A stretch of DNA of 64,000 bases from contig NZ_JARXWB010000001.1 in NCBI RefSeq assembly GCF_029892425.1, positions 310,001 through 374,000 of the forward strand, read 5' to 3'. Made by a program: the position numbers and the translations under genes. This document shows positions 1 through 64,000 of the stretch, piece by piece (positions within the stretch are counted from its first letter, which is position 1; the number at the start of each line of letters is the position of its first letter). The notes beneath the pieces were generated by a model that searched no databases, was not told where the DNA came from, and saw only the letters and a list, made by a program, of their open reading frames with translations. The DNA is from Bradyrhizobium sp. BR13661 (lineage in GTDB: Bacteria > Pseudomonadota > Alphaproteobacteria > Rhizobiales > Xanthobacteraceae).

Positions 1-1
1 C

Positions 2-841
2 CAGGGCATGAAGGAGGCCGGCCTCACCGAGGGCATCAACTTCACGTTCGCGTCGCGCTATGCCGATGGTGATTTCGACCGGTTGCCTGCTCTCGCCCTC
101 GAGCTTGCGGCTCTCAAGCCGCGCGTCATGATCGCTTCGGCCGCCGCGGCGCCGGTCGCGCACAAGCTCCTGCCCGACTTGCCGCTGGTTTTCACCTCCT
201 ATGCCCTCGACCCCATCAAGGCGGGATTTGCGGAAAGCTATGTCCATCCGGGTGGCCACGCCACCGGCAACGTGATGAATGCGCTGGGCGGTGAGGAGGC
301 GCTGACGCAAAAGCGGATGAACCTGTTCAAGGAGCTGGTGCCCGATCTGAAAGCGATCGGTTTCATCGGTACGTCGTCTTCTCTTGCCACGGCCGAGTTC
401 AACGCGTTGCACAGTGTCGCCGGCCAATTCGGCTTTGATGTCGTGCGTCATCCGCTTTCGGGACTCGACGAAATCGAGGACGCGGTTTCGGCAAGCATCC
501 GCGATGGCGTCGGCGCCCTCTACGTGTCCGGCGAGTCGCTGCTTTACAACAACATGCCGCGCGTCCTGCCTCTGGTCATGGCGCCCAAAAAGCCGACGGT
601 CGGCACCTATCCGGAGTGGGGCCGTGCTGGGCTCCTCATGTCCTATTCGGCCGATCTGATCGACGACTTCCGTCGCGCCGGCATCTATGCCGCCAAGATC
701 CTCGGTGGTGCGAAGCCGGCGGATCTACCGATCGAGCAGGCCAGCAAGTTCGTGCTCGTGCTCAACCTCAAGACAGCGAAATCCCTGGGGGTCGCTCCGC
801 CCGACCGCCTGCTGACGGTGGCCGACGAGGTGATCGAATAG
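2..841 (+). CDS. ABC transporter substrate-binding protein, ABC_sub_bind family (5' partial)
   Basis: The reading frame is open to the left edge of the window (Q-G precede the first visible Met at 8), so only the last ~280 residues are present and the signal peptide is missing. The C-terminus, NLKTAKSLGVAPPDRLL followed by ADEVIE, is the near-invariant ending of the ABC_sub_bind (TrpX-like) periplasmic binding proteins, and GLTEGINF near the left edge matches the REAGxxEGxN segment near the start of the mature domain. These proteins deliver a small ligand to an ABC importer; the ligand cannot be told here and no permease or ATPase follows. The next gene is convergent, so this is the last gene of its unit. 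Confidence 0.8.
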   Translation, partial: QGMKEAGLTEGINFTFASRYADGDFDRLPALALELAALKPRVMIASAAAAPVAHKLLPDLPLVFTSYALDPIKAGFAESYVHPGGHATGNVMNALGGEEALTQKRMNLFKELVPDLKAIGFIGTSSSLATAEFNALHSVAGQFGFDVVRHPLSGLDEIEDAVSASIRDGVGALYVSGESLLYNNMPRVLPLVMAPKKPTVGTYPEWGRAGLLMSYSADLIDDFRRAGIYAAKILGGAKPADLPIEQASKFVLVLNLKTAKSLGVAPPDRLLTVADEVIE

Positions 842-917
842 CTCTGCCTTCTGCTGCAGGCGACTTCGGGTGATCAAGCTGCCGAGGTCGGCTTGTGACC
901 TGCTTCCTGCTTCGTTC

Positions 918-2045
918 TCATCGCGAAGCGACAGATGCCCCGGCAGCGTGCGGTTGCAACAAAGCCTCGCGGATCATCCGTTGTGCCGGCGCCTCGAAAT
1001 GACGGTAAGTGAAATAGGAGGTCAGCAGCGTCGTGCCGACGAAAAATCCGAAGAAGGCGTTGTCATAGATGGGGACCGGCGCCCGCATCAACGAAAAGCC
1101 CAGCATCATCGTCAACTGAATCGGGAATTGCAGCAGATAGCTTGAATAAGTCATGTTGCCGGCAGTCTCGACAACCTGCTGCAGACGGGCCGGCAAAATC
1201 ACCTCCCGGGAAAGACTGTACAGCAGGACGGGGGTGCAGATCAGCATCACCAGAAGGCCTATCGATTCCAGATGGCCATCCGTGAATCCATATCCGCATA
1301 ACAGGAACACGCTCGCAGCGAGCCAGCTTGCGCCTTCGACCGCCCAGGGATGAATCGTTCGCGACGTCGCGAATTGCCGCGCCATCGCCGCCAGCCCGCC
1401 CGCATAGAAGAAGGCGAAACAATCTGCGATTTGTCCGGGAATCATCAGGCTGATGGCGATGACCACCAGATTGAGCAGCCACGACCGGGTCGCCAGCAGC
1501 ATCACGAAGAAAAAGAAATAGACCAGCACTTCGACCGATATCGACCAGATCGGTCCGTTGAAGCTCAGGGCTTCCTGGGTCGTGGCGTTGCCCGCCATCA
1601 ACAGCTGAAGAAGAAAATGGAGGGCATCATTGTTCTGGTAAACGAAGAAGGATCCGGTGAGCTGGAAGTACACCGGCTGAAGCGCGGCTACGAACAGAAG
1701 CGTCGCGACGTGCAGCGGATAGAGCCGCGAGAAACGCAGGACGAAGAATCTCCATCCGTCGAGCAGGCGACCGGCGACCGCATCGCGATATTTCCAGAAG
1801 AAGATGAAGCCGCTGATGCACCAGAATGCCCGCACCGCATACGGGCCGCTATGGTAGAGCGGGCCGAACAGCCAGTAGAGCGGCAGCTGATCCTGAACAA
1901 GCCCCACTTCCCTGTCGCCCACGAAGGCGAATTGGCGATAGTGGAATAGCAAAATGGCAAGAGCCGTCAGGAAGCGCAGCAGCTCCAATCCAGGAAGCTT
2001 GTTCGACCGGCCAGCGGCAGCCGCCGGCTTCATGTCGGGCCGCAT
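918..2045 (-). CDS. Acyltransferase family 3 (OafA/YrhL-like) membrane protein
   Basis: A 375-residue polytopic membrane protein. The N-terminal GLELLRFLTALAILLFHY carries the R/K-F-x-A..H pattern of the first helix of acyltransferase-3 proteins, and CISGFIFFWKY is the second conserved segment. About ten hydrophobic helices follow, and the length fits the family. Such proteins transfer acyl (often acetyl) groups across the inner membrane to polysaccharide or lipid acceptors. Its start overlaps the end of the upstream SGNH hydrolase gene by 16 nt, so the two are probably translationally coupled. AT3 plus SGNH domains are a known pairing, often fused, for glycan O-acylation. The acceptor is unknown. 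Confidence 0.85.
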   Translation of the reverse strand: MRPDMKPAAAAGRSNKLPGLELLRFLTALAILLFHYRQFAFVGDREVGLVQDQLPLYWLFGPLYHSGPYAVRAFWCISGFIFFWKYRDAVAGRLLDGWRFFVLRFSRLYPLHVATLLFVAALQPVYFQLTGSFFVYQNNDALHFLLQLLMAGNATTQEALSFNGPIWSISVEVLVYFFFFVMLLATRSWLLNLVVIAISLMIPGQIADCFAFFYAGGLAAMARQFATSRTIHPWAVEGASWLAASVFLLCGYGFTDGHLESIGLLVMLICTPVLLYSLSREVILPARLQQVVETAGNMTYSSYLLQFPIQLTMMLGFSLMRAPVPIYDNAFFGFFVGTTLLTSYFTYRHFEAPAQRMIREALLQPHAAGASVASR

Positions 2046-2704
2046 GAGACCGATGCTCCCTTCAAGACGGCCTCATTCCAAAGCTGATACCCGGCGTTGT
2101 TCAGGTGGACTCCGTCGATCGTGTGCGGTGTCGGCAGCGGCGGCAACGCAGCAAAGGTCGCGCCGCTGCGCGCGGCGAGTGTGGGCAGAGCGGCATTGTA
2201 GCTATCGATGAGCGGCGCGGCCTTCGTTCGCGTCTCGGCGGAAAGACGTGGCGAGGCATCGAGCGACGGGATCGCCAGCGTGATGACATGGGGCGTCGCC
2301 TTTGAAAGCGCCGCTACGAGTGAGCTGTAGTTCGCCTCGAACTGCGGCAGGTCCCGCGCGGCGCCCAACGCGTCGTTGATCCCGAGGGCGATCACGATCG
2401 CGGCGGCGGGTTTGCCGTCGAGCACATCCGTCAGCCAGCCGCCCAGATCGCTCGTCGTCGAGGCACCCTCCAGGCCGGCGTTGACGATGGCATGGCCGCA
2501 GAGCTCGCGCGGCAGGGTTGACGCTTCGACAATGCTGTCGCCCAGAACGATGATCGGATTATCGGTCCGGCTCAGCGTGTAATAGAGGATGTTTTGCCGG
2601 CTCCGACGGTGCGACTCTGCAAAAGCTTGCTTTTTGACAATGGAGATCCCGATCGAAGCAGCGCCGATGGCAAGGACCGCAAAGCCGACGAGCATCCGGT
2701 TCAT
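2030..2704 (-). CDS. SGNH/GDSL-family hydrolase or esterase
   Basis: 224 residues with one N-terminal hydrophobic segment (about residues 5-20; signal peptide or anchor). The SGNH blocks are visible: block I VLGDSIVE with the catalytic Ser, block III ALGINDALG with the Asn, and block V DGVHLNNAGYQLW with the Asp/His pair. The expected activity is ester hydrolysis or acyl transfer on a carbohydrate in the periplasm. It is the first gene of a two-gene unit with the acyltransferase-3 gene, supporting a joint role in acylating a surface polysaccharide. Substrate not readable. Confidence 0.85.
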   Translation of the reverse strand: MNRMLVGFAVLAIGAASIGISIVKKQAFAESHRRSRQNILYYTLSRTDNPIIVLGDSIVEASTLPRELCGHAIVNAGLEGASTTSDLGGWLTDVLDGKPAAAIVIALGINDALGAARDLPQFEANYSSLVAALSKATPHVITLAIPSLDASPRLSAETRTKAAPLIDSYNAALPTLAARSGATFAALPPLPTPHTIDGVHLNNAGYQLWNEAVLKGASVSCGPT

Positions 2705-2857
2705 GTGCGCACTCGAACATAGCCAGGGTTCAAACCGTGAAGGATAGACGGGTGAAAGTTAAGATAATCACCTGTGGCGCCGCCTGCGTCCCGCACGCAG
2801 GTCGCCTCGCAAGGCGAACGCTCGACCTGCAGCGGAAGGGTTTGGACTGTCTATTCG

Positions 2858-4420
2858 TCAACGTCCCGTAGCCGGCCTTGTATAGACGCTCTCATAAAGG
2901 CCGGTATGCTCCTCCTTCCAACCGCGCTTTCCTACGAGGAACTGCCTCAGTTGTTCGTGCCCCTTCAGCCACAACACGGCGTCGATATGATATTTTTCTA
3001 GCACGTCATCCCAGGTGCGCTCATCGACGTCCCAATGAACGAGGCTGAAATAGTCTCGCAATAATTCGTCGGGATAGGCGGTCGCGGCCCGCCCGTCCAC
3101 GAACAGGGGGACTGACCCATGGGTGAGAAGGATCAGATATCCTCCCACGTTCCAATGATTGAGCACACGCGCATGCGCGAGATGTGTTTGCAGATATTCG
3201 GCGTCTTGCTCCGATAGCATCTCGGGCAACGCCAGGGCCGGCTGGATCTGAAGAAGCGTGAGAGGGAGCACACATGCGCCCATGATCGCCGCAGTCATCA
3301 GGGCGCGCTGAACCTGTCGCTGCTGCACTTGCTTGGGAAGAATCCAATCGAGGTGCAGAGCCACGGGGATGGTCGAGAAAATGAAGAAGAAGGACATGTA
3401 TCGAAATTGATGGAGCCCGAGCGCGAGAAATACCCAGGACAGAATGCGGGCTTCGAGGCGGATCTTCGTGGATGCCCCATAGCGCAATTCGAGCGCGACA
3501 AACGCCAGAATGTAAGCCATTCCGGGAATGCTGCCCGGGATTTCGATGTTGTGGGAATAAGGCAGCCACTCGCCAATGTTTCCTTGAACAAAGTGCCCCA
3601 ACGTCGCCGTGACACCCTGGTAGATGCGCCAGCCCAACGGATTGACGAAAGTCGCGGCGAAGCAGCCGATCCCCGCCAGCGCTATCGTCCTGAGCCTGTT
3701 CCAGTCGCGCCGGAGCAGCGCAGTGCCGCCGAAGACAGCTGGGATCATGAAGCCCAGCACGAATCCTCCGTGCAGGTTGACCCAGAACATCATCAGCAAG
3801 GGCAACAGCCACAGTTTTCTGGGCTGCAGACATTCTCGATAGAAAATGACGCTGAACAGCATCGTCGCGACGTTCGGAGATGCTGCCAGGTAGGTGTTGG
3901 GTGCAGCCTCGTATGCCGGATACAAAAGGGATGTCGCGAAGATCGCGATGCAAACCGCGAGCGGAGACGCCCCGGCCCCCGAGCAGGCGGACGTCAGATA
4001 CAAGACGATCAGCGCGCCGCATGCGACGACCAGGCCGACGAGACCACCGTAGCCTGCGTACTCGAATATCAGGCTGGCGATAACGTCCCACAACCAGGAC
4101 AGGTTGAACCACTGCTTGGCGCCGAGCGTGAACGACCAGGGGTCCTGGAACGGAACTTGCGCTTGGCTTCTGATCAGGTCACCAGCGGCCAGATGCCAGC
4201 CGAGATCGTAGTGACTGAGGATGAGGGACGCGTTGGAAATGTAGAATACGCTCAGGAGCGAGATCAGGAACGCGTAGGTGCCCAACGTTGATGACGGTGT
4301 CGCCCCTGATGGCCCAGCAAGGTTCTGGGGCATCGGGAAATTCCCAACGTTCATTCCAATACTTCCAACTCGGACTGACACCGGCGTTTTGCCGTCGGTG
4401 GTCATCCATTTCGCCAACAA
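2858..4420 (-). CDS. Large polytopic inner-membrane protein, possible GT-C-like fold
   Basis: 520 residues with about ten hydrophobic helices and a soluble C-terminal part. Just after the first helix comes HYDLGWHLAAGDLI, then FQDPWSFT and a WFNLSWLWD segment. This acidic D-x-G-W-H loop after helix 1 resembles lipid-linked-sugar glycosyltransferases of the GT-C type, but I cannot assign a family firmly. The first ~22 residues are polar and an in-frame ATG at 4354 (MNVGNFPMPQ) may be the true start. Lies alone, divergent from the lytic transglycosylase gene across a 292-bp spacer holding an inverted repeat. Confidence 0.7.
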   Translation of the reverse strand: MLAKWMTTDGKTPVSVRVGSIGMNVGNFPMPQNLAGPSGATPSSTLGTYAFLISLLSVFYISNASLILSHYDLGWHLAAGDLIRSQAQVPFQDPWSFTLGAKQWFNLSWLWDVIASLIFEYAGYGGLVGLVVACGALIVLYLTSACSGAGASPLAVCIAIFATSLLYPAYEAAPNTYLAASPNVATMLFSVIFYRECLQPRKLWLLPLLMMFWVNLHGGFVLGFMIPAVFGGTALLRRDWNRLRTIALAGIGCFAATFVNPLGWRIYQGVTATLGHFVQGNIGEWLPYSHNIEIPGSIPGMAYILAFVALELRYGASTKIRLEARILSWVFLALGLHQFRYMSFFFIFSTIPVALHLDWILPKQVQQRQVQRALMTAAIMGACVLPLTLLQIQPALALPEMLSEQDAEYLQTHLAHARVLNHWNVGGYLILLTHGSVPLFVDGRAATAYPDELLRDYFSLVHWDVDERTWDDVLEKYHIDAVLWLKGHEQLRQFLVGKRGWKEEHTGLYESVYTRPATGR

Positions 4421-4453
4421 CTTATCCGTCGATCATCTAAGGTAGAGTGAAGA

Positions 4454-4483
4454 TTGATTGTGCAATCGAAGTTCCACAATCAA
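4454..4483. promoter_or_regulatory. Inverted repeat (possible operator) in a divergent promoter region
   Basis: The 9-base arms TTGATTGTG (4454-4462) and CACAATCAA (4475-4483) are perfect inverted copies separated by 12 nt; a second nested palindrome, GATTGTGCAATC, covers 4456-4467. It lies 34 nt upstream of the membrane-protein start (4420, minus) and about 230 nt upstream of the transglycosylase GTG (4713, plus), where a transcription factor could control either gene. No regulator is encoded nearby. Confidence 0.35.
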
Positions 4484-4712
4484 CAGGAATGGACGGATAA
4501 TGCCGGGTTAAGTTTGGCGGATCAGGGAATGATCAATGCGCGGTCGGCGGGTGCTTGTGTCTCATAACGGGACACGTCCGATGAGTGGCGCGGAAGGTCT
4601 GGCCTCGTTCACCACATTTAAACCTTAAGATTTTACGAAGGAGGCTTGACCACAGGGCCGTAGGGGACATGCGAACAGCCTTCGTACAGAAGCCATCCGT
4701 GGACTTCGGGCA

Positions 4713-5777
4713 GTGAGGGTCTGGCAGACCAGCTGCATCGCGGGTGTCATCGCATCCGTGGGACTCTATCTGGCCGCCTCAAACAGGCCGGCCGCGACAG
4801 TCCCGGATGTCATGCTCGAAGCGGCAGCAAACATTGCGGCATCTGCGGACACAGCAGCTCCAGCGAACATGGTGACGCCTGCGAATTTGGTGACGCCTGA
4901 ATTGTACGCGGAGGCATCCGCCAGACTTGCGGCAGCGCTGCGGGCAGAAAGAGCAGAGCTTGGCTCGGTGACGTCAACAGGTTCGGTGCCGTTGAGCACT
5001 GGGTCCGAAGTTGCCAACGAGCCCGCCGGGCCGAAGCTGGCGTCGTTGGGAGAGGATATCGTCCAGTCGCTGCCGGCCGCACGCGACACGTCCGACGGTG
5101 CTCCCAAAGCGGCATCGACGCCGGATCTCCGCTATCTGACCTATTACATCTGGTCCGAAGTGCCGCCCGCCGAGAAACCGGCGGAGACCGTCTTGCGTGC
5201 ATTCAAGGACATCCCGGTCGGAACGCCGGCCGAAGAGATCAAGCGCGTGTCCGACGCGTTTGGTCTCGATGTCAATTTCATGATGGCGGTTGCGAAGATC
5301 GAATCCGGTTTCAACCCCAATCAACGCACCGGGTCCTATATCGGCCTGTTTCAGCTGAGCAAATATGAGTTCGGCAAGTTCGGCTCCGGGCAGATTCTCA
5401 GTCCGCGCGACAACGCCGTTGCGGCCGCCTACAAGATCATCACCGAAGGCGTCCAGTTCGGGTGGATCACGCACCGGACGCCGGACATGAGCGATCTTTA
5501 CCTGATCCATCAGCAGGGCTGGGAAGGCGCCGCCGAGCACATCAGCCAGCCCGCTCGCCTCGCCTGGAAATCCATGTGCGCCACCGGCGAAGGCAAGGAG
5601 AAGGGCGAGAGGTGGTGCAGGCGCGCGATCTGGGGCAATGCGCTTCCGGCGTTCAAGCGCAGCTGGAAATCGGTGGACAATGTGACGTCGGAGGCGTTCG
5701 TCGGCATGTGGCGCGGCCGGGTCGCCGAATTCTACACGAAATATGTGGCGACCGCCGCTGCGGCGGCAAACCCGTAG
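4713..5777 (+). CDS. Lytic transglycosylase (SLT-like domain)
   Basis: 354 residues from a GTG start; the N-terminus has a hydrophobic signal segment (about residues 7-23). A long Ala/Pro/Thr-rich, low-complexity stretch to about residue 150 is followed by a lysozyme-like domain: FMMAVAKIESGFNPNQ contains the catalytic Glu of soluble lytic transglycosylases, then IGLFQLSKYEFGKFG corresponds to the GLFQ/GLMQ motif. The enzyme would cleave glycan strands of peptidoglycan in the periplasm. Monocistronic by context. Flagellar or secretion-related transglycosylases look similar, but nothing here links it to either. Confidence 0.85.
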   Translation: MRVWQTSCIAGVIASVGLYLAASNRPAATVPDVMLEAAANIAASADTAAPANMVTPANLVTPELYAEASARLAAALRAERAELGSVTSTGSVPLSTGSEVANEPAGPKLASLGEDIVQSLPAARDTSDGAPKAASTPDLRYLTYYIWSEVPPAEKPAETVLRAFKDIPVGTPAEEIKRVSDAFGLDVNFMMAVAKIESGFNPNQRTGSYIGLFQLSKYEFGKFGSGQILSPRDNAVAAAYKIITEGVQFGWITHRTPDMSDLYLIHQQGWEGAAEHISQPARLAWKSMCATGEGKEKGERWCRRAIWGNALPAFKRSWKSVDNVTSEAFVGMWRGRVAEFYTKYVATAAAAANP

Positions 5778-5824
5778 TTTCCGTTGTCGATCGCCGGACG
5801 ACTCCACCGGTTGAAATCCAGCAT

Positions 5825-6220
5825 CTAAAACGTCGTTCCGTATGGGCTACTCCTCTCACAGAGATACTTTGCTTCCTTTGATCCTGACCCATCCCTGATG
5901 GTCAAAACGCCTGTTGCGCGAGACAGCGACACGACCCAGCCTGTTCTCTGGGTGTTCTCGAGATCGCTGAAAACGACCTGCTCCTCGTCACTCCGTACGG
6001 GACCAACAATGAGGTCAACCTGATATCTTTGCGTATCAGAGAAGCCGAAGCTCAGCTCATCCAGTCCTGGACGCGCGTCCTCCTTTCCTGGCGACACCGC
6101 GAGTTTGGTGCAGGAGACATAATAAGAGTGTCCCCAAGGAAATCTCTTCGTTCCCGCAAGCGCGGGAGTGACGCTCATGACCAGCAGGAGCGCCGCGATG
6201 GACCTGTCGCTTTTCAACAT
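5825..6220 (-). CDS. Small secreted protein of unknown function
   Basis: 131 residues with a clear signal peptide (basic start, hydrophobic AALLLVMSVTPALAG, likely cleavage after ALA). The mature part is soluble with two cysteines (near C36 and near the C-terminus) that could form a disulfide. No family recognised. Convergent with the transglycosylase gene; only 47 nt separate the two stops. Supported as a gene by the well-formed signal peptide and ordinary composition, not by homology. Confidence 0.55.
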   Translation of the reverse strand: MLKSDRSIAALLLVMSVTPALAGTKRFPWGHSYYVSCTKLAVSPGKEDARPGLDELSFGFSDTQRYQVDLIVGPVRSDEEQVVFSDLENTQRTGWVVSLSRATGVLTIRDGSGSKEAKYLCERSSPYGTTF

Positions 6221-6435
6221 CGGTGCAACGCTCCCGCTCGGCCCAGCTTCCCTGCAATGCGTGTATCTACGTCAGGCATTGCCATCGCGATAGTCGGCTT
6301 CTGTCCCAAGCGTCGGCCGCCGGACGTGAGGTCGGCGTTAACCATGTTGACGGTTCGGGCCTGAGCGGAAATCGCTTCGAGGTTTCTTAAATTTTGCTGG
6401 GTACCTCTCTTGGGGAGAGTGACCCGGGGAAAGAC

Positions 6436-7242
6436 ATGGCTAAGCGGGCCAAACGTAAAAAGTCAGAGGCCCTCGCAATACCCGTGGCCGCGCGCATTGC
6501 AATTGCTGCCGCGGCGGTCGCCGTCGTGGGATATGGCTTGCTGGCTCGCACCGACACCGTTCCTCCGGCACGGAAGCCGTCCGCACACGAGGCCCAGGCA
6601 TCGTCGTCTCCGGTTTACGTGGCCGCTCCGGTTCATGCAGCAGCGCCAGCGCCGGCTCCAGCTCCAGCTCCAGCTCCAGCTCCGGTTCCGGCCCCTGCGC
6701 CTCTGGTCGAACCACCGAAAGCCGCTGAAGGTCCCGGAGCATTGGTCCGGCAGGTGGTGGACTACACCAGCCACCAGGCCCCGGGCACCGTGATCATCGA
6801 TACCAGGAACACATTCCTTTATCTGGTCCTGAACGACGCGCAGGCGATGCGCTATGGCATCGGTGTCGGCCGCGAAGGTTTCACCTGGTCCGGTGAGCAG
6901 ACCGTGGCCCGCAAGACCGAATGGCCGGATTGGCGTCCGCCGGCGGACATGCTGGTGCGCCAGCCTTACCTGCCTCGGTTCATGGCGGGCGGTCCCACCA
7001 ACCCGCTCGGCGCCCGCGCGATGTATCTCGGCGAGACCGAATATCGCATTCACGGCACCAACAAGCCCGATACGATCGGCAAACGAGTGTCGTCCGGCTG
7101 TATCCGCCTGACTAATGAGGACGTCACGGACCTCTATGATCGGGTGAAGGTCGGCGCGAAGGTCATCGTGCTGCCGAACCGGCCCCTGGCAACCAACGCG
7201 CAGCCGTCGTCTTCAGGACCGAAGCTCGCCGAGGCGCAGTAA
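6436..7242 (+). CDS. L,D-transpeptidase (YkuD domain)
   Basis: Start chosen at ATG 6436 (MAKRAKRKKSEA, purine-rich GGGGAAAG just upstream); a TTG at 6394 extends the frame but without a conserved sequence. Basic N-terminus, one membrane segment (AAAAVAVVGYGLLA), then a repetitive Pro-Ala linker encoded by CCAGCT repeats (about 6650-6700), then the YkuD domain. The catalytic His is in YRIHGTNKP and the nucleophile in RVSSGCIRLTNEDV. These enzymes form 3-3 peptidoglycan cross-links or attach proteins to peptidoglycan in the periplasm. L,D-transpeptidase dominance is typical of Rhizobiales cell walls. Confidence 0.9.
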   Translation: MAKRAKRKKSEALAIPVAARIAIAAAAVAVVGYGLLARTDTVPPARKPSAHEAQASSSPVYVAAPVHAAAPAPAPAPAPAPAPVPAPAPLVEPPKAAEGPGALVRQVVDYTSHQAPGTVIIDTRNTFLYLVLNDAQAMRYGIGVGREGFTWSGEQTVARKTEWPDWRPPADMLVRQPYLPRFMAGGPTNPLGARAMYLGETEYRIHGTNKPDTIGKRVSSGCIRLTNEDVTDLYDRVKVGAKVIVLPNRPLATNAQPSSSGPKLAEAQ

Positions 7243-7421
7243 CCCGGTCCTCCGTCTCGTGCAGCATGGCGCTAAGCTGACGCGCGCGGCTTCAACGCCT
7301 CGGCCATCTTCTCCATCGCCCCTGCCGCGTCCCACCGCCGAGAATATGTCGGGTGTCAAGGGCAGGCCGGGTCTAACCTAAACCGGGCAAACCTTCGCAA
7401 TTGACGCGAAGCCGACATTCG

Positions 7422-7943
7422 TCATTCACTGATACCGACAACTTCAAAGGATGGCTCCACTCCAGAGAGCACATCCATGCAGCCCCATCCGGTGATGAAT
7501 TCGTAATGTCGAACGGGACGATGAATCTCCTTCCAGGTGTCCGACTGGCTGTCGGCGAAGGTCGAACCCTCCACGGTATATGCGAAGTGCTTTGGAACTA
7601 GTCCCTCGTTTTTCGTAGGCTGTTGCTCAGTACTGAGCGGCATTTCGTCTAAAAGGCGGACTATAGTCGCGCCGTTGAAGCGAACGCGAAGCGCCTGGCC
7701 CTCAGCGCTCGGCAGAAGGAAGTCCGCCGAGAGGCTTTCTGCCTCCCATTTAATCGCGAGAAGGTCGCTCTTATCGCAGTCAAACCTCACGCCTGCGTCG
7801 ATCGGAAAATACCTAGGCACGGCTTGCTCCGGGGCAACAAGAAAGAACGGGCATTCTACCATCTCCCCGCTTGAATGTCTGGCTGTGCCCGGAGCGGACC
7901 ACCTTAGCCGATTGCAGCAGACCTCACTGTAAAGGTTGCGCAT
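7422..7943 (-). CDS. Conserved-looking hypothetical protein
   Basis: About 173 residues from ATG 7943; a TTG at 7976 adds eleven. The sequence reads like a folded soluble protein: segments such as FPIDAGVRFDCDKSDLLA and LRVRFNGATIVRLLDEMPLS, and no low complexity. I recognise no domain. The opposite-strand reading frames here are less protein-like. It stands alone, with 183 nt of gene-free sequence before the terminator at 8160. Confidence 0.5.
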   Translation of the reverse strand: MRNLYSEVCCNRLRWSAPGTARHSSGEMVECPFFLVAPEQAVPRYFPIDAGVRFDCDKSDLLAIKWEAESLSADFLLPSAEGQALRVRFNGATIVRLLDEMPLSTEQQPTKNEGLVPKHFAYTVEGSTFADSQSDTWKEIHRPVRHYEFITGWGCMDVLSGVEPSFEVVGISE

Positions 7944-8159
7944 AGCAAAAAAAATCAAACGGCATTGTTGTATCAAGTGGGGTGAAGATTATCGCCTTGT
8001 GACCCGTCGCTGACCTTTGTTTGGAGTGCCCAAACGTCTGCTTTGCGGGAGGTAGCCGACAAAGATCCAGCCCGGTTCGTGCTGGGGCTCGCGGTGCGCA
8101 GCAGGCTTTGGCTTTCCGCAGGTGATTGTTGGCGATCGGCGGGCCTATCCGCTTGATAG

Positions 8160-8187
8160 AAACCCGCCGGTTGATACCGGCGGGTTT
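8160..8187 (-). terminator. Strong hairpin terminator of the 8213-10432 gene
   Basis: AAACCCGCCGG, a 6-nt loop and CCGGCGGGTTT form an 11-bp stem starting 26 nt past the stop of the minus-strand gene. The stem ends in T-rich sequence on both strands, so it may also stop plus-strand transcripts. Confidence 0.75.
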
Positions 8188-8212
8188 CGTTGGCGACTGG
8201 ATTTGTCGCGGC

Positions 8213-10432
8213 TCAGTCTTGCAGATCGCCATCGCCTTCGGCCAGGCGCTTGACTTCATCGATCAGTCGCTTGGCGCGATGGCCGAGGCCGTCTTCCGCG
8301 GCCTCCGCGACCGGTTGGTTGTGGAAAGTCGCGTTGTTCAGCACCGTCTTGATCTGACCCGCAAGCTGATCGCGATCCGTCGTGATGTCGCCGATCCGCT
8401 TCAGGTAACGGGCATAGTTCCTGTCTGTCGCAGTGACGGAGCGGTTCGACCAAACCAGGCTGGCGCGGCCGAGCTCGCCTTTCGGCGCATTGAGCTGCTT
8501 GAACACCCGAGCGAGCTCGACGAAGCTCTCGCGATCGCCGCGGATGCCCGAGGGCAGCGCGTTCTCCTGCATGAACTCGGCGACGGCGCGGCCCTCATGC
8601 ACGTAGTCGTCGGTCAAACCGAGCAGAGCCATGAGTGTCGGTCGGACGTCCGCATGATCGGTGAACTGCTTGTCATGGCGGCCAAGCCGCTTCACGCCGG
8701 GACCCGCCATGGCAACCCATGTCTGAGTGATCTGCTGCTGGAAGTCACCGTGGTTCCAGGCAAAGCCCGGTCCCTCGAACACGCAGTCGGACTGACTGGC
8801 GCAGCCCGTCGCCGGCGGTTTTACGGTTTCGAAGAAGTAATCATCATTCCCGAACATGGTGAGCGTCGGCGTGCGCGCCGGGCTGAAGGTGACCATGTGC
8901 AGGAGCTTCATTTCCGCACGGTCAGCCAGCAGCTTCGATAGTTTGTCGGTGTTGCCGCTGATCGGGCTGGTGGCGGTCAGCGCGTCGAGGTCGTGTTCCA
9001 TGGTTCGCGTGATGGCATCGGTCGGCTGGGGATTGCCATGGATATACATGTTCGGCGCATCGTCGAAATGGAGGTCGAACGCCGTCGAGTTCGCGCGCTG
9101 GGTGATCAGCAGGCGATCGAGGAACGCATCGATCTCGCCGACCTTCGCATAAGTGCAGGGCGTGTTGACACCGTCGCAGTTCGCCGGCGTCGGCGCGCCG
9201 CCGACGAAATGATCATTCTCGTCGGGTACGACGACAAACAGCGTATTGGTCTCGTCGATACCATCTGCCTTGAGTCGAGCGAAGAACGTGCCAAAGGCCT
9301 GATCGTAAGACTTGAGCGCCGCGACGTAACCGGCCTCGCCCGGACCATAGGCATGGCCATTGTTCGGGGTTGCAGGGGCATTCGGAATGTCCAGACGCTG
9401 CGGATCGTGTGCATCGGCAACATAGGTGTAGACGACGGGAACGCCTGCTTCGAGCATCTTGGCGGCATAGCCGAGCGAAGCGGTTGCCGAAGGATCGAAG
9501 TTGGTGGGGAAGCCGGGCTTGTTCGAAATTGGGTCGGTAATGACGACGCCGTCGAGATCGGTCACGAAACCGCTCGGCGAGATCACCGGCTGCACGTTGA
9601 TGTTGCCATAGAGCGCAGAGAAGCCGCCATAGCCGCCCGGCTCGTCGGGGAGAAGATCGGATTTCGCAAAGGAGTTGCCGCACAGGCTGCTGCCCTTCGC
9701 GCAGTGGATCGCAATCCCAAGATAGTCCTGATTCTGGGCCGTGGAGGCAACGGACGAGCCGAAGATGTTGGCGATGTCAGTGTTGTTTTCGATAGCAAGC
9801 CCATTCAGGGAGAAGACGCCAACATCGCAGCCAGCACGTGTGTAGGCAGGCCACGGGGCCGGCGCGTTCTTGCCGTTTTCATCGACAAGGACAGGCAAGT
9901 TTTCGCCGGCTTCCGGATGGCTCTGCGCCGTGGTGGTCGTCCAGTAAACGAAGGAGGTCTGGGAGACCGTCGCGGAGTTGTCCTGTTTGAAAATCCTGAA
10001 GCTGTTCGAAACCGGGCTGCCGTGACGATCGCCATAGACCCCGGTCAAGCCTGTCAGAATGTCGTCGGCGGTGTGTGAGATCAGCGGCGTGTAATGGTTG
10101 CCGCTGATGACGCCGTTGCCCTGCAGGAAGTTCAACAGGTTCGGCATCTGCTCGAGATCGGATGGAACGTTTGGATTGTCGCGCCGCAGGTGCACGTTAT
10201 CGAACACAATGTAGACGACGCGTTTGATCTTGTTGTCGGCAGAATGGAGCTTGCAGGACGCCTGGACCGGCGCGGGTCCCGCCTCCGCCAATCCGGGCAA
10301 TCCGGCAAGGGCGGTGCACGCGAGCAGCGCGGGTGCCAGCAGACGGCGAGCGAAGCGCGAGCAATTCGCATGAAAGAATGGGCTGCGCAGCGAACCGATC
10401 GGCGCGCCCGACGAGACCTTCAATTTCTTCAT
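8213..10432 (-). CDS. Secreted alkaline-phosphatase-superfamily protein (phosphoesterase/sulfatase-like)
   Basis: 739 residues. A long N-region and hydrophobic core end at a probable signal cleavage site (GLAEAGPAP). The mature protein begins with VVYIVFDNVHLRRDNP, then EQMPNLLNFLQ and NHYTPLISHTADDILTG. This resembles the early metal-binding Asp, nucleophile region and H-T turn of the alkaline phosphatase/sulfatase fold; PDENDHFVGG later matches a D-x-x-H metal-ligand segment. Several cysteine pairs suggest disulfides in the periplasm or outside. The substrate is not identifiable. It is divergent from another secreted protein (10776-12359) across a 343-bp promoter region, which suggests shared control. 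Confidence 0.65.
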   Translation of the reverse strand: MKKLKVSSGAPIGSLRSPFFHANCSRFARRLLAPALLACTALAGLPGLAEAGPAPVQASCKLHSADNKIKRVVYIVFDNVHLRRDNPNVPSDLEQMPNLLNFLQGNGVISGNHYTPLISHTADDILTGLTGVYGDRHGSPVSNSFRIFKQDNSATVSQTSFVYWTTTTAQSHPEAGENLPVLVDENGKNAPAPWPAYTRAGCDVGVFSLNGLAIENNTDIANIFGSSVASTAQNQDYLGIAIHCAKGSSLCGNSFAKSDLLPDEPGGYGGFSALYGNINVQPVISPSGFVTDLDGVVITDPISNKPGFPTNFDPSATASLGYAAKMLEAGVPVVYTYVADAHDPQRLDIPNAPATPNNGHAYGPGEAGYVAALKSYDQAFGTFFARLKADGIDETNTLFVVVPDENDHFVGGAPTPANCDGVNTPCTYAKVGEIDAFLDRLLITQRANSTAFDLHFDDAPNMYIHGNPQPTDAITRTMEHDLDALTATSPISGNTDKLSKLLADRAEMKLLHMVTFSPARTPTLTMFGNDDYFFETVKPPATGCASQSDCVFEGPGFAWNHGDFQQQITQTWVAMAGPGVKRLGRHDKQFTDHADVRPTLMALLGLTDDYVHEGRAVAEFMQENALPSGIRGDRESFVELARVFKQLNAPKGELGRASLVWSNRSVTATDRNYARYLKRIGDITTDRDQLAGQIKTVLNNATFHNQPVAEAAEDGLGHRAKRLIDEVKRLAEGDGDLQD

Positions 10433-10775
10433 CGTCTTCTCCCAAGTCGGCGGTTAAAGGCCGAAGAAAATGCCGACTTCGGCAACATACGGTGCGGCTT
10501 GTTGCGGCTGCTTGACATCAGGATGAATTTTGACGGGTGCACACGATCGATGTGCGCGTGCCGTGCGATTCATGAGCGCGACGGCCATGTGAAGCAGGAA
10601 TTGTGAAGCGATGAACATTTGATGACGCGATGTTGCCGCGGTGGATCTGTCGCAGTGGACATTGCGGAGCCGCTGTCGGTTTCATTGCGCGGTCACAGTT
10701 CTGTTTTGCGAAGATTGTTAGCTGGCGCACCCCGATGCGAACCGCAGCGGCGGATATGGGAGGAAATCAATCATC
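10433..10775. promoter_or_regulatory. Divergent promoter region with an inverted repeat
   Basis: This 343-bp gene-free stretch separates two divergently transcribed secreted-protein genes. It contains a TTGACA hexamer (10511-10516) and an inverted repeat GCACA-N7-TGTGC at 10538-10554 suitable for a dimeric regulator. A purine-rich Shine-Dalgarno (GGGAGGAAA) precedes the plus-strand start. No coding sequence is supported. Confidence 0.4.
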
Positions 10776-12359
10776 ATGAATTACTTGCGCTTAGGCACGG
10801 TCGCCGCGATCGCCTTGCTCACAACCACATTTGCTGCAAGTGCAGATCCTGCAATATCTTATGTTCCCAACAGTCTCAGGCAGTCGACGATCCTTCGCGG
10901 ACCATGGACGCTGCATGAAACCGGCACACATTTCCATCACGACGCTTCGGGTGTCGTCCCTGCGGCCGGGTCGACGCCACCTTACAATCCCGCGGTCTCG
11001 GGCACGCCCTATGCCAGTTACTGCGGTGCAGACGGACAACACACGGTCAATCATGCCAAGAGCGTGATGCAGCCCTACTACTTTCCGTTTGTTCGCCGCC
11101 GCGGCAGCTTGCTCGAAGGCTTTTTCGACTACCGCCCACGCAATGAGGAGGAAGCGACCGTCTCAGCGATCTCCGAGGATTGGGGCGAGACTTGGCACTT
11201 CACCGGCAAGGCGCTGGCGCTGAACCCGTATTGCCCCTGGGATCCGACCGATCCGGACAATCTGAATGTCAACGTCAACGGGACCAAGACGCCTTATGGC
11301 TCTGATCACGCCAGCGCCGGTGACAACGGGCTCGGTCATGCCTTTGTTCTCAGCGTTCGCGGCAGGACGCACATCTACCATCTCAATCGCGCGGATGGCC
11401 ATATCGACAGCGACCAGCTTGTCGTTCACAGCCTTGGTCACGATTCGGACGAACCGCTGTTTGGCCTTCCTGAGTTTGGCTATGTGAGTCCGCTGGGTTC
11501 TGGCGGCTATCCGACCCTCGACGCCAGGGCGACCCACACGAGCGGCCTGACCGATCCGGATGCGATTCTCGGTACGGCCCGGACAGGCAATACCACCTCA
11601 GTGCTTTATGTGTCCAAAAATCTCTCGCCAGGAGACGCGAGCTTTCCAGCGAACGCGGTCTGTCCGAAGACGCCGAGCTTTGCACTCACGAATCTCGTCA
11701 ACAAGAAGCCGCGCAAGACTAATCACGACGTGATCACTATCCGCGTCGCGACGACGTCGGACGGTATCAATTTTGCCGATGTGGGCGCTGCAACCGGCCT
11801 TCAGGACTCGACTACGGTCGCCTTGAACGGCATCCGTTGGCTCGGCAGTGGCAGCATCATGCGCATCGCGGACGGCCGCTATGGCCTGTTCTTCGGCGCC
11901 GGGAACTGCCTCGACAACGATTCGGACGGCTTCCACTTCATGGGCTATGCCGAAACCGACAATCCGGTGCGCCAGCCGAGCGACCTTCTAAAATGGCATG
12001 TGGTCCGGGGCTTCGACAACCCGATCCTTTCTACCGACACGGTGGTCGATCCCGCGACGAATACAAAATACCCAGCGAATGCGCCGCTCGTGAATGTCAC
12101 CGGCGCCGACGCGCTGTCGGCCGCGCAGGTTACGCCGTACACTCCGCCGGGCGAAGGCTTTACCACCAACTTCTTCTCGGGCCGTGTATACGATCCCCAG
12201 GCCGTTTATACCGACGAGCGGACAGTGACGATCGTATTCGCGGGCTACAACACGCCGCAGCCGAGCAACAATCTCGGCGACTATCGCTCGATCGGCCGCC
12301 TTCAGCTCCGCTTCCCGAACGGCTATTTCCTGCCGCCGCATTTCGAAGGCGAGGATTGA
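10776..12359 (+). CDS. Secreted protein with Asp-box (sialidase/BNR-type) repeat
   Basis: 527 residues with a clean signal peptide (ALLTTTFAASA, cleavage before DP). ISEDWGETWHFTG is a textbook Asp-box (S-x-D-x-G-x-T-W) of sialidase-type beta-propellers, and the sequence is rich in Gly, aromatic residues and beta-strand patterns. It carries four or five cysteines in the mature part. It may bind or cleave glycans, but the catalytic Arg triad of sialidases cannot be confirmed by eye. It shares a divergent promoter region with the phosphatase-superfamily gene and has an apparent strong ribosome site. Confidence 0.6.
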   Translation: MNYLRLGTVAAIALLTTTFAASADPAISYVPNSLRQSTILRGPWTLHETGTHFHHDASGVVPAAGSTPPYNPAVSGTPYASYCGADGQHTVNHAKSVMQPYYFPFVRRRGSLLEGFFDYRPRNEEEATVSAISEDWGETWHFTGKALALNPYCPWDPTDPDNLNVNVNGTKTPYGSDHASAGDNGLGHAFVLSVRGRTHIYHLNRADGHIDSDQLVVHSLGHDSDEPLFGLPEFGYVSPLGSGGYPTLDARATHTSGLTDPDAILGTARTGNTTSVLYVSKNLSPGDASFPANAVCPKTPSFALTNLVNKKPRKTNHDVITIRVATTSDGINFADVGAATGLQDSTTVALNGIRWLGSGSIMRIADGRYGLFFGAGNCLDNDSDGFHFMGYAETDNPVRQPSDLLKWHVVRGFDNPILSTDTVVDPATNTKYPANAPLVNVTGADALSAAQVTPYTPPGEGFTTNFFSGRVYDPQAVYTDERTVTIVFAGYNTPQPSNNLGDYRSIGRLQLRFPNGYFLPPHFEGED

Positions 12360-12573
12360 TCGCGGTTCGCATTTTAATTTGCCATCAACTGGTGGGCCGG
12401 CCTTGTGGCCGGTCCATGTTCAGACGTTCGATATTTTGCGCTCGCGTACAGCCGGCTCACGAGCCGCACCCGACGCCGTCCGTCCCTATCGCTAGGGACA
12501 GACACCGGCACCGGAGTTCGCTAGTCTGGCCCCAAGGAAACAACAAGGAAACAACATCCAGGGGAGCCCGCCT

Positions 12574-13743
12574 TTGAGCACCGCGCCGCGCATCGACATC
12601 GACCCCGTCGCATTCTGGGCCGATCCCTACCCGATGCTGGCCAAGCTGCGCAGGGAGGCGCCGATCGCCTTCGTGCCGCAGCTCGGCTCGACATTGCTGA
12701 CCAGCCGCGACGACATCTCGATCTCGGAGAAGCAGATCGACGTGTTCTCCTCGCACCAGCCCGCCGGCCTGATGAACCGGCTGATGGGCCACAACATGAT
12801 GCGCAAGGATGGCGAGGCGCACCAGGTCGAGCGGCGCGCGATGTTTCCGACGGTGTCGCCGAAAACGGTGAAGGCACACTGGACCGCGTTGTTCCAGGCT
12901 CATGCCGATCGCATCATCGCTTGCGTCGAGCCGGGCAGCCGGATCGATTTCATGCGCGACTTCGCGCTGCCGTTCTCCGGCGAATGCCTGAAGTCGATCA
13001 CCGGCCTCACCAATATCGGCTTTGCCGACATGGATGCCTGGTCGCAAGGCATGATCGAGGGCATCGCCAATTACGGCGGCGATCCCGCGGTCGAGGCGCG
13101 CTGTCATGCCGCGACATCGGGCATCGATGCTGCGATCGACGATATCCTGCCGGTGATGCGCAAGAACCCCGATCAGAGCATTCTTGGCGTCCTCCTCGCT
13201 TCCGGCATGCCGATGGAGAGCGTGCGCGCGAACGTCAAACTCGCGATCTCGGGCGGGCAGAACGAACCGCGCAAGGCGATCGCCGGCACGGTGTGGGCAT
13301 TGCTGACGCATCCCGAGCAACTCGATCTCGTGCGCAGGGGCGAGGTGACGTGGCTGCAGGCGTTCGAGGAATATGCCCGCTGGATCTCGCCGATCGGCAT
13401 GTCGCCGCGGCGGATCGCCAAGCCGTGGTCGATCCGGGACGTCTCGTTCGAACTGGATGAGCGCGTGTTCCTGATGTTCGGCTCCGCCAACCGCGACGAG
13501 AAGCATTTCGAGCGTGCGGACGAATTTGACGTGCGTCGCGACACCTCGAAGAGCGTCGCCTTCGGTGCCGGCCCGCATTTCTGCGCCGGCGCCTTCGCCT
13601 CGCGCGCGATGATCGCCGACGTCGCGCTGCCGACCGTGTTTGCGCGCGCTGGGCATATCGAGCTCGCCGACGACGAGCCGGTGCGGATCGGCGGCTGGGC
13701 GTTCCGCGGCCTGCAGAACCTGCCGGTGCGCTGGCTGCCTTAG
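12574..13743 (+). CDS. Cytochrome P450 with an atypical I-helix
   Basis: 389 residues from a TTG start preceded by AGGGGAG. The haem-binding loop FGAGPHFCAG fits FxxGxxxCxG (Cys at about 337), and FEEYARW supplies the K-helix ExxR. The length is that of bacterial class I P450s, which use ferredoxin partners; none is encoded nearby. Oddity: where most P450s have an acid-alcohol pair (GG-D/E-T-T) the I helix here reads SGGQNEPRKA, so the proton-delivery Thr is absent and Glu-Pro takes its place. Stands alone between the Asp-box gene and the ssu operon; substrate unknown. Confidence 0.9.
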   Translation: MSTAPRIDIDPVAFWADPYPMLAKLRREAPIAFVPQLGSTLLTSRDDISISEKQIDVFSSHQPAGLMNRLMGHNMMRKDGEAHQVERRAMFPTVSPKTVKAHWTALFQAHADRIIACVEPGSRIDFMRDFALPFSGECLKSITGLTNIGFADMDAWSQGMIEGIANYGGDPAVEARCHAATSGIDAAIDDILPVMRKNPDQSILGVLLASGMPMESVRANVKLAISGGQNEPRKAIAGTVWALLTHPEQLDLVRRGEVTWLQAFEEYARWISPIGMSPRRIAKPWSIRDVSFELDERVFLMFGSANRDEKHFERADEFDVRRDTSKSVAFGAGPHFCAGAFASRAMIADVALPTVFARAGHIELADDEPVRIGGWAFRGLQNLPVRWLP

Positions 13744-14092
13744 CCGGGCAGGGCGCTCCGACCGGACCCTGCGATCGTGCCATTCTGCTCCTGTTTTGCC
13801 CGACGAGTCAAAATATATTTCGGATAATACGTAAGTCATTGGTTTCGCTCGCCCCGGCTACTGTGCATGGGGTTGTTTTCGCGGTTGTCTTTCCGCGCGT
13901 GCGAGCTCTCTCATTCGCGTGCGGAAAAATTCCGTCTGTCTTATCGCGTGCGCTTGAAAGATTAATCATGCGCTCCGCCACGCGCGCAGTGCGCGCATCG
14001 CTATTTTCGCTGCCTTCTCGACAGCTTTCCCGCGCCGCCCCATCATCCTCCAGACTTGAATGATGGCGGCCGTGCGCGGCCGGGAGCCTGGA
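13744..14092. promoter_or_regulatory. Spacer upstream of the ssu operon
   Basis: 349 bp without a supported gene. It begins with a weak G+C hairpin after the P450 stop (GCAGGG and CCCTGC near 13748-13772) and holds an AT-rich stretch at about 13808-13845 that is the best place for the ssu promoter. I do not see a clear regulator site. Confidence 0.3.
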
Positions 14093-15043
14093 ATGCAGCG
14101 TCGTGACTTTCTGAAACTGTCCGCGGGAATCGCAGCCGCAGCGGCGTTCGCGCCGCGCGCCCGTGCGCAGGGCACGCTGAAGGAAATTCGTATCGGCTAC
14201 CAGAAGACCGGCGTGCTGGTTATCACGCGCCAGCGGGCGACCCTGGAAAAACATTTCGCGCCGCAAGGCATCGACGTCAAATGGGTCGAGTTCTCGTCGG
14301 GGCCCCCGATGATGGAGGCGATGAATGTCGGCAGCGTCGATTACGGTGCGGTCGGCGATTCCCCACCGGTGTTCGCCCAGGCCGCGGGCGCGGCGATCGT
14401 CTATGCCGCCGGCCAGCCCATCACCAACGGCCAGGGCATCCTGGTGCCCAAGGATTCGCCGATCCGCTCCATCGCCGATTTGAAAGGCAAGCGCATCGGC
14501 TTCACCAAGGGCTCCAGCGCCCATAATGTCGTGGTGCAGACGCTGGAGAAGGCCGGGCTCACCTACGCCGATATCATCCCTGTCTATCTGACGCCGCCGG
14601 ACGCCGGCCCCGCCTTCGCCAATGGCAGCATCGAGGCCTGGGCGATCTGGGATCCTTATTTCGCGATCGGCGAGACCAGGCAGAACGGCCGCATCCTGGT
14701 CAATGCGCGCGAGATCACCAAGACCAACTCTTTCTACATCGCCAACCGCGACTTCGCGAAGAACCACGGCGCGATCCTGCAGCAGATCGTCGACGTGACG
14801 ACCGCGACGGGCCAATGGGCCGAACAGCACCGCGACGAGGTTGCGAAGTCGCTGGCTGCGGTCACCGGCGTGCCGCTGGATATCCAGACCGTCGCGGCCA
14901 ACCGCGCCAATTTCGTGATCGGCCCCGTCACCGACGACATCGTCGCGACCCAGCAGGGTGTCGCCGATCGCTTCGCCAGGCTCGGCCTGATCCCGAAGCC
15001 GATCGTCATCCGCGACATCGTCTGGCGCAGCACGGCGACCTGA
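14093..15043 (+). CDS. ssuA: Aliphatic sulfonate ABC transporter, substrate-binding protein
   Basis: Start set at ATG 14093 (MQRRDFLKLSAG) because this gives a Tat-type signal peptide with RRDFLK and a hydrophobic AAAAAFAP segment ending in ARAQG; an upstream in-frame ATG at 14060 adds eleven unlikely residues. The mature protein follows the SsuA/TauA/nitrate-binding fold: RIGYQKTGVLVI, VKWVEFSSGPPMMEAM, DLKGKRIGFTKGSSAHN. It would bind alkanesulfonates in the periplasm and hand them to SsuBC. First gene of the ssu set. Confidence 0.92.
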   Translation: MQRRDFLKLSAGIAAAAAFAPRARAQGTLKEIRIGYQKTGVLVITRQRATLEKHFAPQGIDVKWVEFSSGPPMMEAMNVGSVDYGAVGDSPPVFAQAAGAAIVYAAGQPITNGQGILVPKDSPIRSIADLKGKRIGFTKGSSAHNVVVQTLEKAGLTYADIIPVYLTPPDAGPAFANGSIEAWAIWDPYFAIGETRQNGRILVNAREITKTNSFYIANRDFAKNHGAILQQIVDVTTATGQWAEQHRDEVAKSLAAVTGVPLDIQTVAANRANFVIGPVTDDIVATQQGVADRFARLGLIPKPIVIRDIVWRSTAT

Positions 15044-15081
15044 TCGTGCCAACCAACCTCCCCATTTCAAAAGGTCTGAAC

Positions 15082-15168
15082 ATGAAGCGCATCATTCAGC
15101 GCGTGATCGCAGCTATCGCCCTGTCGGTCGGCATCGTCGCCGCGGCGGTCGGCACGACCTACGGCTAG
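15082..15168 (+). CDS. 28-residue hydrophobic mini-ORF between ssuA and ssuD
   Basis: ATG 15082 is preceded by AAAGGTCTG, and the frame ([15 protein letters not shown], then hydrophobic/Gly-Ala, ending TTYG) resembles a short membrane peptide with a basic start. It ends 10 nt before ssuD. It could be a real small membrane protein of the transporter, a leader peptide, or chance; I lean weakly to real because of the ribosome site and the basic-hydrophobic pattern. Confidence 0.4.
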
Positions 15169-15178
15169 GAGCCCGTCC

Positions 15179-16336
15179 ATGAGCAACGCTAACATCCTCT
15201 GGTTTCTGCCGACTCACGGCGACGGCCGTTATCTCGGCACCGGCATCGGCGGCCGCGAGGTCAACTTCAACTATCTGCGCCAGGTCGCGCAGGCCGCCGA
15301 CCAGCTCGGCTATTTCGGCGTGCTGCTGCCGACCGGTCGCTCCTGCGAGGATTCCTGGATCGTCGCCTCATCAGTCGCGCCGTTCACGGAGCGGCTGCGC
15401 TATCTCGTGGCCGTCCGCCCCGGCCTGCAATCGCCGACGGTCGCGGCGCGCATGACCGCGACGCTCGATCGCATCACCAATGGCCGTCTGCTGATCAACG
15501 TCGTCACTGGCGGCGATCCCGTCGAGAACAAGGGCGACGGAATCTTCCTCGGTCATGACGAGCGCTACGAGGTCACCCGCGAGTTCCTCAACGTCTATAG
15601 CGATCTGCTCGCCGGCAAGACCGTCAATGTCGAGGGCAAGCATATCCGCATCGAGGACGGCAAGCTGCTGTTCCACCCGGTGCAGTCGCCGCGACCGCCG
15701 CTTTATTTCGGCGGCTCCTCGGATGCCGGCATCGACGTCGCGGTCGACACCGTCGACAAATACCTCACCTGGGGTGAGCCGCCGGCGCAAGTCGCGGAGA
15801 AGGTTGCGAAGGTGAGGGCAGCCGCCGAGGCGCGCGGCCGCAAGCTCTCCTTCGGCATCCGTCTTCACGTGATCGTCCGCGAGACCAATGAAGAGGCCTG
15901 GCGCGCCGCGAACGAGCTGATCAAGCATGTCAGCGACGAGACCATCGCGACCGCGCAGAAGAACTTTGCGCGGATGGATTCGGTCGGACAGCAGCGCATG
16001 GCGCAGCTGCATGGCGGCAAGCGCGACAAGCTCGAGATCGCGCCGAACCTGTGGGCCGGTGTCGGCCTCGTGCGCGGCGGTGCCGGCACGGCGCTGGTCG
16101 GCGATCCCCAGACGGTCGCGGCCCGTATCAAGGAGTATCAGGACATCGGCATCGATACCTTCATCATGTCGGGCTACCCGCATCTGGAGGAAGCCTATCG
16201 CTTCGCCGAGCTGGTCTTCCCGCTGCTCTCGCTGGAGCAGCCGAGCAACGTGACCAAGCTGCATTTCAACGGCGGTCCGTTCGGCGAAACGGTCGGCAGC
16301 GACTATCGTCCGCAGCATCGGGTGTCGCAATCATGA
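15179..16336 (+). CDS. ssuD: FMNH2-dependent alkanesulfonate monooxygenase
   Basis: 385 residues, the normal size for SsuD, of the bacterial luciferase-like flavin monooxygenase family. [27 protein letters not shown] and [17 protein letters not shown] are characteristic SsuD segments. It cleaves C1-and-longer alkanesulfonates to aldehyde and sulfite with FMNH2 and O2 in the cytoplasm, giving sulfur under sulfate limitation. Its stop overlaps the ssuC start (ATGA), and the flavin reductase at 18022 is the likely FMNH2 source. Confidence 0.95.
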
Positions 16337-17139
16337 GCCTCATCGACAGCATCTCACTCCCGCGCAGCTTTCGCCTGCCGCGCGTCGACGGCCTTGTCCA
16401 GTGGATCGTGCCGCTCGCCATCATCGCGATCTGGCAGGTCGCGAGTGTCGCCGGCTTGGTGCCGACGCGCGTGCTGCCGGCGCCGAGCGATGTCGCGCTC
16501 GCCGGCTGGAAGCTGCTGCTGTCAGGCGAGCTCGTGCGCAACATCTGGGTCTCGTTCTGGCGCGCCTCGATCGGCTTTTTGATCGGCGGCAGCATCGGCT
16601 TTGCCTTCGGGCTGGCCAACGGCCTGTCGCAGCTTTCGGCCAAGCTCACCGACACGACGCTGCAGATGGTGCGCAACGTGCCGCATCTGGCGCTGATCCC
16701 GCTGGTGATCCTCTGGTTTGGCATCGACGAGAGCGCCAAGCTGTTTCTCGTCGCACTCGGCGTGTTCTTCCCGATCTACCTCAACACGCTGCACGGCATC
16801 CGCACGGTCGATCCGCAGCTGATCGAGATGGGCCGCATCTACGGCATGACCGACAGCGAGCTGTTCCGCCGCGTGATCTTCCCCGGCGCGCTGCCGTCGA
16901 TCTTCGTCGGCATCCGCTTCGCGCTCGGCATCATGTGGCTGACGCTGATTGTCGCCGAGACCATCGCGGCCTCCTCGGGCCTCGGCTACATGGCGATGCA
17001 GGCGCGCGAGTTCATGCTGATCGATGTCGTCGTGCTCTCGATCCTGATCTACGCGCTGCTCGGCAAGCTCGCCGACAGCGCCTCCCGCGTGCTGGAGCGC
17101 CTGACGCTCTCCTGGCACCCTGCCTTCCAGAAACGCTGA
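16333..17139 (+). CDS. ssuC: Aliphatic sulfonate ABC transporter, permease
   Basis: Start set at ATG 16333 inside the ATGA overlap with ssuD, giving 268 residues as usual for SsuC. About six membrane helices; the EAA loop appears as [17 protein letters not shown] with [15 protein letters not shown] following. Forms the inner-membrane channel with SsuB. Translationally coupled to ssuD. Confidence 0.93.
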
Positions 17140-17146
17140 GAGAAAC

Positions 17147-17989
17147 ATGCAGACTGCTCTTCGTACGGCTCTTCCCGAAGAAACCGAGCTCGCCAGCCAC
17201 GCCAATTTCGCGCCGCACGCCCGGGTCGCGCGCGAGGAGCGTCCGGTGCCGACAAGCGGCCTGCCGCTGACCATCCGCGGCTTGCGCAAGTCCTACGGCG
17301 ACAACGAGGTGCTGCGCGGTATCGACCTGCACATCCCCGCCGGCCAGTTCGTCGCGATCGTCGGCAAGAGCGGTTGCGGCAAGAGCACGCTGCTGCGTCT
17401 CATCGCCGGCCTCGAGAAGATCGACTCCGGCAGTGTCAGCTTCGGCGACGCGGCGATCCAGCCCGAAGACATCCGCGTGATGTTCCAGGAGCCCCGCCTG
17501 TTGCCCTGGGCGCGGGTGCTCTCCAACGTCGAGGTCGGTCTCGGCCGCAATCGCGCCTCGCAAGATGCGCATGCACGTGCCGAAAAAGCGCTGACCGAGG
17601 TCGGCCTCGCCGACAAGCGCGACCAATGGCCTTCGGTGCTCTCGGGCGGCCAGAAGCAGCGCGTCGCGCTCGCCCGCGCGCTGGTCTCGCATCCGCGCGT
17701 GCTTGCCTTCGACGAGCCGCTAGGCGCACTCGACGCGCTGACCCGCATCTCGATGCAGCGTCTTCTGGAGCGGGTCTGGCGCGACCAGGGCTTTACCGCG
17801 ATCCTGGTGACCCACGATGTCGCCGAGGCGGTCGCCCTGGCCGACCGGGTGCTGGTGATCGACGAGGGCCGGATTGCCCACGACGTTACGGTTAACGCGG
17901 CTCGACCGCGCGAACGCGGCTCGGCCGAGCTTGCCGCCCTCGAGGGCTCGATTCTGAGCCACCTTTTGTCGGCGGACGATCGTACCTAA
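17147..17989 (+). CDS. ssuB: Aliphatic sulfonate ABC transporter, ATP-binding protein
   Basis: 280 residues. Walker [11 protein letters not shown]-loop region [11 protein letters not shown], signature [15 protein letters not shown], Walker [13 protein letters not shown] and the switch His in [10 protein letters not shown] are all present. The QEPRLLPW stretch is typical of the nitrate/sulfonate/taurine importer class. Lies 7 nt after ssuC. Confidence 0.93.
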
Positions 17990-18021
17990 ATAGAAGGGAA
18001 CCCCATACCGGGGACCATGCC

Positions 18022-18603
18022 ATGAATGTAGTGCCCCGCGATCTCATGACCGAAACTGCCGTCTCGTCCGCCGATTTCCGCGGCGCCATGCGCCACCTCA
18101 CCGGCGGCGTCAGCATCATCACCGCCGGGCGGGGCAAGGATATCACCGGCATGACGGTCACCTCGGTGACCTCGCTGTCGGTCGATCCGCCGACGCTACT
18201 GGTCAGCATCAATCGCGATGCCTCGTCCTTCCCGCTGATCCGCCGTCATGGCGCCTTCGGCGTGAACATCCTCGCGGCCGATCAGCTCGATATCGCCGAG
18301 CGCTTTGCCGGCAAGGGTGGGCTGAAGGGTGCCGAGCGTTTCGCCGGCAGCCAGTGGGTCACGGCCGTCTCCGGCGTGCCGCTGCTGGTCGGAGCATTGT
18401 CTGCGGTCGATTGCGAGGTCGAGGAGATCGTCGAACGCCATTCGCACGGCATCGTCATCGGCCGTGTCAGGAATATCGAGAACTCGGCGCGTACCGCGGC
18501 GCTTGCCTACTGGCATGGCCAGTATGTGGCGGTGGACCAGGACGAGGACGCCGCTCGGCTCGCCGAGGTCAGCGTTCCCGCCCGCAGCCTCCGCGGCGTT
18601 TGA
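18022..18603 (+). CDS. Flavin reductase (HpaC-like), likely FMNH2 supplier for SsuD
   Basis: 193 residues of the flavin-reductase-like (FMN-binding split barrel) family: FRGAMRHLTGGVSIIT, GMTVTSVTSLSVDPP and VSINRDASSFPLI are its hallmarks. It lies 32 nt after ssuB, so it plausibly replaces the unrelated SsuE as the NAD(P)H:FMN reductase for SsuD. An alternative start is ATG 18046. The role is inferred from position; the family call is firm. Confidence 0.85.
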   Translation: MNVVPRDLMTETAVSSADFRGAMRHLTGGVSIITAGRGKDITGMTVTSVTSLSVDPPTLLVSINRDASSFPLIRRHGAFGVNILAADQLDIAERFAGKGGLKGAERFAGSQWVTAVSGVPLLVGALSAVDCEVEEIVERHSHGIVIGRVRNIENSARTAALAYWHGQYVAVDQDEDAARLAEVSVPARSLRGV

Positions 18604-18690
18604 TCGCCGCGCCGAGGCTGGCCTTTTTTCCCGCGTCGCTCTAGAAGCGCCCTGAGCCCTCCCGCCGGGACGGCCATGGAGCGGAGAGCT

Positions 18691-18846
18691 ATGAAGCGCG
18701 TCGGCACCTGGGCCTTCTACGCCGTCGGCGCGCTGGCGATCGCCTATCTCGCGCTCTACGCCTATGCGATGCTCCGCGGCCAGCCCTTCGTGCCTGGCGA
18801 TCCCATCCACATTTTTCGCAAGCCCGACGCGCCGAGTTATTCGTGA
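18691..18846 (+). CDS. 51-residue single-pass membrane protein
   Basis: MKRVGTWAFYAVGALAIAYL begins a peptide with one membrane helix and a polar tail with two Pro-Gly/Pro-Asp turns, ending DAPSYS. GGAGCGGAGAGC directly precedes the ATG; an in-frame ATG at 18676 is an alternative. The positive-then-hydrophobic pattern and good ribosome site make a real gene likely. Function unknown. Confidence 0.55.
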   Translation: MKRVGTWAFYAVGALAIAYLALYAYAMLRGQPFVPGDPIHIFRKPDAPSYS

Positions 18847-18856
18847 GATCTCTCCT

Positions 18857-18942
18857 CGTCATGGCCGGGCTTGACCCGGCCATCCACGCGCGACCGCGAT
18901 TGAGGAGAGACGTGGATGCCCGGGACAAGCCCGGGCATGACG
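18857..18942. repeat. REP-like double palindrome
   Basis: Two perfect hairpins, ATGGCCGGG-N5-CCCGGCCAT (18861-18883) and ATGCCCGGG-N5-CCCGGGCAT (18916-18938), are nested in longer imperfect inverted arms (CGTCATG ... CATGACG). They sit between two convergent genes and may act as a bidirectional terminator. Elements of this make-up are scattered through Bradyrhizobium genomes. Confidence 0.7.
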
Positions 18943-18956
18943 GAGCGTGGGGCTGA

Positions 18957-20105
18957 CTACCCCCGCAAAATCGCCAGCGCCAGCGTCTGCGCGCGCGGCA
19001 CGATGCTGTCGAGCTCGAGATATTCTTCCGGCGAATGCGCGAGCCCGCCCACGGGCCCGACGCCGCAAATGGTCGGTGTTCCCACCGCGGCGGTGAAGCC
19101 GGAATCGGCGCAGCCGCCCGAGAACTCGCCTTGCAGCGTGGTGAGGCCGGCTTGTTTTGCGGCGGCCTGATAATTCTCGAACAGCGCCTTCGAGCTCTCG
19201 CTCTGCACGACAGGCACGAACTCGCCCTTGATCGTCAGTGTCGCGCTCGTGCCGGGCACGTAGGGCGTCGCGATGATCCGTTCGATTTCGGCCATGACCG
19301 TGGCGCGATCCTTCGGATCGACATAGCGCATGTCGATCTGGCCTTCGGCGTGAGGAGCGGTCGTGTTGACCGACTGGCCGCCCGAGATGAGGCCGACATT
19401 GAGCGTGATGCCCTTGGTGAGGTCGGTCAGCGCGTGGATCTGGATGATCTTGTGCGCGAGCTCGCTGATCGCGCTGATGCCCGCGGCGAAGTTGGCGCCG
19501 GAATGCGCGGCCTTGCCGGTGACGGCCATATGCATGAAGATACCACCCTTGCGGCCGGTGACGACATTACCTGTGGGGCGCCCCGGCTCGGAATTGAAAA
19601 CGGCGCGCGCGGAGCGTCCCTCACGCTCGATCACCGGCCGCGATGAGGGCGAGCCGATCTCCTCGTCCGAGGTGATGAGCAGCTTGATCGGATGCGGATT
19701 GCCGCCGAATTTGTGGAAGGCGGTGGCCACGAAGATGTTCATGACGACGCCGGCCTTCATGTCGGCGACACCGGGCCCGTAGGCGCGGTTGTCCTTGATC
19801 GTGAACGGACGCTTTCCGGCGTCGCCCTTGCCGAACACGGTGTCGCGATGGCCCATCAACAGCACCGGCTTCTCGTTGCTGCCGGGCTTTGTCACCTCGG
19901 CATGGATAGCATCGCCGAACGTATCGTGGCTTTCGCGCCGGAACGGAATGCCGTGCTCGGAAAAATGACGCTCGAACCGCGCACCGACCGCATCGACGCC
20001 CGCCTTGTCATAGGACCCGGAATCGATGTTCACGACATCGCGGAGCAGATCGATCATCGCCTGCCGCTGCGACGCCAGCCAATCCGTGATTTGAGCTTCA
20101 GACAT
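18957..20105 (-). CDS. M20-family metallopeptidase (carboxypeptidase G2/ArgE-like)
   Basis: Start set at 20105 (MSEAQITDWLASQ) with GAGGAA upstream; the ORF reaches 20156 without a ribosome site. About 382 residues. Zinc-ligand and catalytic segments of the M20 family are present: LLMGHRDTVF (His and catalytic Asp), GPGVADMKAG (bridging Asp), LITSDEEIGS (catalytic Glu plus ligand), NSEPGRP and GLAHSPEEYL (terminal His). The dimerisation lid lies between. Hydrolyses an N-acyl amino acid or glutamate-type substrate; no signal peptide, so cytoplasmic. Confidence 0.88.
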   Translation of the reverse strand: MSEAQITDWLASQRQAMIDLLRDVVNIDSGSYDKAGVDAVGARFERHFSEHGIPFRRESHDTFGDAIHAEVTKPGSNEKPVLLMGHRDTVFGKGDAGKRPFTIKDNRAYGPGVADMKAGVVMNIFVATAFHKFGGNPHPIKLLITSDEEIGSPSSRPVIEREGRSARAVFNSEPGRPTGNVVTGRKGGIFMHMAVTGKAAHSGANFAAGISAISELAHKIIQIHALTDLTKGITLNVGLISGGQSVNTTAPHAEGQIDMRYVDPKDRATVMAEIERIIATPYVPGTSATLTIKGEFVPVVQSESSKALFENYQAAAKQAGLTTLQGEFSGGCADSGFTAAVGTPTICGVGPVGGLAHSPEEYLELDSIVPRAQTLALAILRG

Positions 20106-20220
20106 ATGGTTCCTCGCGTGGTTCTCGCGAGCGGTTATAGGGCCTCGCATCGTCACGGCCTAGTCACGTAACGCGGTCCCGTCATGCGGGCTACGAGACT
20201 GTCGCCAGAGGGCACAAAAC

Positions 20221-20248
20221 AAAAATGCCCGGGGCTGGGCCCGGGCAT
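20221..20248 (-). terminator. Rho-independent terminator of the flbD unit
   Basis: On the minus strand ATGCCCGGG pairs with CCCGGGCAT around a short loop and is followed by TTTTTG, beginning 29 nt past the flbD stop. Confidence 0.8.
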
Positions 20249-20276
20249 CTGCATCCTCTCGATCTCGGCTGGAGCC

Positions 20277-21662
20277 TTACGCCCCGATCATCGGCATCCG
20301 CGGATACTCACCCGGCGTGCCCGCAGGCGTAATCGGGATGCCGCCGTCGGCGTATTCGTTCAGCTTGTTGCGCAGCGTGCGGATCGAGATGCCGAGGATG
20401 TTGGCGGCATGGGTCCGGTTGCCGAGGCAGTGCTTCAGCGTCTCCAGGATCAGGTCGCGTTCGACGTCGGCGACGGTGCGGCCCACCAATGCCCGCGTCA
20501 CCTGCTCGGCGGCCATGGTGGCGTGCGCCACGGCCGGCACCGTCTTGGCGAGATCGAGGCGGTCACCGTCCGGGGTGAGGATCGCATCGGGACCGATCTC
20601 GTCGCCCTGCGCCATCAGCACCGAACGGTGCATGGTGTTCTCGAGCTCGCGGACGTTGCCCTGCCACCGGTTGGTCGAGAGCACGCGTTTGGCTTCGGCC
20701 GAAATGGGACGCATCGGCACGCCATTGGCCTCGGCGTATTTCTTCACGAAATGCTGGGCGAGCTCCAAGATGTCGGCAGGACGCTCGCGCAGCGGCGGGA
20801 TCTTCAGGTTGACGACGTTGAGACGGAACAGCAGATCCTCGCGGAACGTGCCTTCGCGCACGGCTTCCGCCAGATTGCGGTTCGAGGTCGCGATGATGCG
20901 GATATCGACCGGCACCGGCTTGGTGCCGCCAACTCGGTCGATCACGCGCTCCTGGATGGCGCGCAACAGTTTCGATTGCAGGCGGACGTCCATCTCCGAG
21001 ATTTCGTCCAGCAGCAGCGTGCCGCCGGTCGCCTCTTCGAACTTGCCGATGCGGCGGGCGATCGCGCCGGTGAAGGCGCCCTTCTCATGGCCGAACAGCT
21101 CGGATTCCAGAAGGTGCTCGGGGATCGCAGCGCAGTTGATCGAGATGAACGGGCGCTTGGCGCGAGCCGAGCGGGTGTGCACGTAGCGCGCCAGCACTTC
21201 CTTGCCCGTGCCGGATTCGCCGGTGATCATCACGGAGGCGTCGGAGCCGGCGATTTGCTGAGCGAGCTTGATGACCCGCGCCATCGCCTCGTCGCGATAG
21301 ACCAGCTCGCGGGAATCGTTGGCGACCGCGGCGAGTACGGCGGCGATCAGCTCCGGATCCGGCGGCAGCGGGATGTATTCCTTGGCGCCGGCGTGGATCG
21401 CGGCGACCGCGGCGCGGGCGTCGTTGGTGATGCCGCAGGCGACGATCGGAGCGTGGATGTGCTCGGCTTCGAGCCGCATCACCAGGTCGCGGATGTCGAG
21501 AGCAACGTCGACCAGCAGGAGATCGGCGCCCTTGCCGCCGCGCAGCACGCGCATCGCCTGCTCGTGATCCTCGGCATGGGTCACGGTGGCGCCGTTGTCC
21601 ATCGCGATCTTGGTGGCGGTGGTGAGCTGGCCCTTCAATGTGCCAACGATGAGAAGCCGCAT
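20277..21662 (-). CDS. flbD: Sigma-54-dependent flagellar transcriptional regulator FlbD
   Basis: 461 residues: degenerate receiver (1-115), AAA+ sigma-54 activator (about 125-360) and Fis-type HTH at the C-terminus. Walker A GESGTGKE (148-155), GAFTGA (195-200, sigma-54 contact), NRWQGNVRELENT and the NRTHAANILGISIRTLRNKL helix-turn-helix are clear. The receiver starts LLIVGTLKG, so the usual acidic pair is missing, as expected for FlbD, which is controlled by FliX rather than ordinary phosphorylation in Caulobacter. It activates late flagellar genes from sigma-54 promoters; one such site is seen before fliK. Last gene of the fliF-fliG-fliH-fliN-flbD unit. Confidence 0.93.
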   Translation of the reverse strand: MRLLIVGTLKGQLTTATKIAMDNGATVTHAEDHEQAMRVLRGGKGADLLLVDVALDIRDLVMRLEAEHIHAPIVACGITNDARAAVAAIHAGAKEYIPLPPDPELIAAVLAAVANDSRELVYRDEAMARVIKLAQQIAGSDASVMITGESGTGKEVLARYVHTRSARAKRPFISINCAAIPEHLLESELFGHEKGAFTGAIARRIGKFEEATGGTLLLDEISEMDVRLQSKLLRAIQERVIDRVGGTKPVPVDIRIIATSNRNLAEAVREGTFREDLLFRLNVVNLKIPPLRERPADILELAQHFVKKYAEANGVPMRPISAEAKRVLSTNRWQGNVRELENTMHRSVLMAQGDEIGPDAILTPDGDRLDLAKTVPAVAHATMAAEQVTRALVGRTVADVERDLILETLKHCLGNRTHAANILGISIRTLRNKLNEYADGGIPITPAGTPGEYPRMPMIGA

Positions 21663-21716
21663 GTCAGTCTCCTGTCCGTCTGGTCGCGCAATCGCGCGTC
21701 ATTCCCTTTGTTCGCT

Positions 21717-22067
21717 TTACGCGCGTTCGGTCTTGATGATTTCTGTCATGGTCACGCCGAGCTTGTCCTCGACGAGGACGACTTCGCCGCGGGCGACCAG
21801 CTTGTTGTTGACGTAGATGTCGATGGCCTCGCCGACGCGGCGGTCGAGCTCGAGCACGGTGCCGGGTCCGAGCTTCAAGAGCTCTCCGACATCCATCTTG
21901 GAGCGGCCAAGCACCGCCGAGACCTGCACCGGCACGTCGAAGACGGCTTCGAGGTCGGCGGCAACGCGCGAGGCATATTCGTCCTCGTTGTAGCTGACAT
22001 CGGCGCCGGTCGGCGGCAATGGGCCGTTGAGGTCGGGTAGCGGGACCTGTCCGTCGTTCTCGCTCAT
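21717..22067 (-). CDS. fliN: Flagellar motor switch protein FliN
   Basis: 116 residues with the SpoA/FliN domain: VFDVPVQVSAVLGRSKM, LLKLGPGTVLELDRRVGE and YVNNKLVARGEVVLVEDKLGV. The C-ring component that binds phospho-CheY and FliH. Starts 3 nt after fliH. Confidence 0.95.
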   Translation of the reverse strand: MSENDGQVPLPDLNGPLPPTGADVSYNEDEYASRVAADLEAVFDVPVQVSAVLGRSKMDVGELLKLGPGTVLELDRRVGEAIDIYVNNKLVARGEVVLVEDKLGVTMTEIIKTERA

Positions 22068-22070
22068 GGC

Positions 22071-22691
22071 TTAATTCCCCTTGCGGGACGCGATATAGCG
22101 TCCGACCATGTCGTCGATCTTGGCCGCGATGGCGCTGCGCTCCAGCACGACGCCGCCATCGGCCCATTCGATCCGGCAGTCGCCGGTGGCAATTTCAGGC
22201 TCGGCCAGGATCACCAGCCGTCCTTCGAAGCCGCTCTGCTTGGCGAGCCGCTCGATCTTCTCGCGCGCGCTGTCGTAGAGGGCGTCGTTGATGCGGACGA
22301 CGAGATGCGGCGTCGCGACCAGGTGCGAGAAGCAGTCCTTGACCAGCGCCATGATCTCGCCGAGCGGCTCGGCGGCAACGAGGTCGGCGCACAGCTTGCG
22401 CGCCACGGCGACCGCGACGTCGACCGCCTCGGTCTCCATCTTGGTCTCGATATTGCCGATGCCCGAGGCGATGCCTCTGATGGCGATGTTGATCTCTTCC
22501 ATGGCGAGCGCGACGCGACGGTCGCTCTCGGCCTTGGCCTCGCGCTGGCCCGCGGCAAAGCCGTCCTGGTAGGCGCGCGCTTCGGCTTCCGCGACCTTCT
22601 GCGCGATCTCGGCCGCGGTCGCGGCCTTCTCGCGCGTCCGGTCGGGCGCGGCGAAGTCGGTGTCGAACAGGAATTTGGCCGGAGCGCCCAT
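22071..22691 (-). CDS. fliH: Flagellar assembly protein FliH
   Basis: 206 residues: long charged helix with the A/G-rich YQDGFAAGQREAKAESD segment (the FliH/HrpE AxxxG-like repeat region), then the C-terminal globular domain (VVRINDALYDSAREKIERL, GDCRIEWADGGVV). Negative regulator and tether of the FliI export ATPase. The start overlaps the fliG stop by one base. Confidence 0.88.
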   Translation of the reverse strand: MGAPAKFLFDTDFAAPDRTREKAATAAEIAQKVAEAEARAYQDGFAAGQREAKAESDRRVALAMEEINIAIRGIASGIGNIETKMETEAVDVAVAVARKLCADLVAAEPLGEIMALVKDCFSHLVATPHLVVRINDALYDSAREKIERLAKQSGFEGRLVILAEPEIATGDCRIEWADGGVVLERSAIAAKIDDMVGRYIASRKGN

Positions 22692-23788
22692 CAGTACACC
22701 AGCTCGTCGTCAGCGCGGTTCTTGGTCAGCATGATCTCGCCCTTGGCGGCAAGGTCCTTGGCGAGGTTGACCAGCAACGCCTGGGCCTCGTCGACGTCGC
22801 GCAGGCGCACCGGGCCCATCGCGGCCATGTCGTCCTGCAGCATCTTGGCCGCGCGCGAGGACATGTTGCCGAAGAAGAAGTTGCGGACGTCCTCGTTGGC
22901 GCTCTTCAGCGCCACGCCGAGCTTGTCCTTGTCGACGTTGCGCATCAGGGTCTGGGCCGAGCCGGAATCCAGCTTCACGAGGTCGTCGAAGGTGAACATC
23001 AGCGCCTTGATGCGCTCGGCGGATTCGCGGTTGTCCTCTTCCAGCGAAGTGATGAAGCGGGTTTCGGTCTGGCGGTCGAAATTGTTGAAGATTTCCGCCA
23101 TCACCTCGTGGGCGTCGCGGCGACGGGTCTGCGACAGGTTCGACATGAATTCGGTGCGCAGCGTCTTCTCCACGCTCTCGATCACCTCCTTCTGCACCGC
23201 TTCCATCTTCAGCATGCGATTGACGACGTCGAGCGCGAGGTCTTCCGGGAAGATGCCGAGCACACGCGCGGCATGTTCCGGCTTCAGCTTCGACAGCACC
23301 ACGGCAATGGTCTGCGGATATTCGTTCTTGAGGTAGTTGGCGAGAACCTCTTCCTGCACGTTGGAGAGCTTCTCCCACATGTTGCGGCCGGCGGGGCCGC
23401 GGATCTCGTCCATGATGCCGTTGACGCGCTCCGGCGGCAGGTATTGCTGCAGCAGGCGCTCGGTGGCGTCGAAATTGCCCATCAGCGCGCCGGAAGCCGA
23501 CATGCGCGAGACGAATTCGAGCAGCATGTCCTCGACCGTGTCGACCTCGACAGTGCCGAGCGTCGACATTTCCAGCGAGAGCTGGCGCACCTCGTCGTCG
23601 TCCAGCAGCGACCAGATCTTGCCGCCATACTGCTCGCCGAGCGCCAGCATCAGGATCGCGGCGCGCCGCGGACCGGCCAATTGCTCGGCGCCCTTGCCCT
23701 CCTTCGCACGATTGCCGGCGCGCTGTCCGAGCGTGGAGATCACGCTGGTGATGTCGTTCGAGTTGGCGTTTTGCAGGGAGCCTGCCAT
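22691..23788 (-). CDS. fliG: Flagellar motor switch protein FliG
   Basis: 365 residues with the three FliG domains; [19 protein letters not shown] (N), [19 protein letters not shown] (middle, EHPQ-like surface) and the C-terminal torque helix ([36 protein letters not shown]) with its alternating charged residues. Rotor protein that couples to MotA and binds FliF. 14 nt after fliF. Confidence 0.96.
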
Positions 23789-23802
23789 GTCAGTTCACTC
23801 GA

Positions 23803-25419
23803 TCATTTCGTGGGTTCGGTCAGCCACTGACGGATGATGGCGACGGTTTCGTTGGGGTTGCGCTCAGCGAGCTCGCCGACGCGATGAACGGACTGGGCAT
23901 GGACCTGGCCCTGAATGGTGGCGACGTCGATCGCGCTGGCGGCCCCGCCCGGGATCAGCGCCTGGCCGGCGCCAGCCGGCGCGGCTTCATCCGAAGCGGC
24001 GGGCCCGGCAAGGACGCCCGTGATGGCGGCAGCGACTTCTTCGGAGGCGAGGATGCGCTTCACCAGCGGACGGATCACCATGAACATCACGACCAGGCCG
24101 AGCAGCAGCATCACGCCGAGCTCGACGAAATACATGACGTCGTCCTTGGTAAACTGCAGCATGCCGAGGAGGCCGGACGGCTCGGTGATCGGGGCAGTCG
24201 AAGGGGCATCGGCAAAGCGCAGATTGACGACCTCGACCTGGTCGCCGCGCTTCTGGTCGAAGCCGATCGCCGAGCGAACCAGCGTGGCGATGCGGTCGAG
24301 CTGCTCCTTGGTGCGGTCGGTGTAGGCGAGCTCGCCCTTGTCGTTCTTGGTGTAGATGCCGTCGACCAGCACCGCGACCGAGATGCGGTTGACCCGGCCG
24401 GCCTCGGTCACCTCGGTCTTGGTGGTGCGGGAGATCTCGTAATTGTTGGTCTCTTCGGTCTTCTTGCTCTGGTCCTTCGCCGCCGCGCCGCTGTTCTGCT
24501 GCTGGCCGGGGAGCTCGTTGTTGACCGTGACCTGGCCGTTATTGTCGGCGGTCATGCTCTGCTCTTCGCGGGTCTGGCTCGAGCGCAGCACGCGGCCTTC
24601 GGGATCGAACCTGTCCGAGGTCTGGGTGATCTTGTTGAAGTCGAAATCGGCAGAGAGCTGGACGCGGGCGCGGCCTGAGCCGACCACGGAGGAAACGATG
24701 TCCTCGACCTGCTTGCGCATCCGCTTCTCGAAAGTGGTGCGGCGCTCGTCGCCGAGCGCCTGCTCCGGATCGGTCGCGGCGCCGTCGGCGAGCAGCTGGC
24801 CGGCCTCGTCCACGATCGAGACCCGCTGCGGCTTGAGGCCATTGACGGCAGAGGCGACGAGGTGACGGATGGCGCGGATCTGCTGGGCTTCGAGCGAGCC
24901 GCGAACCCGGACCACGATCGAGGCTGACGGCTCCGGCGCTTCACGCGAGAACAGCGGGCGCTCGGGCAGCACGAGGTGGACGCGGGCAGCCTGGATCCGG
25001 TCGATGGCCCGGATGGTGCGGGCGAGCTCGCCCTCCAGCGCGCGCAGATGATTGATATTCTGGACGAAAGAGGTGGTGCCGAGCGCGTCCGATTTGTCGA
25101 AGACCTCGTAGCCGACGCCGCCGCCCTTGGGCAGGCCGCCCTCGGCGAGCTTCATGCGCAGGCGGGTGACCTTGTCCTTGGGCACCATGATGATGGTGCC
25201 TTCATTGCGCAGCTCGAACTGGATGCCTTGGCGTTCCAGATCCTTGATAATGCTGGAAGAATCTTCAACCGAGAGGTCGGTGAACAGCGTCGTCATCTGC
25301 GGCGTGGTGACGCGCATGATGACGAAGGCAAAGAAGCCGACGAGCGCGGCGGTGACCGCGAGCATCGCCCCGAAGCGGGCGGCGCCGATACCTTTTAAAA
25401 AGTCCGCAAGACCTTGCAA
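23803..25419 (-). CDS. fliF: Flagellar MS-ring protein FliF
   Basis: 538 residues with two membrane helices (about 20-40 and 440-460) flanking the periplasmic ring-building domains; NINHLRALEGELARTIRAID and AARVHLVLPERPLFSR are signature FliF segments. The C-terminal cytoplasmic tail ends VAIIRQWLTEPTK, the FliG-binding helix. First gene of the rotor operon; the CtrA-like sequence at 25501-25514 lies upstream. Confidence 0.96.
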   Translation of the reverse strand: MQGLADFLKGIGAARFGAMLAVTAALVGFFAFVIMRVTTPQMTTLFTDLSVEDSSSIIKDLERQGIQFELRNEGTIIMVPKDKVTRLRMKLAEGGLPKGGGVGYEVFDKSDALGTTSFVQNINHLRALEGELARTIRAIDRIQAARVHLVLPERPLFSREAPEPSASIVVRVRGSLEAQQIRAIRHLVASAVNGLKPQRVSIVDEAGQLLADGAATDPEQALGDERRTTFEKRMRKQVEDIVSSVVGSGRARVQLSADFDFNKITQTSDRFDPEGRVLRSSQTREEQSMTADNNGQVTVNNELPGQQQNSGAAAKDQSKKTEETNNYEISRTTKTEVTEAGRVNRISVAVLVDGIYTKNDKGELAYTDRTKEQLDRIATLVRSAIGFDQKRGDQVEVVNLRFADAPSTAPITEPSGLLGMLQFTKDDVMYFVELGVMLLLGLVVMFMVIRPLVKRILASEEVAAAITGVLAGPAASDEAAPAGAGQALIPGGAASAIDVATIQGQVHAQSVHRVGELAERNPNETVAIIRQWLTEPTK

Positions 25420-25500
25420 GCAACCGCCCCGACAGATTCGGCTGCTTTCACTGGAAAGGCCGACTGGGCAATTATTGCCTAGGTGATGGTTTCGATATGG

Positions 25501-25514
25501 TTAACGAAGGTTAA
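25501..25514. promoter_or_regulatory. Possible CtrA-type site upstream of fliF
   Basis: TTAA-N6-TTAA about 80 nt upstream of the fliF start. The CtrA consensus has N7, so spacing is one short; on the minus strand it reads as TTAACC-N4-TTAACC. The fliF operon is a CtrA target in Caulobacter, which motivates the call. Confidence 0.3.
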
Positions 25515-25601
25515 GAGCTCGGACAAAAGGTGCGACATGAAAAAAATCGGCCTCGCAGGGCGGGACCGATTTTCGTCAAAAGCAGCAGATTTCCGGATTG
25601 C

Positions 25602-25877
25602 TTACTGGCGATATTGCTGGATGCGGGTGGTGCGAAGGCCCGCCAGACCATGCTGGTCGATGGAAAACTGCCAGGAGAGGAATTCGTCGACCGTCAGGGT
25701 ATAACGGCTGCAGGCCTCCTCGAGCGAGAGAAGTCCACCGCGCACAGCGGCAACAACCTCGGCCTTGCGGCGGATGACCCAGCGTTTGGTGCCGGGTGCG
25801 GGCAGATCTGCAATCGTCAGCGGACTGCCGTCCGGCCCGATGACGTATTTTACCCTCGGGCGATGGGGTTCTGTCAT
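25602..25877 (-). CDS. sciP: CtrA inhibitor SciP (DUF1153)
   Basis: 91 residues from ATG 25877 (an in-frame ATG at 25898 is possible). KYVIGPDGSPLTIADLP, RWVIRRKAEVVAAVRGGL and LTVDEFLSWQ are near-diagnostic for SciP, a small helix-turn-helix protein that binds CtrA and blocks transcription of flagellar and cell-cycle genes in the Caulobacter network. Its place beside fliF and the CtrA-like box upstream fit a feedback role. Confidence 0.92.
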   Translation of the reverse strand: MTEPHRPRVKYVIGPDGSPLTIADLPAPGTKRWVIRRKAEVVAAVRGGLLSLEEACSRYTLTVDEFLSWQFSIDQHGLAGLRTTRIQQYRQ

Positions 25878-25934
25878 GGCGTACTCACAAACTCTCAACC
25901 ACTGAACTCACGCCACAACCGTACCTACCCCGGC

Positions 25935-25949
25935 TTAAAAATCCGCTAA
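25935..25949 (-). promoter_or_regulatory. CtrA-like box upstream of sciP
   Basis: On the minus strand TTAG-N7-TTAA, one base off the TTAA-N7-TTAA consensus with exact spacing, 58 nt upstream of the sciP ATG. In Caulobacter sciP is CtrA-activated. Confidence 0.45.
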
Positions 25950-26102
25950 GCCTAAGGCTTCAATACAATTCTCGTTGAATCCGGCTGGAACGACGCCGGC
26001 CCCGCGGGCTGAAGACATGATTTCAGCCGGCCGAGCGGGGGTCTGCGTAAATACTTTACTAACGAATGGGGCCTGCGCGATACCGCTACGGCCCTTACTG
26101 CC

Positions 26103-26220
26103 GTCCTGGCGAAAGCCAGGACCCATTACCCCAAGGAATAGTTTGGCGAAGACTCGGGGTTATGTCTTCGCCTCAAAACGACGTTCGGTGGTTATGGGTC
26201 CTGACTTTCGTCAGGACGAC
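26103..26220. repeat. Inverted-repeat (REP/BIME-like) intergenic element
   Basis: Two hairpins, GTCCTGGC-GAAA-GCCAGGAC (26103-26122) and GTCCTGA-N6-TCAGGAC (26199-26218), lie in larger inverted arms (GACCCATTACC ... GGTTATGGGTC). It occupies most of the 371-bp gap between flgD and sciP and begins 29 nt after the flgD stop, so it may also terminate the flgD transcript. Confidence 0.65.
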
Positions 26221-26248
26221 ACCGAGTGTGGATCGGCAGCGCGCCGCC

Positions 26249-26971
26249 TTAGCTGCCGCTGCTGCTGCTCGTGGCGACGACGCTCTTCACCTGGCTCAGC
26301 ATGTAGCTGTTGCCGTCGATCGTGAGCAGCGGCGGCGACTGGGTCAGATCGACCGACGACACCACGCCCTGCACCTGCGCGGCGATACCGACGTTGTTGT
26401 TTGCGACGTCCTTGCCGGTGGCCGAGATCGTGTACTTGCCGTCGGGCCATTGCGTGCCGTCATTGCCCATTCCGTTCCAGGTGAAGGGAACGTCGGTGCC
26501 GGCGCCGGCCGTATATTTGCCGGTGAACACGGTCTGGCCGCTGGAGTTGGCGACGGTGATGTCGACGGTCGCATCGGTGGGAACGTTGAGATGCCAGGTC
26601 GCCGACGACTTCGTCATGGTTGCCGTCGTGCCGTCGACCAGGGCGGTCTTGCCGACGTAATCCAGCGCCTGGGTTGCCTGCGTGGTCTGTTGCAGGGTGA
26701 CGAGCTTGGACAGCGAATCGTTGGTCTTGAGCTGCTGCTCGACGCCGGCGAACTGCACCAGCTGCTGGGTGAACTGGTTGGTGTCGAGCGGATCGAGCGG
26801 GTTCTGGTTCTGCAGCTGCGTGGTCAGCAGCGTCAGGAAGGTCTGGAAGTTGCCGGCAAGCGTCGCGCCGGTGGAAGAGCCCAGGCTCGAGCTCGACGAG
26901 TTCGATGACGACGAGTTCTGCGTCGTACCGGAGACGACGGATGGGGCGGTGGCGGCATTCGTGGTGGTCAT
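26249..26971 (-). CDS. flgD: Flagellar hook assembly scaffold FlgD
   Basis: Start set at ATG 26971 with GAGGAG upstream, giving 240 residues; the frame extends to 27067 without a ribosome site. Ser/Asn-rich N-terminus, then FLTLLTTQLQNQNPLDPLD, the FlgD signature, then the Tudor/FnIII-like region (FTWNGMGNDGTQWPDGKYT). It caps the growing hook and is exported by the flagellar type III apparatus. 13 nt after fliK. Confidence 0.94.
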   Translation of the reverse strand: MTTTNAATAPSVVSGTTQNSSSSNSSSSSLGSSTGATLAGNFQTFLTLLTTQLQNQNPLDPLDTNQFTQQLVQFAGVEQQLKTNDSLSKLVTLQQTTQATQALDYVGKTALVDGTTATMTKSSATWHLNVPTDATVDITVANSSGQTVFTGKYTAGAGTDVPFTWNGMGNDGTQWPDGKYTISATGKDVANNNVGIAAQVQGVVSSVDLTQSPPLLTIDGNSYMLSQVKSVVATSSSSGS

Positions 26972-26984
26972 AAGCGAATACTCC

Positions 26985-28613
26985 TCACACTCTGATATCG
27001 ACGCCGCTGCTCGATCCGAGCACGCGGCCATAGCTGCTTCTGACCGGCGCGCTCGCGGCCTGGTCATCCTCGCTGATGATCAGGCGGCGGGAATTGCTGC
27101 CATTGTCGTTGTTCTGGCCGGAGTTCTGCCCCGACGAATTCTGGTCGCGCAGGCTGAAGGAGAGCCCGTTGCTGCCGGTCTTGAGGCCGGCATCGTCGAG
27201 CGCGCGCTGCAATTGCGGTGCGTCCTGACGCAGCATCTGCAGCGTCTCCGGCTTCTCGACGGTGAGATGCGAGGTGACCTGGCCGTTGCGGTCGACATTG
27301 ATGCGGACGTCGATGCGGCCGAGATCGACCGGGTCGAGGCTGATGTCGAAGCGGGTCTTGCCGGCGCGCGCGGCGGCCGCGATCTCGACCGGGATGCCGC
27401 TGATCGGCACCGCCGTCGCATTCGCCGCGGTTGCGGTCAGCGTCGCGGTGGAGGCGGTGGCCGCCGACGTCGTGGTGGTCAGCGGCGCCTGCACGGCGTT
27501 GGCGGCCTGCGTGCTGGCGTCGGTGGTCGCCGTGCTGACCGCTTGCGTATCGGCATGCGCATGCGTGGCCGGTGCGGCCGCCGCCGCATCGGCCTTGCTG
27601 TCGGTGGCCTTCGCATCGGCCGTAACAGCATCAGCCTGCGGCTTTGCGGCTTGTGGATGCGCGGTGGCGCCCGCAGCGGTCGTTGCGGTTGCGGGACTTT
27701 GCGCTGGTGTCGCGACTTGCGCGGTCTTGGCCGGATCCTGGCCGATATTGGAGACGTCGGTCTGGCCTTGCGCCGTGACAGCGGCCTTGAACGAGGTTTT
27801 GGGCGTGCCCTGGCCGGCGGCCGTCAGCTGCGCGGCGTCGGCCGCGGCACCGGTTGCGGTGGCGTCGGCGGTCGTGCCAGCCGCATCGGTCGTTGCGGTC
27901 TTCGCATCGGTGGTTTTGGCGTCGCCGGTCTTGGCGGTCTTGCCAGAGGCGTCCGCCTTGGTGCCTGATATCTGCGCCGTGGTCGTGGCGCTGGCGGCGA
28001 TGCCGGCTGCTGCAATCGTCAGCGGCGAAGAGGCCGTGCTGGCGGCCTGGCTCGCGGCTGCATTCGGATCGACAGGTACGACGGGTGCGACAACGGGAAC
28101 GGCGGTCGGATCGGGCGTGGTGGCCGGCGTCGCAGTTTGCGCAGCGGCCGAAGCATCTACCGCGGCGGCAAGGCCGTCGGTGCTGCCGGTCTTGGCGTCC
28201 TTGGTGCTGCCGGACTTGTCGCCCGCCTTGGCGGTGGAGGCGTCAGCCTTGTCCTTGGTCTTGCCGTCCGTCTTGCCATCGGTCTTGCCATCGGTTTTGG
28301 CCGGCGCGGTCGTCGTGTCGCTGGTCGCGGTTGTGGAATCCGAGGCGCCGCTCGCGTTGTTCTGGGCGGATTGATCGGTCGAGGAGTTGTTGCTCCGGTC
28401 CGATGACGAGGAGGACGGGGACTCGCTCCGGCGCGGCGCGCTGTCCTGGCTCGAGGACGGGGCGCTGTTGCTGATGGCCTGGGTGTTGCTGTCGACCAGC
28501 GCGCCGAAGGAGTTGCTCGGCGTGGTGTCCTTGGTGCTCTGCGACCGGGCAGGCTTTTGCTGCGCGCTGGAGACTTGTGCGCTTGCCGCTACGTCTGACG
28601 TGACACCGACCAC
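26985..28613 (-). CDS. fliK: Flagellar hook-length control protein FliK
   Basis: About 542 residues. Start set at GTG 28613 because AAGGGG lies 6 nt upstream and a sigma-54 promoter at 28652-28667 would start transcription near 28641; ATG 28634 would leave almost no leader. A long Ala/Thr/Ser/Asp-rich disordered molecular-ruler region includes a tandem TDGK repeat (about 28260-28300). The C-terminal FliK domain is clear: RFDISLDPVDLGRIDVRI and HLTVEKPETLQMLRQD. Secreted ruler that switches export specificity from hook to filament. Confidence 0.9.
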   Translation of the reverse strand: MVGVTSDVAASAQVSSAQQKPARSQSTKDTTPSNSFGALVDSNTQAISNSAPSSSQDSAPRRSESPSSSSSDRSNNSSTDQSAQNNASGASDSTTATSDTTTAPAKTDGKTDGKTDGKTKDKADASTAKAGDKSGSTKDAKTGSTDGLAAAVDASAAAQTATPATTPDPTAVPVVAPVVPVDPNAAASQAASTASSPLTIAAAGIAASATTTAQISGTKADASGKTAKTGDAKTTDAKTATTDAAGTTADATATGAAADAAQLTAAGQGTPKTSFKAAVTAQGQTDVSNIGQDPAKTAQVATPAQSPATATTAAGATAHPQAAKPQADAVTADAKATDSKADAAAAAPATHAHADTQAVSTATTDASTQAANAVQAPLTTTTSAATASTATLTATAANATAVPISGIPVEIAAAARAGKTRFDISLDPVDLGRIDVRINVDRNGQVTSHLTVEKPETLQMLRQDAPQLQRALDDAGLKTGSNGLSFSLRDQNSSGQNSGQNNDNGSNSRRLIISEDDQAASAPVRSSYGRVLGSSSGVDIRV

Positions 28614-28651
28614 AGGCAAACCCCTTGAAAGCATCTTCGGACCAGAAGGTC

Positions 28652-28667
28652 AGCAAGGAGCGGGCCA
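28652..28667 (-). promoter_or_regulatory. Sigma-54 (-24/-12) promoter of fliK-flgD
   Basis: Minus-strand TGGCCCG-N4-TTGCT matches the TGGCACG-N4-TTGCW consensus with one mismatch and exact GG-GC spacing. FlbD, encoded in this cluster, is the expected activator. Confidence 0.65.
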
Positions 28668-28871
28668 ATCCCTTATTTCGACATTTTATTTAGCAAAATC
28701 AATGTCTTGATAAATCGGTGCGGCCCCTTCCGAGCTCCCGCCAGCCCCGTCATTTCTGCCGCCCCGGCAAGAATTGCCCTAACCCAGCGGCGGGCATGAT
28801 TGCTTCACCGGAATGCCGCCTATATTAAAGGGTGCTCTCAGCCGCTTTCGACCGGGCAAGCCAGCCTCCGG

Positions 28872-28887
28872 GGGAACCGAAGTTCCC
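28872..28887 (+). other. mnmA leader hairpin in a 348-bp spacer
   Basis: GGGAAC and GTTCCC form a stem with a CGAA loop in the 28614-28961 spacer, about 75 nt before the mnmA ATG. Too weak to name as a riboswitch; apart from the fliK promoter nothing else is evident in the spacer. Confidence 0.3.
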
Positions 28888-28961
28888 GGGGACGATCACC
28901 GTCCCGGTCAAAGGCACAGAAATCGCGGATCGCCGAACGCCGCCGTCAACTCGTAAAACCC

Positions 28962-30143
28962 ATGCTCAACAGTCTGGATATCGAAGGCCGTCCTGAGGAT
29001 ACCAGGGTCGTCGTTGCCATGTCGGGCGGCGTCGACTCCTCGACGACGGCTGCGCTGTTGAAGGCCGAGGGCTACGACGTCGTCGGCATCACGCTGCAGC
29101 TCTACGATCATGGCGCGGCGACCCATCGCAAGGGCGCCTGCTGCGCCGGGCAGGACATCCACGACGCCCGCGACGTCGCGGCCAAGCTCGGCATTCCCCA
29201 TTACGTGCTCGATTACGAAGACCGTTTTCGCGAGTCCGTCATCGACAACTTCGCCGATAGTTACGCGCTCGGCGAAACGCCGGTGCCCTGCATCGAGTGC
29301 AACCGCTCCGTCAAGTTCCGCGACCTCCTGAAGACCGCGCGCGAGCTCGGCGCCCAGGCGCTCGCCACCGGCCATTACGTCGCCTCGCGCCGCCGCGACG
29401 ACGGCTCGCGCGCGCTGGTCTGCGCCGCCGACAGCGATCGCGACCAGAGCTACTTCCTGTTCGCGACCACGCAGGAGCAGCTCGATTTCCTGCGCTTCCC
29501 GCTCGGCGACATGACCAAGCCCGAGACGCGCGAGCTCGCGCGCCGCTTCGGTCTCTCCGTTGCCGACAAGCACGATAGCCAGGACATCTGCTTCGTGCCG
29601 ACGGGCCGCTATACCGACATCATCACGCGCCTGCGCCCGAACGCGATGGATCCCGGCGACATCGTCGATCTCGACGGCCGCGTGCTCGGCCAGCATCATG
29701 GCATTGCCAATTTCACCATCGGCCAGCGTCGCGGCCTCGGCATTGCGGCCGCCGCGCCGCTTTACGTGGTGCGTCTTGATGCCGCCAATCGCCGCGTCGT
29801 CGTCGGCCCGCGCGAAGCGCTGAAGATGCATCGCATCACCTTGCGCGACGTCAACTGGATCGGCGGCGGCGACATCGACCGCGCCATCGGAGGCGGCCTC
29901 GAACTGTTCGTCCGCGTCCGCTCGACGCGCAGCCCCCAGCCGGCCTGGCTGCGCGGCGCAGACGGTCATTACGAAGTCGAGCTCGTCGCCGGCGAAGAGG
30001 GCGTCTCGCCCGGCCAGGCCTGCGTGTTCTACGACGCAGCGAGCGGGCAGGCGCGCGTGCTCGGCGGCGGCTTCATCCAGAGCGCCGCCGCGAAGGTCGC
30101 GAGCAACACAGCGAGGCCGCTCGCTGAAGCCGTGCGCGGCTGA
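28962..30143 (+). CDS. mnmA: tRNA-specific 2-thiouridylase MnmA
   Basis: Start set at ATG 28962 ([17 protein letters not shown]), giving 393 residues, the family norm; the frame is open further upstream but the extra sequence is not protein-like. The PP-loop [14 protein letters not shown] is the ATP-binding site, [14 protein letters not shown] and the pair [11 protein letters not shown] / DSQDICFVP supply the catalytic cysteines, and [12 protein letters not shown] is diagnostic. It thiolates U34 of tRNA Lys/Glu/Gln. The next gene begins at the following base. Confidence 0.96.
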
Positions 30144-30803
30144 ATGATTTCCGGGGCAGGGGGCATGGCAGCAGACATCTCGCGGGCCGGGGTCGAGAAG
30201 GCCTATGGCCGTTGGGCGCCGGTCTATGATCTCGTGTTCGGCAAGGTGTTCGATGCCGGACGGCAGTCAACCATCGCCGAGGCCGACCGCATCGGCGGCC
30301 GCATCCTCGACGTCGGCGTCGGCACCGGCCTGTCGCTGTCGGATTATTCGCGCACCACGAAGATCTGCGGCGTCGACATTTCCGAGCCGATGTTGCGCAA
30401 GGCGCAACAACGCGTGCGGGCCCAGCGCCTCTCCAATGTCGAAGTGCTCTCGGTGATGGACGCGAAGAATCTCGCGTTCCCCGACAATTCCTTCGATGCC
30501 GTGGTCGCGCAATATGTCATCACAGCGGTGCCCGATCCCGAAGGCACGCTCGACGAGTTCGTGCGCGTGCTCAAGCCCGGCGGCGAGCTGATCCTCGTCA
30601 ACCACATCGGCGCCGAAAAGGGCCTGCGCAAACTCTCCGAGCTCGCGTTCGCGCCGCTCGCGCGCCGCCTCGGCTGGCGCCCGGAATTCCCGTGGGCCCG
30701 CCTCGTCAACTGGGCCGCCAGGCACGGCGGCGTTACGCTGGCCGAGCGCCGCCCTATGCCGCCGATGGGCCATTTCTCGCTGATCCGCTACCACAAATCG
30801 TAA
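30144..30803 (+). CDS. pmtA: SAM-dependent methyltransferase, Rhodobacter-type phosphatidylethanolamine N-methyltransferase
   Basis: 219 residues; ATG 30144 abuts the mnmA stop, and ATG 30165 (MAADISRAG) is another possible start. Motif I ILDVGVGTGLSL, acidic motif CGVDISEPML, and YGRWAPVYDLVFG at the N-terminus match the soluble Rhodobacter-type PmtA, which methylates phosphatidylethanolamine towards phosphatidylcholine. General class I methyltransferases such as UbiE look similar, so the substrate is likely but not certain. Confidence 0.75.
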   Translation: MISGAGGMAADISRAGVEKAYGRWAPVYDLVFGKVFDAGRQSTIAEADRIGGRILDVGVGTGLSLSDYSRTTKICGVDISEPMLRKAQQRVRAQRLSNVEVLSVMDAKNLAFPDNSFDAVVAQYVITAVPDPEGTLDEFVRVLKPGGELILVNHIGAEKGLRKLSELAFAPLARRLGWRPEFPWARLVNWAARHGGVTLAERRPMPPMGHFSLIRYHKS

Positions 30804-30847
30804 TCTTCGCAGGCGGAACACCGCCATCGCTCGTGCGTTTTGACTCT

Positions 30848-31210
30848 ATGCGCACGACATCAAACATCATCCTTGCGGGCCTCGTGATCGCAGCCTCTGG
30901 CGCTGCGATCGCGCAGGCCCCGCCGCTGCCTGCGACGCCGCCGCAAGCAACCGCGCCGCCATCTCCGCAACGCACCGCCGACTGCACGCCGCAGGATCGC
31001 CCGAACCGCGCCACCGCGCCCGACGGCACCACCACCGGGCAATCGAGGGAACCGCTCGGCGACAAGCTGGCAAAATCCGACGGCGTGCTCTGCCCGCCCG
31101 CTGGCGTCGACCCCGACATGCATGCCCCCGCGCCGAGCACCGACGGCAGGATGCCCGTTATCCCGCCCCCCGGCAGCCCCGGCGGCGACCCCAATGTGAA
31201 GCCGAAATAA
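30848..31210 (+). CDS. Small Pro-rich secreted protein
   Basis: 120 residues from ATG 30848; signal peptide NIILAGLVIAASGAAIAQA. The mature part is rich in Pro, Ala and Gly with two cysteines (ADCTPQDRP and GVLCPPAG) and a Pro-Gly tail. Probably periplasmic and disordered. No family recognised, but the signal peptide and composition support a real gene. Confidence 0.65.
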   Translation: MRTTSNIILAGLVIAASGAAIAQAPPLPATPPQATAPPSPQRTADCTPQDRPNRATAPDGTTTGQSREPLGDKLAKSDGVLCPPAGVDPDMHAPAPSTDGRMPVIPPPGSPGGDPNVKPK

Positions 31211-31448
31211 GGAAATTCGCCGCGCTCTTCCTTCGCCTCTCCCTCGCCGGGGCGAGGCCGAAATCCGCGCGAATTTCGGGTGAGGGGGCCTCTCCGAATC
31301 CGATGCCTGAAAAGGCCAATTTTCCCGCGGACTTGTCCGGCCAGAGCCTTTGCGAAGGCGGAAGCTTTTCGGATTGACTTCCCGCCGCCCCCCTCATTAT
31401 ATGCCGCGCGTTCGCGAGATCGGCCGTAACAGGCATCCGCGACCCTGT

Positions 31449-31525
31449 GGCGGGGTAGCTCAGCTGGTTAGAGCACGGGAATCATAATCCTGGGGTCGGG
31501 GGTTCGAGTCCCTCCCCCGCTACCA
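31449..31525 (+). tRNA. tRNA-Met (anticodon CAT)
   Basis: A full cloverleaf: acceptor GGCGGGG/CCCCGCT (G1-U72 end), D arm GCTC...GAGC, anticodon stem CGGGA/TCCTG with loop ATCATAA, T arm GGGGG-TTCGAGT-CCCTC, and an encoded CCA. CAT anticodon and this body fit elongator tRNA-Met. It marks the left edge of the accessory region. Confidence 0.95.
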
Positions 31526-31706
31526 AGAAAAACCTGGGCTTTTCGCTCTCTTCTCGCAGCAACCTCAATTTCGTACTACGCTCCGTCCCACGGATCTCAA
31601 CCTTTGTGCTGAAGGACTCGAATACGAACTGTAGGTATTTCAAATCCTTACGCGATGGGCTGTTTGTTTGCCGGTCGTGTCCCCGGTGATGGTGTAGCTC
31701 GGTAGA

Positions 31707-31762
31707 GCAAAGCCGCCCGGACGCGCGTCTCAGACAGCGCCTTGGTGGGCGGGCGGCTTTGC
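31707..31762. repeat. 13-bp perfect inverted repeat with 30-nt loop
   Basis: GCAAAGCCGCCCG and CGGGCGGCTTTGC flank a 30-nt loop. It could be a terminator for transcription from either side or part of a mobile-element end. Confidence 0.5.
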
Positions 31763-31828
31763 GGTGGTCACCGACGGTTCTCCGGTAGGATCGGGTTGCG
31801 AAACGCCAAAGCAACCGAGGAACCATCG

Positions 31829-31880
31829 ATGACCGACGAGATGACGAACCTGTGCGCGCTCGGAGAAGATCCCAGGCCAA
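31829..31880 (+). mobile_element. Possible IS256-type transposase 5' remnant
   Basis: An ATG preceded by GAGGAACCATCG opens MTDEMTNLCALGE, which resembles the first residues of IS256-family transposases (MTDEMMxLRxLLEK), then loses similarity. No inverted ends, direct repeats or catalytic DDE part are present. The call rests on a short match from memory. Confidence 0.3.
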
Positions 31881-31920
31881 GATTCGGGCGCTGCGTGCCG
31901 TCGCGATCCGCGCTTCCGCA

Positions 31921-33270
31921 TCAGTCGACGGACGTCGGCTTGTTCAGGACCAGATGGACGGCAGCGCCGCTGAACCGTGAGCATTCAATTCGAATCTGAG
32001 CGCCATAGAGCGTCGCAAGATCGCGAGCAATCGCCAGCCCTAGCCCCGTGCCAGGCATTGTTTCGTCAAGTCTCACGCCCACGCCGAAGACGCTGGTTCT
32101 GCGTTCGGCTGGAATTCCGGGGCCGTCATCTTCCACGATCAGCTCAACGCAATTTGCGAAGTCGTTCATCGTCACCACGATACGGCCTTTTGCCCATTTG
32201 GCGGCATTGTCGATGATATTCCCGATCATCTCCGTCAGATCGTGTGGATCGCATGCAACGGCCACGTCACTTGCGGCCTCGAACTCGAACGACTTTTGAT
32301 CGCCACTGTAGAGGCGCCTGTGTGCATCGATGATCTGTCGCGTGATCTCGGCCGGTCGCGAGATCGCCCCGGCATTGGTGAGGGCCGAGGCTCGGGCGCG
32401 TGCCGTCTGATAGTCGATCAAAAGCGTGATTCTCGAACATTGTTCCAGCAACACGCGCGCGGTCTCGCTGCGGTCCTGATGCTCGAGAGTTCTCGCCTCC
32501 CCGGCGAGGATCGCGAGCGGTGTCTTGAGTGCATGAGCGAAGTTGCCTGCAAGGGTGCGGGCGCGTTCGACCATGTTGAGATTTGCGGCGATCATCCCAT
32601 TCAGCTCGAATACCAGGGGCAGCACTTCCCTTGGCAGATCCGTGGACAGCTGCTTCGACTTCCCGCATCGTATGGCACCTATTTCGCGACGAATATGCGT
32701 CAACGGCTGCAGTCCGAATGCTACCTGAGCGTACGCGGCTCCAATCAGGCCGAGGGCCAGCGTTGCAAGAGAGAATACAAGCGGAAGTTGGACTCGTGAC
32801 ATCTCTTCGTCGATGAGCCTCTCGTCGGCTCCCATTCTGATCTCGATCGGCCGTGCGAAACGGGATGGATGCAGGATCCTGCGGATCAGCCGCATCGGGC
32901 CGGTCGGCCCGTCCACTTTCGAGCTCTGGTCGATCGTGTCCTCGGCTCCGACCGGCAAGAACAGTGCGTCCTCCAGTGACGGCGAGCGGAGCGTCGCATC
33001 GTTCTCCAGCTGGACTTGCCAATAGAGTCCCGATCGCGGCGGCTGGAATCGGGCGTCGCTGAGCGGATGACGGAGCAAGGGGCGAGATCCGGGCTCGACA
33101 TCCAGTAGGGCGGCGAGCTCTGCCGCGTGGTCCGTCAGGTCGTGCTCGAATTGCGAGACCACGACGCCCCGCAGGATCTCGTAGACGACGAGGCCGCTCG
33201 CACACAGCCCGACGCTGATCCAAAGCGCGGCACCTATGATCAGCCTCGCGCGAAAATTCTGCCGGAGCAT
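31921..33270 (-). CDS. PhoQ-like sensor histidine kinase
   Basis: 449 residues from ATG 33270 (MLRQNFRARLIIG); the open frame upstream overlaps the regulator gene and is not used. Two membrane helices (about 10-32 and 165-185) flank a periplasmic sensor of about 130 residues. HAMP follows, then the H box AGNFAHALKTPLAIL (PhoQ-type AHxLKTPL), the N box IIDNAAKWAK, G1 VEDDGPGIP and G2 PGTGLGLAIA. It starts 4 nt after the response regulator stop. As the last gene of the ccmF-to-kinase unit it probably senses an envelope signal and controls the electron-transfer genes. Confidence 0.88.
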   Translation of the reverse strand: MLRQNFRARLIIGAALWISVGLCASGLVVYEILRGVVVSQFEHDLTDHAAELAALLDVEPGSRPLLRHPLSDARFQPPRSGLYWQVQLENDATLRSPSLEDALFLPVGAEDTIDQSSKVDGPTGPMRLIRRILHPSRFARPIEIRMGADERLIDEEMSRVQLPLVFSLATLALGLIGAAYAQVAFGLQPLTHIRREIGAIRCGKSKQLSTDLPREVLPLVFELNGMIAANLNMVERARTLAGNFAHALKTPLAILAGEARTLEHQDRSETARVLLEQCSRITLLIDYQTARARASALTNAGAISRPAEITRQIIDAHRRLYSGDQKSFEFEAASDVAVACDPHDLTEMIGNIIDNAAKWAKGRIVVTMNDFANCVELIVEDDGPGIPAERRTSVFGVGVRLDETMPGTGLGLAIARDLATLYGAQIRIECSRFSGAAVHLVLNKPTSVD

Positions 33271-33274
33271 CTTC

Positions 33275-33928
33275 CTACCCCATGCGGTACCCCATCCCCC
33301 TGATGGTGCGAATGGCATCGCGTCCAAGCTTCTTGCGCAGCCGCGCGATATAGACTTCAACATTGTTCGAATCGCGAAAATCGTTGACGGAATAGACATG
33401 ATCGAGCAGCTCGTTTTGCGAGACGATCCGTTCGATGCGGTGCATGAGATATTCCAGGATACGCATCTCGAGCGCCGTAAGCTCGACGGTGCGGCCGCCC
33501 TTCATCACGCGACCGAGCGCGGCGTTCAGCTCGATATCGGCGTAGCGGATAGTGGGATCCGGCTTGCCGGTGGAGCGACGCAGCAGGGATCGAATGCGGG
33601 CGATGAGCTCCTGGGGCTGAAAGGGCTTCTCGAGGTAGTCGTCTGCCCCTGCGTTGAGACCATTGACACGTTCGACCCATCCGCTTCGGCCCGTGAGGAT
33701 CAGAACCGGCAAATTCCGACCAGCGTCCCGCCACCGCCGAAGCACGTCGAGCCCGGAAATCGCCGGCAAACCGAGATCAAGCACCGCAGCGTCGTAGGTC
33801 TGCGTATCGCCAAGCAGCCAGCCCTTGTTGCCGTCGCTTGCGAGGTCCGCGACAAATCCCGCCGCGGTCAGGTTGGCTCTGATCCGCTGGGCGAGCGTCG
33901 CCTCATCTTCTATGACAAGGATACGAAT
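33275..33928 (-). CDS. OmpR/PhoP-family response regulator with a non-standard (ATT) start
   Basis: Reading back from the first ordinary start (GTG 33784) the same frame stays open and encodes a complete receiver start: ATT-CGT-ATC-CTT gives (I)RILVIEDEATLAQRI, just as family members begin M-R-I-L-V-I-E-D-E. No ATG, GTG or TTG exists between GTG 33784 and the in-frame stop at 33947-33949. From ATT 33928 the protein is 217 residues, the usual size. The GTG start would delete the acidic pocket (EDE) but keep the phospho-acceptor Asp in AAVLDLGLP. The C-terminal winged helix is intact (DSNNVEVYIARLRKKLG, TIRGMGYRMG). Either a real AUU start, or a base change or error. Probable reader of the TTCAG direct repeats. 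Confidence 0.85.
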   Translation of the reverse strand: MRILVIEDEATLAQRIRANLTAAGFVADLASDGNKGWLLGDTQTYDAAVLDLGLPAISGLDVLRRWRDAGRNLPVLILTGRSGWVERVNGLNAGADDYLEKPFQPQELIARIRSLLRRSTGKPDPTIRYADIELNAALGRVMKGGRTVELTALEMRILEYLMHRIERIVSQNELLDHVYSVNDFRDSNNVEVYIARLRKKLGRDAIRTIRGMGYRMG

Positions 33929-33984
33929 GATGTCACCGCTTGATGGCTACTTCTTGTTGTTGACCGCAGTACTCTCGTGAGGGA

Positions 33985-35313
33985 TCAGGGCGCGATGCCA
34001 AGTTGCCCCGCCGCATCGACGATACGCTGGTATTCCGGCCGATCCTTGCTGAACTGAGTGAGCGCGCGCTGCAGCGTTTCCTTCGCCTGCTTGGCCTCAC
34101 CGAGGACCATGCGCGAGCGGATCAGCTTGATCCAGCCTTCGGCATCGTCCGGTGATTGGTCAAGGCGGCTGGCGAGACCGTCGACCATGCTCCGGATCAT
34201 CGCCGTGCGGTCCTGCGGCGTCATGCCTTCGGCTTTGCGGACGTCGTCGGCACTCGGTCCGCGCGGCGCGGAGGGCGCCTGCCTGGCTTTCTCGGATTGG
34301 AGGAAGTCCTGCAAGGCCGCTACCGAAAGGTCCGGCGTTGAGCGGAATGCCGGGGCGGAGGCGTCGCCGAGCTCCTTACGGAGATCTGTCACGCGCTGCC
34401 GGAGTTCGGTGAGCCATGGTTCGGAGGGATCTGCAGCTGCAAGCAGGTCATTCCAGTCGGCCAGCGCAGCCTGCTTGTCTCCTGCCTGCTCCTTCGCCAA
34501 GCCGACAAAGAAACGAGCGCGTGCATCCTTCGCGTCGATGAGCAACGCTTGCTCGAAGTCGGCCTTGGCCTCCGTCGTTACGATTCCGTCGGCAGCGCGC
34601 ACGAGAGCCTCGCCGCGCGCGCTCCGATAGTCGGCGGAGGCGGGGCGCAGCTCGATGGCCTTTGCATAGGCGTTGGCGGCATCGGCGAAACGCTCAACGC
34701 TGAAATAGGACCAGCCGAGCATGCGCCAGCCCTCAGGATCGGCTGCATTGCGTTGCAGTCTCGCTTGCAGCCGTTCGATCATCTCCTCGACCGGCGGCAG
34801 ATTGGTCTGGACTTGTCCTCCGGTCGTGGTGGTCGGCTGATTGGCCGTTGTGATCTTCGGTGACTTCGCCGTGGGCGAGGCAGAATTGGCGGCCGCCGCG
34901 CTCGACGCCGCGGCGACCGGCCCCTGATCGGGTGCGGTCTGGGAAGGACCAGCCGGCGGCAGCTCGGGACTGCCAACGATAGCGTAGAGCAGAATGGATC
35001 CGAAGATCACGATCGCGGACACGGACGTCACGGCGAAGTTGCGCTCGGGACGACTGAGGACTTCTGCAGTCGGCGTCTCGACGCCGCTGGCAACGAGAAT
35101 TCGTCGCCTTATCTCGGTATCGGCACTCTCTGCCTGGGTCTTGTCGATCAGCCCCTGGGCGAGCTCAATCTCGACCTCCTTCAACTGATCGCGATAAACC
35201 GCGAGATTGGAAGTTGCTTGCAGTCGCGTCCGCTCACGGCTGCGGATGAAGGGAGCCGACAGCAGTACGGCGGCCGCAGAAATCATCGCCGTCAATACCA
35301 GCCAAAGGGTCAT
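33985..35313 (-). CDS. ccmI: Cytochrome c maturation protein CcmI (CycH), accessory copy
   Basis: 442 residues: two membrane helices (near 5-22 and 100-118) around a cytoplasmic loop with VYRDQLKEVEIELAQGLI, the CcmI signature, then a large periplasmic TPR part (WRMLGWSYFSVERFADAANAY and similar). It presents apocytochrome to the CcmF/CcmH haem lyase. Overlaps ccmH by 4 nt (ATGA). Confidence 0.9.
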   Translation of the reverse strand: MTLWLVLTAMISAAAVLLSAPFIRSRERTRLQATSNLAVYRDQLKEVEIELAQGLIDKTQAESADTEIRRRILVASGVETPTAEVLSRPERNFAVTSVSAIVIFGSILLYAIVGSPELPPAGPSQTAPDQGPVAAASSAAAANSASPTAKSPKITTANQPTTTTGGQVQTNLPPVEEMIERLQARLQRNAADPEGWRMLGWSYFSVERFADAANAYAKAIELRPASADYRSARGEALVRAADGIVTTEAKADFEQALLIDAKDARARFFVGLAKEQAGDKQAALADWNDLLAAADPSEPWLTELRQRVTDLRKELGDASAPAFRSTPDLSVAALQDFLQSEKARQAPSAPRGPSADDVRKAEGMTPQDRTAMIRSMVDGLASRLDQSPDDAEGWIKLIRSRMVLGEAKQAKETLQRALTQFSKDRPEYQRIVDAAGQLGIAP

Positions 35314-35813
35314 CCAGCACTCCGTTCACCGAGAATGGCTTCAATCCGTTCGCGTTCGTCATCCGTCAGCAGCGTGGCGACCTCGTTCGTCTTGATCTCG
35401 CCCGCCGCATTCCTGACATATCGTCCGAAGCCCAGGGCAGCGAGGACGAGGACTAGCAGCGGTCCGATCCAAAGCAGCGCCGTATTCAACTGCATCGGCG
35501 GCTTCAGCAGCACGAAGTTGCCGTAGCGCGCGACCAGGAAGTCGATCGCCTGCCGGTCACTGTCGCCGGCCGCCAACCGGTCGCGCAGCAGGACCCGGAG
35601 ATCATGCGCCAGCGGGGCATTGGAGTCGTCGATGCTTTGGTTTTGGCAAACCACACAGCGCAACTCCTGGCTCAGCACGCGCGCCCGCGCCTCGAGCGTT
35701 GGGTCTTGCAGCATCTCGTCGGGCGTCACCGCTCGGCAGGGAGCAGAGAGCGACATCAGCACGAGCACCAAGATGCCTCCGCTCAACAGGGCAATACGAG
35801 GGGACAAAGTCAT
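35310..35813 (-). CDS. ccmH: Cytochrome c maturation protein CcmH (CycL), accessory copy
   Basis: 167 residues: signal or anchor helix, then ELRCVVCQNQSIDDSNAPLA with the redox CxxC, FLVARYGNFVLLKPP, and a C-terminal membrane helix. It reduces and holds the apocytochrome haem-binding cysteines at the haem lyase. Couples by 4-nt overlaps to both neighbours. Confidence 0.94.
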   Translation of the reverse strand: MTLSPRIALLSGGILVLVLMSLSAPCRAVTPDEMLQDPTLEARARVLSQELRCVVCQNQSIDDSNAPLAHDLRVLLRDRLAAGDSDRQAIDFLVARYGNFVLLKPPMQLNTALLWIGPLLVLVLAALGFGRYVRNAAGEIKTNEVATLLTDDERERIEAILGERSAG

Positions 35814-36346
35814 GAGCCGCTCCGCAGCGTGTTCAGCAGGGGTTCGAATTCGCTGTGCCAGACGTCCTCCGTGAGCGGTCCGGGATAGCGGAAGCGGATG
35901 CGACCGCCGCGGTCGATGACGAAGGTTTCGGGAACGCCGGTCACGCCGAGATCGATTCCGACGCGCCCGGATTCATCGAGGCCCACGCGGGCATACGGGC
36001 TCTTGTTGCTCTGCAGCCAACGCGCAGCATCGCGCTGGCGGTCCTTCCAGTTCAACCCGACGATCCGGATGTCGGACCGTTCGGCAAGCTCGATGAGCGT
36101 GGGATGCTCGTATCGGCATCCAGGACACCATGACGCGAAGACGTTCAGCAGCGTGATGCCGCCTTTCAGATCCTGGTCGGACAGTCCGGCGTTGCCGCCA
36201 TCGAGTGCCGCGAGATTGAAGCTGGGAACGGGCTTGTCGATCAGTGTCGAGGGCAGCCTGCGGGGATCGTTGGTCAGGCTGTAGGCGAAGCCCGCGACCA
36301 GGAGCACGAAGACCGCAAGCGGAGCCGTGCGGGAGAGAGGCGGCAT
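35810..36346 (-). CDS. ccmG: Thiol:disulfide interchange protein CcmG/DsbE, accessory copy
   Basis: 178 residues, one N-terminal membrane anchor, then a thioredoxin fold with active site SWCPGCRYEHP (C-P-G-C) and the cis-Pro loop GVPETFVIDR. It keeps CcmH and apocytochrome cysteines reduced in the periplasm. 9 nt after ccmF. Confidence 0.93.
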   Translation of the reverse strand: MPPLSRTAPLAVFVLLVAGFAYSLTNDPRRLPSTLIDKPVPSFNLAALDGGNAGLSDQDLKGGITLLNVFASWCPGCRYEHPTLIELAERSDIRIVGLNWKDRQRDAARWLQSNKSPYARVGLDESGRVGIDLGVTGVPETFVIDRGGRIRFRYPGPLTEDVWHSEFEPLLNTLRSGS

Positions 36347-36355
36347 CTTGGTCTC

Positions 36356-38338
36356 CTATTGCGCGGGAACGACGGCGAGCGCCGGTACGGAGCGCTGTGG
36401 CGCGCCGACCCGAAGCCTTCGATCCGCCAACGACACAAATCCGCCCAGCGCCATGATCAGCGCGCCGATCCAGACCAGCGGCATGAACGGGTGATAGTAG
36501 AAGCGCACCGCCCACGCTCCCTTGCCGTCGGGATCTCCCAGCGTGACGTACAGGTTGGAAACCAGGTTGGTGCGGATTCCAGCCGCCGTGGTCTGCTGCT
36601 GGCGTACCGGATAGAAGCGGCGCTCGCTATAAAGCTGGGTGAAAGGACGCCCCTTGCGCGCGATCTCGAATGTGCCTCGTTCCGCTTCGTAGTTGGGTCC
36701 GGGGACAGGACCGACGGAGCGCAGCCGCACCTCATAGCCGGAGAGGTGTAGGCTCTGTCCGGGGCGCAGCATCTCGATCCGTTCGGTCGCCCATGACGAC
36801 ATGCCTGTGATGCCGGCAACGGCAACCCCCATGCCGGCGTGCGCAAGCACCAGGCCGTAGACCGCGAGCGGCGTCGTGCGCGCGAGTCCGAGTGAGGTTG
36901 CCAGCGGTGCGGATCCCAGGCGGATTCGATGGATCAGCACCGCCAGAGAGCCGACGACGAGCCAGCCGGCGATCGCCATGAAGAAGGCTGCGAGCCAGGC
37001 GTGGCCGAAGCTCAGCGTCAGGACGGTTGCGGCGACAAGCAGGCCCGCCAGCGCTGCAAGTCTCAATCGACCGAGCGCTGCGCGGAAACCATCGCGCTTC
37101 CATTTCAGCACGGGACCGATCGCCATGACGATGAGCAGCGGGGCCATGATCGGCACGAACGTCCTGTTGTAGTAGGGCGGTCCGACCGAGATCTTGTCGT
37201 TGCCGAGCGTGTCGACCACCAGCGGATAGAACGTGCCGAGGAACACGGTGGCGGCTGCGGTGGTGAGCAAGAGGTTGTTGAGCGTCAGGCCGCTCTCGCG
37301 GCTTACCGGCGCAAAGGCGCCGCCCTGCTTGAGGAGCGGCGAGCGGATCGCGAACAGCGTCAACGCGCCGCCGGTCGCAATCAGGATCAAGGCCAGAATG
37401 AACGCACCGCGGGCGGGATCCTGGGCGAACGAATGCACGCTGGTCAGAACCCCCGAGCGCACGAGGAACGTACCGATCAGGCTGAGAGAAAAGGTCAGGA
37501 TGCCAAGCAGGATGGTCCAGCTGATCAGCGCGTTGCGTCGCTCCACCACGAGTGCCGAATGCAGCAAGGCCGTGCCGGCGAGCCAGGGCATGAACGAGGC
37601 ATTCTCGACCGGATCCCAGAACCACCAGCCGCCCCATCCGAGCGTGTAGTAGGCCCAGGCGCTGCCGAGCGTGATACCGATGGTCAGGAAGCACCAGGCG
37701 GCGAGCACCCAGGGCCGCACCCAACGGGCCCAGGCCGCATCGACCTTACCGTCGATCAGTGCGGCGACCGAGAAAGAGAAGGCCATCGAGAAGCCGACAT
37801 AGCCGAGGTAAAGAAATGGAGGATGGATTGCGAGCCCCGGATCCTGAAGGATCGGGTTGAGGCCGTTGCCATCCGCCGGCGGATCGGCGAGCCGCGTGAA
37901 CGGATTTGACGTCGCGACAATAAAGACCAGAAAGCCCAGACCGATCATGCCGTGGACCGCGAGCACGTTGGTCAGCAGTCGATCAGGCAGATTGTCGCCG
38001 AACAAGGCGACGGCAGCGCCGAACACCGCAAGAATAAGGACCCACAGCAGCATGGATCCCTCGTGATTGCCCCACACGCCTGAGACTTTGTAGAGCAGCG
38101 GCTTCAACGTATGAGAGTTCGCAGCGACCACCTGGACCGAGAAATCGGAGGTTACGAATGCGTAGGTCAGGCAGGCGAACGCGGTCGCAATGAAGAGAAA
38201 TTGGGCAACAGCGGCGTGGCGCACGAAGGACGTAATCGCAGACTCGCGGCGTCGCAGCGCCACGAATGGTACGAATGACTGCGACAGTGCAACGAACAGC
38301 GCGAGAATTAGCGCGAAGCTTCCAGCCTCTGCTGCCAT
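36356..38338 (-). CDS. ccmF: Haem lyase subunit CcmF (CycK/NrfE-type), accessory copy
   Basis: Start set at ATG 38338 (MAAEAGSFALILALF) with GGGGGA upstream; a TTG at 38353 gives five more residues. About 660 residues with some fifteen membrane helices. The tryptophan-rich WWD loop is present (WGGWWFWDPVENASFMPW), and conserved His residues flank it. CcmF attaches haem to CxxCH motifs. First gene of ccmF-ccmG-ccmH-ccmI-regulator-kinase. No ccmE, ccmABC or ccmD is here, so haem delivery must come from a second, standard ccm locus. Confidence 0.93.
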   Translation of the reverse strand: MAAEAGSFALILALFVALSQSFVPFVALRRRESAITSFVRHAAVAQFLFIATAFACLTYAFVTSDFSVQVVAANSHTLKPLLYKVSGVWGNHEGSMLLWVLILAVFGAAVALFGDNLPDRLLTNVLAVHGMIGLGFLVFIVATSNPFTRLADPPADGNGLNPILQDPGLAIHPPFLYLGYVGFSMAFSFSVAALIDGKVDAAWARWVRPWVLAAWCFLTIGITLGSAWAYYTLGWGGWWFWDPVENASFMPWLAGTALLHSALVVERRNALISWTILLGILTFSLSLIGTFLVRSGVLTSVHSFAQDPARGAFILALILIATGGALTLFAIRSPLLKQGGAFAPVSRESGLTLNNLLLTTAAATVFLGTFYPLVVDTLGNDKISVGPPYYNRTFVPIMAPLLIVMAIGPVLKWKRDGFRAALGRLRLAALAGLLVAATVLTLSFGHAWLAAFFMAIAGWLVVGSLAVLIHRIRLGSAPLATSLGLARTTPLAVYGLVLAHAGMGVAVAGITGMSSWATERIEMLRPGQSLHLSGYEVRLRSVGPVPGPNYEAERGTFEIARKGRPFTQLYSERRFYPVRQQQTTAAGIRTNLVSNLYVTLGDPDGKGAWAVRFYYHPFMPLVWIGALIMALGGFVSLADRRLRVGAPQRSVPALAVVPAQ

Positions 38339-38353
38339 TCCTTTGTCCCCCAA

Positions 38354-38743
38354 ACAATGATCTGCAGCAGCAATCGACGTTGATTGCTACGCCACCCACC
38401 TATGACTGAAGATGCGAATTGAGGCATTAATAGTTCGACATTTCGTCATGATGCCGAAGGCATTTCAGCTTGCGTTCAGGAAGAGATGGCTGCGATCGTT
38501 TCGCAAGAAGGGAGGCGCAAGGCGGCCAAGGGTAGCGGTAAAATCGGACCCGAGCGCCTTGTGGGAGCGTATGTAGCTGCAGCAATGTACCAATTTTCCG
38601 GCCGCAGAACTGCGATGCATTCTCAGCTGCGCGAGAAGCGTGCCGGCGCGGTACGCTGAGTTCGGTGGCCGGTGGCGTGGCCATGTGTTTTTCACAGAGG
38701 CAGTTGGCGAGATAGGTGCAGATCGCAGCGCACACCACGCGAA
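38354..38743. other. Gene-free spacer between ccmF and the ankyrin gene
   Basis: 390 bp holding the upstream control region of the ccmF unit and one TTCAG direct repeat. Open frames here (for example 38427-38747 minus) lack any protein-like pattern. Confidence 0.4.
38464..38479 (+). promoter_or_regulatory. TTCAG-N6-TTCAG box (candidate response-regulator site), ccmF region
   Basis: TTCAGCTTGCGTTCAG, two copies of TTCAG with 11-bp period, about 125 nt upstream of the ccmF ATG. The repeat is written on the plus strand, opposite to ccmF, unlike the other copies. Confidence 0.5.
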
Positions 38744-40249
38744 TCAATCGAGCAGTTTTTTGATTTCCGGATGACCGGACATCTCCGCGATATCCGCAGC
38801 AGTCCTTCGCTTCTTGTTCTTGAGCCCCTTGTCCGCCCCGGCTTCGATGAGGAGCTTGGCAATCTCGGGTCGTCCCTCGTGCGCGACCATCATCAACGGG
38901 CTCAAACCCTGACTGTTGCGCACATTGGGGTCGGCGCCGCGATCCAGCAATCTGCGCACGACATCGATCATGCCGGCCTGGGCCGCCAGGAGTAGGGGTG
39001 AGTTGCCGTTTGCGGTCGTTCGTTTCGGATCGGCGTCATGGTCGAGCAGGATAGCGCAAAGCGGCGCGTCGTGATGTTCCAGCGCCCGCAGGAAAGGGGT
39101 TGCGCTATCGGCGTCCGCATGGCGTGCGCTGGCGCCCGCGCGCAGGAGCACCTCGGCCGCAGCGACGTTGGCGCGATCCACCGCGTACCAGAGCGCCGTT
39201 CGTCCGTGCTTGTCGGTCGCTTCGATCGATGAACGATCCGCAACGAGCAGCTCGATCACGGACTGCGGGCAGGAGGTCGTCGCAACCATCAGGGCGGTTC
39301 GATCGTCGCTCGATGAGGGCGGCGTGTCCGATCGAAGAAGCTCCGCGATTGTTTCGCTGTTGCAACTGCCGACCGCGGCAGCCATGGCGGTTAGTCCGGT
39401 CGCAGCGCGGACAGAAACATCCGCGCCCTTTGCAAGCAGCGCCTTGACGATCGGCGCGTGCCCGCCTTGTGCGGCGAGGATCAACGCAGTCTCGCCGGCG
39501 CGGTTGCGGCCATTCGAATCTGCACCGGCCGCCAGGATCAGCTCGGCCAGCTCGGTTCGGCCGGCGGCCGCGGCGATTGTGAGCGGGCTGTCGCCGTTAT
39601 CATTTGCGGCGTTCACGTCGGCTCCCGCCTCGATCAGCTGGCGAGCGGCGGTGACCTGCCCGCGCGTCGCCGCGTCGATCAGCCCCGATTGGCCATTGCG
39701 TGAAGCTGCCTCGGGTGCGGTGTTCAGGGCTGCATTGGTCGCGGTCCGGCCAGTTGAGATCTGGGCCGGCGCGGTTGGCCCGCGTGGTGGAGAAGGTGGG
39801 TGCGCCGTGATGTCGGCGAGCTGTCTCGCCGCAGGCCGATAGCCGGCGGCTGCCGCCTTGCGCAGCCATTCCTGCCCCTGGACGCCGTCATACGGCACGC
39901 CTCGCGCTGCGAGATACATCAGTGCCAGATTGTACTGGCCCTTGGCGTGCCCCTTTTCGGCGCTCAGCTTCATCCATTTGAACGCAAGCGCCGGATCCGG
40001 CTTGGTCCCCAGGCCGGAGCGGTAAAGTGAGGCCAGGCGATATTGAGCCTCGGCATTGCCCGCGAGTGCTGATTGCTCGAGCAGCTTGAGCGCCTCATGG
40101 TAGTGTCCCATGCGAATGGCGCCGTTGGCGGGCTGAACGCCGCGATCGCGGTTTGCGTCTTGCTGGGCGGACGCTGGGCGAGAGGCTGAACAGAGCACCA
40201 GCAGAATGGTCAGCAGGCCGGCGGAGAGGACGCTTCTAGGCTGTGCCAT
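38744..40249 (-). CDS. Secreted Sel1/ankyrin-repeat protein
   Basis: Start set at ATG 40249 (MAQPRSVLSAGLL), giving about 501 residues; it overlaps the end of the upstream flavoprotein gene by 14 nt. Signal peptide ends near RPASAQQ. Two or three Sel1 repeats follow (AEAQYRLASLYRSGLGT and GHAKGQYNLALMYLAARG). Then about nine ankyrin repeats run to the C-terminus (for example GDSPLTIAAAAGRTELAELI and GETALILAAQGGHAPIV). A periplasmic scaffold for protein-protein contacts; given its operon it may hold the multihaem cytochromes together. No haem motif of its own. Confidence 0.85.
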   Translation of the reverse strand: MAQPRSVLSAGLLTILLVLCSASRPASAQQDANRDRGVQPANGAIRMGHYHEALKLLEQSALAGNAEAQYRLASLYRSGLGTKPDPALAFKWMKLSAEKGHAKGQYNLALMYLAARGVPYDGVQGQEWLRKAAAAGYRPAARQLADITAHPPSPPRGPTAPAQISTGRTATNAALNTAPEAASRNGQSGLIDAATRGQVTAARQLIEAGADVNAANDNGDSPLTIAAAAGRTELAELILAAGADSNGRNRAGETALILAAQGGHAPIVKALLAKGADVSVRAATGLTAMAAAVGSCNSETIAELLRSDTPPSSSDDRTALMVATTSCPQSVIELLVADRSSIEATDKHGRTALWYAVDRANVAAAEVLLRAGASARHADADSATPFLRALEHHDAPLCAILLDHDADPKRTTANGNSPLLLAAQAGMIDVVRRLLDRGADPNVRNSQGLSPLMMVAHEGRPEIAKLLIEAGADKGLKNKKRRTAADIAEMSGHPEIKKLLD

Positions 40250-41543
40250 ATTTTGTCTCGACCTTGATGCCGATGCTTTCGAGAAACGGGGTGGGCAGGA
40301 TGCCGCCAACGCAGCCGATGACCGCGTCGTTCTCGAGCGTGCAGGTCTCTTCGCCAAGCTTGACGTCGACGTCATCTAGTCCGATTCGTTGTATCGACGA
40401 GTTCAGCATGACGTTCAGCCGGCCCGATTCCTGCGCATCGGCAACCCGGTCGCGGTTCTTCAGCTTGGCCCGGTTGAACGATCCGCTGCGGTGGGACAGT
40501 GTCACCACGGTATCCGGCTGATCCGCGACGGCGCATGCGGCCTCCAAGGCGGCGTCACCTCCGCCAACCACGAGGACGCGCTGTCCGCGATATTGCTCGG
40601 GATCGATGAGGCGGTAGACGACCTTCGACTGGTCCTCGCCCGGGACGTCGAGCATGCGCGGCGTTCCGCGGCGGCCGATGGTCAGCAGCACGGCACGTGT
40701 CTTGTACACGCCACGAGCCGACTTCACCTCGAAGCAGTTGCCCGCTGCCGCGATGGTCTCGACGCGCTCTCCCTCATTCACCTTGAGACCAATCTCGGCC
40801 GCGATCTTTTCGAAAAGTCCGACCAGCTCTTCCTTGCTCAATTCAGTGAAGTTGAACTTTCCGGCTAGCGACAACGTAAACGGCGCGGTCATCACCAGCT
40901 TGCCGCGGGGGAAGTGTGTGATCGTGCCGCCGAGCGTATCCTGCTCGAGCGTCACGAAACGCATCTTGTGCTGCATGGCCGCAAGGCTGGCTGAAAAGCC
41001 GGCTGGACCGCAGCCGACGATGACGAGATCAAGTAGGCCCGGCTCCGAGGTGGAAGCAGCGACTAGCTTGCGAACGGAATCGATCGCCTGGCGGCCTTGC
41101 TCGATCGCGTTGCGGACCAGGCCCATTCCTCCCAGCTCGCCTGCAATGAAGATCCCGGGTACGTTGGTCTGGAAGTTTTCGTCGACGTTGGGAATATCGA
41201 TTCCCCGGGTCGCGGTGCCGAAGACGAGGGTGATGGCATTGGCGGGGCAGGCTGCCTTGCAAGCGCCGTGGCCGATGCAATGCGACGGCTCGACCAGCTC
41301 GGCCTTGCCGCCGATGAGCCCCAAAATGTCTCCCTCCGGACAGGCCCGCACGCACGATCCGCAGCCGATGCATTTCGAAGGATCGATGACCGGATGGAGC
41401 GAAGCCGGCTCCATCATGCCGGCCTCCTTGGCCGCGGACAACTTGGCGAGACTATGTGCTTCGCGCTTTCGGCGCGTCGCGAGATAGGCGGCCCAGACGC
41501 CGACCATCGGCACTGCATAGACAAGGATGGTATCAAGGGCCAT
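40236..41543 (-). CDS. Membrane-anchored ferredoxin-flavoprotein oxidoreductase
   Basis: 435 residues: an N-terminal membrane helix (TILVYAVPMVGVWAAYL), then a two-cluster ferredoxin domain (about 55-110), then a thioredoxin-reductase-like NAD(P)/FAD domain with two dinucleotide folds (VIVGCGPAGFSAS and VLVVGGGDAALEAA). The first cluster has CIGCGSCVRACP. The second reads CIGHGACKAACP, with His in place of the second Cys. It lacks the CxxC redox pair of thioredoxin reductases. Likely passes electrons between NAD(P)H and the membrane or b cytochrome divergently encoded at 41924. First gene of a pair with the ankyrin protein. Confidence 0.82.
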   Translation of the reverse strand: MALDTILVYAVPMVGVWAAYLATRRKREAHSLAKLSAAKEAGMMEPASLHPVIDPSKCIGCGSCVRACPEGDILGLIGGKAELVEPSHCIGHGACKAACPANAITLVFGTATRGIDIPNVDENFQTNVPGIFIAGELGGMGLVRNAIEQGRQAIDSVRKLVAASTSEPGLLDLVIVGCGPAGFSASLAAMQHKMRFVTLEQDTLGGTITHFPRGKLVMTAPFTLSLAGKFNFTELSKEELVGLFEKIAAEIGLKVNEGERVETIAAAGNCFEVKSARGVYKTRAVLLTIGRRGTPRMLDVPGEDQSKVVYRLIDPEQYRGQRVLVVGGGDAALEAACAVADQPDTVVTLSHRSGSFNRAKLKNRDRVADAQESGRLNVMLNSSIQRIGLDDVDVKLGEETCTLENDAVIGCVGGILPTPFLESIGIKVETKYGTA

Positions 41544-41923
41544 CGGCTGGTGTCCCGGTATTGTATCGAACCTCAGCCGCGTTGCTGAGCTCGTCGTTAT
41601 GGTGCGTCGAGACCGATCTCTCCGTCGCCTCGCGTCGTGCGGCTTTCGAAATCGGCAGGCAGCGTTCTTACGACAATCCTCTTCTCGAGAAGCCGCCGGC
41701 GATCCGCAAAATGCTCGAACTCCGTTGGCAGGACGTTAAGGACGCGCGCTCATTACAACCTTAATCAAATCGTCGTGGAGGAAATAAGACTCAACCATGC
41801 AGTACGCGTGGCAGCGAGCAGGGCGACTTTCAGCTGACGTTCAGGATCGGCTGCAAAATTCCAGATATCCTGTTGGCTGATCAGGAATCATCCCGAACAT
41901 CTCTAGGACCAGTCGTACGTCGC
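41544..41923. promoter_or_regulatory. Divergent promoter region of the flavoprotein and cytochrome b genes
   Basis: About 380 bp between divergent starts. It holds one TTCAG direct repeat (41829-41844) and an AT-rich GATATCCT about 20 nt after it that could be a -10. No credible gene. Confidence 0.45.
41829..41844 (+). promoter_or_regulatory. TTCAG-N6-TTCAG box, cytochrome b promoter
   Basis: TTCAGCTGACGTTCAG with 11-bp period, 80 nt upstream of ATG 41924 and 285 nt upstream of the divergent flavoprotein gene. Confidence 0.6.
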
Positions 41924-42805
41924 ATGGGGAGAGGAGAATCGGTCGCAGCCTATGTCATGAGCCCGATCACCCAGATGCTGCCGGCGATCACCGCTGTGGC
42001 GGTGCTCGGGGTGATCGTCGCGGGATGGCTGCAACGTGGTGAGGAATATCTGGTGCCGGAGTCCGGTCCCGGATATTGGCTCGGAATCGGCGGCAGTATG
42101 GCGATGCTGTCGCTTCTCGTCTATTCCCTTCGCAAGCGATACAGGGCAGCGCGGATCATCGGATCGGTTCGCTTCTGGTTTCGTACGCATATGCTACTAG
42201 GGATCGCTGGCCCGGTCCTCGTCCTGTTTCACACGAATTTCAAGCTCGGTCCGATGAACAGTAATGTCGCTCTGTTTGCGATGCTGCTGGTCGCCTGCAG
42301 TGGGATCGTCGGGAAATATATCTATGGCAAGATCCACATGGGTCTTTACGGGCACAAGGCGAGGGTTGAGGAAATCCTGGCTCAGGCCGATGAGCTGAAA
42401 CGCGAGCTTGGCGAGGAGCTCAAGGCAGCCGAATTCGTCTCGCGGGAGCTCAACGCGTTCAGCAACGAGATCAAGGGCAAGACGCCGACAACCGCCATCG
42501 GCAGCCTGTGGTTTGGTGCGATCATTGCCGTGCGTGCGCGCGCGCTCCGTCACCATCTGATTGCCGAGGCCAGACGTCTGATCCGTATCGAAGGCAAGGC
42601 TCGGGGATGGTCATGGTGGCAGCGACGTCAAGGGCTCAGAAAGATCACGCAGATTGTGCGGCTCTATTCGGCGGCGGTGATCAAGGCCGCGGAACTCGGC
42701 TTCTATGAACGGCTGTTTGCGTTATGGCACGTCCTGCACTTGCCGCTGTTCTTTCTGATGGTGGGGACCGGGATCATCCATGTTTGGGCGGTCCACCATT
42801 ACTGA
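41924..42805 (+). CDS. b-type membrane cytochrome (di-haem candidate)
   Basis: About 293 residues with five or so membrane helices. A TTG at 41873 would add 17 residues but lies where transcription probably starts, and ATG 41957 is a later alternative. Candidate haem ligands are paired: HMLLGIAGPVLVLFH in one helix (His 14 apart) and WHVLHLPLFF with IIHVWAVHHY in the last helices. A cytoplasmic basic loop separates the two halves. No known family name fits firmly, but it resembles ferric-reductase/cytochrome b561-type electron carriers. It precedes the 18-haem gene by 15 nt, so it likely exchanges electrons with it across the inner membrane. Confidence 0.7.
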   Translation: MGRGESVAAYVMSPITQMLPAITAVAVLGVIVAGWLQRGEEYLVPESGPGYWLGIGGSMAMLSLLVYSLRKRYRAARIIGSVRFWFRTHMLLGIAGPVLVLFHTNFKLGPMNSNVALFAMLLVACSGIVGKYIYGKIHMGLYGHKARVEEILAQADELKRELGEELKAAEFVSRELNAFSNEIKGKTPTTAIGSLWFGAIIAVRARALRHHLIAEARRLIRIEGKARGWSWWQRRQGLRKITQIVRLYSAAVIKAAELGFYERLFALWHVLHLPLFFLMVGTGIIHVWAVHHY

Positions 42806-42820
42806 GGGGAGAGGCAAGTG

Positions 42821-44179
42821 ATGCGACGACGCGCTGTGCTCCTGGCGATCGCGGGTCTCGCGACGCTGTGGCTGGCGATGCCTGCATCCGCCCAGACCCT
42901 GCTCGAACGGCTGGTCATGCCGGGGCCGCTGGTGGAGGGACACGCAAAGCTGGAGGCGGAGTGCTCGAAATGTCACGAGCCGTTTGCGCGACATTCCCAG
43001 TCCAATCTATGTCTCGATTGCCACAAGGAGGTCGCTGCCGATCGGAGCAATCGCACCGGCCTTCACGGGCGAGAGCGTGAGGCCGTCGCGGCGCCATGCC
43101 GCCAATGTCATTCAGATCACAAGGGACGTGAGTTCGACGTCACGCAGCTTGACCGGGAAACGTTCAATCACGATCTCGCCAACTATCGGCTGGTCGATTC
43201 TCATCGAAATGTGCCATGCACGGGCTGCCATCTCGAGAAGGTGAAATTCCGCAAGGCGCCGTCGGTCTGTTTCGAATGTCACAAGAAGTCGGATCCGCAC
43301 CGTGGGAGGCTCGGCGAAGCCTGCGACAATTGCCACGGCGTGGTCAAATGGCGCGACACCAAGCCGTTCAATCACGACAGGACCCGTTTCGCACTGGAGG
43401 GAGCGCATGCAAAAATCGCGTGCGCGACCTGCCATGCCGGCCAGGTCTACAAGGACATGGGGACGAGCTGTGTCTCGTGTCATCGCCTGCAGGACGTGCA
43501 TGCGGATCGCTACGGCGCGCGCTGCGAGACGTGCCACGATCAGCTCAGATGGGCGAGTGGGCGCTTCGATCACGACAAGACGAAGTATCCGCTGCGTGGC
43601 GCTCATGCCAAGGTCAAATGCGATACTTGCCACACCGGATCGCTGTACCAGGACAAGCTCGCAACAAGCTGCGTTTCCTGCCATCGCAAGGACGATCCCC
43701 ATCGCGGAAAGCTCGGCCCACGGTGCGAGACCTGTCATGGAGAGGTCGACTGGCGCAAGAGCGTCTCGTTCGACCACGATCTCACGCGTTTTCCTCTGGT
43801 CGGACTGCACGCGCAGGTCCCCTGTGAGGAGTGTCATCGTTCTCCGAGTTACAAGGACGCGCCCGTGGCCTGCGAAAAGTGCCACGAGGACTTCCATCAG
43901 GGGCGGCTCGGTGGCCGTTGCGCGACCTGCCATAATCCGAATGGATGGGCCCGCTGGCGTTTCGACCACGCTCGCCAAACCAAGTTTCCGCTGACAGGCG
44001 CGCATCAGAAGGCCGCTTGCGAGAATTGCCACAAGGCCAAGTCTCCGCCATCGCTCAAGCTGGCGACTGACTGTTACAGCTGCCATCGGGGCGTCGACCC
44101 GCATTACGGATCGTTTGGCCGTGACTGCCAGCGCTGCCACAACACGGCGGAGTGGCGCAGGCTCGATCTGAAGAGATGA
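42821..44179 (+). CDS. 18-haem periplasmic cytochrome c
   Basis: 452 residues from ATG 42821 (GTG 42818 is adjacent) with GGGGAGAGG upstream. Signal peptide LAMPASA. I count 18 CxxCH motifs, from CSKCH to CQRCH. Many have a His four residues before the first Cys (AHAKIACATCH, LHAQVPCEECH), plus additional H-D and D-P-H residues suited as second axial ligands. A repeated pattern (RFDHDKTKYPLRGAHAKV) shows it arose by duplication. Not a lipoprotein. Expected role: soluble or membrane-associated periplasmic wire between the b cytochrome and the giant cytochrome. Confidence 0.9.
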   Translation: MRRRAVLLAIAGLATLWLAMPASAQTLLERLVMPGPLVEGHAKLEAECSKCHEPFARHSQSNLCLDCHKEVAADRSNRTGLHGREREAVAAPCRQCHSDHKGREFDVTQLDRETFNHDLANYRLVDSHRNVPCTGCHLEKVKFRKAPSVCFECHKKSDPHRGRLGEACDNCHGVVKWRDTKPFNHDRTRFALEGAHAKIACATCHAGQVYKDMGTSCVSCHRLQDVHADRYGARCETCHDQLRWASGRFDHDKTKYPLRGAHAKVKCDTCHTGSLYQDKLATSCVSCHRKDDPHRGKLGPRCETCHGEVDWRKSVSFDHDLTRFPLVGLHAQVPCEECHRSPSYKDAPVACEKCHEDFHQGRLGGRCATCHNPNGWARWRFDHARQTKFPLTGAHQKAACENCHKAKSPPSLKLATDCYSCHRGVDPHYGSFGRDCQRCHNTAEWRRLDLKR

Positions 44180-44246
44180 TGGTGCGGCTGACCCGCGAGC
44201 CTTTCGCGACACAAGCCGCAGCAAATAGCTGAATCGCTCCGCACAT

Positions 44247-44262
44247 TTCAGCTGCCGTTCAG
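44247..44262 (+). promoter_or_regulatory. TTCAG-N6-TTCAG box 1, giant cytochrome promoter
   Basis: TTCAGCTGCCGTTCAG with 11-bp period; differs from the cytochrome b box at one base. Confidence 0.6.
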
Positions 44263-44285
44263 CTCCGTCAATTTTCCGGCCAGCT

Positions 44286-44301
44286 TTCAGGTCTCTCTCA
44301 G
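44286..44301 (+). promoter_or_regulatory. TTCAG-N6-CTCAG box 2, giant cytochrome promoter
   Basis: TTCAGGTCTCTCTCAG, an imperfect second copy on the same strand with the same 11-bp spacing. Double sites are common at strongly controlled OmpR-family promoters. Confidence 0.45.
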
Positions 44302-44580
44302 ATCGGTCGTCTAGTTGTCGGGTGACCGGATCACCGCAGGAGATTCGATCACCTGCTGCGCGCGTTGGGGACGCGCGGCTGTCGAGGCGAAGGAGCGTTC
44401 GAGGCGCGGGTGGCGGGACTCTCAGGAAGCCGCCCGCAGAACTGAGTAAGCGTAGAAGTGCTGGCTGATGCCTTGCGGCGGGCTTTTGCGATTCCGCCGA
44501 TGAGGTCTCGTGTGCCCAATCAGTGGCCTTCATCCGCGGTCCCGGTGAGCGTTTCAGTTGAGTTGTTATTGGAGAAGGGG

Positions 44581-47500
44581 TTGGCTGAGTGCCTTAGTCA
44601 TCTGACGCGCTTGATGCGTCGCGCGCGCGCCGTGCTGTTGGGCGCCGCCGTCGCTTGCCTGCTCGTCGTCGGCGGCTTGCACCATGCTCTGGCACAAGGG
44701 AGCTCGTTCGATCACTTCGCCACCGGCTTTCCGTTGACCGGCAGCCACCAAACAGTCGATTGCGGTTCATGTCATGGGTCGGGACGCTTCAAGGCAACGC
44801 CGACCGCCTGCGTCGGCTGTCACAACGGGGCGCAAACCTCGGGGAAACCGGTCAACCATCCGAGAACGAGTCCGCTCTGCGGGGTCTGTCACCAGACCAC
44901 GCGATGGAACGATATCCGCGTCATCGACCACACTCAGGCAACTGACACCTGTGCGGCTTGCCACAACGGCACGATGGCGCGCGGCAGGCCGTCAAATCAC
45001 ATGCCCACCGTCGCGCCGTGCGAAACCTGTCACAAGACCACGGCGAGCTTCGCCCTTGCGACCAGAATGGATCACACGGGAATCACCGGTGGTTGCGCGA
45101 CGTGTCACAACGGAACGACTGCCCTTGGCAAGCCGGCCACCCATGTGCCGACCGTCATGCCTTGCGAGACCTGCCATACCAGCACGGTCAGCTTCGCCAT
45201 CGTCACGAAGTTCGATCATACGGGAATCACGTCCGGATGCGCGAGCTGCCACAACAACGTGACGGCGCTCGGCAAGCCGGGCAATCATGTGCCGACGAAC
45301 CTGCCCTGCGAGACCTGTCACGCGAGCACTGTCAGCTTCGCGGGAGCAATCTACCGGCACAAGCCGTCGGATACGAATTGCACGAGCTGTCACGACAACG
45401 TCGTTGCGTCGGGCATGGCGACACCGCCGCATATCCCGGCGCGCGGCGTGCAATGCAGCCAATGCCACACCAACACGGCGCCGAGCTTCACATCATATAC
45501 GATGAACCATGCGGCGGTGGTCGGCACCCGGTGCGACTCCTGTCACAACGGCAGCTATACCGCCGAGGGCAGCAAGGGGGCCTTCGGCACTGCCCAGCAT
45601 CCAAATCATGTCGCGACCAGCGGCCAGGACTGCGTGACCTGCCACGCATCCGCCGCCAACAGCTACATCAGCTGGTCCGGGGCGACGTTTGTTCATCAGG
45701 CGGCCGATACCAATTGCGCGAGCTGCCACAATGGGGCGGTGGCCCTGGGCCAGACAACCCCACCGCATGTTCCGATCGGCGCGGTTCAGTGCAGCCAATG
45801 CCACACGAATTCGGCGTCGAGCTTCGCGACCTACAACATGAATCACGCGGCGGTATCCGCGAGCCGCTGCGATAGCTGTCACAACGGATCGTTCGCGAAC
45901 GAAGGCACGGCGGGAGCGCAGGGCAGCTCGTCCTTCGCCAACCATGTTGCGACCGGCGGCCGCGACTGTATCACATGTCATGCCAGAGCAGCCGCGAGCT
46001 TCACGAGCTGGAGCGGCGGCAAGTATCTTCACGCCGCCTCGGATACGAATTGCTCCTCGTGCCACAACGGAGCGACGGCGCCCGGAATGACCACGCCGCC
46101 GCACATCCCATCAGGCTCGGCGCAGTGCAGCAACTGCCATACCAACACGGCATCGAGCTTCGCGACCTACACAATGAACCATACGGCGGTCACCGCGGTC
46201 CGCTGTGATGCCTGCCATTCGGGAGCGTATACGGGAGAAGGCAGCAAAGGCGCGTTCGGCACCTCGTCCTATCCGGGACATATCGCGACGGCCGGTCGCG
46301 ACTGCGCAACCTGCCATACCAACGCGGCCCCCGCTTTCGCGAGCTTCGCCGGCGCTGTGTATGTGCATCTTGCGACCGACACCAACTGCTCGTCTTGTCA
46401 CAATGGGACCACGGCGACCGGCAAGGCAACAAGCCATGTTCCTGTGGGCACCGTTCAATGCAGCAGCTGCCACACGAGCGCGGCGGTCAGCTTTGTCGCC
46501 TACACGATGAACCACGCATCCGTGAGTTCGAATCGCTGCGACAGCTGCCACAACGGGTCCTATGTCGGCCAAGGCACCAAAGGTGCGTTGGGAAACTCGT
46601 CGTATCCCGGACACGTCGCGACCAACGGACAAGATTGCATCACCTGCCACGCCTCCGCGACCGCGGGCTTTGTCTCCTGGGCTGGGGCGGTCTACGTGCA
46701 CCAGCCGAGCGATACGAATTGCGCGAGCTGCCACAACGGTACGATTGCGACGGGGAATTCGACCCCGCCGCACATTCCGGCGTCCGGAGTTCAGTGCAGT
46801 GGCTGCCACAGCAACACCGCGGCGAGCTTCACCTCCTACACGATGAATCATGCGGCGGTGAGCGCCAGCCGTTGCGATTCCTGTCACAACGGCTCCTTCA
46901 CCGGCCAGGGGACCAAGGGCGCGTTCGCGACGACGGCCTATCCCGGCCACGTCTTCACCGCGGGGCGCGATTGCTCGACCTGTCACGCGAGCGCGATGAC
47001 GAGCTTCTCGAGCTGGGCAGGCGGCGCCTATGTGCACGCCGCGTCGGACACCAATTGCGTGAGCTGCCACGACGGGCTGATGGCGACCGGAATGACGACG
47101 CCGCCGCACGTGCCGTCGGGATCCACCCAGTGCAGCAACTGTCACAGCAATACGGCGGCGAATTTTACCAGCTATACGATGAACCACAGCGCGGTGAGCG
47201 CGCTGCGTTGCGACGCCTGCCACAACGGCGCCTATGGCAGCGAGGGTAGCAAGGGCGCGTTGGGCACGGCATCATATCCGGGGCACGTGCCGACCAACAG
47301 TTGGGATTGCGCGACCTGCCATGCCAAGGCGGCGGCGAGCTTCACCAACTGGTCGGGCGGCTCATACGTCCACGGAGCTTCCGATACCAACTGCGTGAAC
47401 TGCCACAACGGGAAGACGGCAACCGGTTTCACGACACCGCCGCACGTTCCGACAGCGTCGACCCAGTGCAGCAATTGCCACAGCAACACGGCCGCGAGCT

Positions 47501-50500
47501 TCGTCAGCTACACCATGAATCATGCTGCGGTTGCCACGGTCCGCTGCGATGCCTGCCACAGCGGGTCGTTTACAAGTCAGGGCTCCAGCGGCGCCCAGGG
47601 GACCGCGTCTTATCCCAATCATGTCGCCACGGCTGGACGCGATTGCGTCACTTGTCATGCCAACACCGGTTTCACCAGCTGGGCCGGCGGCCTCTATGTC
47701 CACCAGGCGAGCGATACGAACTGCAACTCCTGCCACAATGGGAGGACGGCGACAGGGTTGACCACACCGCCACATATTCCGACCGGAACGATCCAGTGCA
47801 GCAGCTGCCACAGCAATACCGCCGCGAGCTTTGCGAGCTACACGATGAACCATACCGCGGTGGCGGCCACGCGGTGTGATTCCTGCCACAACGGATCTTA
47901 TGCGGGCGAAGGAACGAAGGGCGCCTACGGCACGACATTCTATGCCGGACACCTTCCCACCAACGGCAATGATTGCGCGACCTGTCATACCAAGGCGGCG
48001 AGCGGCGGATACGTCACCTGGGCCGGCGCCGTCTACGTGCACCAGGCCGGCGACGTCAATTGCGCAAACTGCCACAACGGCACGATTGCGACAGGACACA
48101 CGACGCCCCCGCATGTGCCGGTCGGCACGCTCCAGTGCAGCAATTGCCATACCAACACGGCGCAGAGTTTCGTCACCTATGCGATGAACCACGCCGCCGT
48201 CAGCGCGAGCCGCTGCGACAGCTGCCACAATGGATCCTTCGCAAGTCAGGGCAACATGGGCGCCTACGGCACGGCGAATCATCCGGGCCATGTGGCCACC
48301 AACGGTCAGGACTGCATCGCCTGCCACGCCAAGGCCGCAACGGGGTTCACCAGCTGGGCGAACGGCACCTATGTGCACCAGGCCTCCGACACCAACTGCA
48401 TCGGCTGTCATGGGGGAGGCGCAGCCACCGGGATGGCCACACCGCCGCACATTCCCTCAGGAACGGTTCAGTGCAGCAACTGCCACAGCAACACCGCGGC
48501 GAGCTTTGCGACCTATACGATGAACCACGCGGCCGTGAGCGCCGTGCGCTGCGACGCGTGTCACAACGGATCATATACGACCGAGGGTGCCAAAGGCGCG
48601 CAGGGAACCGCCTCTTATCCCAATCACGTTGCGACCAGCGGGCGAGATTGTGTCACCTGCCATGCATCGGCGGCCGCGAGCTTTACCGCATGGTCGGGCG
48701 GTACCTATGTGCACCAGCCGGCAGATACCGCCTGCTCGACCTGCCACAACGGGAAAACGGCGCTCGGACTGGCGACGCCGCCGCATGTGCCGGTCGGGAC
48801 CGTTCAGTGCAGCAACTGCCACGTCAACACCGCCGCAAGCTTCGTCACCTACACGATGTCGCATGCGGCGGTGGGCGCGAGCAGGTGCGATTCCTGCCAT
48901 AACGGCTCGTATACAGGCGAAGGAAGCAGGGGCGCGCAGGGCACGTCCTCGTTCACGGGACATGTTGCGACCAACGGCTGGGATTGCGTCACCTGTCACG
49001 CGACCGCGGCGACAGCCTTCACCAGCTGGGCCGGCGGCAAGTATGTCCACCAGGCCGGTGATACCAATTGCTCGAGCTGCCACAACAACACGACCGCGCT
49101 CGGCATGACGACGCCGCCGCACATTCCAAGCGCAACGGTGCAGTGCAGCCATTGCCATACCAGCACGGCGGCGAGCTTTACGACTTACGCCATGACGCAC
49201 TCCGCCGTGAGCGCGATGCGTTGCGACGCCTGCCACAATGGTTCCTTCGCCAGCCAGGGCAGCAGCGGCGCGCTCGGGACCGCAGCCCATCCGAACCACG
49301 TCGCAACCGCGGGGCGCGACTGCGTCACCTGCCATGCAGCCGCCGCCGCGAGCTTCTCGAGCTGGGCAGGCGCGACCTACAACCACCAGGCAGCGGACAC
49401 CAATTGCTCGATCTGCCACAACGGCAGCAATGCGCTGGGCTTGACAACACCGCCCCACATACCGTCAGCAACCGTTCAGTGCAGTAACTGCCACACCAGC
49501 ACGGCGACGAGCTTCGTCACCTACACGATGAATCACAGCGCGGTCAGCACGATGCGCTGCGATGCCTGCCACAACGGCTCGTACGCGTCGGAAGGTACGA
49601 AGGGCGCTCTCGCGACCACGGCCTATGCCGGCCACGTCGCAACCAGCGGGCGGGACTGCGTCACGTGCCACGCATCGGCGGCTGCGAGCTTCACGGCATG
49701 GACGGGCGGTACCTATGTGCACCAGCCCGCGGACACCGCCTGCTCGAATTGCCACAACGGAAAGACCGCGCTCGGGCTGACCACGCCGCCGCATGTGCCC
49801 GTCGGCACGGTTCAGTGCAGCAGCTGCCACGCTAACACCGCCGCAAGCTTCACCGCCTACACCATGTCCCATTCGGCGGTGAGCGCGAGCCGGTGCGATT
49901 CCTGTCACAACGGCACCTACACAGGCGAAGGAAGCAGGGGCGCGCAGGGCACGGCGTCCTTCTCCGGACATGTTGCGACGAACGGCTGGGATTGCGCGAC
50001 CTGTCACGCGAGTGCGGCGACGACGTTCTCGAGCTGGGCCGGCGGCAAATACACCCACCAGGCCGGCGACACCAATTGCTCGAGCTGCCACAACAACACG
50101 ATCGCGCTCGGCATGACGACGCCGCCGCACATTCCAAGCGCAGCGGTCCAGTGCAGCCATTGCCATACCAACACGGCGGCGAGCTTTACGACTTACGCCA
50201 TGACGCACTCCGCCGTGAGCGCGTTGCGTTGCGACGCCTGTCACAATGGATCTTTTGCCAGCCAAGGCAGCAGCGGAGCGCTCGGCACCGCAGCCTATGC
50301 GAACCACGTCGCGACGGCCGGGCGCGACTGCGTCACCTGCCATGCGGCCGCCGCCGCGAGCTTCTCGAGCTGGGCCGGAGCAACCTACAGCCATCAGGCG
50401 GCGGACACCAATTGCGCGAGCTGCCACAACGGCACCAATGCGCTCGGCATGACAACGCCGCCGCATATTCCGTCGGCCACCGTTCAGTGCAGCAATTGCC

Positions 50501-53500
50501 ACACCAATACCGCGGCGAGCTTCGTCACCTACACGATGAGCCACAGCGCGGTCTCTACGATGCGCTGCGATGCCTGCCACAATGGCTCATACACGTCGGA
50601 AGGCACCAAAGGTGCCTACGCGACCACGGCCTATGCCGGCCATGTCGCGACTGGCGGGCGGGACTGCGCCACGTGCCATGCGACTGCCGCGAGCAGCGGC
50701 TATGTCAGCTGGTCCGGGGCGATCTATTCGCATCTGCCGACCGATACCAACTGCGCGAATTGTCACAACGGAACGACGGCGACCGGCAACACCACGCCGC
50801 CGCATATCCCGGCGACCAATATCCAGTGCAGCAATTGTCACACCAGCAGTGCGGTCTCCTTCGTCACCTACACCATGAACCATGTGGCGGTGAGCGCGGC
50901 GCGTTGCGATTCGTGCCACAACGGCTCCTTCGCGGCCGAAGGCACCAAGGGCGCGTACGGTACGGCGAACTATTCCGGCCACGTTGCGACCGGAGGCCGC
51001 GACTGCGCCACCTGCCACGCGACAGCGGTGAGCGGTGGCTACGCATCATGGGCCGGAGGCACCTATCCGCACCAGCCGACCGACACCAATTGCGCGAGTT
51101 GTCACAACGGGACGACGGCGACCGGCAACACCACGCCGCCGCACATTCCGATGACCGGCGTCCAGTGCAGCAACTGCCACAGCAATACCGCGACGAGCTT
51201 CATCTCGTACACGATGAACCATGCGGCGGTGGGTGCGGCGCGGTGCGATAGCTGCCACAATGGATCGTTCACGAGCCAGGGCGCCAAAGGCGCGTACGGG
51301 ACGGCCAGCTATCCGGGGCACGTCGCGACCAGCGGCCGAGACTGTGCGACCTGTCACGCCTCGGCGGTGAGTGGCGGTTATGCCTCCTGGACCGGCGGCA
51401 CCTATGCGCACCAGGCTAGCGACACCAATTGCGTCAGCTGCCACAACGGCACCTCCGCGCTCGGCCTGACCACGCCGCCGCATATTCCGACCGGTTCGGT
51501 CCAGTGCAGCAACTGTCACAGCAACAGCGCGGCGAGCTTCGTCAGCTACACCATGAACCACGCGGCGGTCGCCGGCACGCGATGCGACGCCTGTCACAAC
51601 GGCTCATATGCAACCGAGGGCACCAAGGGCGCGCTCGGCACATCGAGCCGTCCCAACCACATCGCGACCGGCGGTCGCGACTGCGTGACGTGCCATGCGA
51701 GCGCGGCCTCGACCTATACGAGCTGGGCGGGCGGCGGATATGTGCACCAAGCGACGGACACCAACTGCTCGAGCTGCCACAACGGCTCGACTGCACTCGG
51801 CTTGACGACACCGCCGCATGTTCCGGTCGGCGCGGTCCAGTGCAGCAACTGTCACACCAGCACGGCGGCAAGCTTCGTCAGCTATACGATGAACCACTCG
51901 GCGGTCAGTGTCAGCCGCTGCGATTCCTGTCACAACGGCTCCTATGCATCCGAAGGCACCAAGGGAGCGCAGGGAACGGCATCTCGTGCGAACCACGTCG
52001 CGACGGCCGGGCGCGACTGCGTCACCTGCCATGCGGCCGCCGCCGCGAGCTTCTCGAGCTGGGCCGGAGCGACCTACAGCCATCAGGCGGCGGACACCAA
52101 TTGCGCGAGCTGCCACAACGGCACCAATGCGCTCGGCATGACAACGCCGCCGCATATTCCGTCAGCCACCGTTCAGTGCAGCAATTGCCACACCAATACC
52201 GCGGCGAGCTTCGTCACCTACACGATGAGCCACAGCGCGGTCTCTACGATGCGCTGCGATGCCTGCCACAATGGCTCATACACGTCGGAAGGCACCAAAG
52301 GTGCCTACGCGACCACGGCCTATGCCGGCCATGTCGCGACCGGCGGGCGGGACTGCGTCACGTGCCACGCATCGGCGGCTGCGAGCTTCACGGCGTGGAC
52401 GGGCGGCACCTATGCGCACCAAGCCACGGACACCAATTGCATCAGCTGCCATAACGGCAGCACCGCGCTGGGGCTGACCACGCCGCCACACATTCCGACA
52501 GGCTCGGTCCAGTGCAGCAACTGCCACAACAGCAGTGCGGCAAGCTTTGTCACCTACACCATGAACCATGCGGCGGTGACCGGCACGCGCTGCGATGCCT
52601 GCCACAACGGTTCGTATGCGACCGAAGGTACCAAGGGTGCGCTCGGCACGTCGAGCTATCCCAACCATATCGCCACCGGTGGCCGCGATTGCGTGACCTG
52701 CCACAGCAGCGCTGCTTCGACCTACACGAGCTGGGCCGGCGGCGGATATGTGCACCAGGCGACGGACACAAACTGCTCGAGCTGCCACAGCGGCAGCATT
52801 GCGCTTGGCCTGACCACACCGCCGCACGTTCCGGTCGGGGCGGTCCAGTGCAGCAATTGCCACAGCAATACGGCCGCAAGCTTCGTCACCTACACGATGA
52901 ACCACACGGCGGTCAGCGCCAGCCGCTGCGATTCCTGCCACAACGGCTCCTACACGTCGGAAGGCACCAAGGGCGCGCAGGGAACGGCGTCCTATGCCAA
53001 TCACGTCGCGACCGGCGGCCGGGATTGCATGACTTGTCACGCCAGCTCGACCACGAGCTTTGCGAGCTGGTCCGGCGGAACCTATGCGCACCAGGCAGCC
53101 GACACCAACTGTCGCACGTGCCACAACGGCAGCATCGCACGCGGTCTGACCACGCCGCCGCACATCCCTACGGCCGGCGCCCAGTGCAGCAATTGTCACA
53201 CCAGCTCGGCCGTCAGCTTCGTCACCTACACGATGAACCATGCGACGGTGAGCGCGAGCCGCTGCGACGCCTGCCACAATGGCTCCTACACGTCGGAAGG
53301 GACCAAGGGGGCCATGGGCACCGCATCCTATCCGGGGCACGTCGCCACTGGTGGACGCGACTGCATCACTTGCCACGCCGGCGCCGCGACCAGCTTCGCG
53401 AGCTGGTCCGGAGGCGCGTACATCCATCTTGCCACCGATACCAACTGTGTCGGCTGCCACAACGGTGCCACGGCGACCGGAATGACGACGCCGCCGCACA

Positions 53501-55611
53501 TTCCGACCGCCACCATCCAGTGCAGCAATTGCCACAACAATTCGGCAACAAGCTTCACGACCTACACCATGAGTCATGCGGCGGTGACGGGCTCGCGCTG
53601 CGATTCCTGTCACAGCGGTTCCTACACCTCGCAAGGTACCAAGGGCGCCTACGGCACAGCCTCCTATGCCGGCCACGTTCCTACCAATGCCAACGACTGT
53701 GCCACCTGCCATGCCAAGGCGGTGAGTGGCGGCTATGTGAGCTGGGCCGGCGGCACCTACGTCCATACGGCGGCCGACACCAATTGCTCGTCTTGTCACA
53801 ACGGCGCGACCGCAACCGGACTGACCACGCCGCCGCACATTCCTGTGACAGGAATCCAATGCAGCAATTGCCACACGTCGAGTGCGACGAGCTTCACGAC
53901 TTATACGATGTCCCATGCGGCGGTTCATGCCACGCGGTGTGACTCCTGCCATAACGGCGCCTACAGGAGCCAGGGCAGCCAGGGTGCGCAAGGGCCAGAT
54001 CACAGCGCCAAGACGCAGGATTGTGGTTGCTGCCACGTGAGGTCGACCACGAGTTTCTCGAGCTGGAGCGACCCGCAGCAGCCCGCAGCCGGCTGCGTCA
54101 CCACCGCGAAAACATTGGTCCCCGCCAAACAGACCAGGCTCGCCACGATGACCAAGTCGATCCAATCCGTCGTCACGCGAACGATCTCCGACGTGACCGC
54201 GATGGTGCGCTCGGCGGCCTCGAAGCTTGGAGGCGCCGCGCCGCAACCGCCTCATCAGACGGGCGTCGCTGCAACGCCCAAGACTGCGCCGACACCCACG
54301 CCGGTGCCGACGGCTGCCCCCGCGCCCACGATGCGCGCCGCGGCTGCGCAGAATCCGGCCAGCACGCTCCTGTTCAACAACAAGCCGGTGTCGACCTCGA
54401 CCTTCGTACCGGGGGCCAAGCCGGCCGATCCCGCCGCGGCGCTTGCTCCTTCGACGCAGGCCAAAGCGAATCCGGCCGCGTCAAACTTCACCAAGGTTGC
54501 GCCGGTCGGACCGAGCGGCACGTCCAAGCCCGGCGTCGCGGCGTCAGCGCCGGCGGTTCTCCCGCCGTCGGCCTCGGCGCCGTCCCCGCTCGCGCAAAAT
54601 TCGGCCCAGGTTCCCAACCCGGTACGAAACATGTTGCCTCCCGCCATCGGTCCCCCGGCCGCGACCGCGCAGAATTTCGGCTCGCCATCGCCGGCTGCAG
54701 GGAACGGAGCGACGGGTCCCTCAGCTCTGGGATTGTCCGGCAGGTTCAACCACGCGACCGCGCGAGGACCATGTGCCACATGCCATAACGGCCGCGATGC
54801 AGCCGGCAAGCCGGCGCGGCACGTCGTCACCAACGCGCCGTGCGAAACCTGCCACAAGAGCACTGTCACCTTCGGCGGCGCCAAGTTCACGCACAATTCC
54901 GCGACGGCCGCATGCGCCTCTTGCCACAACGGCACAGTTGCTGGCGGCAAGCCGCCGAAGCACGTCCCGTCCAGCGCAGCCTGCGAATCCTGTCACAAGA
55001 GCACGACGACGTTTGCCGGCGCACGCTTCAATCACCTGGCGGTGACGGCAACGTGCGCGAGCTGCCACAATGGGACGATCGCCGTCGGCAAGCCGCCGAA
55101 GCACGTGCTCACGACGGCCGCATGCGATAGCTGCCACAAGAGCACGGTGTCCTTTGGCGGTGCGCGGATGGATCACAGCAACGTCACCGTCCCATGCGCC
55201 AATTGCCACAACGGGACGAACGCCCAGGGCAGGGGCCAAAAGCACTTCGTTACGACCCAGCCTTGCGACAGCTGTCATCGCACCAGCAGCTGGACATCGG
55301 TGACCTACCGCCATGCATCGGCGACGTATCCAAATCACGGCGCGACGATTGCCTGCGGGAGTTGCCACACCAGCAACGCGCAGGTCGTGCCCTGGAAGCT
55401 TGCGTCCTACAAGCCCGACTGCGCTGCGTGCCATGCCGCCGAATTCAGGCCGCAGCAGCACATCAAGGCCGCCAAGCCCGTACCGGTCTACTACACGGCT
55501 GCCGAGCTCAAGGACTGCGCCGGTGCCTGCCACCTGTACGCGGACAAGTCACTGACGGCGATCCTGACACGCCGTCCCAAATCACATCGTGTCAACGGAG
55601 GCGGCTGGTGA
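44581..55611 (+). CDS. Giant multihaem cytochrome c, 123 CxxCH plus one CxxxCH
   Basis: Start set at TTG 44581, because GGAGAAGGGG ends just before it; ATG 44614 (MRRARAVLLG) and GTG 44458 are alternatives. About 3,676 residues. Signal peptide with core VLLGAAVACLLVVGG, cut near HALAQG; no lipobox. N-terminal cap (to about residue 259): nine haem motifs in two-haem units with H-x6-CxxCH. Centre (about 260-3160): 26 tandem modules of about 112 residues, each with four motifs in order DTNCxxCH, QCSxCH, RCDxCH, DCxTCH, each preceded by His at x6-7. A degraded 27th module keeps one Cys (54094). Then a haem-free Pro/Ala linker (to about 3387), then a C-terminal cap like the N-cap with ten CxxCH and a final CAGACH (55516-55533). 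All haems should be bis-His. Likely a covalent nanowire; whether periplasmic or external is unknown. Confidence 0.93.
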   Translation: MAECLSHLTRLMRRARAVLLGAAVACLLVVGGLHHALAQGSSFDHFATGFPLTGSHQTVDCGSCHGSGRFKATPTACVGCHNGAQTSGKPVNHPRTSPLCGVCHQTTRWNDIRVIDHTQATDTCAACHNGTMARGRPSNHMPTVAPCETCHKTTASFALATRMDHTGITGGCATCHNGTTALGKPATHVPTVMPCETCHTSTVSFAIVTKFDHTGITSGCASCHNNVTALGKPGNHVPTNLPCETCHASTVSFAGAIYRHKPSDTNCTSCHDNVVASGMATPPHIPARGVQCSQCHTNTAPSFTSYTMNHAAVVGTRCDSCHNGSYTAEGSKGAFGTAQHPNHVATSGQDCVTCHASAANSYISWSGATFVHQAADTNCASCHNGAVALGQTTPPHVPIGAVQCSQCHTNSASSFATYNMNHAAVSASRCDSCHNGSFANEGTAGAQGSSSFANHVATGGRDCITCHARAAASFTSWSGGKYLHAASDTNCSSCHNGATAPGMTTPPHIPSGSAQCSNCHTNTASSFATYTMNHTAVTAVRCDACHSGAYTGEGSKGAFGTSSYPGHIATAGRDCATCHTNAAPAFASFAGAVYVHLATDTNCSSCHNGTTATGKATSHVPVGTVQCSSCHTSAAVSFVAYTMNHASVSSNRCDSCHNGSYVGQGTKGALGNSSYPGHVATNGQDCITCHASATAGFVSWAGAVYVHQPSDTNCASCHNGTIATGNSTPPHIPASGVQCSGCHSNTAASFTSYTMNHAAVSASRCDSCHNGSFTGQGTKGAFATTAYPGHVFTAGRDCSTCHASAMTSFSSWAGGAYVHAASDTNCVSCHDGLMATGMTTPPHVPSGSTQCSNCHSNTAANFTSYTMNHSAVSALRCDACHNGAYGSEGSKGALGTASYPGHVPTNSWDCATCHAKAAASFTNWSGGSYVHGASDTNCVNCHNGKTATGFTTPPHVPTASTQCSNCHSNTAASFVSYTMNHAAVATVRCDACHSGSFTSQGSSGAQGTASYPNHVATAGRDCVTCHANTGFTSWAGGLYVHQASDTNCNSCHNGRTATGLTTPPHIPTGTIQCSSCHSNTAASFASYTMNHTAVAATRCDSCHNGSYAGEGTKGAYGTTFYAGHLPTNGNDCATCHTKAASGGYVTWAGAVYVHQAGDVNCANCHNGTIATGHTTPPHVPVGTLQCSNCHTNTAQSFVTYAMNHAAVSASRCDSCHNGSFASQGNMGAYGTANHPGHVATNGQDCIACHAKAATGFTSWANGTYVHQASDTNCIGCHGGGAATGMATPPHIPSGTVQCSNCHSNTAASFATYTMNHAAVSAVRCDACHNGSYTTEGAKGAQGTASYPNHVATSGRDCVTCHASAAASFTAWSGGTYVHQPADTACSTCHNGKTALGLATPPHVPVGTVQCSNCHVNTAASFVTYTMSHAAVGASRCDSCHNGSYTGEGSRGAQGTSSFTGHVATNGWDCVTCHATAATAFTSWAGGKYVHQAGDTNCSSCHNNTTALGMTTPPHIPSATVQCSHCHTSTAASFTTYAMTHSAVSAMRCDACHNGSFASQGSSGALGTAAHPNHVATAGRDCVTCHAAAAASFSSWAGATYNHQAADTNCSICHNGSNALGLTTPPHIPSATVQCSNCHTSTATSFVTYTMNHSAVSTMRCDACHNGSYASEGTKGALATTAYAGHVATSGRDCVTCHASAAASFTAWTGGTYVHQPADTACSNCHNGKTALGLTTPPHVPVGTVQCSSCHANTAASFTAYTMSHSAVSASRCDSCHNGTYTGEGSRGAQGTASFSGHVATNGWDCATCHASAATTFSSWAGGKYTHQAGDTNCSSCHNNTIALGMTTPPHIPSAAVQCSHCHTNTAASFTTYAMTHSAVSALRCDACHNGSFASQGSSGALGTAAYANHVATAGRDCVTCHAAAAASFSSWAGATYSHQAADTNCASCHNGTNALGMTTPPHIPSATVQCSNCHTNTAASFVTYTMSHSAVSTMRCDACHNGSYTSEGTKGAYATTAYAGHVATGGRDCATCHATAASSGYVSWSGAIYSHLPTDTNCANCHNGTTATGNTTPPHIPATNIQCSNCHTSSAVSFVTYTMNHVAVSAARCDSCHNGSFAAEGTKGAYGTANYSGHVATGGRDCATCHATAVSGGYASWAGGTYPHQPTDTNCASCHNGTTATGNTTPPHIPMTGVQCSNCHSNTATSFISYTMNHAAVGAARCDSCHNGSFTSQGAKGAYGTASYPGHVATSGRDCATCHASAVSGGYASWTGGTYAHQASDTNCVSCHNGTSALGLTTPPHIPTGSVQCSNCHSNSAASFVSYTMNHAAVAGTRCDACHNGSYATEGTKGALGTSSRPNHIATGGRDCVTCHASAASTYTSWAGGGYVHQATDTNCSSCHNGSTALGLTTPPHVPVGAVQCSNCHTSTAASFVSYTMNHSAVSVSRCDSCHNGSYASEGTKGAQGTASRANHVATAGRDCVTCHAAAAASFSSWAGATYSHQAADTNCASCHNGTNALGMTTPPHIPSATVQCSNCHTNTAASFVTYTMSHSAVSTMRCDACHNGSYTSEGTKGAYATTAYAGHVATGGRDCVTCHASAAASFTAWTGGTYAHQATDTNCISCHNGSTALGLTTPPHIPTGSVQCSNCHNSSAASFVTYTMNHAAVTGTRCDACHNGSYATEGTKGALGTSSYPNHIATGGRDCVTCHSSAASTYTSWAGGGYVHQATDTNCSSCHSGSIALGLTTPPHVPVGAVQCSNCHSNTAASFVTYTMNHTAVSASRCDSCHNGSYTSEGTKGAQGTASYANHVATGGRDCMTCHASSTTSFASWSGGTYAHQAADTNCRTCHNGSIARGLTTPPHIPTAGAQCSNCHTSSAVSFVTYTMNHATVSASRCDACHNGSYTSEGTKGAMGTASYPGHVATGGRDCITCHAGAATSFASWSGGAYIHLATDTNCVGCHNGATATGMTTPPHIPTATIQCSNCHNNSATSFTTYTMSHAAVTGSRCDSCHSGSYTSQGTKGAYGTASYAGHVPTNANDCATCHAKAVSGGYVSWAGGTYVHTAADTNCSSCHNGATATGLTTPPHIPVTGIQCSNCHTSSATSFTTYTMSHAAVHATRCDSCHNGAYRSQGSQGAQGPDHSAKTQDCGCCHVRSTTSFSSWSDPQQPAAGCVTTAKTLVPAKQTRLATMTKSIQSVVTRTISDVTAMVRSAASKLGGAAPQPPHQTGVAATPKTAPTPTPVPTAAPAPTMRAAAAQNPASTLLFNNKPVSTSTFVPGAKPADPAAALAPSTQAKANPAASNFTKVAPVGPSGTSKPGVAASAPAVLPPSASAPSPLAQNSAQVPNPVRNMLPPAIGPPAATAQNFGSPSPAAGNGATGPSALGLSGRFNHATARGPCATCHNGRDAAGKPARHVVTNAPCETCHKSTVTFGGAKFTHNSATAACASCHNGTVAGGKPPKHVPSSAACESCHKSTTTFAGARFNHLAVTATCASCHNGTIAVGKPPKHVLTTAACDSCHKSTVSFGGARMDHSNVTVPCANCHNGTNAQGRGQKHFVTTQPCDSCHRTSSWTSVTYRHASATYPNHGATIACGSCHTSNAQVVPWKLASYKPDCAACHAAEFRPQQHIKAAKPVPVYYTAAELKDCAGACHLYADKSLTAILTRRPKSHRVNGGGW
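45350..54080 (+). repeat. 26 tandem ~336-bp coding repeats (four-haem modules)
   Basis: The DTNC/DTAC/DVNC codons that open each module recur at about 45370, 45709, 46040, 46378, 46711, 47048, 47386, 47710, 48052, 48387, 48724, 49060, 49396, 49733, 50069, 50405, 50744, 51080, 51419, 51758, 52094, 52430, 52767, 53100, 53437 and 53775. Spacing is 324-342 bp. Lengths vary by whole codons at the loop after the fourth haem (AAASF versus VSGGY types). Confidence 0.95.
48890..50540 (+). repeat. Higher-order duplication of about 1 kb inside the haem repeats
   Basis: Three-module block starting near 48890 (YTGEGSRGAQGT ... SHCHT ... FASQGSSGALGTAA) is repeated about 1,008 bp later near 49900 with few residue changes, so modules 11-13 and 14-16 are tandem copies. 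Confidence 0.8.
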
Positions 55612-58600
55612 TCGCATACGCTTCCAATAGGCTTCGCCTGAGATCTGCTTACGGCCGCACAGCGGTCGTATTTGGAGCCCTTTTGGCGGCGGTCGTGCTG
55701 CCCACGCCCGGTACGCTGGCCCAGCCGGTGATCGACCAGTTCGTGGCAAGCGCCGCCGTAACTGCGTCCGGCAATTGCAGCGTGCTGCGCGTCAACTTCA
55801 ATTGGCGTGTTCGCTATACCGGGCACTTTCCCCCGGATCGCGGCAGCCAGTTGCGGATCTCGCTTCAGCTGGTCGATCGGGACGCCGTGGTCGACGGCCG
55901 CCTGACCCCCCGGGAAGGCGTCAGAGTCGACAACGGCGCCGCAGCCGGAATTGTCGCGGTCGACCTTGCGCTCGATCAGTCGATTGGTCCCGTGCTGGAG
56001 ATTCGGTTCGCCCGACCGACCGCCTATCAGGTCGTGCAGTCGGGCAGCTTTGAGCAGGTGGCGGTCGCGATCTCGAAGAACGGGTCGGCCGCGACGTGCA
56101 AGGTGAGCGGGGTTGGAAAGTCGGGCCTGCCGAGCGGCGCTGGCCCGGATAAGCTCGGGGCCGATGTCGGCAAGTCCGTGCGAAGCGCGCCCGCACGCGC
56201 CGGCGGCGTGTCGGAGAGTGATGCGAAGGCAATCGACGCCTCGATGGATGAGGCACGCGCGGCGATCAAGAAAAGCAACTTCGCCGAAGCCGCCGACCTC
56301 CTGAAGAAGGTTCTGAAATATCCGGAAAACAAGTCCAGCGCCGAGGCGCAGGAATTGCTCGGCGTCGTCAGGCTGAAGGCCGGACAACGCACGGCCGCGA
56401 GGGCCGAATTCGAGGACTATCTGCGACGATACCCGGATGGCGAGGGCGCGGAGCGCGTTCGCCAGCGCCTCGCGGCCCTGCTCACCGCCGAGGGAGCGGC
56501 GCCCGAGAAGCTGCGCGGCAGCATCGATGTCTCACCCGGCGCGGGCGAGCCGAAGAAGACGGGATCGACCGGGGAGACCCGGTGGTCGGTGTCCGGCAGC
56601 GTCTCGGGTTTCTACATCACCAATGACAGTGCGACCACGGCGAAGGATCTGTCGACGGCGCCGAACCCCAACGCCGATCCTGATGCGCACCGCTCGCACC
56701 TCAATACGCTGCTCGCCAACTACGACATGTTCGGCACCGCCGACAACGACCAGATCAAAGCCAAGTTCAAGCTTGCATTCACGCAGGAACATCAGCTCGA
56801 CAACCGGACAGACAAGTACGGTGTCTCGACCGCGAGCGTGGACTATACGCTCAAGGAGTACGACGTGACCGCCAGGGTCGGTCGCCAGTCGCGCAATACG
56901 GGCGGCGTGATCGGCCGGTTCGATGGCGCCGTCGTGAGCTGGCAGCAAAGTCCCGATCTGCGCTTCAACGTCCTGGCTGGATCTCCGAACTGGAGCCGCT
57001 TCGATGCGCCGTTTGCGAACGGCAAGAGCCTATACGGAACGAGCGTCGATTTCGGCAAATGGTTCGGCGTGCTCGAGACCAGCCTGTTCGCAATCGAGCA
57101 GTATGATCGCGACATCATCGATCGCCGCGCCGTAGGCGCCGAGTTCCGCTATTTCGACAGGAACAAGTCGGCGCTGGGGACCCTCGATTACGACGTTCAC
57201 TTCAACCGGCTCAACGCTGCGATCTTCTCCGGCACCTATACGCTGGAGGACAAGTCAGTGATCAACACCGCTCTCGACTATCGGAAGGTGCCGTATCTGT
57301 CGACCTGGAACGCGCTCCAGGGCCAGCCCTTCCTGACCCTGTACGACATGATGAAGTTCAACACGGCGGAAGAGGTCAGGCAGTTCGCGATCGATCGCAC
57401 GCCGACCTTCGAATCCGCAATGGTGAGCTACTCGCGTCCGCTCAGCGAGACCTACCAGATCGGCGCCGACGCGACGGTGACCAATCTCTCCGGCACCATG
57501 CCGTCCGGCGGCGTCGACGGCACGCCGGCGAGCGGGCTTGAATATTACGTGTCCACCCAGCTCACAGGGACCGGCATCTTCAAACCCGGTGACCTCCTGA
57601 TGGGCGCGGTCCGCTACGCCAGCCTTTCCGATTCAAAAATCTACGTCCTCGATCTGAACACGCGCTACCCGGTGACGCCGGATCTCAGCGTTAGCCCACG
57701 GCTGCGTCTCGGATACCGCAGGGGTGTCGGGACAGATCTCAGGGAGATCACGGTGCTGCCGTCGTTCCTGGTCAACTACATCTGGTGGAAAGGCGTCAGC
57801 CTGGAGGCCGAGATCGGGACCAAATATCTGGAAAGCACGCTGTCCGGCGTCAAGTCGACCACCAAGGATCTGTTTGCCACGCTCGGCATTCGCAAGGATT
57901 TCGGCACCGACGGCGTCACGCAATGCCACGCGTCGGCTGTGAGTTGCGCGTGGGCGAAGCCAGCCGGCACTCCGGCGGCTGCGGGGCGAGCAGGGACTTC
58001 CCCGCCGCTGGTTGCGGGCTACGCCATCGAGACCGGATTGCGATACTGGTTCAGCTCCGCGAAGAACCGATACAGCTATTTCGCCGATTCGACTCCCAGC
58101 ACCGAAGTCTCGCGCCTGAGCTACGGTGGCCTGGCGGGCCATTCGGGCGAAGTATTCTTCCGCGTCGATGCGCTGGATGGGCCGCTGACCAACATGTTCG
58201 TCAAGGGATTTGTCGGGGCCGGCAAGATCACAAGCGGCAAGCTGTTCGACGAGGATTTCCAGCCCTTTGTGGATCCGTCGTCGAAGACGAGCAGCAGCGC
58301 TCGCGGCAACCTGCAGTATGCCAGCATCGATCTCGGCTACAATCTCCTGCAGATCGATCGTTTCCGCTTCGGCGCGTTCGTCGGATATCACCATTGGCTC
58401 GAGACGGTGGATGTGCGGGGCTGCACCCAGATCGGAGGCAATCCGTTCATCTGCGCGCCAGCGTTGCCCGCCAATCTGAAAGTCATCACCGAGCAGGACC
58501 GCTGGGAAACCGGCCGTGCCGGCATTTCGGTCGAGGCGCGCCTGTTGGATCGGCTGACTTGGCAAGCCGAAATCGCTTATGCGTGGACCACGCAGCATGC

Positions 58601-58829
58601 GACCGACACGCACTATCTTACGTTCGGCCGGGATCCTGCGTCGGGTCGCGGACAGGGCTTCCAGACGGAATCGACTCTCAAATATCAGCTGAACGACAGT
58701 TTCGAGATCGGCATCGGTGGGCGCTGGTGGCATTTCAACACGGACGCGATCGATTCCTTCGACCAGATGCTGCGCTACACGACCGACCGATACGGCGTGT
58801 TCGTTCAGGGAACCTACAAGTTCAACTAA
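55608..58829 (+). CDS. Outer-membrane beta-barrel protein with periplasmic TPR part
   Basis: GTG 55608 overlaps the giant cytochrome stop (GTGA), giving 1,073 residues. Signal peptide FGALLAAVVLPTPGTLAQP. Residues about 40-190 form an all-beta region; about 200-300 carry TPR-like helices (FAEAADLLKKVLKYPENK, AEAQELLGVVRLKAGQRT). About 330 to the end is a long series of alternating amphipathic strands with aromatic girdle residues, ending GTYKFN, typical of outer-membrane barrels. Strict coupling to the cytochrome suggests a porin-cytochrome conduit of the MtrB/PioB kind in function, but no sequence match to those was tested. Exopolysaccharide-export barrels with TPR parts are the main alternative. 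Confidence 0.8.
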   Translation: MIAYASNRLRLRSAYGRTAVVFGALLAAVVLPTPGTLAQPVIDQFVASAAVTASGNCSVLRVNFNWRVRYTGHFPPDRGSQLRISLQLVDRDAVVDGRLTPREGVRVDNGAAAGIVAVDLALDQSIGPVLEIRFARPTAYQVVQSGSFEQVAVAISKNGSAATCKVSGVGKSGLPSGAGPDKLGADVGKSVRSAPARAGGVSESDAKAIDASMDEARAAIKKSNFAEAADLLKKVLKYPENKSSAEAQELLGVVRLKAGQRTAARAEFEDYLRRYPDGEGAERVRQRLAALLTAEGAAPEKLRGSIDVSPGAGEPKKTGSTGETRWSVSGSVSGFYITNDSATTAKDLSTAPNPNADPDAHRSHLNTLLANYDMFGTADNDQIKAKFKLAFTQEHQLDNRTDKYGVSTASVDYTLKEYDVTARVGRQSRNTGGVIGRFDGAVVSWQQSPDLRFNVLAGSPNWSRFDAPFANGKSLYGTSVDFGKWFGVLETSLFAIEQYDRDIIDRRAVGAEFRYFDRNKSALGTLDYDVHFNRLNAAIFSGTYTLEDKSVINTALDYRKVPYLSTWNALQGQPFLTLYDMMKFNTAEEVRQFAIDRTPTFESAMVSYSRPLSETYQIGADATVTNLSGTMPSGGVDGTPASGLEYYVSTQLTGTGIFKPGDLLMGAVRYASLSDSKIYVLDLNTRYPVTPDLSVSPRLRLGYRRGVGTDLREITVLPSFLVNYIWWKGVSLEAEIGTKYLESTLSGVKSTTKDLFATLGIRKDFGTDGVTQCHASAVSCAWAKPAGTPAAAGRAGTSPPLVAGYAIETGLRYWFSSAKNRYSYFADSTPSTEVSRLSYGGLAGHSGEVFFRVDALDGPLTNMFVKGFVGAGKITSGKLFDEDFQPFVDPSSKTSSSARGNLQYASIDLGYNLLQIDRFRFGAFVGYHHWLETVDVRGCTQIGGNPFICAPALPANLKVITEQDRWETGRAGISVEARLLDRLTWQAEIAYAWTTQHATDTHYLTFGRDPASGRGQGFQTESTLKYQLNDSFEIGIGGRWWHFNTDAIDSFDQMLRYTTDRYGVFVQGTYKFN

Positions 58830-58853
58830 CCAACAAAGGACGGGAGCGAGGCC

Positions 58854-60098
58854 ATGAACTATCTCGACAGGTCGATTGCGGGCAGCTTTGACTATGATGT
58901 GTCCTTCGACGCCGCTTTGGCGCGGCTGCGCGACGAGCGCCGCTATCGCGTGTTTGCCGATCTGGAACGGCTTGCAGGACAGTTTCCGCGCGCGATCTGG
59001 CATTCGCCGACAGGACCTCGGGAGGTCGTGATCTGGTGCTCGAACGACTATCTCGGGATGGCGCAGCATCCCGCCGTCGTGAGCGCGATGGTATCGACGG
59101 CCTGGCGCATGGGAACCGGCGCCGGCGGCACCCGGAATATCGCCGGGACCAATCATCCGCTCATCGAGCTGGAGCGCGAGCTCGCTTCTCTGCACGGCAA
59201 GGAGGCCGCCCTCGTGTTCACCTCCGGCTATGTGTCGAACCAGACTGGCATTGCAACGATCGCGAAGCTGTTGCCGAACTGTCTTCTGCTGTCCGACGAG
59301 CTGAATCACAACTCCATGATTGAGGGCGTCCGCCAATCCGGCGCCGAAAGGCAGATCTGGCGCCACAACGACATCGGGCATCTTGAAGAGTTGCTGCGCG
59401 CCGCCGACTCGGGCCGACCCAAGCTGATCCTCTGCGAGAGTCTGTATTCGATGGACGGTGACGTTGCGCCGCTGCACGAAATCTGCGACCTCGCCGAGCG
59501 CTATGGCGCAATGACCTATGTCGACGAGGTCCATGCCGTCGGAATGTATGGAGCGCAGGGCGGCGGGATCGCCGAGCGCGACGGCGTCGCGTCGCGTATC
59601 GACATTCTGGAAGGAACGCTCGCCAAGGCGTTTGGCTGTCTCGGCGGCTACATCGCGGCGAACGCGAACGTCATCGATGCCGTGCGGTCCTATGCGCCAG
59701 GATTCATCTTCACAACCGCGCTGCCGCCGGCAATTTGTGCCGCGGCGACCGCGGCGATCCGGCATCTCAAGATCTCGCAAAAGGAGCGCGATCGCCACCA
59801 GGACCGCGCGGCTCGTGTAAAGTCTATGCTCAGAGCTGCAAGGTTGCCGCTCATGCCAAGCGACACGCATATTGTACCCCTTTACGTCGGCGATGCCGAG
59901 CGGTGCAAGCTCGCTTCGGACATGCTGCTGTCCGACTACGGCATCTATATCCAACCGATCAACTATCCGACTGTGCCACGGGGCCGCGAGCGGCTTCGGA
60001 TCACGCCGTCGCCCTTGCATGACGATCGGCTCGTTGATCAACTTGGACAGGCCTTGTCAGAAGTGTGGGATCGCATTGGGATTCCGCTGTCGCGATGA
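58854..60098 (+). CDS. hemA: 5-aminolevulinate synthase, cluster copy
   Basis: 414 residues of the PLP alpha-oxoamine synthase family. [19 protein letters not shown] and [13 protein letters not shown] single out ALA synthase from Bio[17 protein letters not shown] and [14 protein letters not shown] hold the PLP Asp and Lys. It makes 5-aminolevulinate from glycine and succinyl-CoA, the first step of haem synthesis in alphaproteobacteria. It follows the barrel gene by 24 nt with a good ribosome site (AAAGGACGGGAG). A second copy elsewhere is expected; here it would feed haem demand of the giant cytochrome. Confidence 0.93.
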
Positions 60099-60196
60099 GT
60101 AAGCCGAACAAGCCATGCAATGGCGCGAGCGCTCTTTGCGCCCTTGCATCCACCCCGGAGTGTACCCGCCGCTTTTTTTTGGAACCCGAACTTTCC

Positions 60197-60212
60197 TTCA
60201 GGTCAGGTTCAG
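60197..60212 (+). promoter_or_regulatory. TTCAG-N6-TTCAG box before a structured non-coding stretch
   Basis: TTCAGGTCAGGTTCAG with 11-bp period, on the plus strand, where no plus-strand protein gene follows. Transcription would enter the hairpin region at 60241-60317. Confidence 0.5.
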
Positions 60213-60234
60213 CTAGGCGAGTTAAGCCATAGGC

Positions 60235-60317
60235 GCCGCCCGAACAGTTGCCCCCGGTAACCTGTTGGCTGTTCGGAAGTAACGAGGCTCGGACCCCAGC
60301 CCCGTCCGAGCCTCGTT
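60235..60317 (+). ncRNA. Candidate small RNA
   Basis: Two stem-loops follow the TTCAG box: 60241-60275 (7-bp outer stem) and 60281-60317 (AACGAGGCTCGGA paired with TCCGAGCCTCGTT). The second has no U-tract, so it could instead be a processing or attenuation structure. The start near 60235 is inferred from usual OmpR-family spacing. Confidence 0.3.
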
Positions 60318-60492
60318 CACGGGCGGGGTGTCTCGTCGGCCAGAACATGCGCGTCTGGTGTGGCTCGGAGCTTGCTGGTGCCAAGCGGGCGCGGCCCGGA
60401 AACTCCCGGTCGACACGCGAGACGGACAACGCGCGAATGGCGGGCTTTGCCCACTGGCCTTCGTGGGCGCCCCCGTCAGACGCGCATGCGTG

Positions 60493-61590
60493 CTATTCAT
60501 CCTTCTCTTGCGACGGACCGATCTTGTCCAACGCAAGAAGAAGCGACGCCACACGATTGGCCGAAGCGGCCCATTCGGCGAGACGAGGATAGTTGTCCGT
60601 AAACCAGCTGCAGGCGCCCTGGACCACGACGAAGGCTGCGGCCGCCTGAACGACCTCGCCGAGCAGCATCGTGCCGGCAACGTATTTCGGCGTGCAAAGC
60701 AGCAGGCCGATCACCGGCGCTACCAGTGAATTTGTGTGGGTTATGATCGTGAGACGCACGAGTTCCCAGCAATACTTCAGCCACGAAACAATCACCGCCG
60801 TGAGGGCAGGCTGGATCGCGCGAATTCCGTCCTCACCTTTCATGGTGGGCACCATGCCTTCCCCGCTTTCACGCACATGGGTGCCCACGGCCCTCAGCTG
60901 GGCCTCGGCCCGCTTGTTCTCCTCCAGGACGTCTGTCAGACGGCGGCCGATCAACATCGTTACCACTGCCACGGTGATCGAGTAGACGACGACGGCGACG
61001 ACCAGGTAGCCGGGAATGGTCAGAGGAAGGCCTGCTACATCAATCGTGAGATTGCCTCCGACCACCCAGAGGATGCCGATAAAGGTGGCCGCTGTCAGCA
61101 GCGAGCTGACGAGCCCGAGAACGAGGTCGACCGGAAGGTCTGTTGCCATTCTGCAGTCCTCGGCTATCCGGTACTCCGGGGCCTGATAGTCTCCCGTCAC
61201 GAAGTTCAGCCGCACAAAGCGATTCCGTCCCAGCCAGTAGCGGTAAAGCTCATCGCTGAGCCACGCCCGCCATGTCCGCTGCACCGTCATCCGCCCCCAA
61301 ACCGAGAAGACGGCGAGAAACAGACTGGCTGCGGCGAGCGGTATGAAGCGCAAGGCTTGGCTGAGAAGCTCTGTCCCAGCCTTGCGCTCCACCGCATTGA
61401 AGAAGTCGCGGTTCCAGAAATTCAGATAGTACTGGGTCAGCAATTGCAGAAGAACTGTCGCAATCAGCAACACTGTCAGCAACCAGGCCAAGACCGCCGA
61501 CTTGCCTGTCCAGAAGCCGCGCGCGCTTTTCCAGAAACGCAGCAACAACTGCCGTTCACTGGGCGCGTGATATGTTTCGTTGCTAAGCAT
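60493..61590 (-). CDS. SbmA/BacA-like (ABC membrane domain only) protein
   Basis: 365 residues with about six membrane helices of the ABC_membrane_2 type: YYLNFWNRDFFNAVERKAG, VQRTWRAWLSDELYRYWL and ADLPVDLVL-like loop, then SWFTDNYPRLAEWAASANRV, where YddA-type transporters pass into their ATPase. Here the protein stops shortly after, so there is no nucleotide-binding domain. SbmA/BacA proteins are naturally ATPase-free peptide importers, but a truncated YddA-type exporter is equally possible. It starts 8 nt inside the pfkB gene end. Confidence 0.75.
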   Translation of the reverse strand: MLSNETYHAPSERQLLLRFWKSARGFWTGKSAVLAWLLTVLLIATVLLQLLTQYYLNFWNRDFFNAVERKAGTELLSQALRFIPLAAASLFLAVFSVWGRMTVQRTWRAWLSDELYRYWLGRNRFVRLNFVTGDYQAPEYRIAEDCRMATDLPVDLVLGLVSSLLTAATFIGILWVVGGNLTIDVAGLPLTIPGYLVVAVVVYSITVAVVTMLIGRRLTDVLEENKRAEAQLRAVGTHVRESGEGMVPTMKGEDGIRAIQPALTAVIVSWLKYCWELVRLTIITHTNSLVAPVIGLLLCTPKYVAGTMLLGEVVQAAAAFVVVQGACSWFTDNYPRLAEWAASANRVASLLLALDKIGPSQEKDE

Positions 61591-62548
61591 GATAGCCGGT
61601 AATGGCTGCGACGTTCACGCGCGATGCGAGCCGATGAACATCCGCACCGAAGCAGAGTCCGGTGCCGGGACTGAGCAACGCCGCCGAACCGCCGGCAACT
61701 CCATAGCGCAGGGCATCATCGAGCTTGTCGCTATGGGCGAGCCGCGAAACCATCGCTCCCAGGAAGCTGTCACCTGCGCCGGACACACTAACGGGCTCGA
61801 TAGCAAGGCCACTCGCACGCAAGGCGATATCTCGCGTCAGCAGCAGAGCGCCGCTCGGGCCCATTGAGAGTGCGATAATGTCGATGCGATAACGGCTGAA
61901 CAGGCGGCGTCCCGCTTCGAGGAGCGATTGCTCGTTGGCGCAGCTGATCCCGGCCAGCTCCTGAAACTCCCGAAGGTTGGGCTTGATGAGATAAACGCCC
62001 GCTTCCAGCGCGGCCTTGAGCGCGGCGCCAGATGTATCCGCGATGACCTTGGCCGCCCCTTTGGAAGCCCGAACCACTCTGCCGTAGAAATCGTCCGGAA
62101 CTCCTGGTGGCAGGCTGCCGCTTGCGATAACGAACGCAGCCTGCGCACTGAGGCGTTCAATTGTGTCGAGACACTGCTGCCATTCGAATTCACTGAGGGG
62201 GGCTCCGGGAAACACCAGCCGGAACTGCTCTTTGCTCGTCTCATCGAAGACGGTGATGTCTTGGCGGGTATCCTTCGATGTCGGAATGACGATGCTGCGC
62301 ACGGCCTCGCGTTCAACCAGGGCTGCCAATGTCTGCCCGGTGGCGCCGCCGGCCGGATAGACCGCGGTCGCCTCGAAGCCCAGTCGCTTCAGGACGCGCG
62401 CCACATTGATCCCGCCGCCGCCGGGATCGCGTTGAGGTTCGGCGCAGCGCATCTTCGTGAAGGGCACCATCTTCGTGACCGAGGTCGAGACATCGAGAGC
62501 CGGGTTGATGGTCAAGGTGACGATGTCGAGTTGCGGTGTCTCAGCCAA
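61583..62548 (-). CDS. PfkB-family sugar kinase (6-phosphofructokinase 2/1-phosphofructokinase type)
   Basis: 321 residues with a ribokinase fold: TLTINPALDVS start, GGGGINVARVL substrate loop and the C-terminal VSGAGDSFLGAMVS with catalytic Asp. The ITLxNPALD-type N-terminus places it with phosphofructokinase-2/1-PFK/tagatose-6-P kinases. The cluster with a beta-glucosidase suggests sugar-phosphate phosphorylation after glucoside hydrolysis. Overlaps its neighbours on both sides by 8 nt. Confidence 0.88.
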   Translation of the reverse strand: MAETPQLDIVTLTINPALDVSTSVTKMVPFTKMRCAEPQRDPGGGGINVARVLKRLGFEATAVYPAGGATGQTLAALVEREAVRSIVIPTSKDTRQDITVFDETSKEQFRLVFPGAPLSEFEWQQCLDTIERLSAQAAFVIASGSLPPGVPDDFYGRVVRASKGAAKVIADTSGAALKAALEAGVYLIKPNLREFQELAGISCANEQSLLEAGRRLFSRYRIDIIALSMGPSGALLLTRDIALRASGLAIEPVSVSGAGDSFLGAMVSRLAHSDKLDDALRYGVAGGSAALLSPGTGLCFGADVHRLASRVNVAAITGYHA

Positions 62549-62735
62549 GGCTTTCGACCTCCATCAGGTTACGAAGACCGACGAAGGCGACGTCCTCGTC
62601 CAGGATCAGATAGGCCGGTATTGGTTCCAGGAAGTTTCGGAGCCGCCCCTTCTCCTCGAAGCGCCGTCGAAACTGGGAGGCGGCAAGATAGTCTGGCATG
62701 TGGTGCAATCGGCCCCGCAGTGTCGTCTTGATCAT
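62541..62735 (-). pseudogene. Glucokinase C-terminal fragment
   Basis: Only 64 residues, resembling the last segment of Glk-type glucokinases (FRRRFEEKGRLRNFLE, then IPAYLILDEDVAFVGLRNL). The ATP- and glucose-binding domains are missing. It is nevertheless neatly coupled: its start overlaps the GH1 stop by 4 nt and its end overlaps pfkB by 8 nt. It may be a decayed glk that survives as a coupling peptide, or a short stand-alone protein. Confidence 0.5.
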
Positions 62736-64000
62736 GGCCGCATCGCCCTGATCAACCCGGCATACCAGCCGAACGACGATTTCGGAGTTCGCCGCAGAGA
62801 AGCATAATCAACGTACGTCAAGCCGAACCTGATGCTGTAGCCGGAATCCCATTCGAAATTGTCAAGCAGCGACCAGACGAAATAGCCGCGAACATCGACG
62901 CCGCCTGCAGCGGCGTCATTCATCGCGTTGATATAGGCCTTGAGAAATTCTATTCGGCCCGGGTCGATGACAGCACCGGTCCGGTCAGGTTCGTCGGAAT
63001 TGCCGTATCCATTCTCGAGCACATAGATCGGCAGGCCATATCTGGTATGGACCGCCAGCAGCGTCTCGCTGAAAGCGTCGGGATCAATCGGCCATCCGAT
63101 CGGGGTCAAGGCAGCGTCGGCCGGCTTGTCGCCGAAGTCGTAGCCCAGCATCGAGTCCGCCCGCGACTTCACGTAGACCGGGCTGTAGTGATTCAATCCA
63201 AACCAATCGAGCGGACGGCAAATTCGCGCAAGGTCGCCGGGTTGCATATGCGGTTCGATCGCATCTCGCATCGACGGCGGATACTCGCCGCGGCATTGCG
63301 GATCTGGAAAGGCCGCATTCCAGTACACATCCAGGCGCGCTGCCGCCGCCGCATCGACTTCGCTTGCACTGGAAGGCCGGCATGGCTGCCGATTGTGAAT
63401 GCAGCCGATCGAGGCGTTGACGACGTCAGCGCGGAGCACATCCACCGCGGCTCCGTGGGCAAGATTGACGTTATGGATCATACGGTGGAGCTTGTCTTCG
63501 CTGCTGCTATCCTGCTTGCCGAGCGAACGGCTGAACAGGCTGAACATCGACGGTTCGTTGAATGTCGCAAACCGCTTGACCCGGTCGCCAAGGCGCGTGG
63601 CGATCAAAGCTGCATAGTCGGCGAACCATGTGGCCGATGCCCGATTGAGCCATCCGCCTTGCTCCTCGAGGGCTTGGGGGAGGTCCCAATGATACAGGCA
63701 CAGCCACGGCTCGATGCCGTCGGCCAAGAGCGCGTCGACCAGCCGGTCATAGAATGCAAGGCCGGCCTCGTTGATAGGGCCGCGCCCCTGCGGCAGGACG
63801 CGCGGCCAGGCCACCGAGAACCGGTACGCCTGCACGCCTAGTGCCTTCATGAGACCGACATCTTCGCGGTAGCGATGGTAGTGATCACACGCGACGTCGC
63901 CGGTGTCGTGGTTCTTGATTGAACCGGTCCGACAATAGATGTCCCAAACGCTCAATCCGCGCCCATCCTCCTGCGTTGCCCCTTCGATCTGGAAGCTGGA
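62732..64000 (-). CDS. GH1 beta-glucosidase (5' end outside window)
   Basis: The frame stays open to the right edge (SSFQIEGATQEDGRGLS then VWDIY), matching the GH1 start xAAxxxQxEGAxxEDGRGxSxWD, so perhaps 15-25 residues are missing. About 420 residues visible. Acid/base Glu is in TFNEPSMF and the nucleophile in YVLENGYGNSD; SLLDNFEWDSGY is the conserved aglycone-side loop. Hydrolyses beta-glucosides in the cytoplasm. First visible gene of the sugar operon. Confidence 0.92.
   Translation of the reverse strand, partial: SSFQIEGATQEDGRGLSVWDIYCRTGSIKNHDTGDVACDHYHRYREDVGLMKALGVQAYRFSVAWPRVLPQGRGPINEAGLAFYDRLVDALLADGIEPWLCLYHWDLPQALEEQGGWLNRASATWFADYAALIATRLGDRVKRFATFNEPSMFSLFSRSLGKQDSSSEDKLHRMIHNVNLAHGAAVDVLRADVVNASIGCIHNRQPCRPSSASEVDAAAAARLDVYWNAAFPDPQCRGEYPPSMRDAIEPHMQPGDLARICRPLDWFGLNHYSPVYVKSRADSMLGYDFGDKPADAALTPIGWPIDPDAFSETLLAVHTRYGLPIYVLENGYGNSDEPDRTGAVIDPGRIEFLKAYINAMNDAAAGGVDVRGYFVWSLLDNFEWDSGYSIRFGLTYVDYASLRRTPKSSFGWYAGLIRAMRP

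What the first reader, a model, noticed from the sequence alone, without database searches (positions are those of the whole stretch)
44581..55611. A single polypeptide with 123 CxxCH motifs plus one CxxxCH in a Bradyrhizobium-type genome
Counting by eye gives 9 motifs in the N-terminal cap, 26 modules x 4 = 104, and 10 canonical plus one CAGACH in the C-terminal cap. Described multihaem cytochromes mostly carry up to a few tens of haems; I know of none near this number in Alphaproteobacteria. Nanowire cytochromes such as OmcS reach great length by polymerising small subunits. This gene seems to encode the wire covalently in one chain. With haem spacing typical of stacked multihaem proteins the chain would span tens of nanometres, more than a periplasm.
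Basis: partly seen in the sequence, partly recalled or inferred. Interest (0 to 1): 0.96.

Follow-up and report, generated by a model that had tools for sequence, protein, structure and literature searches.

The report
Giant 124-haem wire with haem factory
A Bradyrhizobium-type bacterium carries one unbroken gene for a single protein with 124 haem-attachment motifs, likely a very long electron wire at the cell surface, in a gene cluster that also holds second copies of genes for making and attaching haem.

Summary
In detail: one frame at 44446-55611 (likely start 44614) has 123 CxxCH plus one CxxxCH. All 25 full ~112-aa modules keep four CxxCH and four further histidines under purifying selection (median dN/dS 0.18). 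The locus fits PCC3 (He et al. 2017, PMC5566968), a predicted porin-cytochrome conduit reported there with 85 sites in a plant symbiont; 112 sites in one protein are also in print (PMC11495043), and a Methylocystis bryophila database protein has 188. Not found in the papers I searched: the linked haem cassette, a ccmFGHI haem-ligation set (CcmF, H and I are second copies) and a second ALA synthase. Cassette-type CcmF occurs in exactly the 11 of 265 genus genomes with a long porin match (ten near full-length, one shorter). Likely function: extracellular electron wire joined through the porin and an 18-haem cytochrome to the quinone pool; direction unknown. Both structure models failed. A ~350-bp repeat leaves five modules open to mis-assembly or real loss. 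New variant of a known kind.

The parts
44614..55611 (+). Giant multihaem cytochrome (extracellular-MHC component of a PCC3-type cluster), 3665 aa from ATG 44614; 123 CxxCH + 1 CxxxCH; predicted Sec signal 44614-44697
   Evidence: Motif counts; Pfam Cytochrome_C7/Cytochrom_c3_2; signal peptide read by eye
44698..45528 (+). N-terminal cap, 11 CxxCH
45529..53934 (+). Array of 25 full modules (110-113 aa), 4 CxxCH + 4 further His each, all invariant
53935..54105 (+). Array terminator with CGCCH and an extra Cys (PAAGC); a CxCCH-type terminator is also in the 8 of 10 relatives whose contig covers it
54106..54771 (+). Pro/Ala/Ser-rich linker without haem motifs (222 aa); the 8 relatives that cover it have 171-234 residues between the flanking motifs
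54772..55608 (+). C-terminal cap, 10 CxxCH + CAGACH
55608..58829 (+). Outer-membrane porin candidate with N-terminal TPR region (1073 aa); PCC3 porin component
   Evidence: Homologues; TPR; strand-rich low-confidence model
58854..60098 (+). 5-aminolevulinate synthase, second copy in the genome (other copy 77% identical on contig C2)
42818..44179 (+). 18-haem cytochrome, predicted periplasmic MHC of PCC3
41873..42805 (+). Inner-membrane di-haem cytochrome b-like protein (PCC3 IMP): two WX3HX13H and SGXXG
40236..41543 (-). 4Fe-4S dicluster / FAD pyridine-nucleotide oxidoreductase
38744..40375 (-). Sel1/ankyrin-repeat protein conserved in the cassette
36356..38353 (-). CcmF, cassette-type (54% to the other copy on contig C9)
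35810..36346 (-). CcmG/DsbE thiol-disulfide protein (no copy seen beside the other ccm genes on C9; not searched elsewhere)
35310..35813 (-). CcmH (52% to the other copy on C9)
33985..35313 (-). CcmI/CycH (31% to the other copy on C9)
33275..33784 (-). OmpR-family response regulator; the listed frame starts inside the receiver domain
31921..33399 (-). Sensor histidine kinase (best NCBIfam match PhoQ, below cut-off)
41829..41844 (+). TTCAG-N6-TTCAG direct repeat in front of the inner-membrane protein gene
44247..44262 (+). TTCAG-N6-TTCAG direct repeat in front of the giant gene
38464..38479 (+). TTCAG-N6-TTCAG direct repeat in front of ccmF (opposite orientation to the gene)

Best explanation
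This locus encodes a PCC3-type porin-cytochrome cluster whose largest cytochrome carries 123 CxxCH plus one CxxxCH in one chain, and it likely works as a very long extracellular electron wire that would be joined through a predicted outer-membrane porin to an 18-haem cytochrome and a predicted di-haem membrane protein at the quinone pool. Shown by sequence: the motif count, the repeat, purifying selection, the neighbouring porin candidate, 18-haem cytochrome and inner-membrane protein with the published PCC3 motifs, and the flanking ccmFGHI genes and second ALA synthase. Inferred: export of the giant chain through the porin, bis-His haem stacking, and electron conduction between an outside donor or acceptor and the quinone pool. 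Also inferred: the cassette's haem-ligation set and ALA synthase serve the load of about 142 c-haems per giant-plus-18-haem pair; the two-component system switches the cluster on through the TTCAG repeats; the Fe-S/FAD protein exchanges electrons with NAD(P)H at the cytoplasmic side. The C-terminal 11-haem cap on its linker would be the docking plug and the 113-haem part the free wire. Direction is undecided; electron uptake from minerals or other solid donors is my guess.
For: Motifs and frame. All 8 Cys and 8 His per module invariant in 25 of 25 full modules of this protein and in 54 regularly spaced, partly overlapping four-module segments from 7 loci (irregular segments were left out). Median dN/dS 0.18 over the 163 of 300 module pairs of equal length. 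PCC3 definition read in PMC5566968 sections 15 and 17; IMP motifs in the window and 6 of 6 relatives. In 7 of 7 genus loci fetched with both sides (window plus G153, G222, G085, G086, G160, G167) the IMP, 18-haem, giant, porin, ALA synthase, Fe-S/FAD, ankyrin, CcmF and CcmH genes are together, in the same order in six and rearranged in G167. Among the six relatives CcmG was not found in G160 and CcmI not in the stretch read of G153. Cassette-type CcmF (77-89% identical) in exactly the 11 of 265 genus genomes with a long porin match; next best CcmF 55-56%; chance of identical sets 1e-19, ignoring kinship. Second copies of CcmF, CcmH and CcmI lie together on contig C9. ALA synthase in the cluster in 9 of 10 assessable loci (miss: G002; G102 cut off). 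Direct repeat 314-367 bp before the giant frame in 5 of 7 loci; TTCAGCTGNCGTTCAG occurs twice in 8.94 Mb, both here.
Against: No structure, expression or electrochemistry. Both structure models failed (pLDDT 37 and 42), so barrel, stacking and length are unproven. A motif-free linker breaks the haem series. In Sideroxydans lithotrophicus ES-1 both PCC3 clusters were down-regulated on Fe(II) (PMC8788666, passages), against a simple iron-oxidation role. RuBisCO is in 11 of 11 cassette genomes but also in 240 of 265 genus genomes, so it gives no support for electron uptake. In two distant PCC3 loci with full flanks (G863, G970) no CcmF, G, H or ALA synthase was found: the haem genes are not part of PCC3 in general. 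A response regulator (50% identical) and kinase (31%) also lie on C9 near the other ccm genes, so the two-component pair may belong to ccm clusters rather than to the wire. The repeat is absent in G153 and G167.
Confidence: 0.75

Rival explanations
1. Capacitor rather than wire: the giant chain is an electron store (a large periplasmic or surface haem reservoir) that buffers intermittent donors or acceptors; conduction over distance is incidental.
For: Array length varies widely among relatives (43 to 123 CxxCH) while the 18-haem partner has 18 in all 7 loci, which suits a capacity that can be tuned. Storage has been proposed for large MHCs in PMC7399161 (section read) and PMC11495043 (passages). 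The linker interrupts the series.
Against: A porin candidate and an inner-membrane protein are kept in all 7 complete genus loci, which points to through-envelope transfer. Storage and conduction are not exclusive.
Confidence: 0.3
2. Periplasmic chain: the giant protein stays in the periplasm or cell envelope and the porin serves another task.
For: Sec-type signal without lipobox (by eye); no further export signal seen. The porin candidate has a TPR region.
Against: In PCC3 the large MHC beside the porin is assigned outside (model in PMC5566968); if stacked as in OmcZ or MtrA it would be about 90-124 nm, longer than a periplasm is wide (width recalled).
Confidence: 0.15
3. Over-long by assembly: the true array is shorter (for example 20 full modules, 103 CxxCH as in P0007), and the extra five modules come from mis-assembly.
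For: P0007 lacks exactly modules 16-20 and its other modules are identical or 99% identical; a ~350-bp near-exact repeat sits at that 5-module offset.
Against: Only three exact repeats of 60 bp or more exist in the gene, all in that block; no two modules are more than 93% identical in protein, so the five were not made by a fresh copy. Such a repeat would more easily collapse an assembly than expand it (inference). Even at 103 the conclusion stands.
Confidence: 0.1
4. Decaying gene or non-expressed repeat expansion.
For: No expression data.
Against: dN/dS 0.18, invariant Cys/His, intact frame, conserved cluster.
Confidence: 0.03

Closest known systems
PCC3 porin-cytochrome cluster (He et al. 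2017, PMC5566968), including Agromonas oligotrophica S58 with 85 haem sites
   Same: Porin candidate, giant MHC of tandem repeats, second MHC, ~300-aa inner-membrane protein with two WX3HX13H and SGXXG, adjacent genes; 29 aa per haem here against their 22-39
   Different: 123 + 1 sites against 85; embedded in a cassette with ccmFGHI, ALA synthase, Fe-S/FAD protein, ankyrin protein and two-component genes. That main text has no hit for ccm, maturation, aminolevulinate, heme biosynthesis, ankyrin, two-component, ferredoxin or histidine kinase; its two hits for 'Fe-S cluster' concern PCC4. Its supplements were not read.
ANME archaeal MHC-B with its neighbouring CcmF2 (PMC9012536)
   Same: Very large MHC next to a specialised CcmF paralogue, thought there to serve the giant apoprotein (section read); largest ANME MHC 86 motifs
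   Different: Archaeal, S-layer domain; here a porin candidate, a set of ccmFGHI and a haem-precursor enzyme are linked
MtrCAB / MtoAB porin-decahaem complexes
   Same: General layout of porin plus MHC; the giant passes the DmsE/MtrA-type model TIGR03508 as a sum over 22 stretches
   Different: Porin candidate gives no family match beyond TPR-type models; 18 and 124 motifs instead of 10 + 10
OmcS / OmcE / OmcZ cytochrome filaments
   Same: Long-range haem chain as idea
   Different: Filaments of small subunits; no sequence match to any solved chain; here one covalent chain
Methylocystis bryophila giant (P0006, 5805 aa, 188 CxxCH, 42 anchors of ~124 aa)
   Same: 52% identity over 81% of the query, same terminator; a porin homologue named M. 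bryophila (P0192, 48%) is on a contig of the same length
   Different: Longer modules and more of them; its neighbourhood could not be read here

Membership tests
PCC3 porin-cytochrome cluster | Large extracellular MHC with very many CxxCH and low residue-to-haem ratio | tested here: met
   123 + 1 motifs, 29.3 aa per haem; location outside the cell not testable
PCC3 porin-cytochrome cluster | Second, periplasmic MHC (median 21 sites) | tested here: met
   18 CxxCH at 42818-44179; periplasmic location not testable
PCC3 porin-cytochrome cluster | ~300-aa inner-membrane protein with SGXXG and two WX3HX13H | tested here: met
   Both motifs in window and 6 of 6 relatives; five TM helices not resolved by my hydropathy scan
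PCC3 porin-cytochrome cluster | Beta-barrel porin beside the MHCs | tested here: inconclusive
   Adjacent strand-rich protein, model pLDDT 42; weak homologues (28-31% identity) in three of the five loci found with the IMP profile, the other two being cut off
PCC3 porin-cytochrome cluster | Carries electrons across the outer membrane | not testable with these tools
   Called 'functionally unverified' in PMC12442390 (passages)
MtrCAB/MtoAB | MtrB-type porin | tested here: not met
   Pfam and NCBIfam scans of the porin candidate give TPR-type and related envelope models only
MtrCAB/MtoAB | Decahaem MtrA/DmsE-type cytochrome | tested here: not met
   P0002 scores 22.7 against cut-off 192.2 for TIGR03508; P0001 does pass it (419.4 bits, 22 stretches) but has 124 motifs, not 10
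OmcS/OmcE/OmcZ filaments | Sequence relationship to these cytochromes | tested here: not met
   No PDB chain at E 0.001 with a 54-row module profile; low power, since no cytochrome of any kind was found
ANME MHC-A/B | S-layer domain fused to MHC | tested here: not met
   Pfam scan of the giant lists cytochrome families and one weak below-cut-off match, no S-layer domain

The most novel reading that the evidence does not exclude
A self-supplied nanowire cassette: a covalent ~100-nm electron wire whose length evolves in whole 4-haem modules, packaged with its own haem-precursor enzyme, its own haem-ligation complex specialised for a giant apoprotein, and its own two-component switch, so that a soil or groundwater alphaproteobacterium can turn on a cell-surface wire without drawing down the housekeeping cytochrome c supply.
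Probability: 0.3. Interest if true: 0.87.

Novelty: new variant of a known kind. Interest (0 to 1): 0.63.

Why it matters
It points to relatives in which a one-chain electron wire could be tested genetically (single-contig genomes with 85 and 101 sites, and Methylocystis bryophila with 188), and it links wire size to dedicated haem supply and ligation. A partner fixed at 18 haems beside a giant of 43-123 makes 'does length set reach or capacity?' directly testable. The parallel with ANME archaea, which also pair a special CcmF with giant cytochromes, suggests a general need for special ligation of giant apocytochromes.

Tried and rejected
Structure of four modules (54-row alignment of own and relatives' segments): pLDDT 37, unusable, so no fold search was run. 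Porin model: pLDDT 42, only the TPR part confident. PDB sequence searches: none for modules or the 18-haem protein; almost only TPR proteins for the porin.

Frameshift at the array end (odd residues after CGCCH): rejected, because the same terminator is in P0006 and a CxCCH-type terminator in 8 of 10 relatives, the other two being cut off.

RuBisCO as a sign of electron uptake: rejected, 240 of 265 genus genomes have it. Photosynthetic reaction centre: 5 of 11 cassette genomes, not the own one, so not tied to photosynthesis.

Strict four-haem steps: within G222, G085 and G086 totals differ by 12 and 16, but over seven loci the totals leave remainder 2 (five) or 0 (two) on division by four, so other steps occur too.

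tRNA-anchored island: a tRNA-Met lies at 31449-31525. Of seven stretches from five relatives, six showed no tRNA and one a tRNA-Arg; many end before the matching border, so undecided.

Sigma-70 promoter and terminator scans: no excess over shuffles. Array search in the order: 3 of 397 sampled genomes at E 1e-30, all in the genus.

Full report
Observation. The frame 44446-55611 (+) is open over 3721 residues with 123 CxxCH and one CxxxCH. Shuffling the protein gives a mean of 1.17 CxxCH, maximum 6 in 500. The likely start is ATG 44614, followed by a Sec-type signal read by eye. Layout: N cap with 11 motifs, 25 full modules of 110-113 residues with four motifs each, a terminator with two (the second is CGCCH), a Pro/Ala/Ser-rich linker of 222 residues without motifs, and a C cap with 10 plus CAGACH. 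TRF sees the array as 25.2 copies of 336 bp. Pfam assigns cytochrome c7/c3 families.

Is it a working array? In all 25 full modules the eight cysteines, the four motif histidines and four further histidines are invariant. The same columns are invariant over 54 four-module segments, partly overlapping and chosen for regular spacing, from seven loci. That is one further histidine per haem, as bis-histidine ligation would need (inference). Modules are 56-93% identical (median 68%). Nei-Gojobori on the 163 of 300 module pairs of equal length gives median pS 0.60, pN 0.20 and dN/dS 0.18. So the array is diverged and under purifying selection. Three exact repeats of 60 bp or more exist, all in one block of about 350 bp at a shift of 1689 bp, five modules. 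P0007, a database protein on a 64,670-base contig of unstated source, lacks exactly modules 16-20; of its 20 full modules 19 are identical and one is 99% identical to the window's. This is either loss by recombination or an assembly difference.

Relatives of the giant. The protein search scored 2218 candidates; 134 pass and 120 are listed. Of the 120 listed (P0005 is the window's own), 16 have over 100 CxxCH and 6 have more than 123. The largest, from Methylocystis bryophila, has 188 in 5805 residues on a 4.54-Mb contig; one search lists a porin homologue (48%) named M. bryophila whose longest contig has the same length. In the genus, the giants read whole carry 53, 73, 85, 101, 43 and 61 CxxCH plus one CxxxCH (G153, G222, G085, G086, G160, G167). 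Three of those genomes are single contigs (G085, G086, G167). In the four other genus loci (G152, G231, G002, G102) the giant runs off a contig end. Totals in G222, G085 and G086 (74, 86, 102) differ by 12 and 16, whole modules of four; over seven loci the totals leave remainder 2 (five) or 0 (two) on division by four, so other steps occur too. The partner cytochrome has 18 motifs in all seven loci (window plus six).

The cluster. Downstream lie a 1073-residue porin candidate with a TPR region and a 5-aminolevulinate synthase. Upstream lie the 18-haem cytochrome and an inner-membrane protein. Divergently lie an Fe-S/FAD oxidoreductase, a Sel1/ankyrin protein, CcmF, CcmG, CcmH, CcmI, an OmpR-family response regulator and a histidine kinase. 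The genome (8.94 Mb, 91 contigs) has other copies of CcmF (53-54%), CcmH (52%) and CcmI (31%) together on contig C9 and another ALA synthase at 77%. No CcmG was seen in the C9 stretch; I did not search for it elsewhere. A response regulator (50%) and kinase (31%) lie in the same C9 stretch. I built an ALA synthase tree from 27 of the 34 matches, leaving out the seven at 57-60% identity; the copy labels are mine. On one side of a well supported split (97/93) are the 11 housekeeping copies and one G102 copy; on the other are all 9 cassette copies and six further copies.

Co-occurrence. Among 265 genus genomes, 128 have a porin match; it is near full-length in 10 (own, G152, G153, G102, G231, G002, G222, G085, G086, G160) and covers residues 12-786 in G167 (up to two candidates scored per genome). 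The other 117 genomes match weakly; those listed hit mainly the C-terminal ~290 residues. The cassette-type CcmF (77-89% identity, own excluded) occurs in exactly the same 11; the next match is 55-56% (three incomplete genomes had no CcmF match). Chance for identical sets is 1e-19, without correction for kinship. In four of the 11 (G152, G231, G002, G102) CcmF and porin are on different contigs, so linkage was seen in seven. ALA synthase lies in the cluster in 9 of 10 assessable loci; G002 lacks it on the stretch read and G102 is cut off.

Beyond the genus. A Sphingomonadales MAG (L098) has the oxidoreductase, IMP, 24- and 35-haem cytochromes, porin candidate and CcmF, G, H and an I-like protein. 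A phylum-wide sample of 398 genomes searched with the IMP profile gave five further loci at E 1e-25. Of these six distant loci, the oxidoreductase is present in four (L098, G775, G863, G970) and CcmF, G, H in two, both Alphaproteobacteria (L098, G775; CcmF 49-54%, and whether these are second copies was not tested). G684 and G971 are cut off downstream; G863 and G970 have full flanks without CcmF, G, H or ALA synthase. No ALA synthase was seen in any of the six. So the oxidoreductase is a frequent PCC3 partner, and the ccm link looks like an alphaproteobacterial feature, on few loci.

Regulation. TTCAG-N6-TTCAG, two half-sites 11 bp apart, lies before the inner-membrane protein gene (41829), before the giant (44247), before ccmF (38464) and after the ALA synthase (60197). 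With one mismatch allowed there are 8 matches in the window against 2.5 expected, none of 100 shuffles reaching 8; three of the 8 fall inside the giant gene. TTCAGCTGNCGTTCAG occurs twice in the whole genome, both here. An exact repeat lies 314-335 bp before the open frame of the giant in four relatives and 367 bp before ATG 44614 here, so in 5 of 7 loci; G153, where the giant follows the 18-haem gene directly, and G167 have none. An 11-bp direct repeat is typical of OmpR-family regulators (recalled), and the response regulator beside the ccm genes is of that family. Binding is untested, and the similar pair on C9 means the two-component genes may belong to ccm clusters in general.

What it is. 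The core genes match PCC3 of He et al. 2017: two MHCs, a porin candidate and an IMP with SGXXG and two WX3HX13H (sections 15 and 17 read; motif test). They report 85 sites in Agromonas oligotrophica S58; my G085 has 85 CxxCH in one 8,264,165-base contig and is probably that strain (name not given by the tool). Other papers: Gallionellaceae extracellular PCC3 cytochromes with 10-35 sites (PMC10734462, passages), 86 in an ANME-2c fosmid (PMC9012536, passages and one section), and 112 in a Paludibaculum MAG (PMC11495043, passages). Motif number varying between close relatives, by insertion or loss of CxxCH domains, is described in PMC7399161 (section 18). A CcmF paralogue beside giant cytochromes is described for ANME, and PMC10734462 lists CcmH-type genes in its section on genes distinct to iron oxidisers. 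I found no paper that describes a combined ccmFGHI and ALA synthase cassette with PCC3. The library searches were made; none of them was aimed at ccm or ALA synthase terms. Term searches for such genes in the main texts of four PCC3 papers were PMC5566968; PMC12442390, 'maturation' only; PMC10734462; PMC8788666. Two of the six papers listed were not opened, and supplements could not be read.

How it likely works. Electrons would pass between an outside donor or acceptor and the quinone pool through the giant chain, porin, 18-haem cytochrome and di-haem membrane protein. This follows the published PCC3 model and is not shown. If stacked like OmcZ (about 58 A per eight-haem subunit, PMC9473688 passages) or MtrA (about 100 A for ten, as quoted in PMC5566968), 124 haems would span about 90-124 nm; no model supports this number. 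The linker means that the main array and the C cap may be two electrical units; I suggest the cap docks and the array extends. Direction is undecided: PCC3 was not induced by Fe(II) in ES-1, and RuBisCO is no discriminator.

Verdict. The finding is real. It is an extreme member of a described system, larger than the counts I found in print but smaller than six listed database relatives. The new part is the linked haem-supply and haem-ligation cassette and the exact match, across 265 genomes, between its CcmF type and the long porin.

Noticed in passing
window 38744-40375 (-): Sel1 plus ankyrin-repeat protein kept in the window and all six complete relatives (41-52% identity); role unknown, perhaps a scaffold or assembly factor.
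   Followed up: partly
window 55608-58829, residues ~782-1072: The C-terminal ~290 residues of the porin candidate resemble other outer-membrane-type proteins in many genus genomes (117 of 265 have only a weaker match; the listed ones lie mainly here), and G167's match ends at residue 786; the porin may be a fusion of two barrels.
   Followed up: partly
window 31449-31525: tRNA-Met at the left border of the cluster, beyond the histidine kinase; possible island border.
   Followed up: partly
window 60197-60212: A further exact TTCAG-N6-TTCAG between the ALA synthase and the following opposite-strand ABC transporter gene.
   Followed up: no
L129 (G000:C9:206000-225000): The other ccm genes of this genome (CcmI, CcmF, CcmH) also have an OmpR-type regulator and a kinase nearby.
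   Followed up: partly
G002 (L050, L095): Giant and porin present but no ALA synthase on the stretch read; the only assessable genus locus without it.
   Followed up: no
G970 (L125, L126): A distant PCC3-like locus in which two smaller cytochromes (11 and 13 CxxCH) flank the porin candidate, a possible split state.
   Followed up: no
P0049, P0026, P0017, P0030, P0015: Other proteins with 129-134 CxxCH among the homologues; P0049, P0026 and P0046 also have 10-19 CxxxxCH.
   Followed up: no
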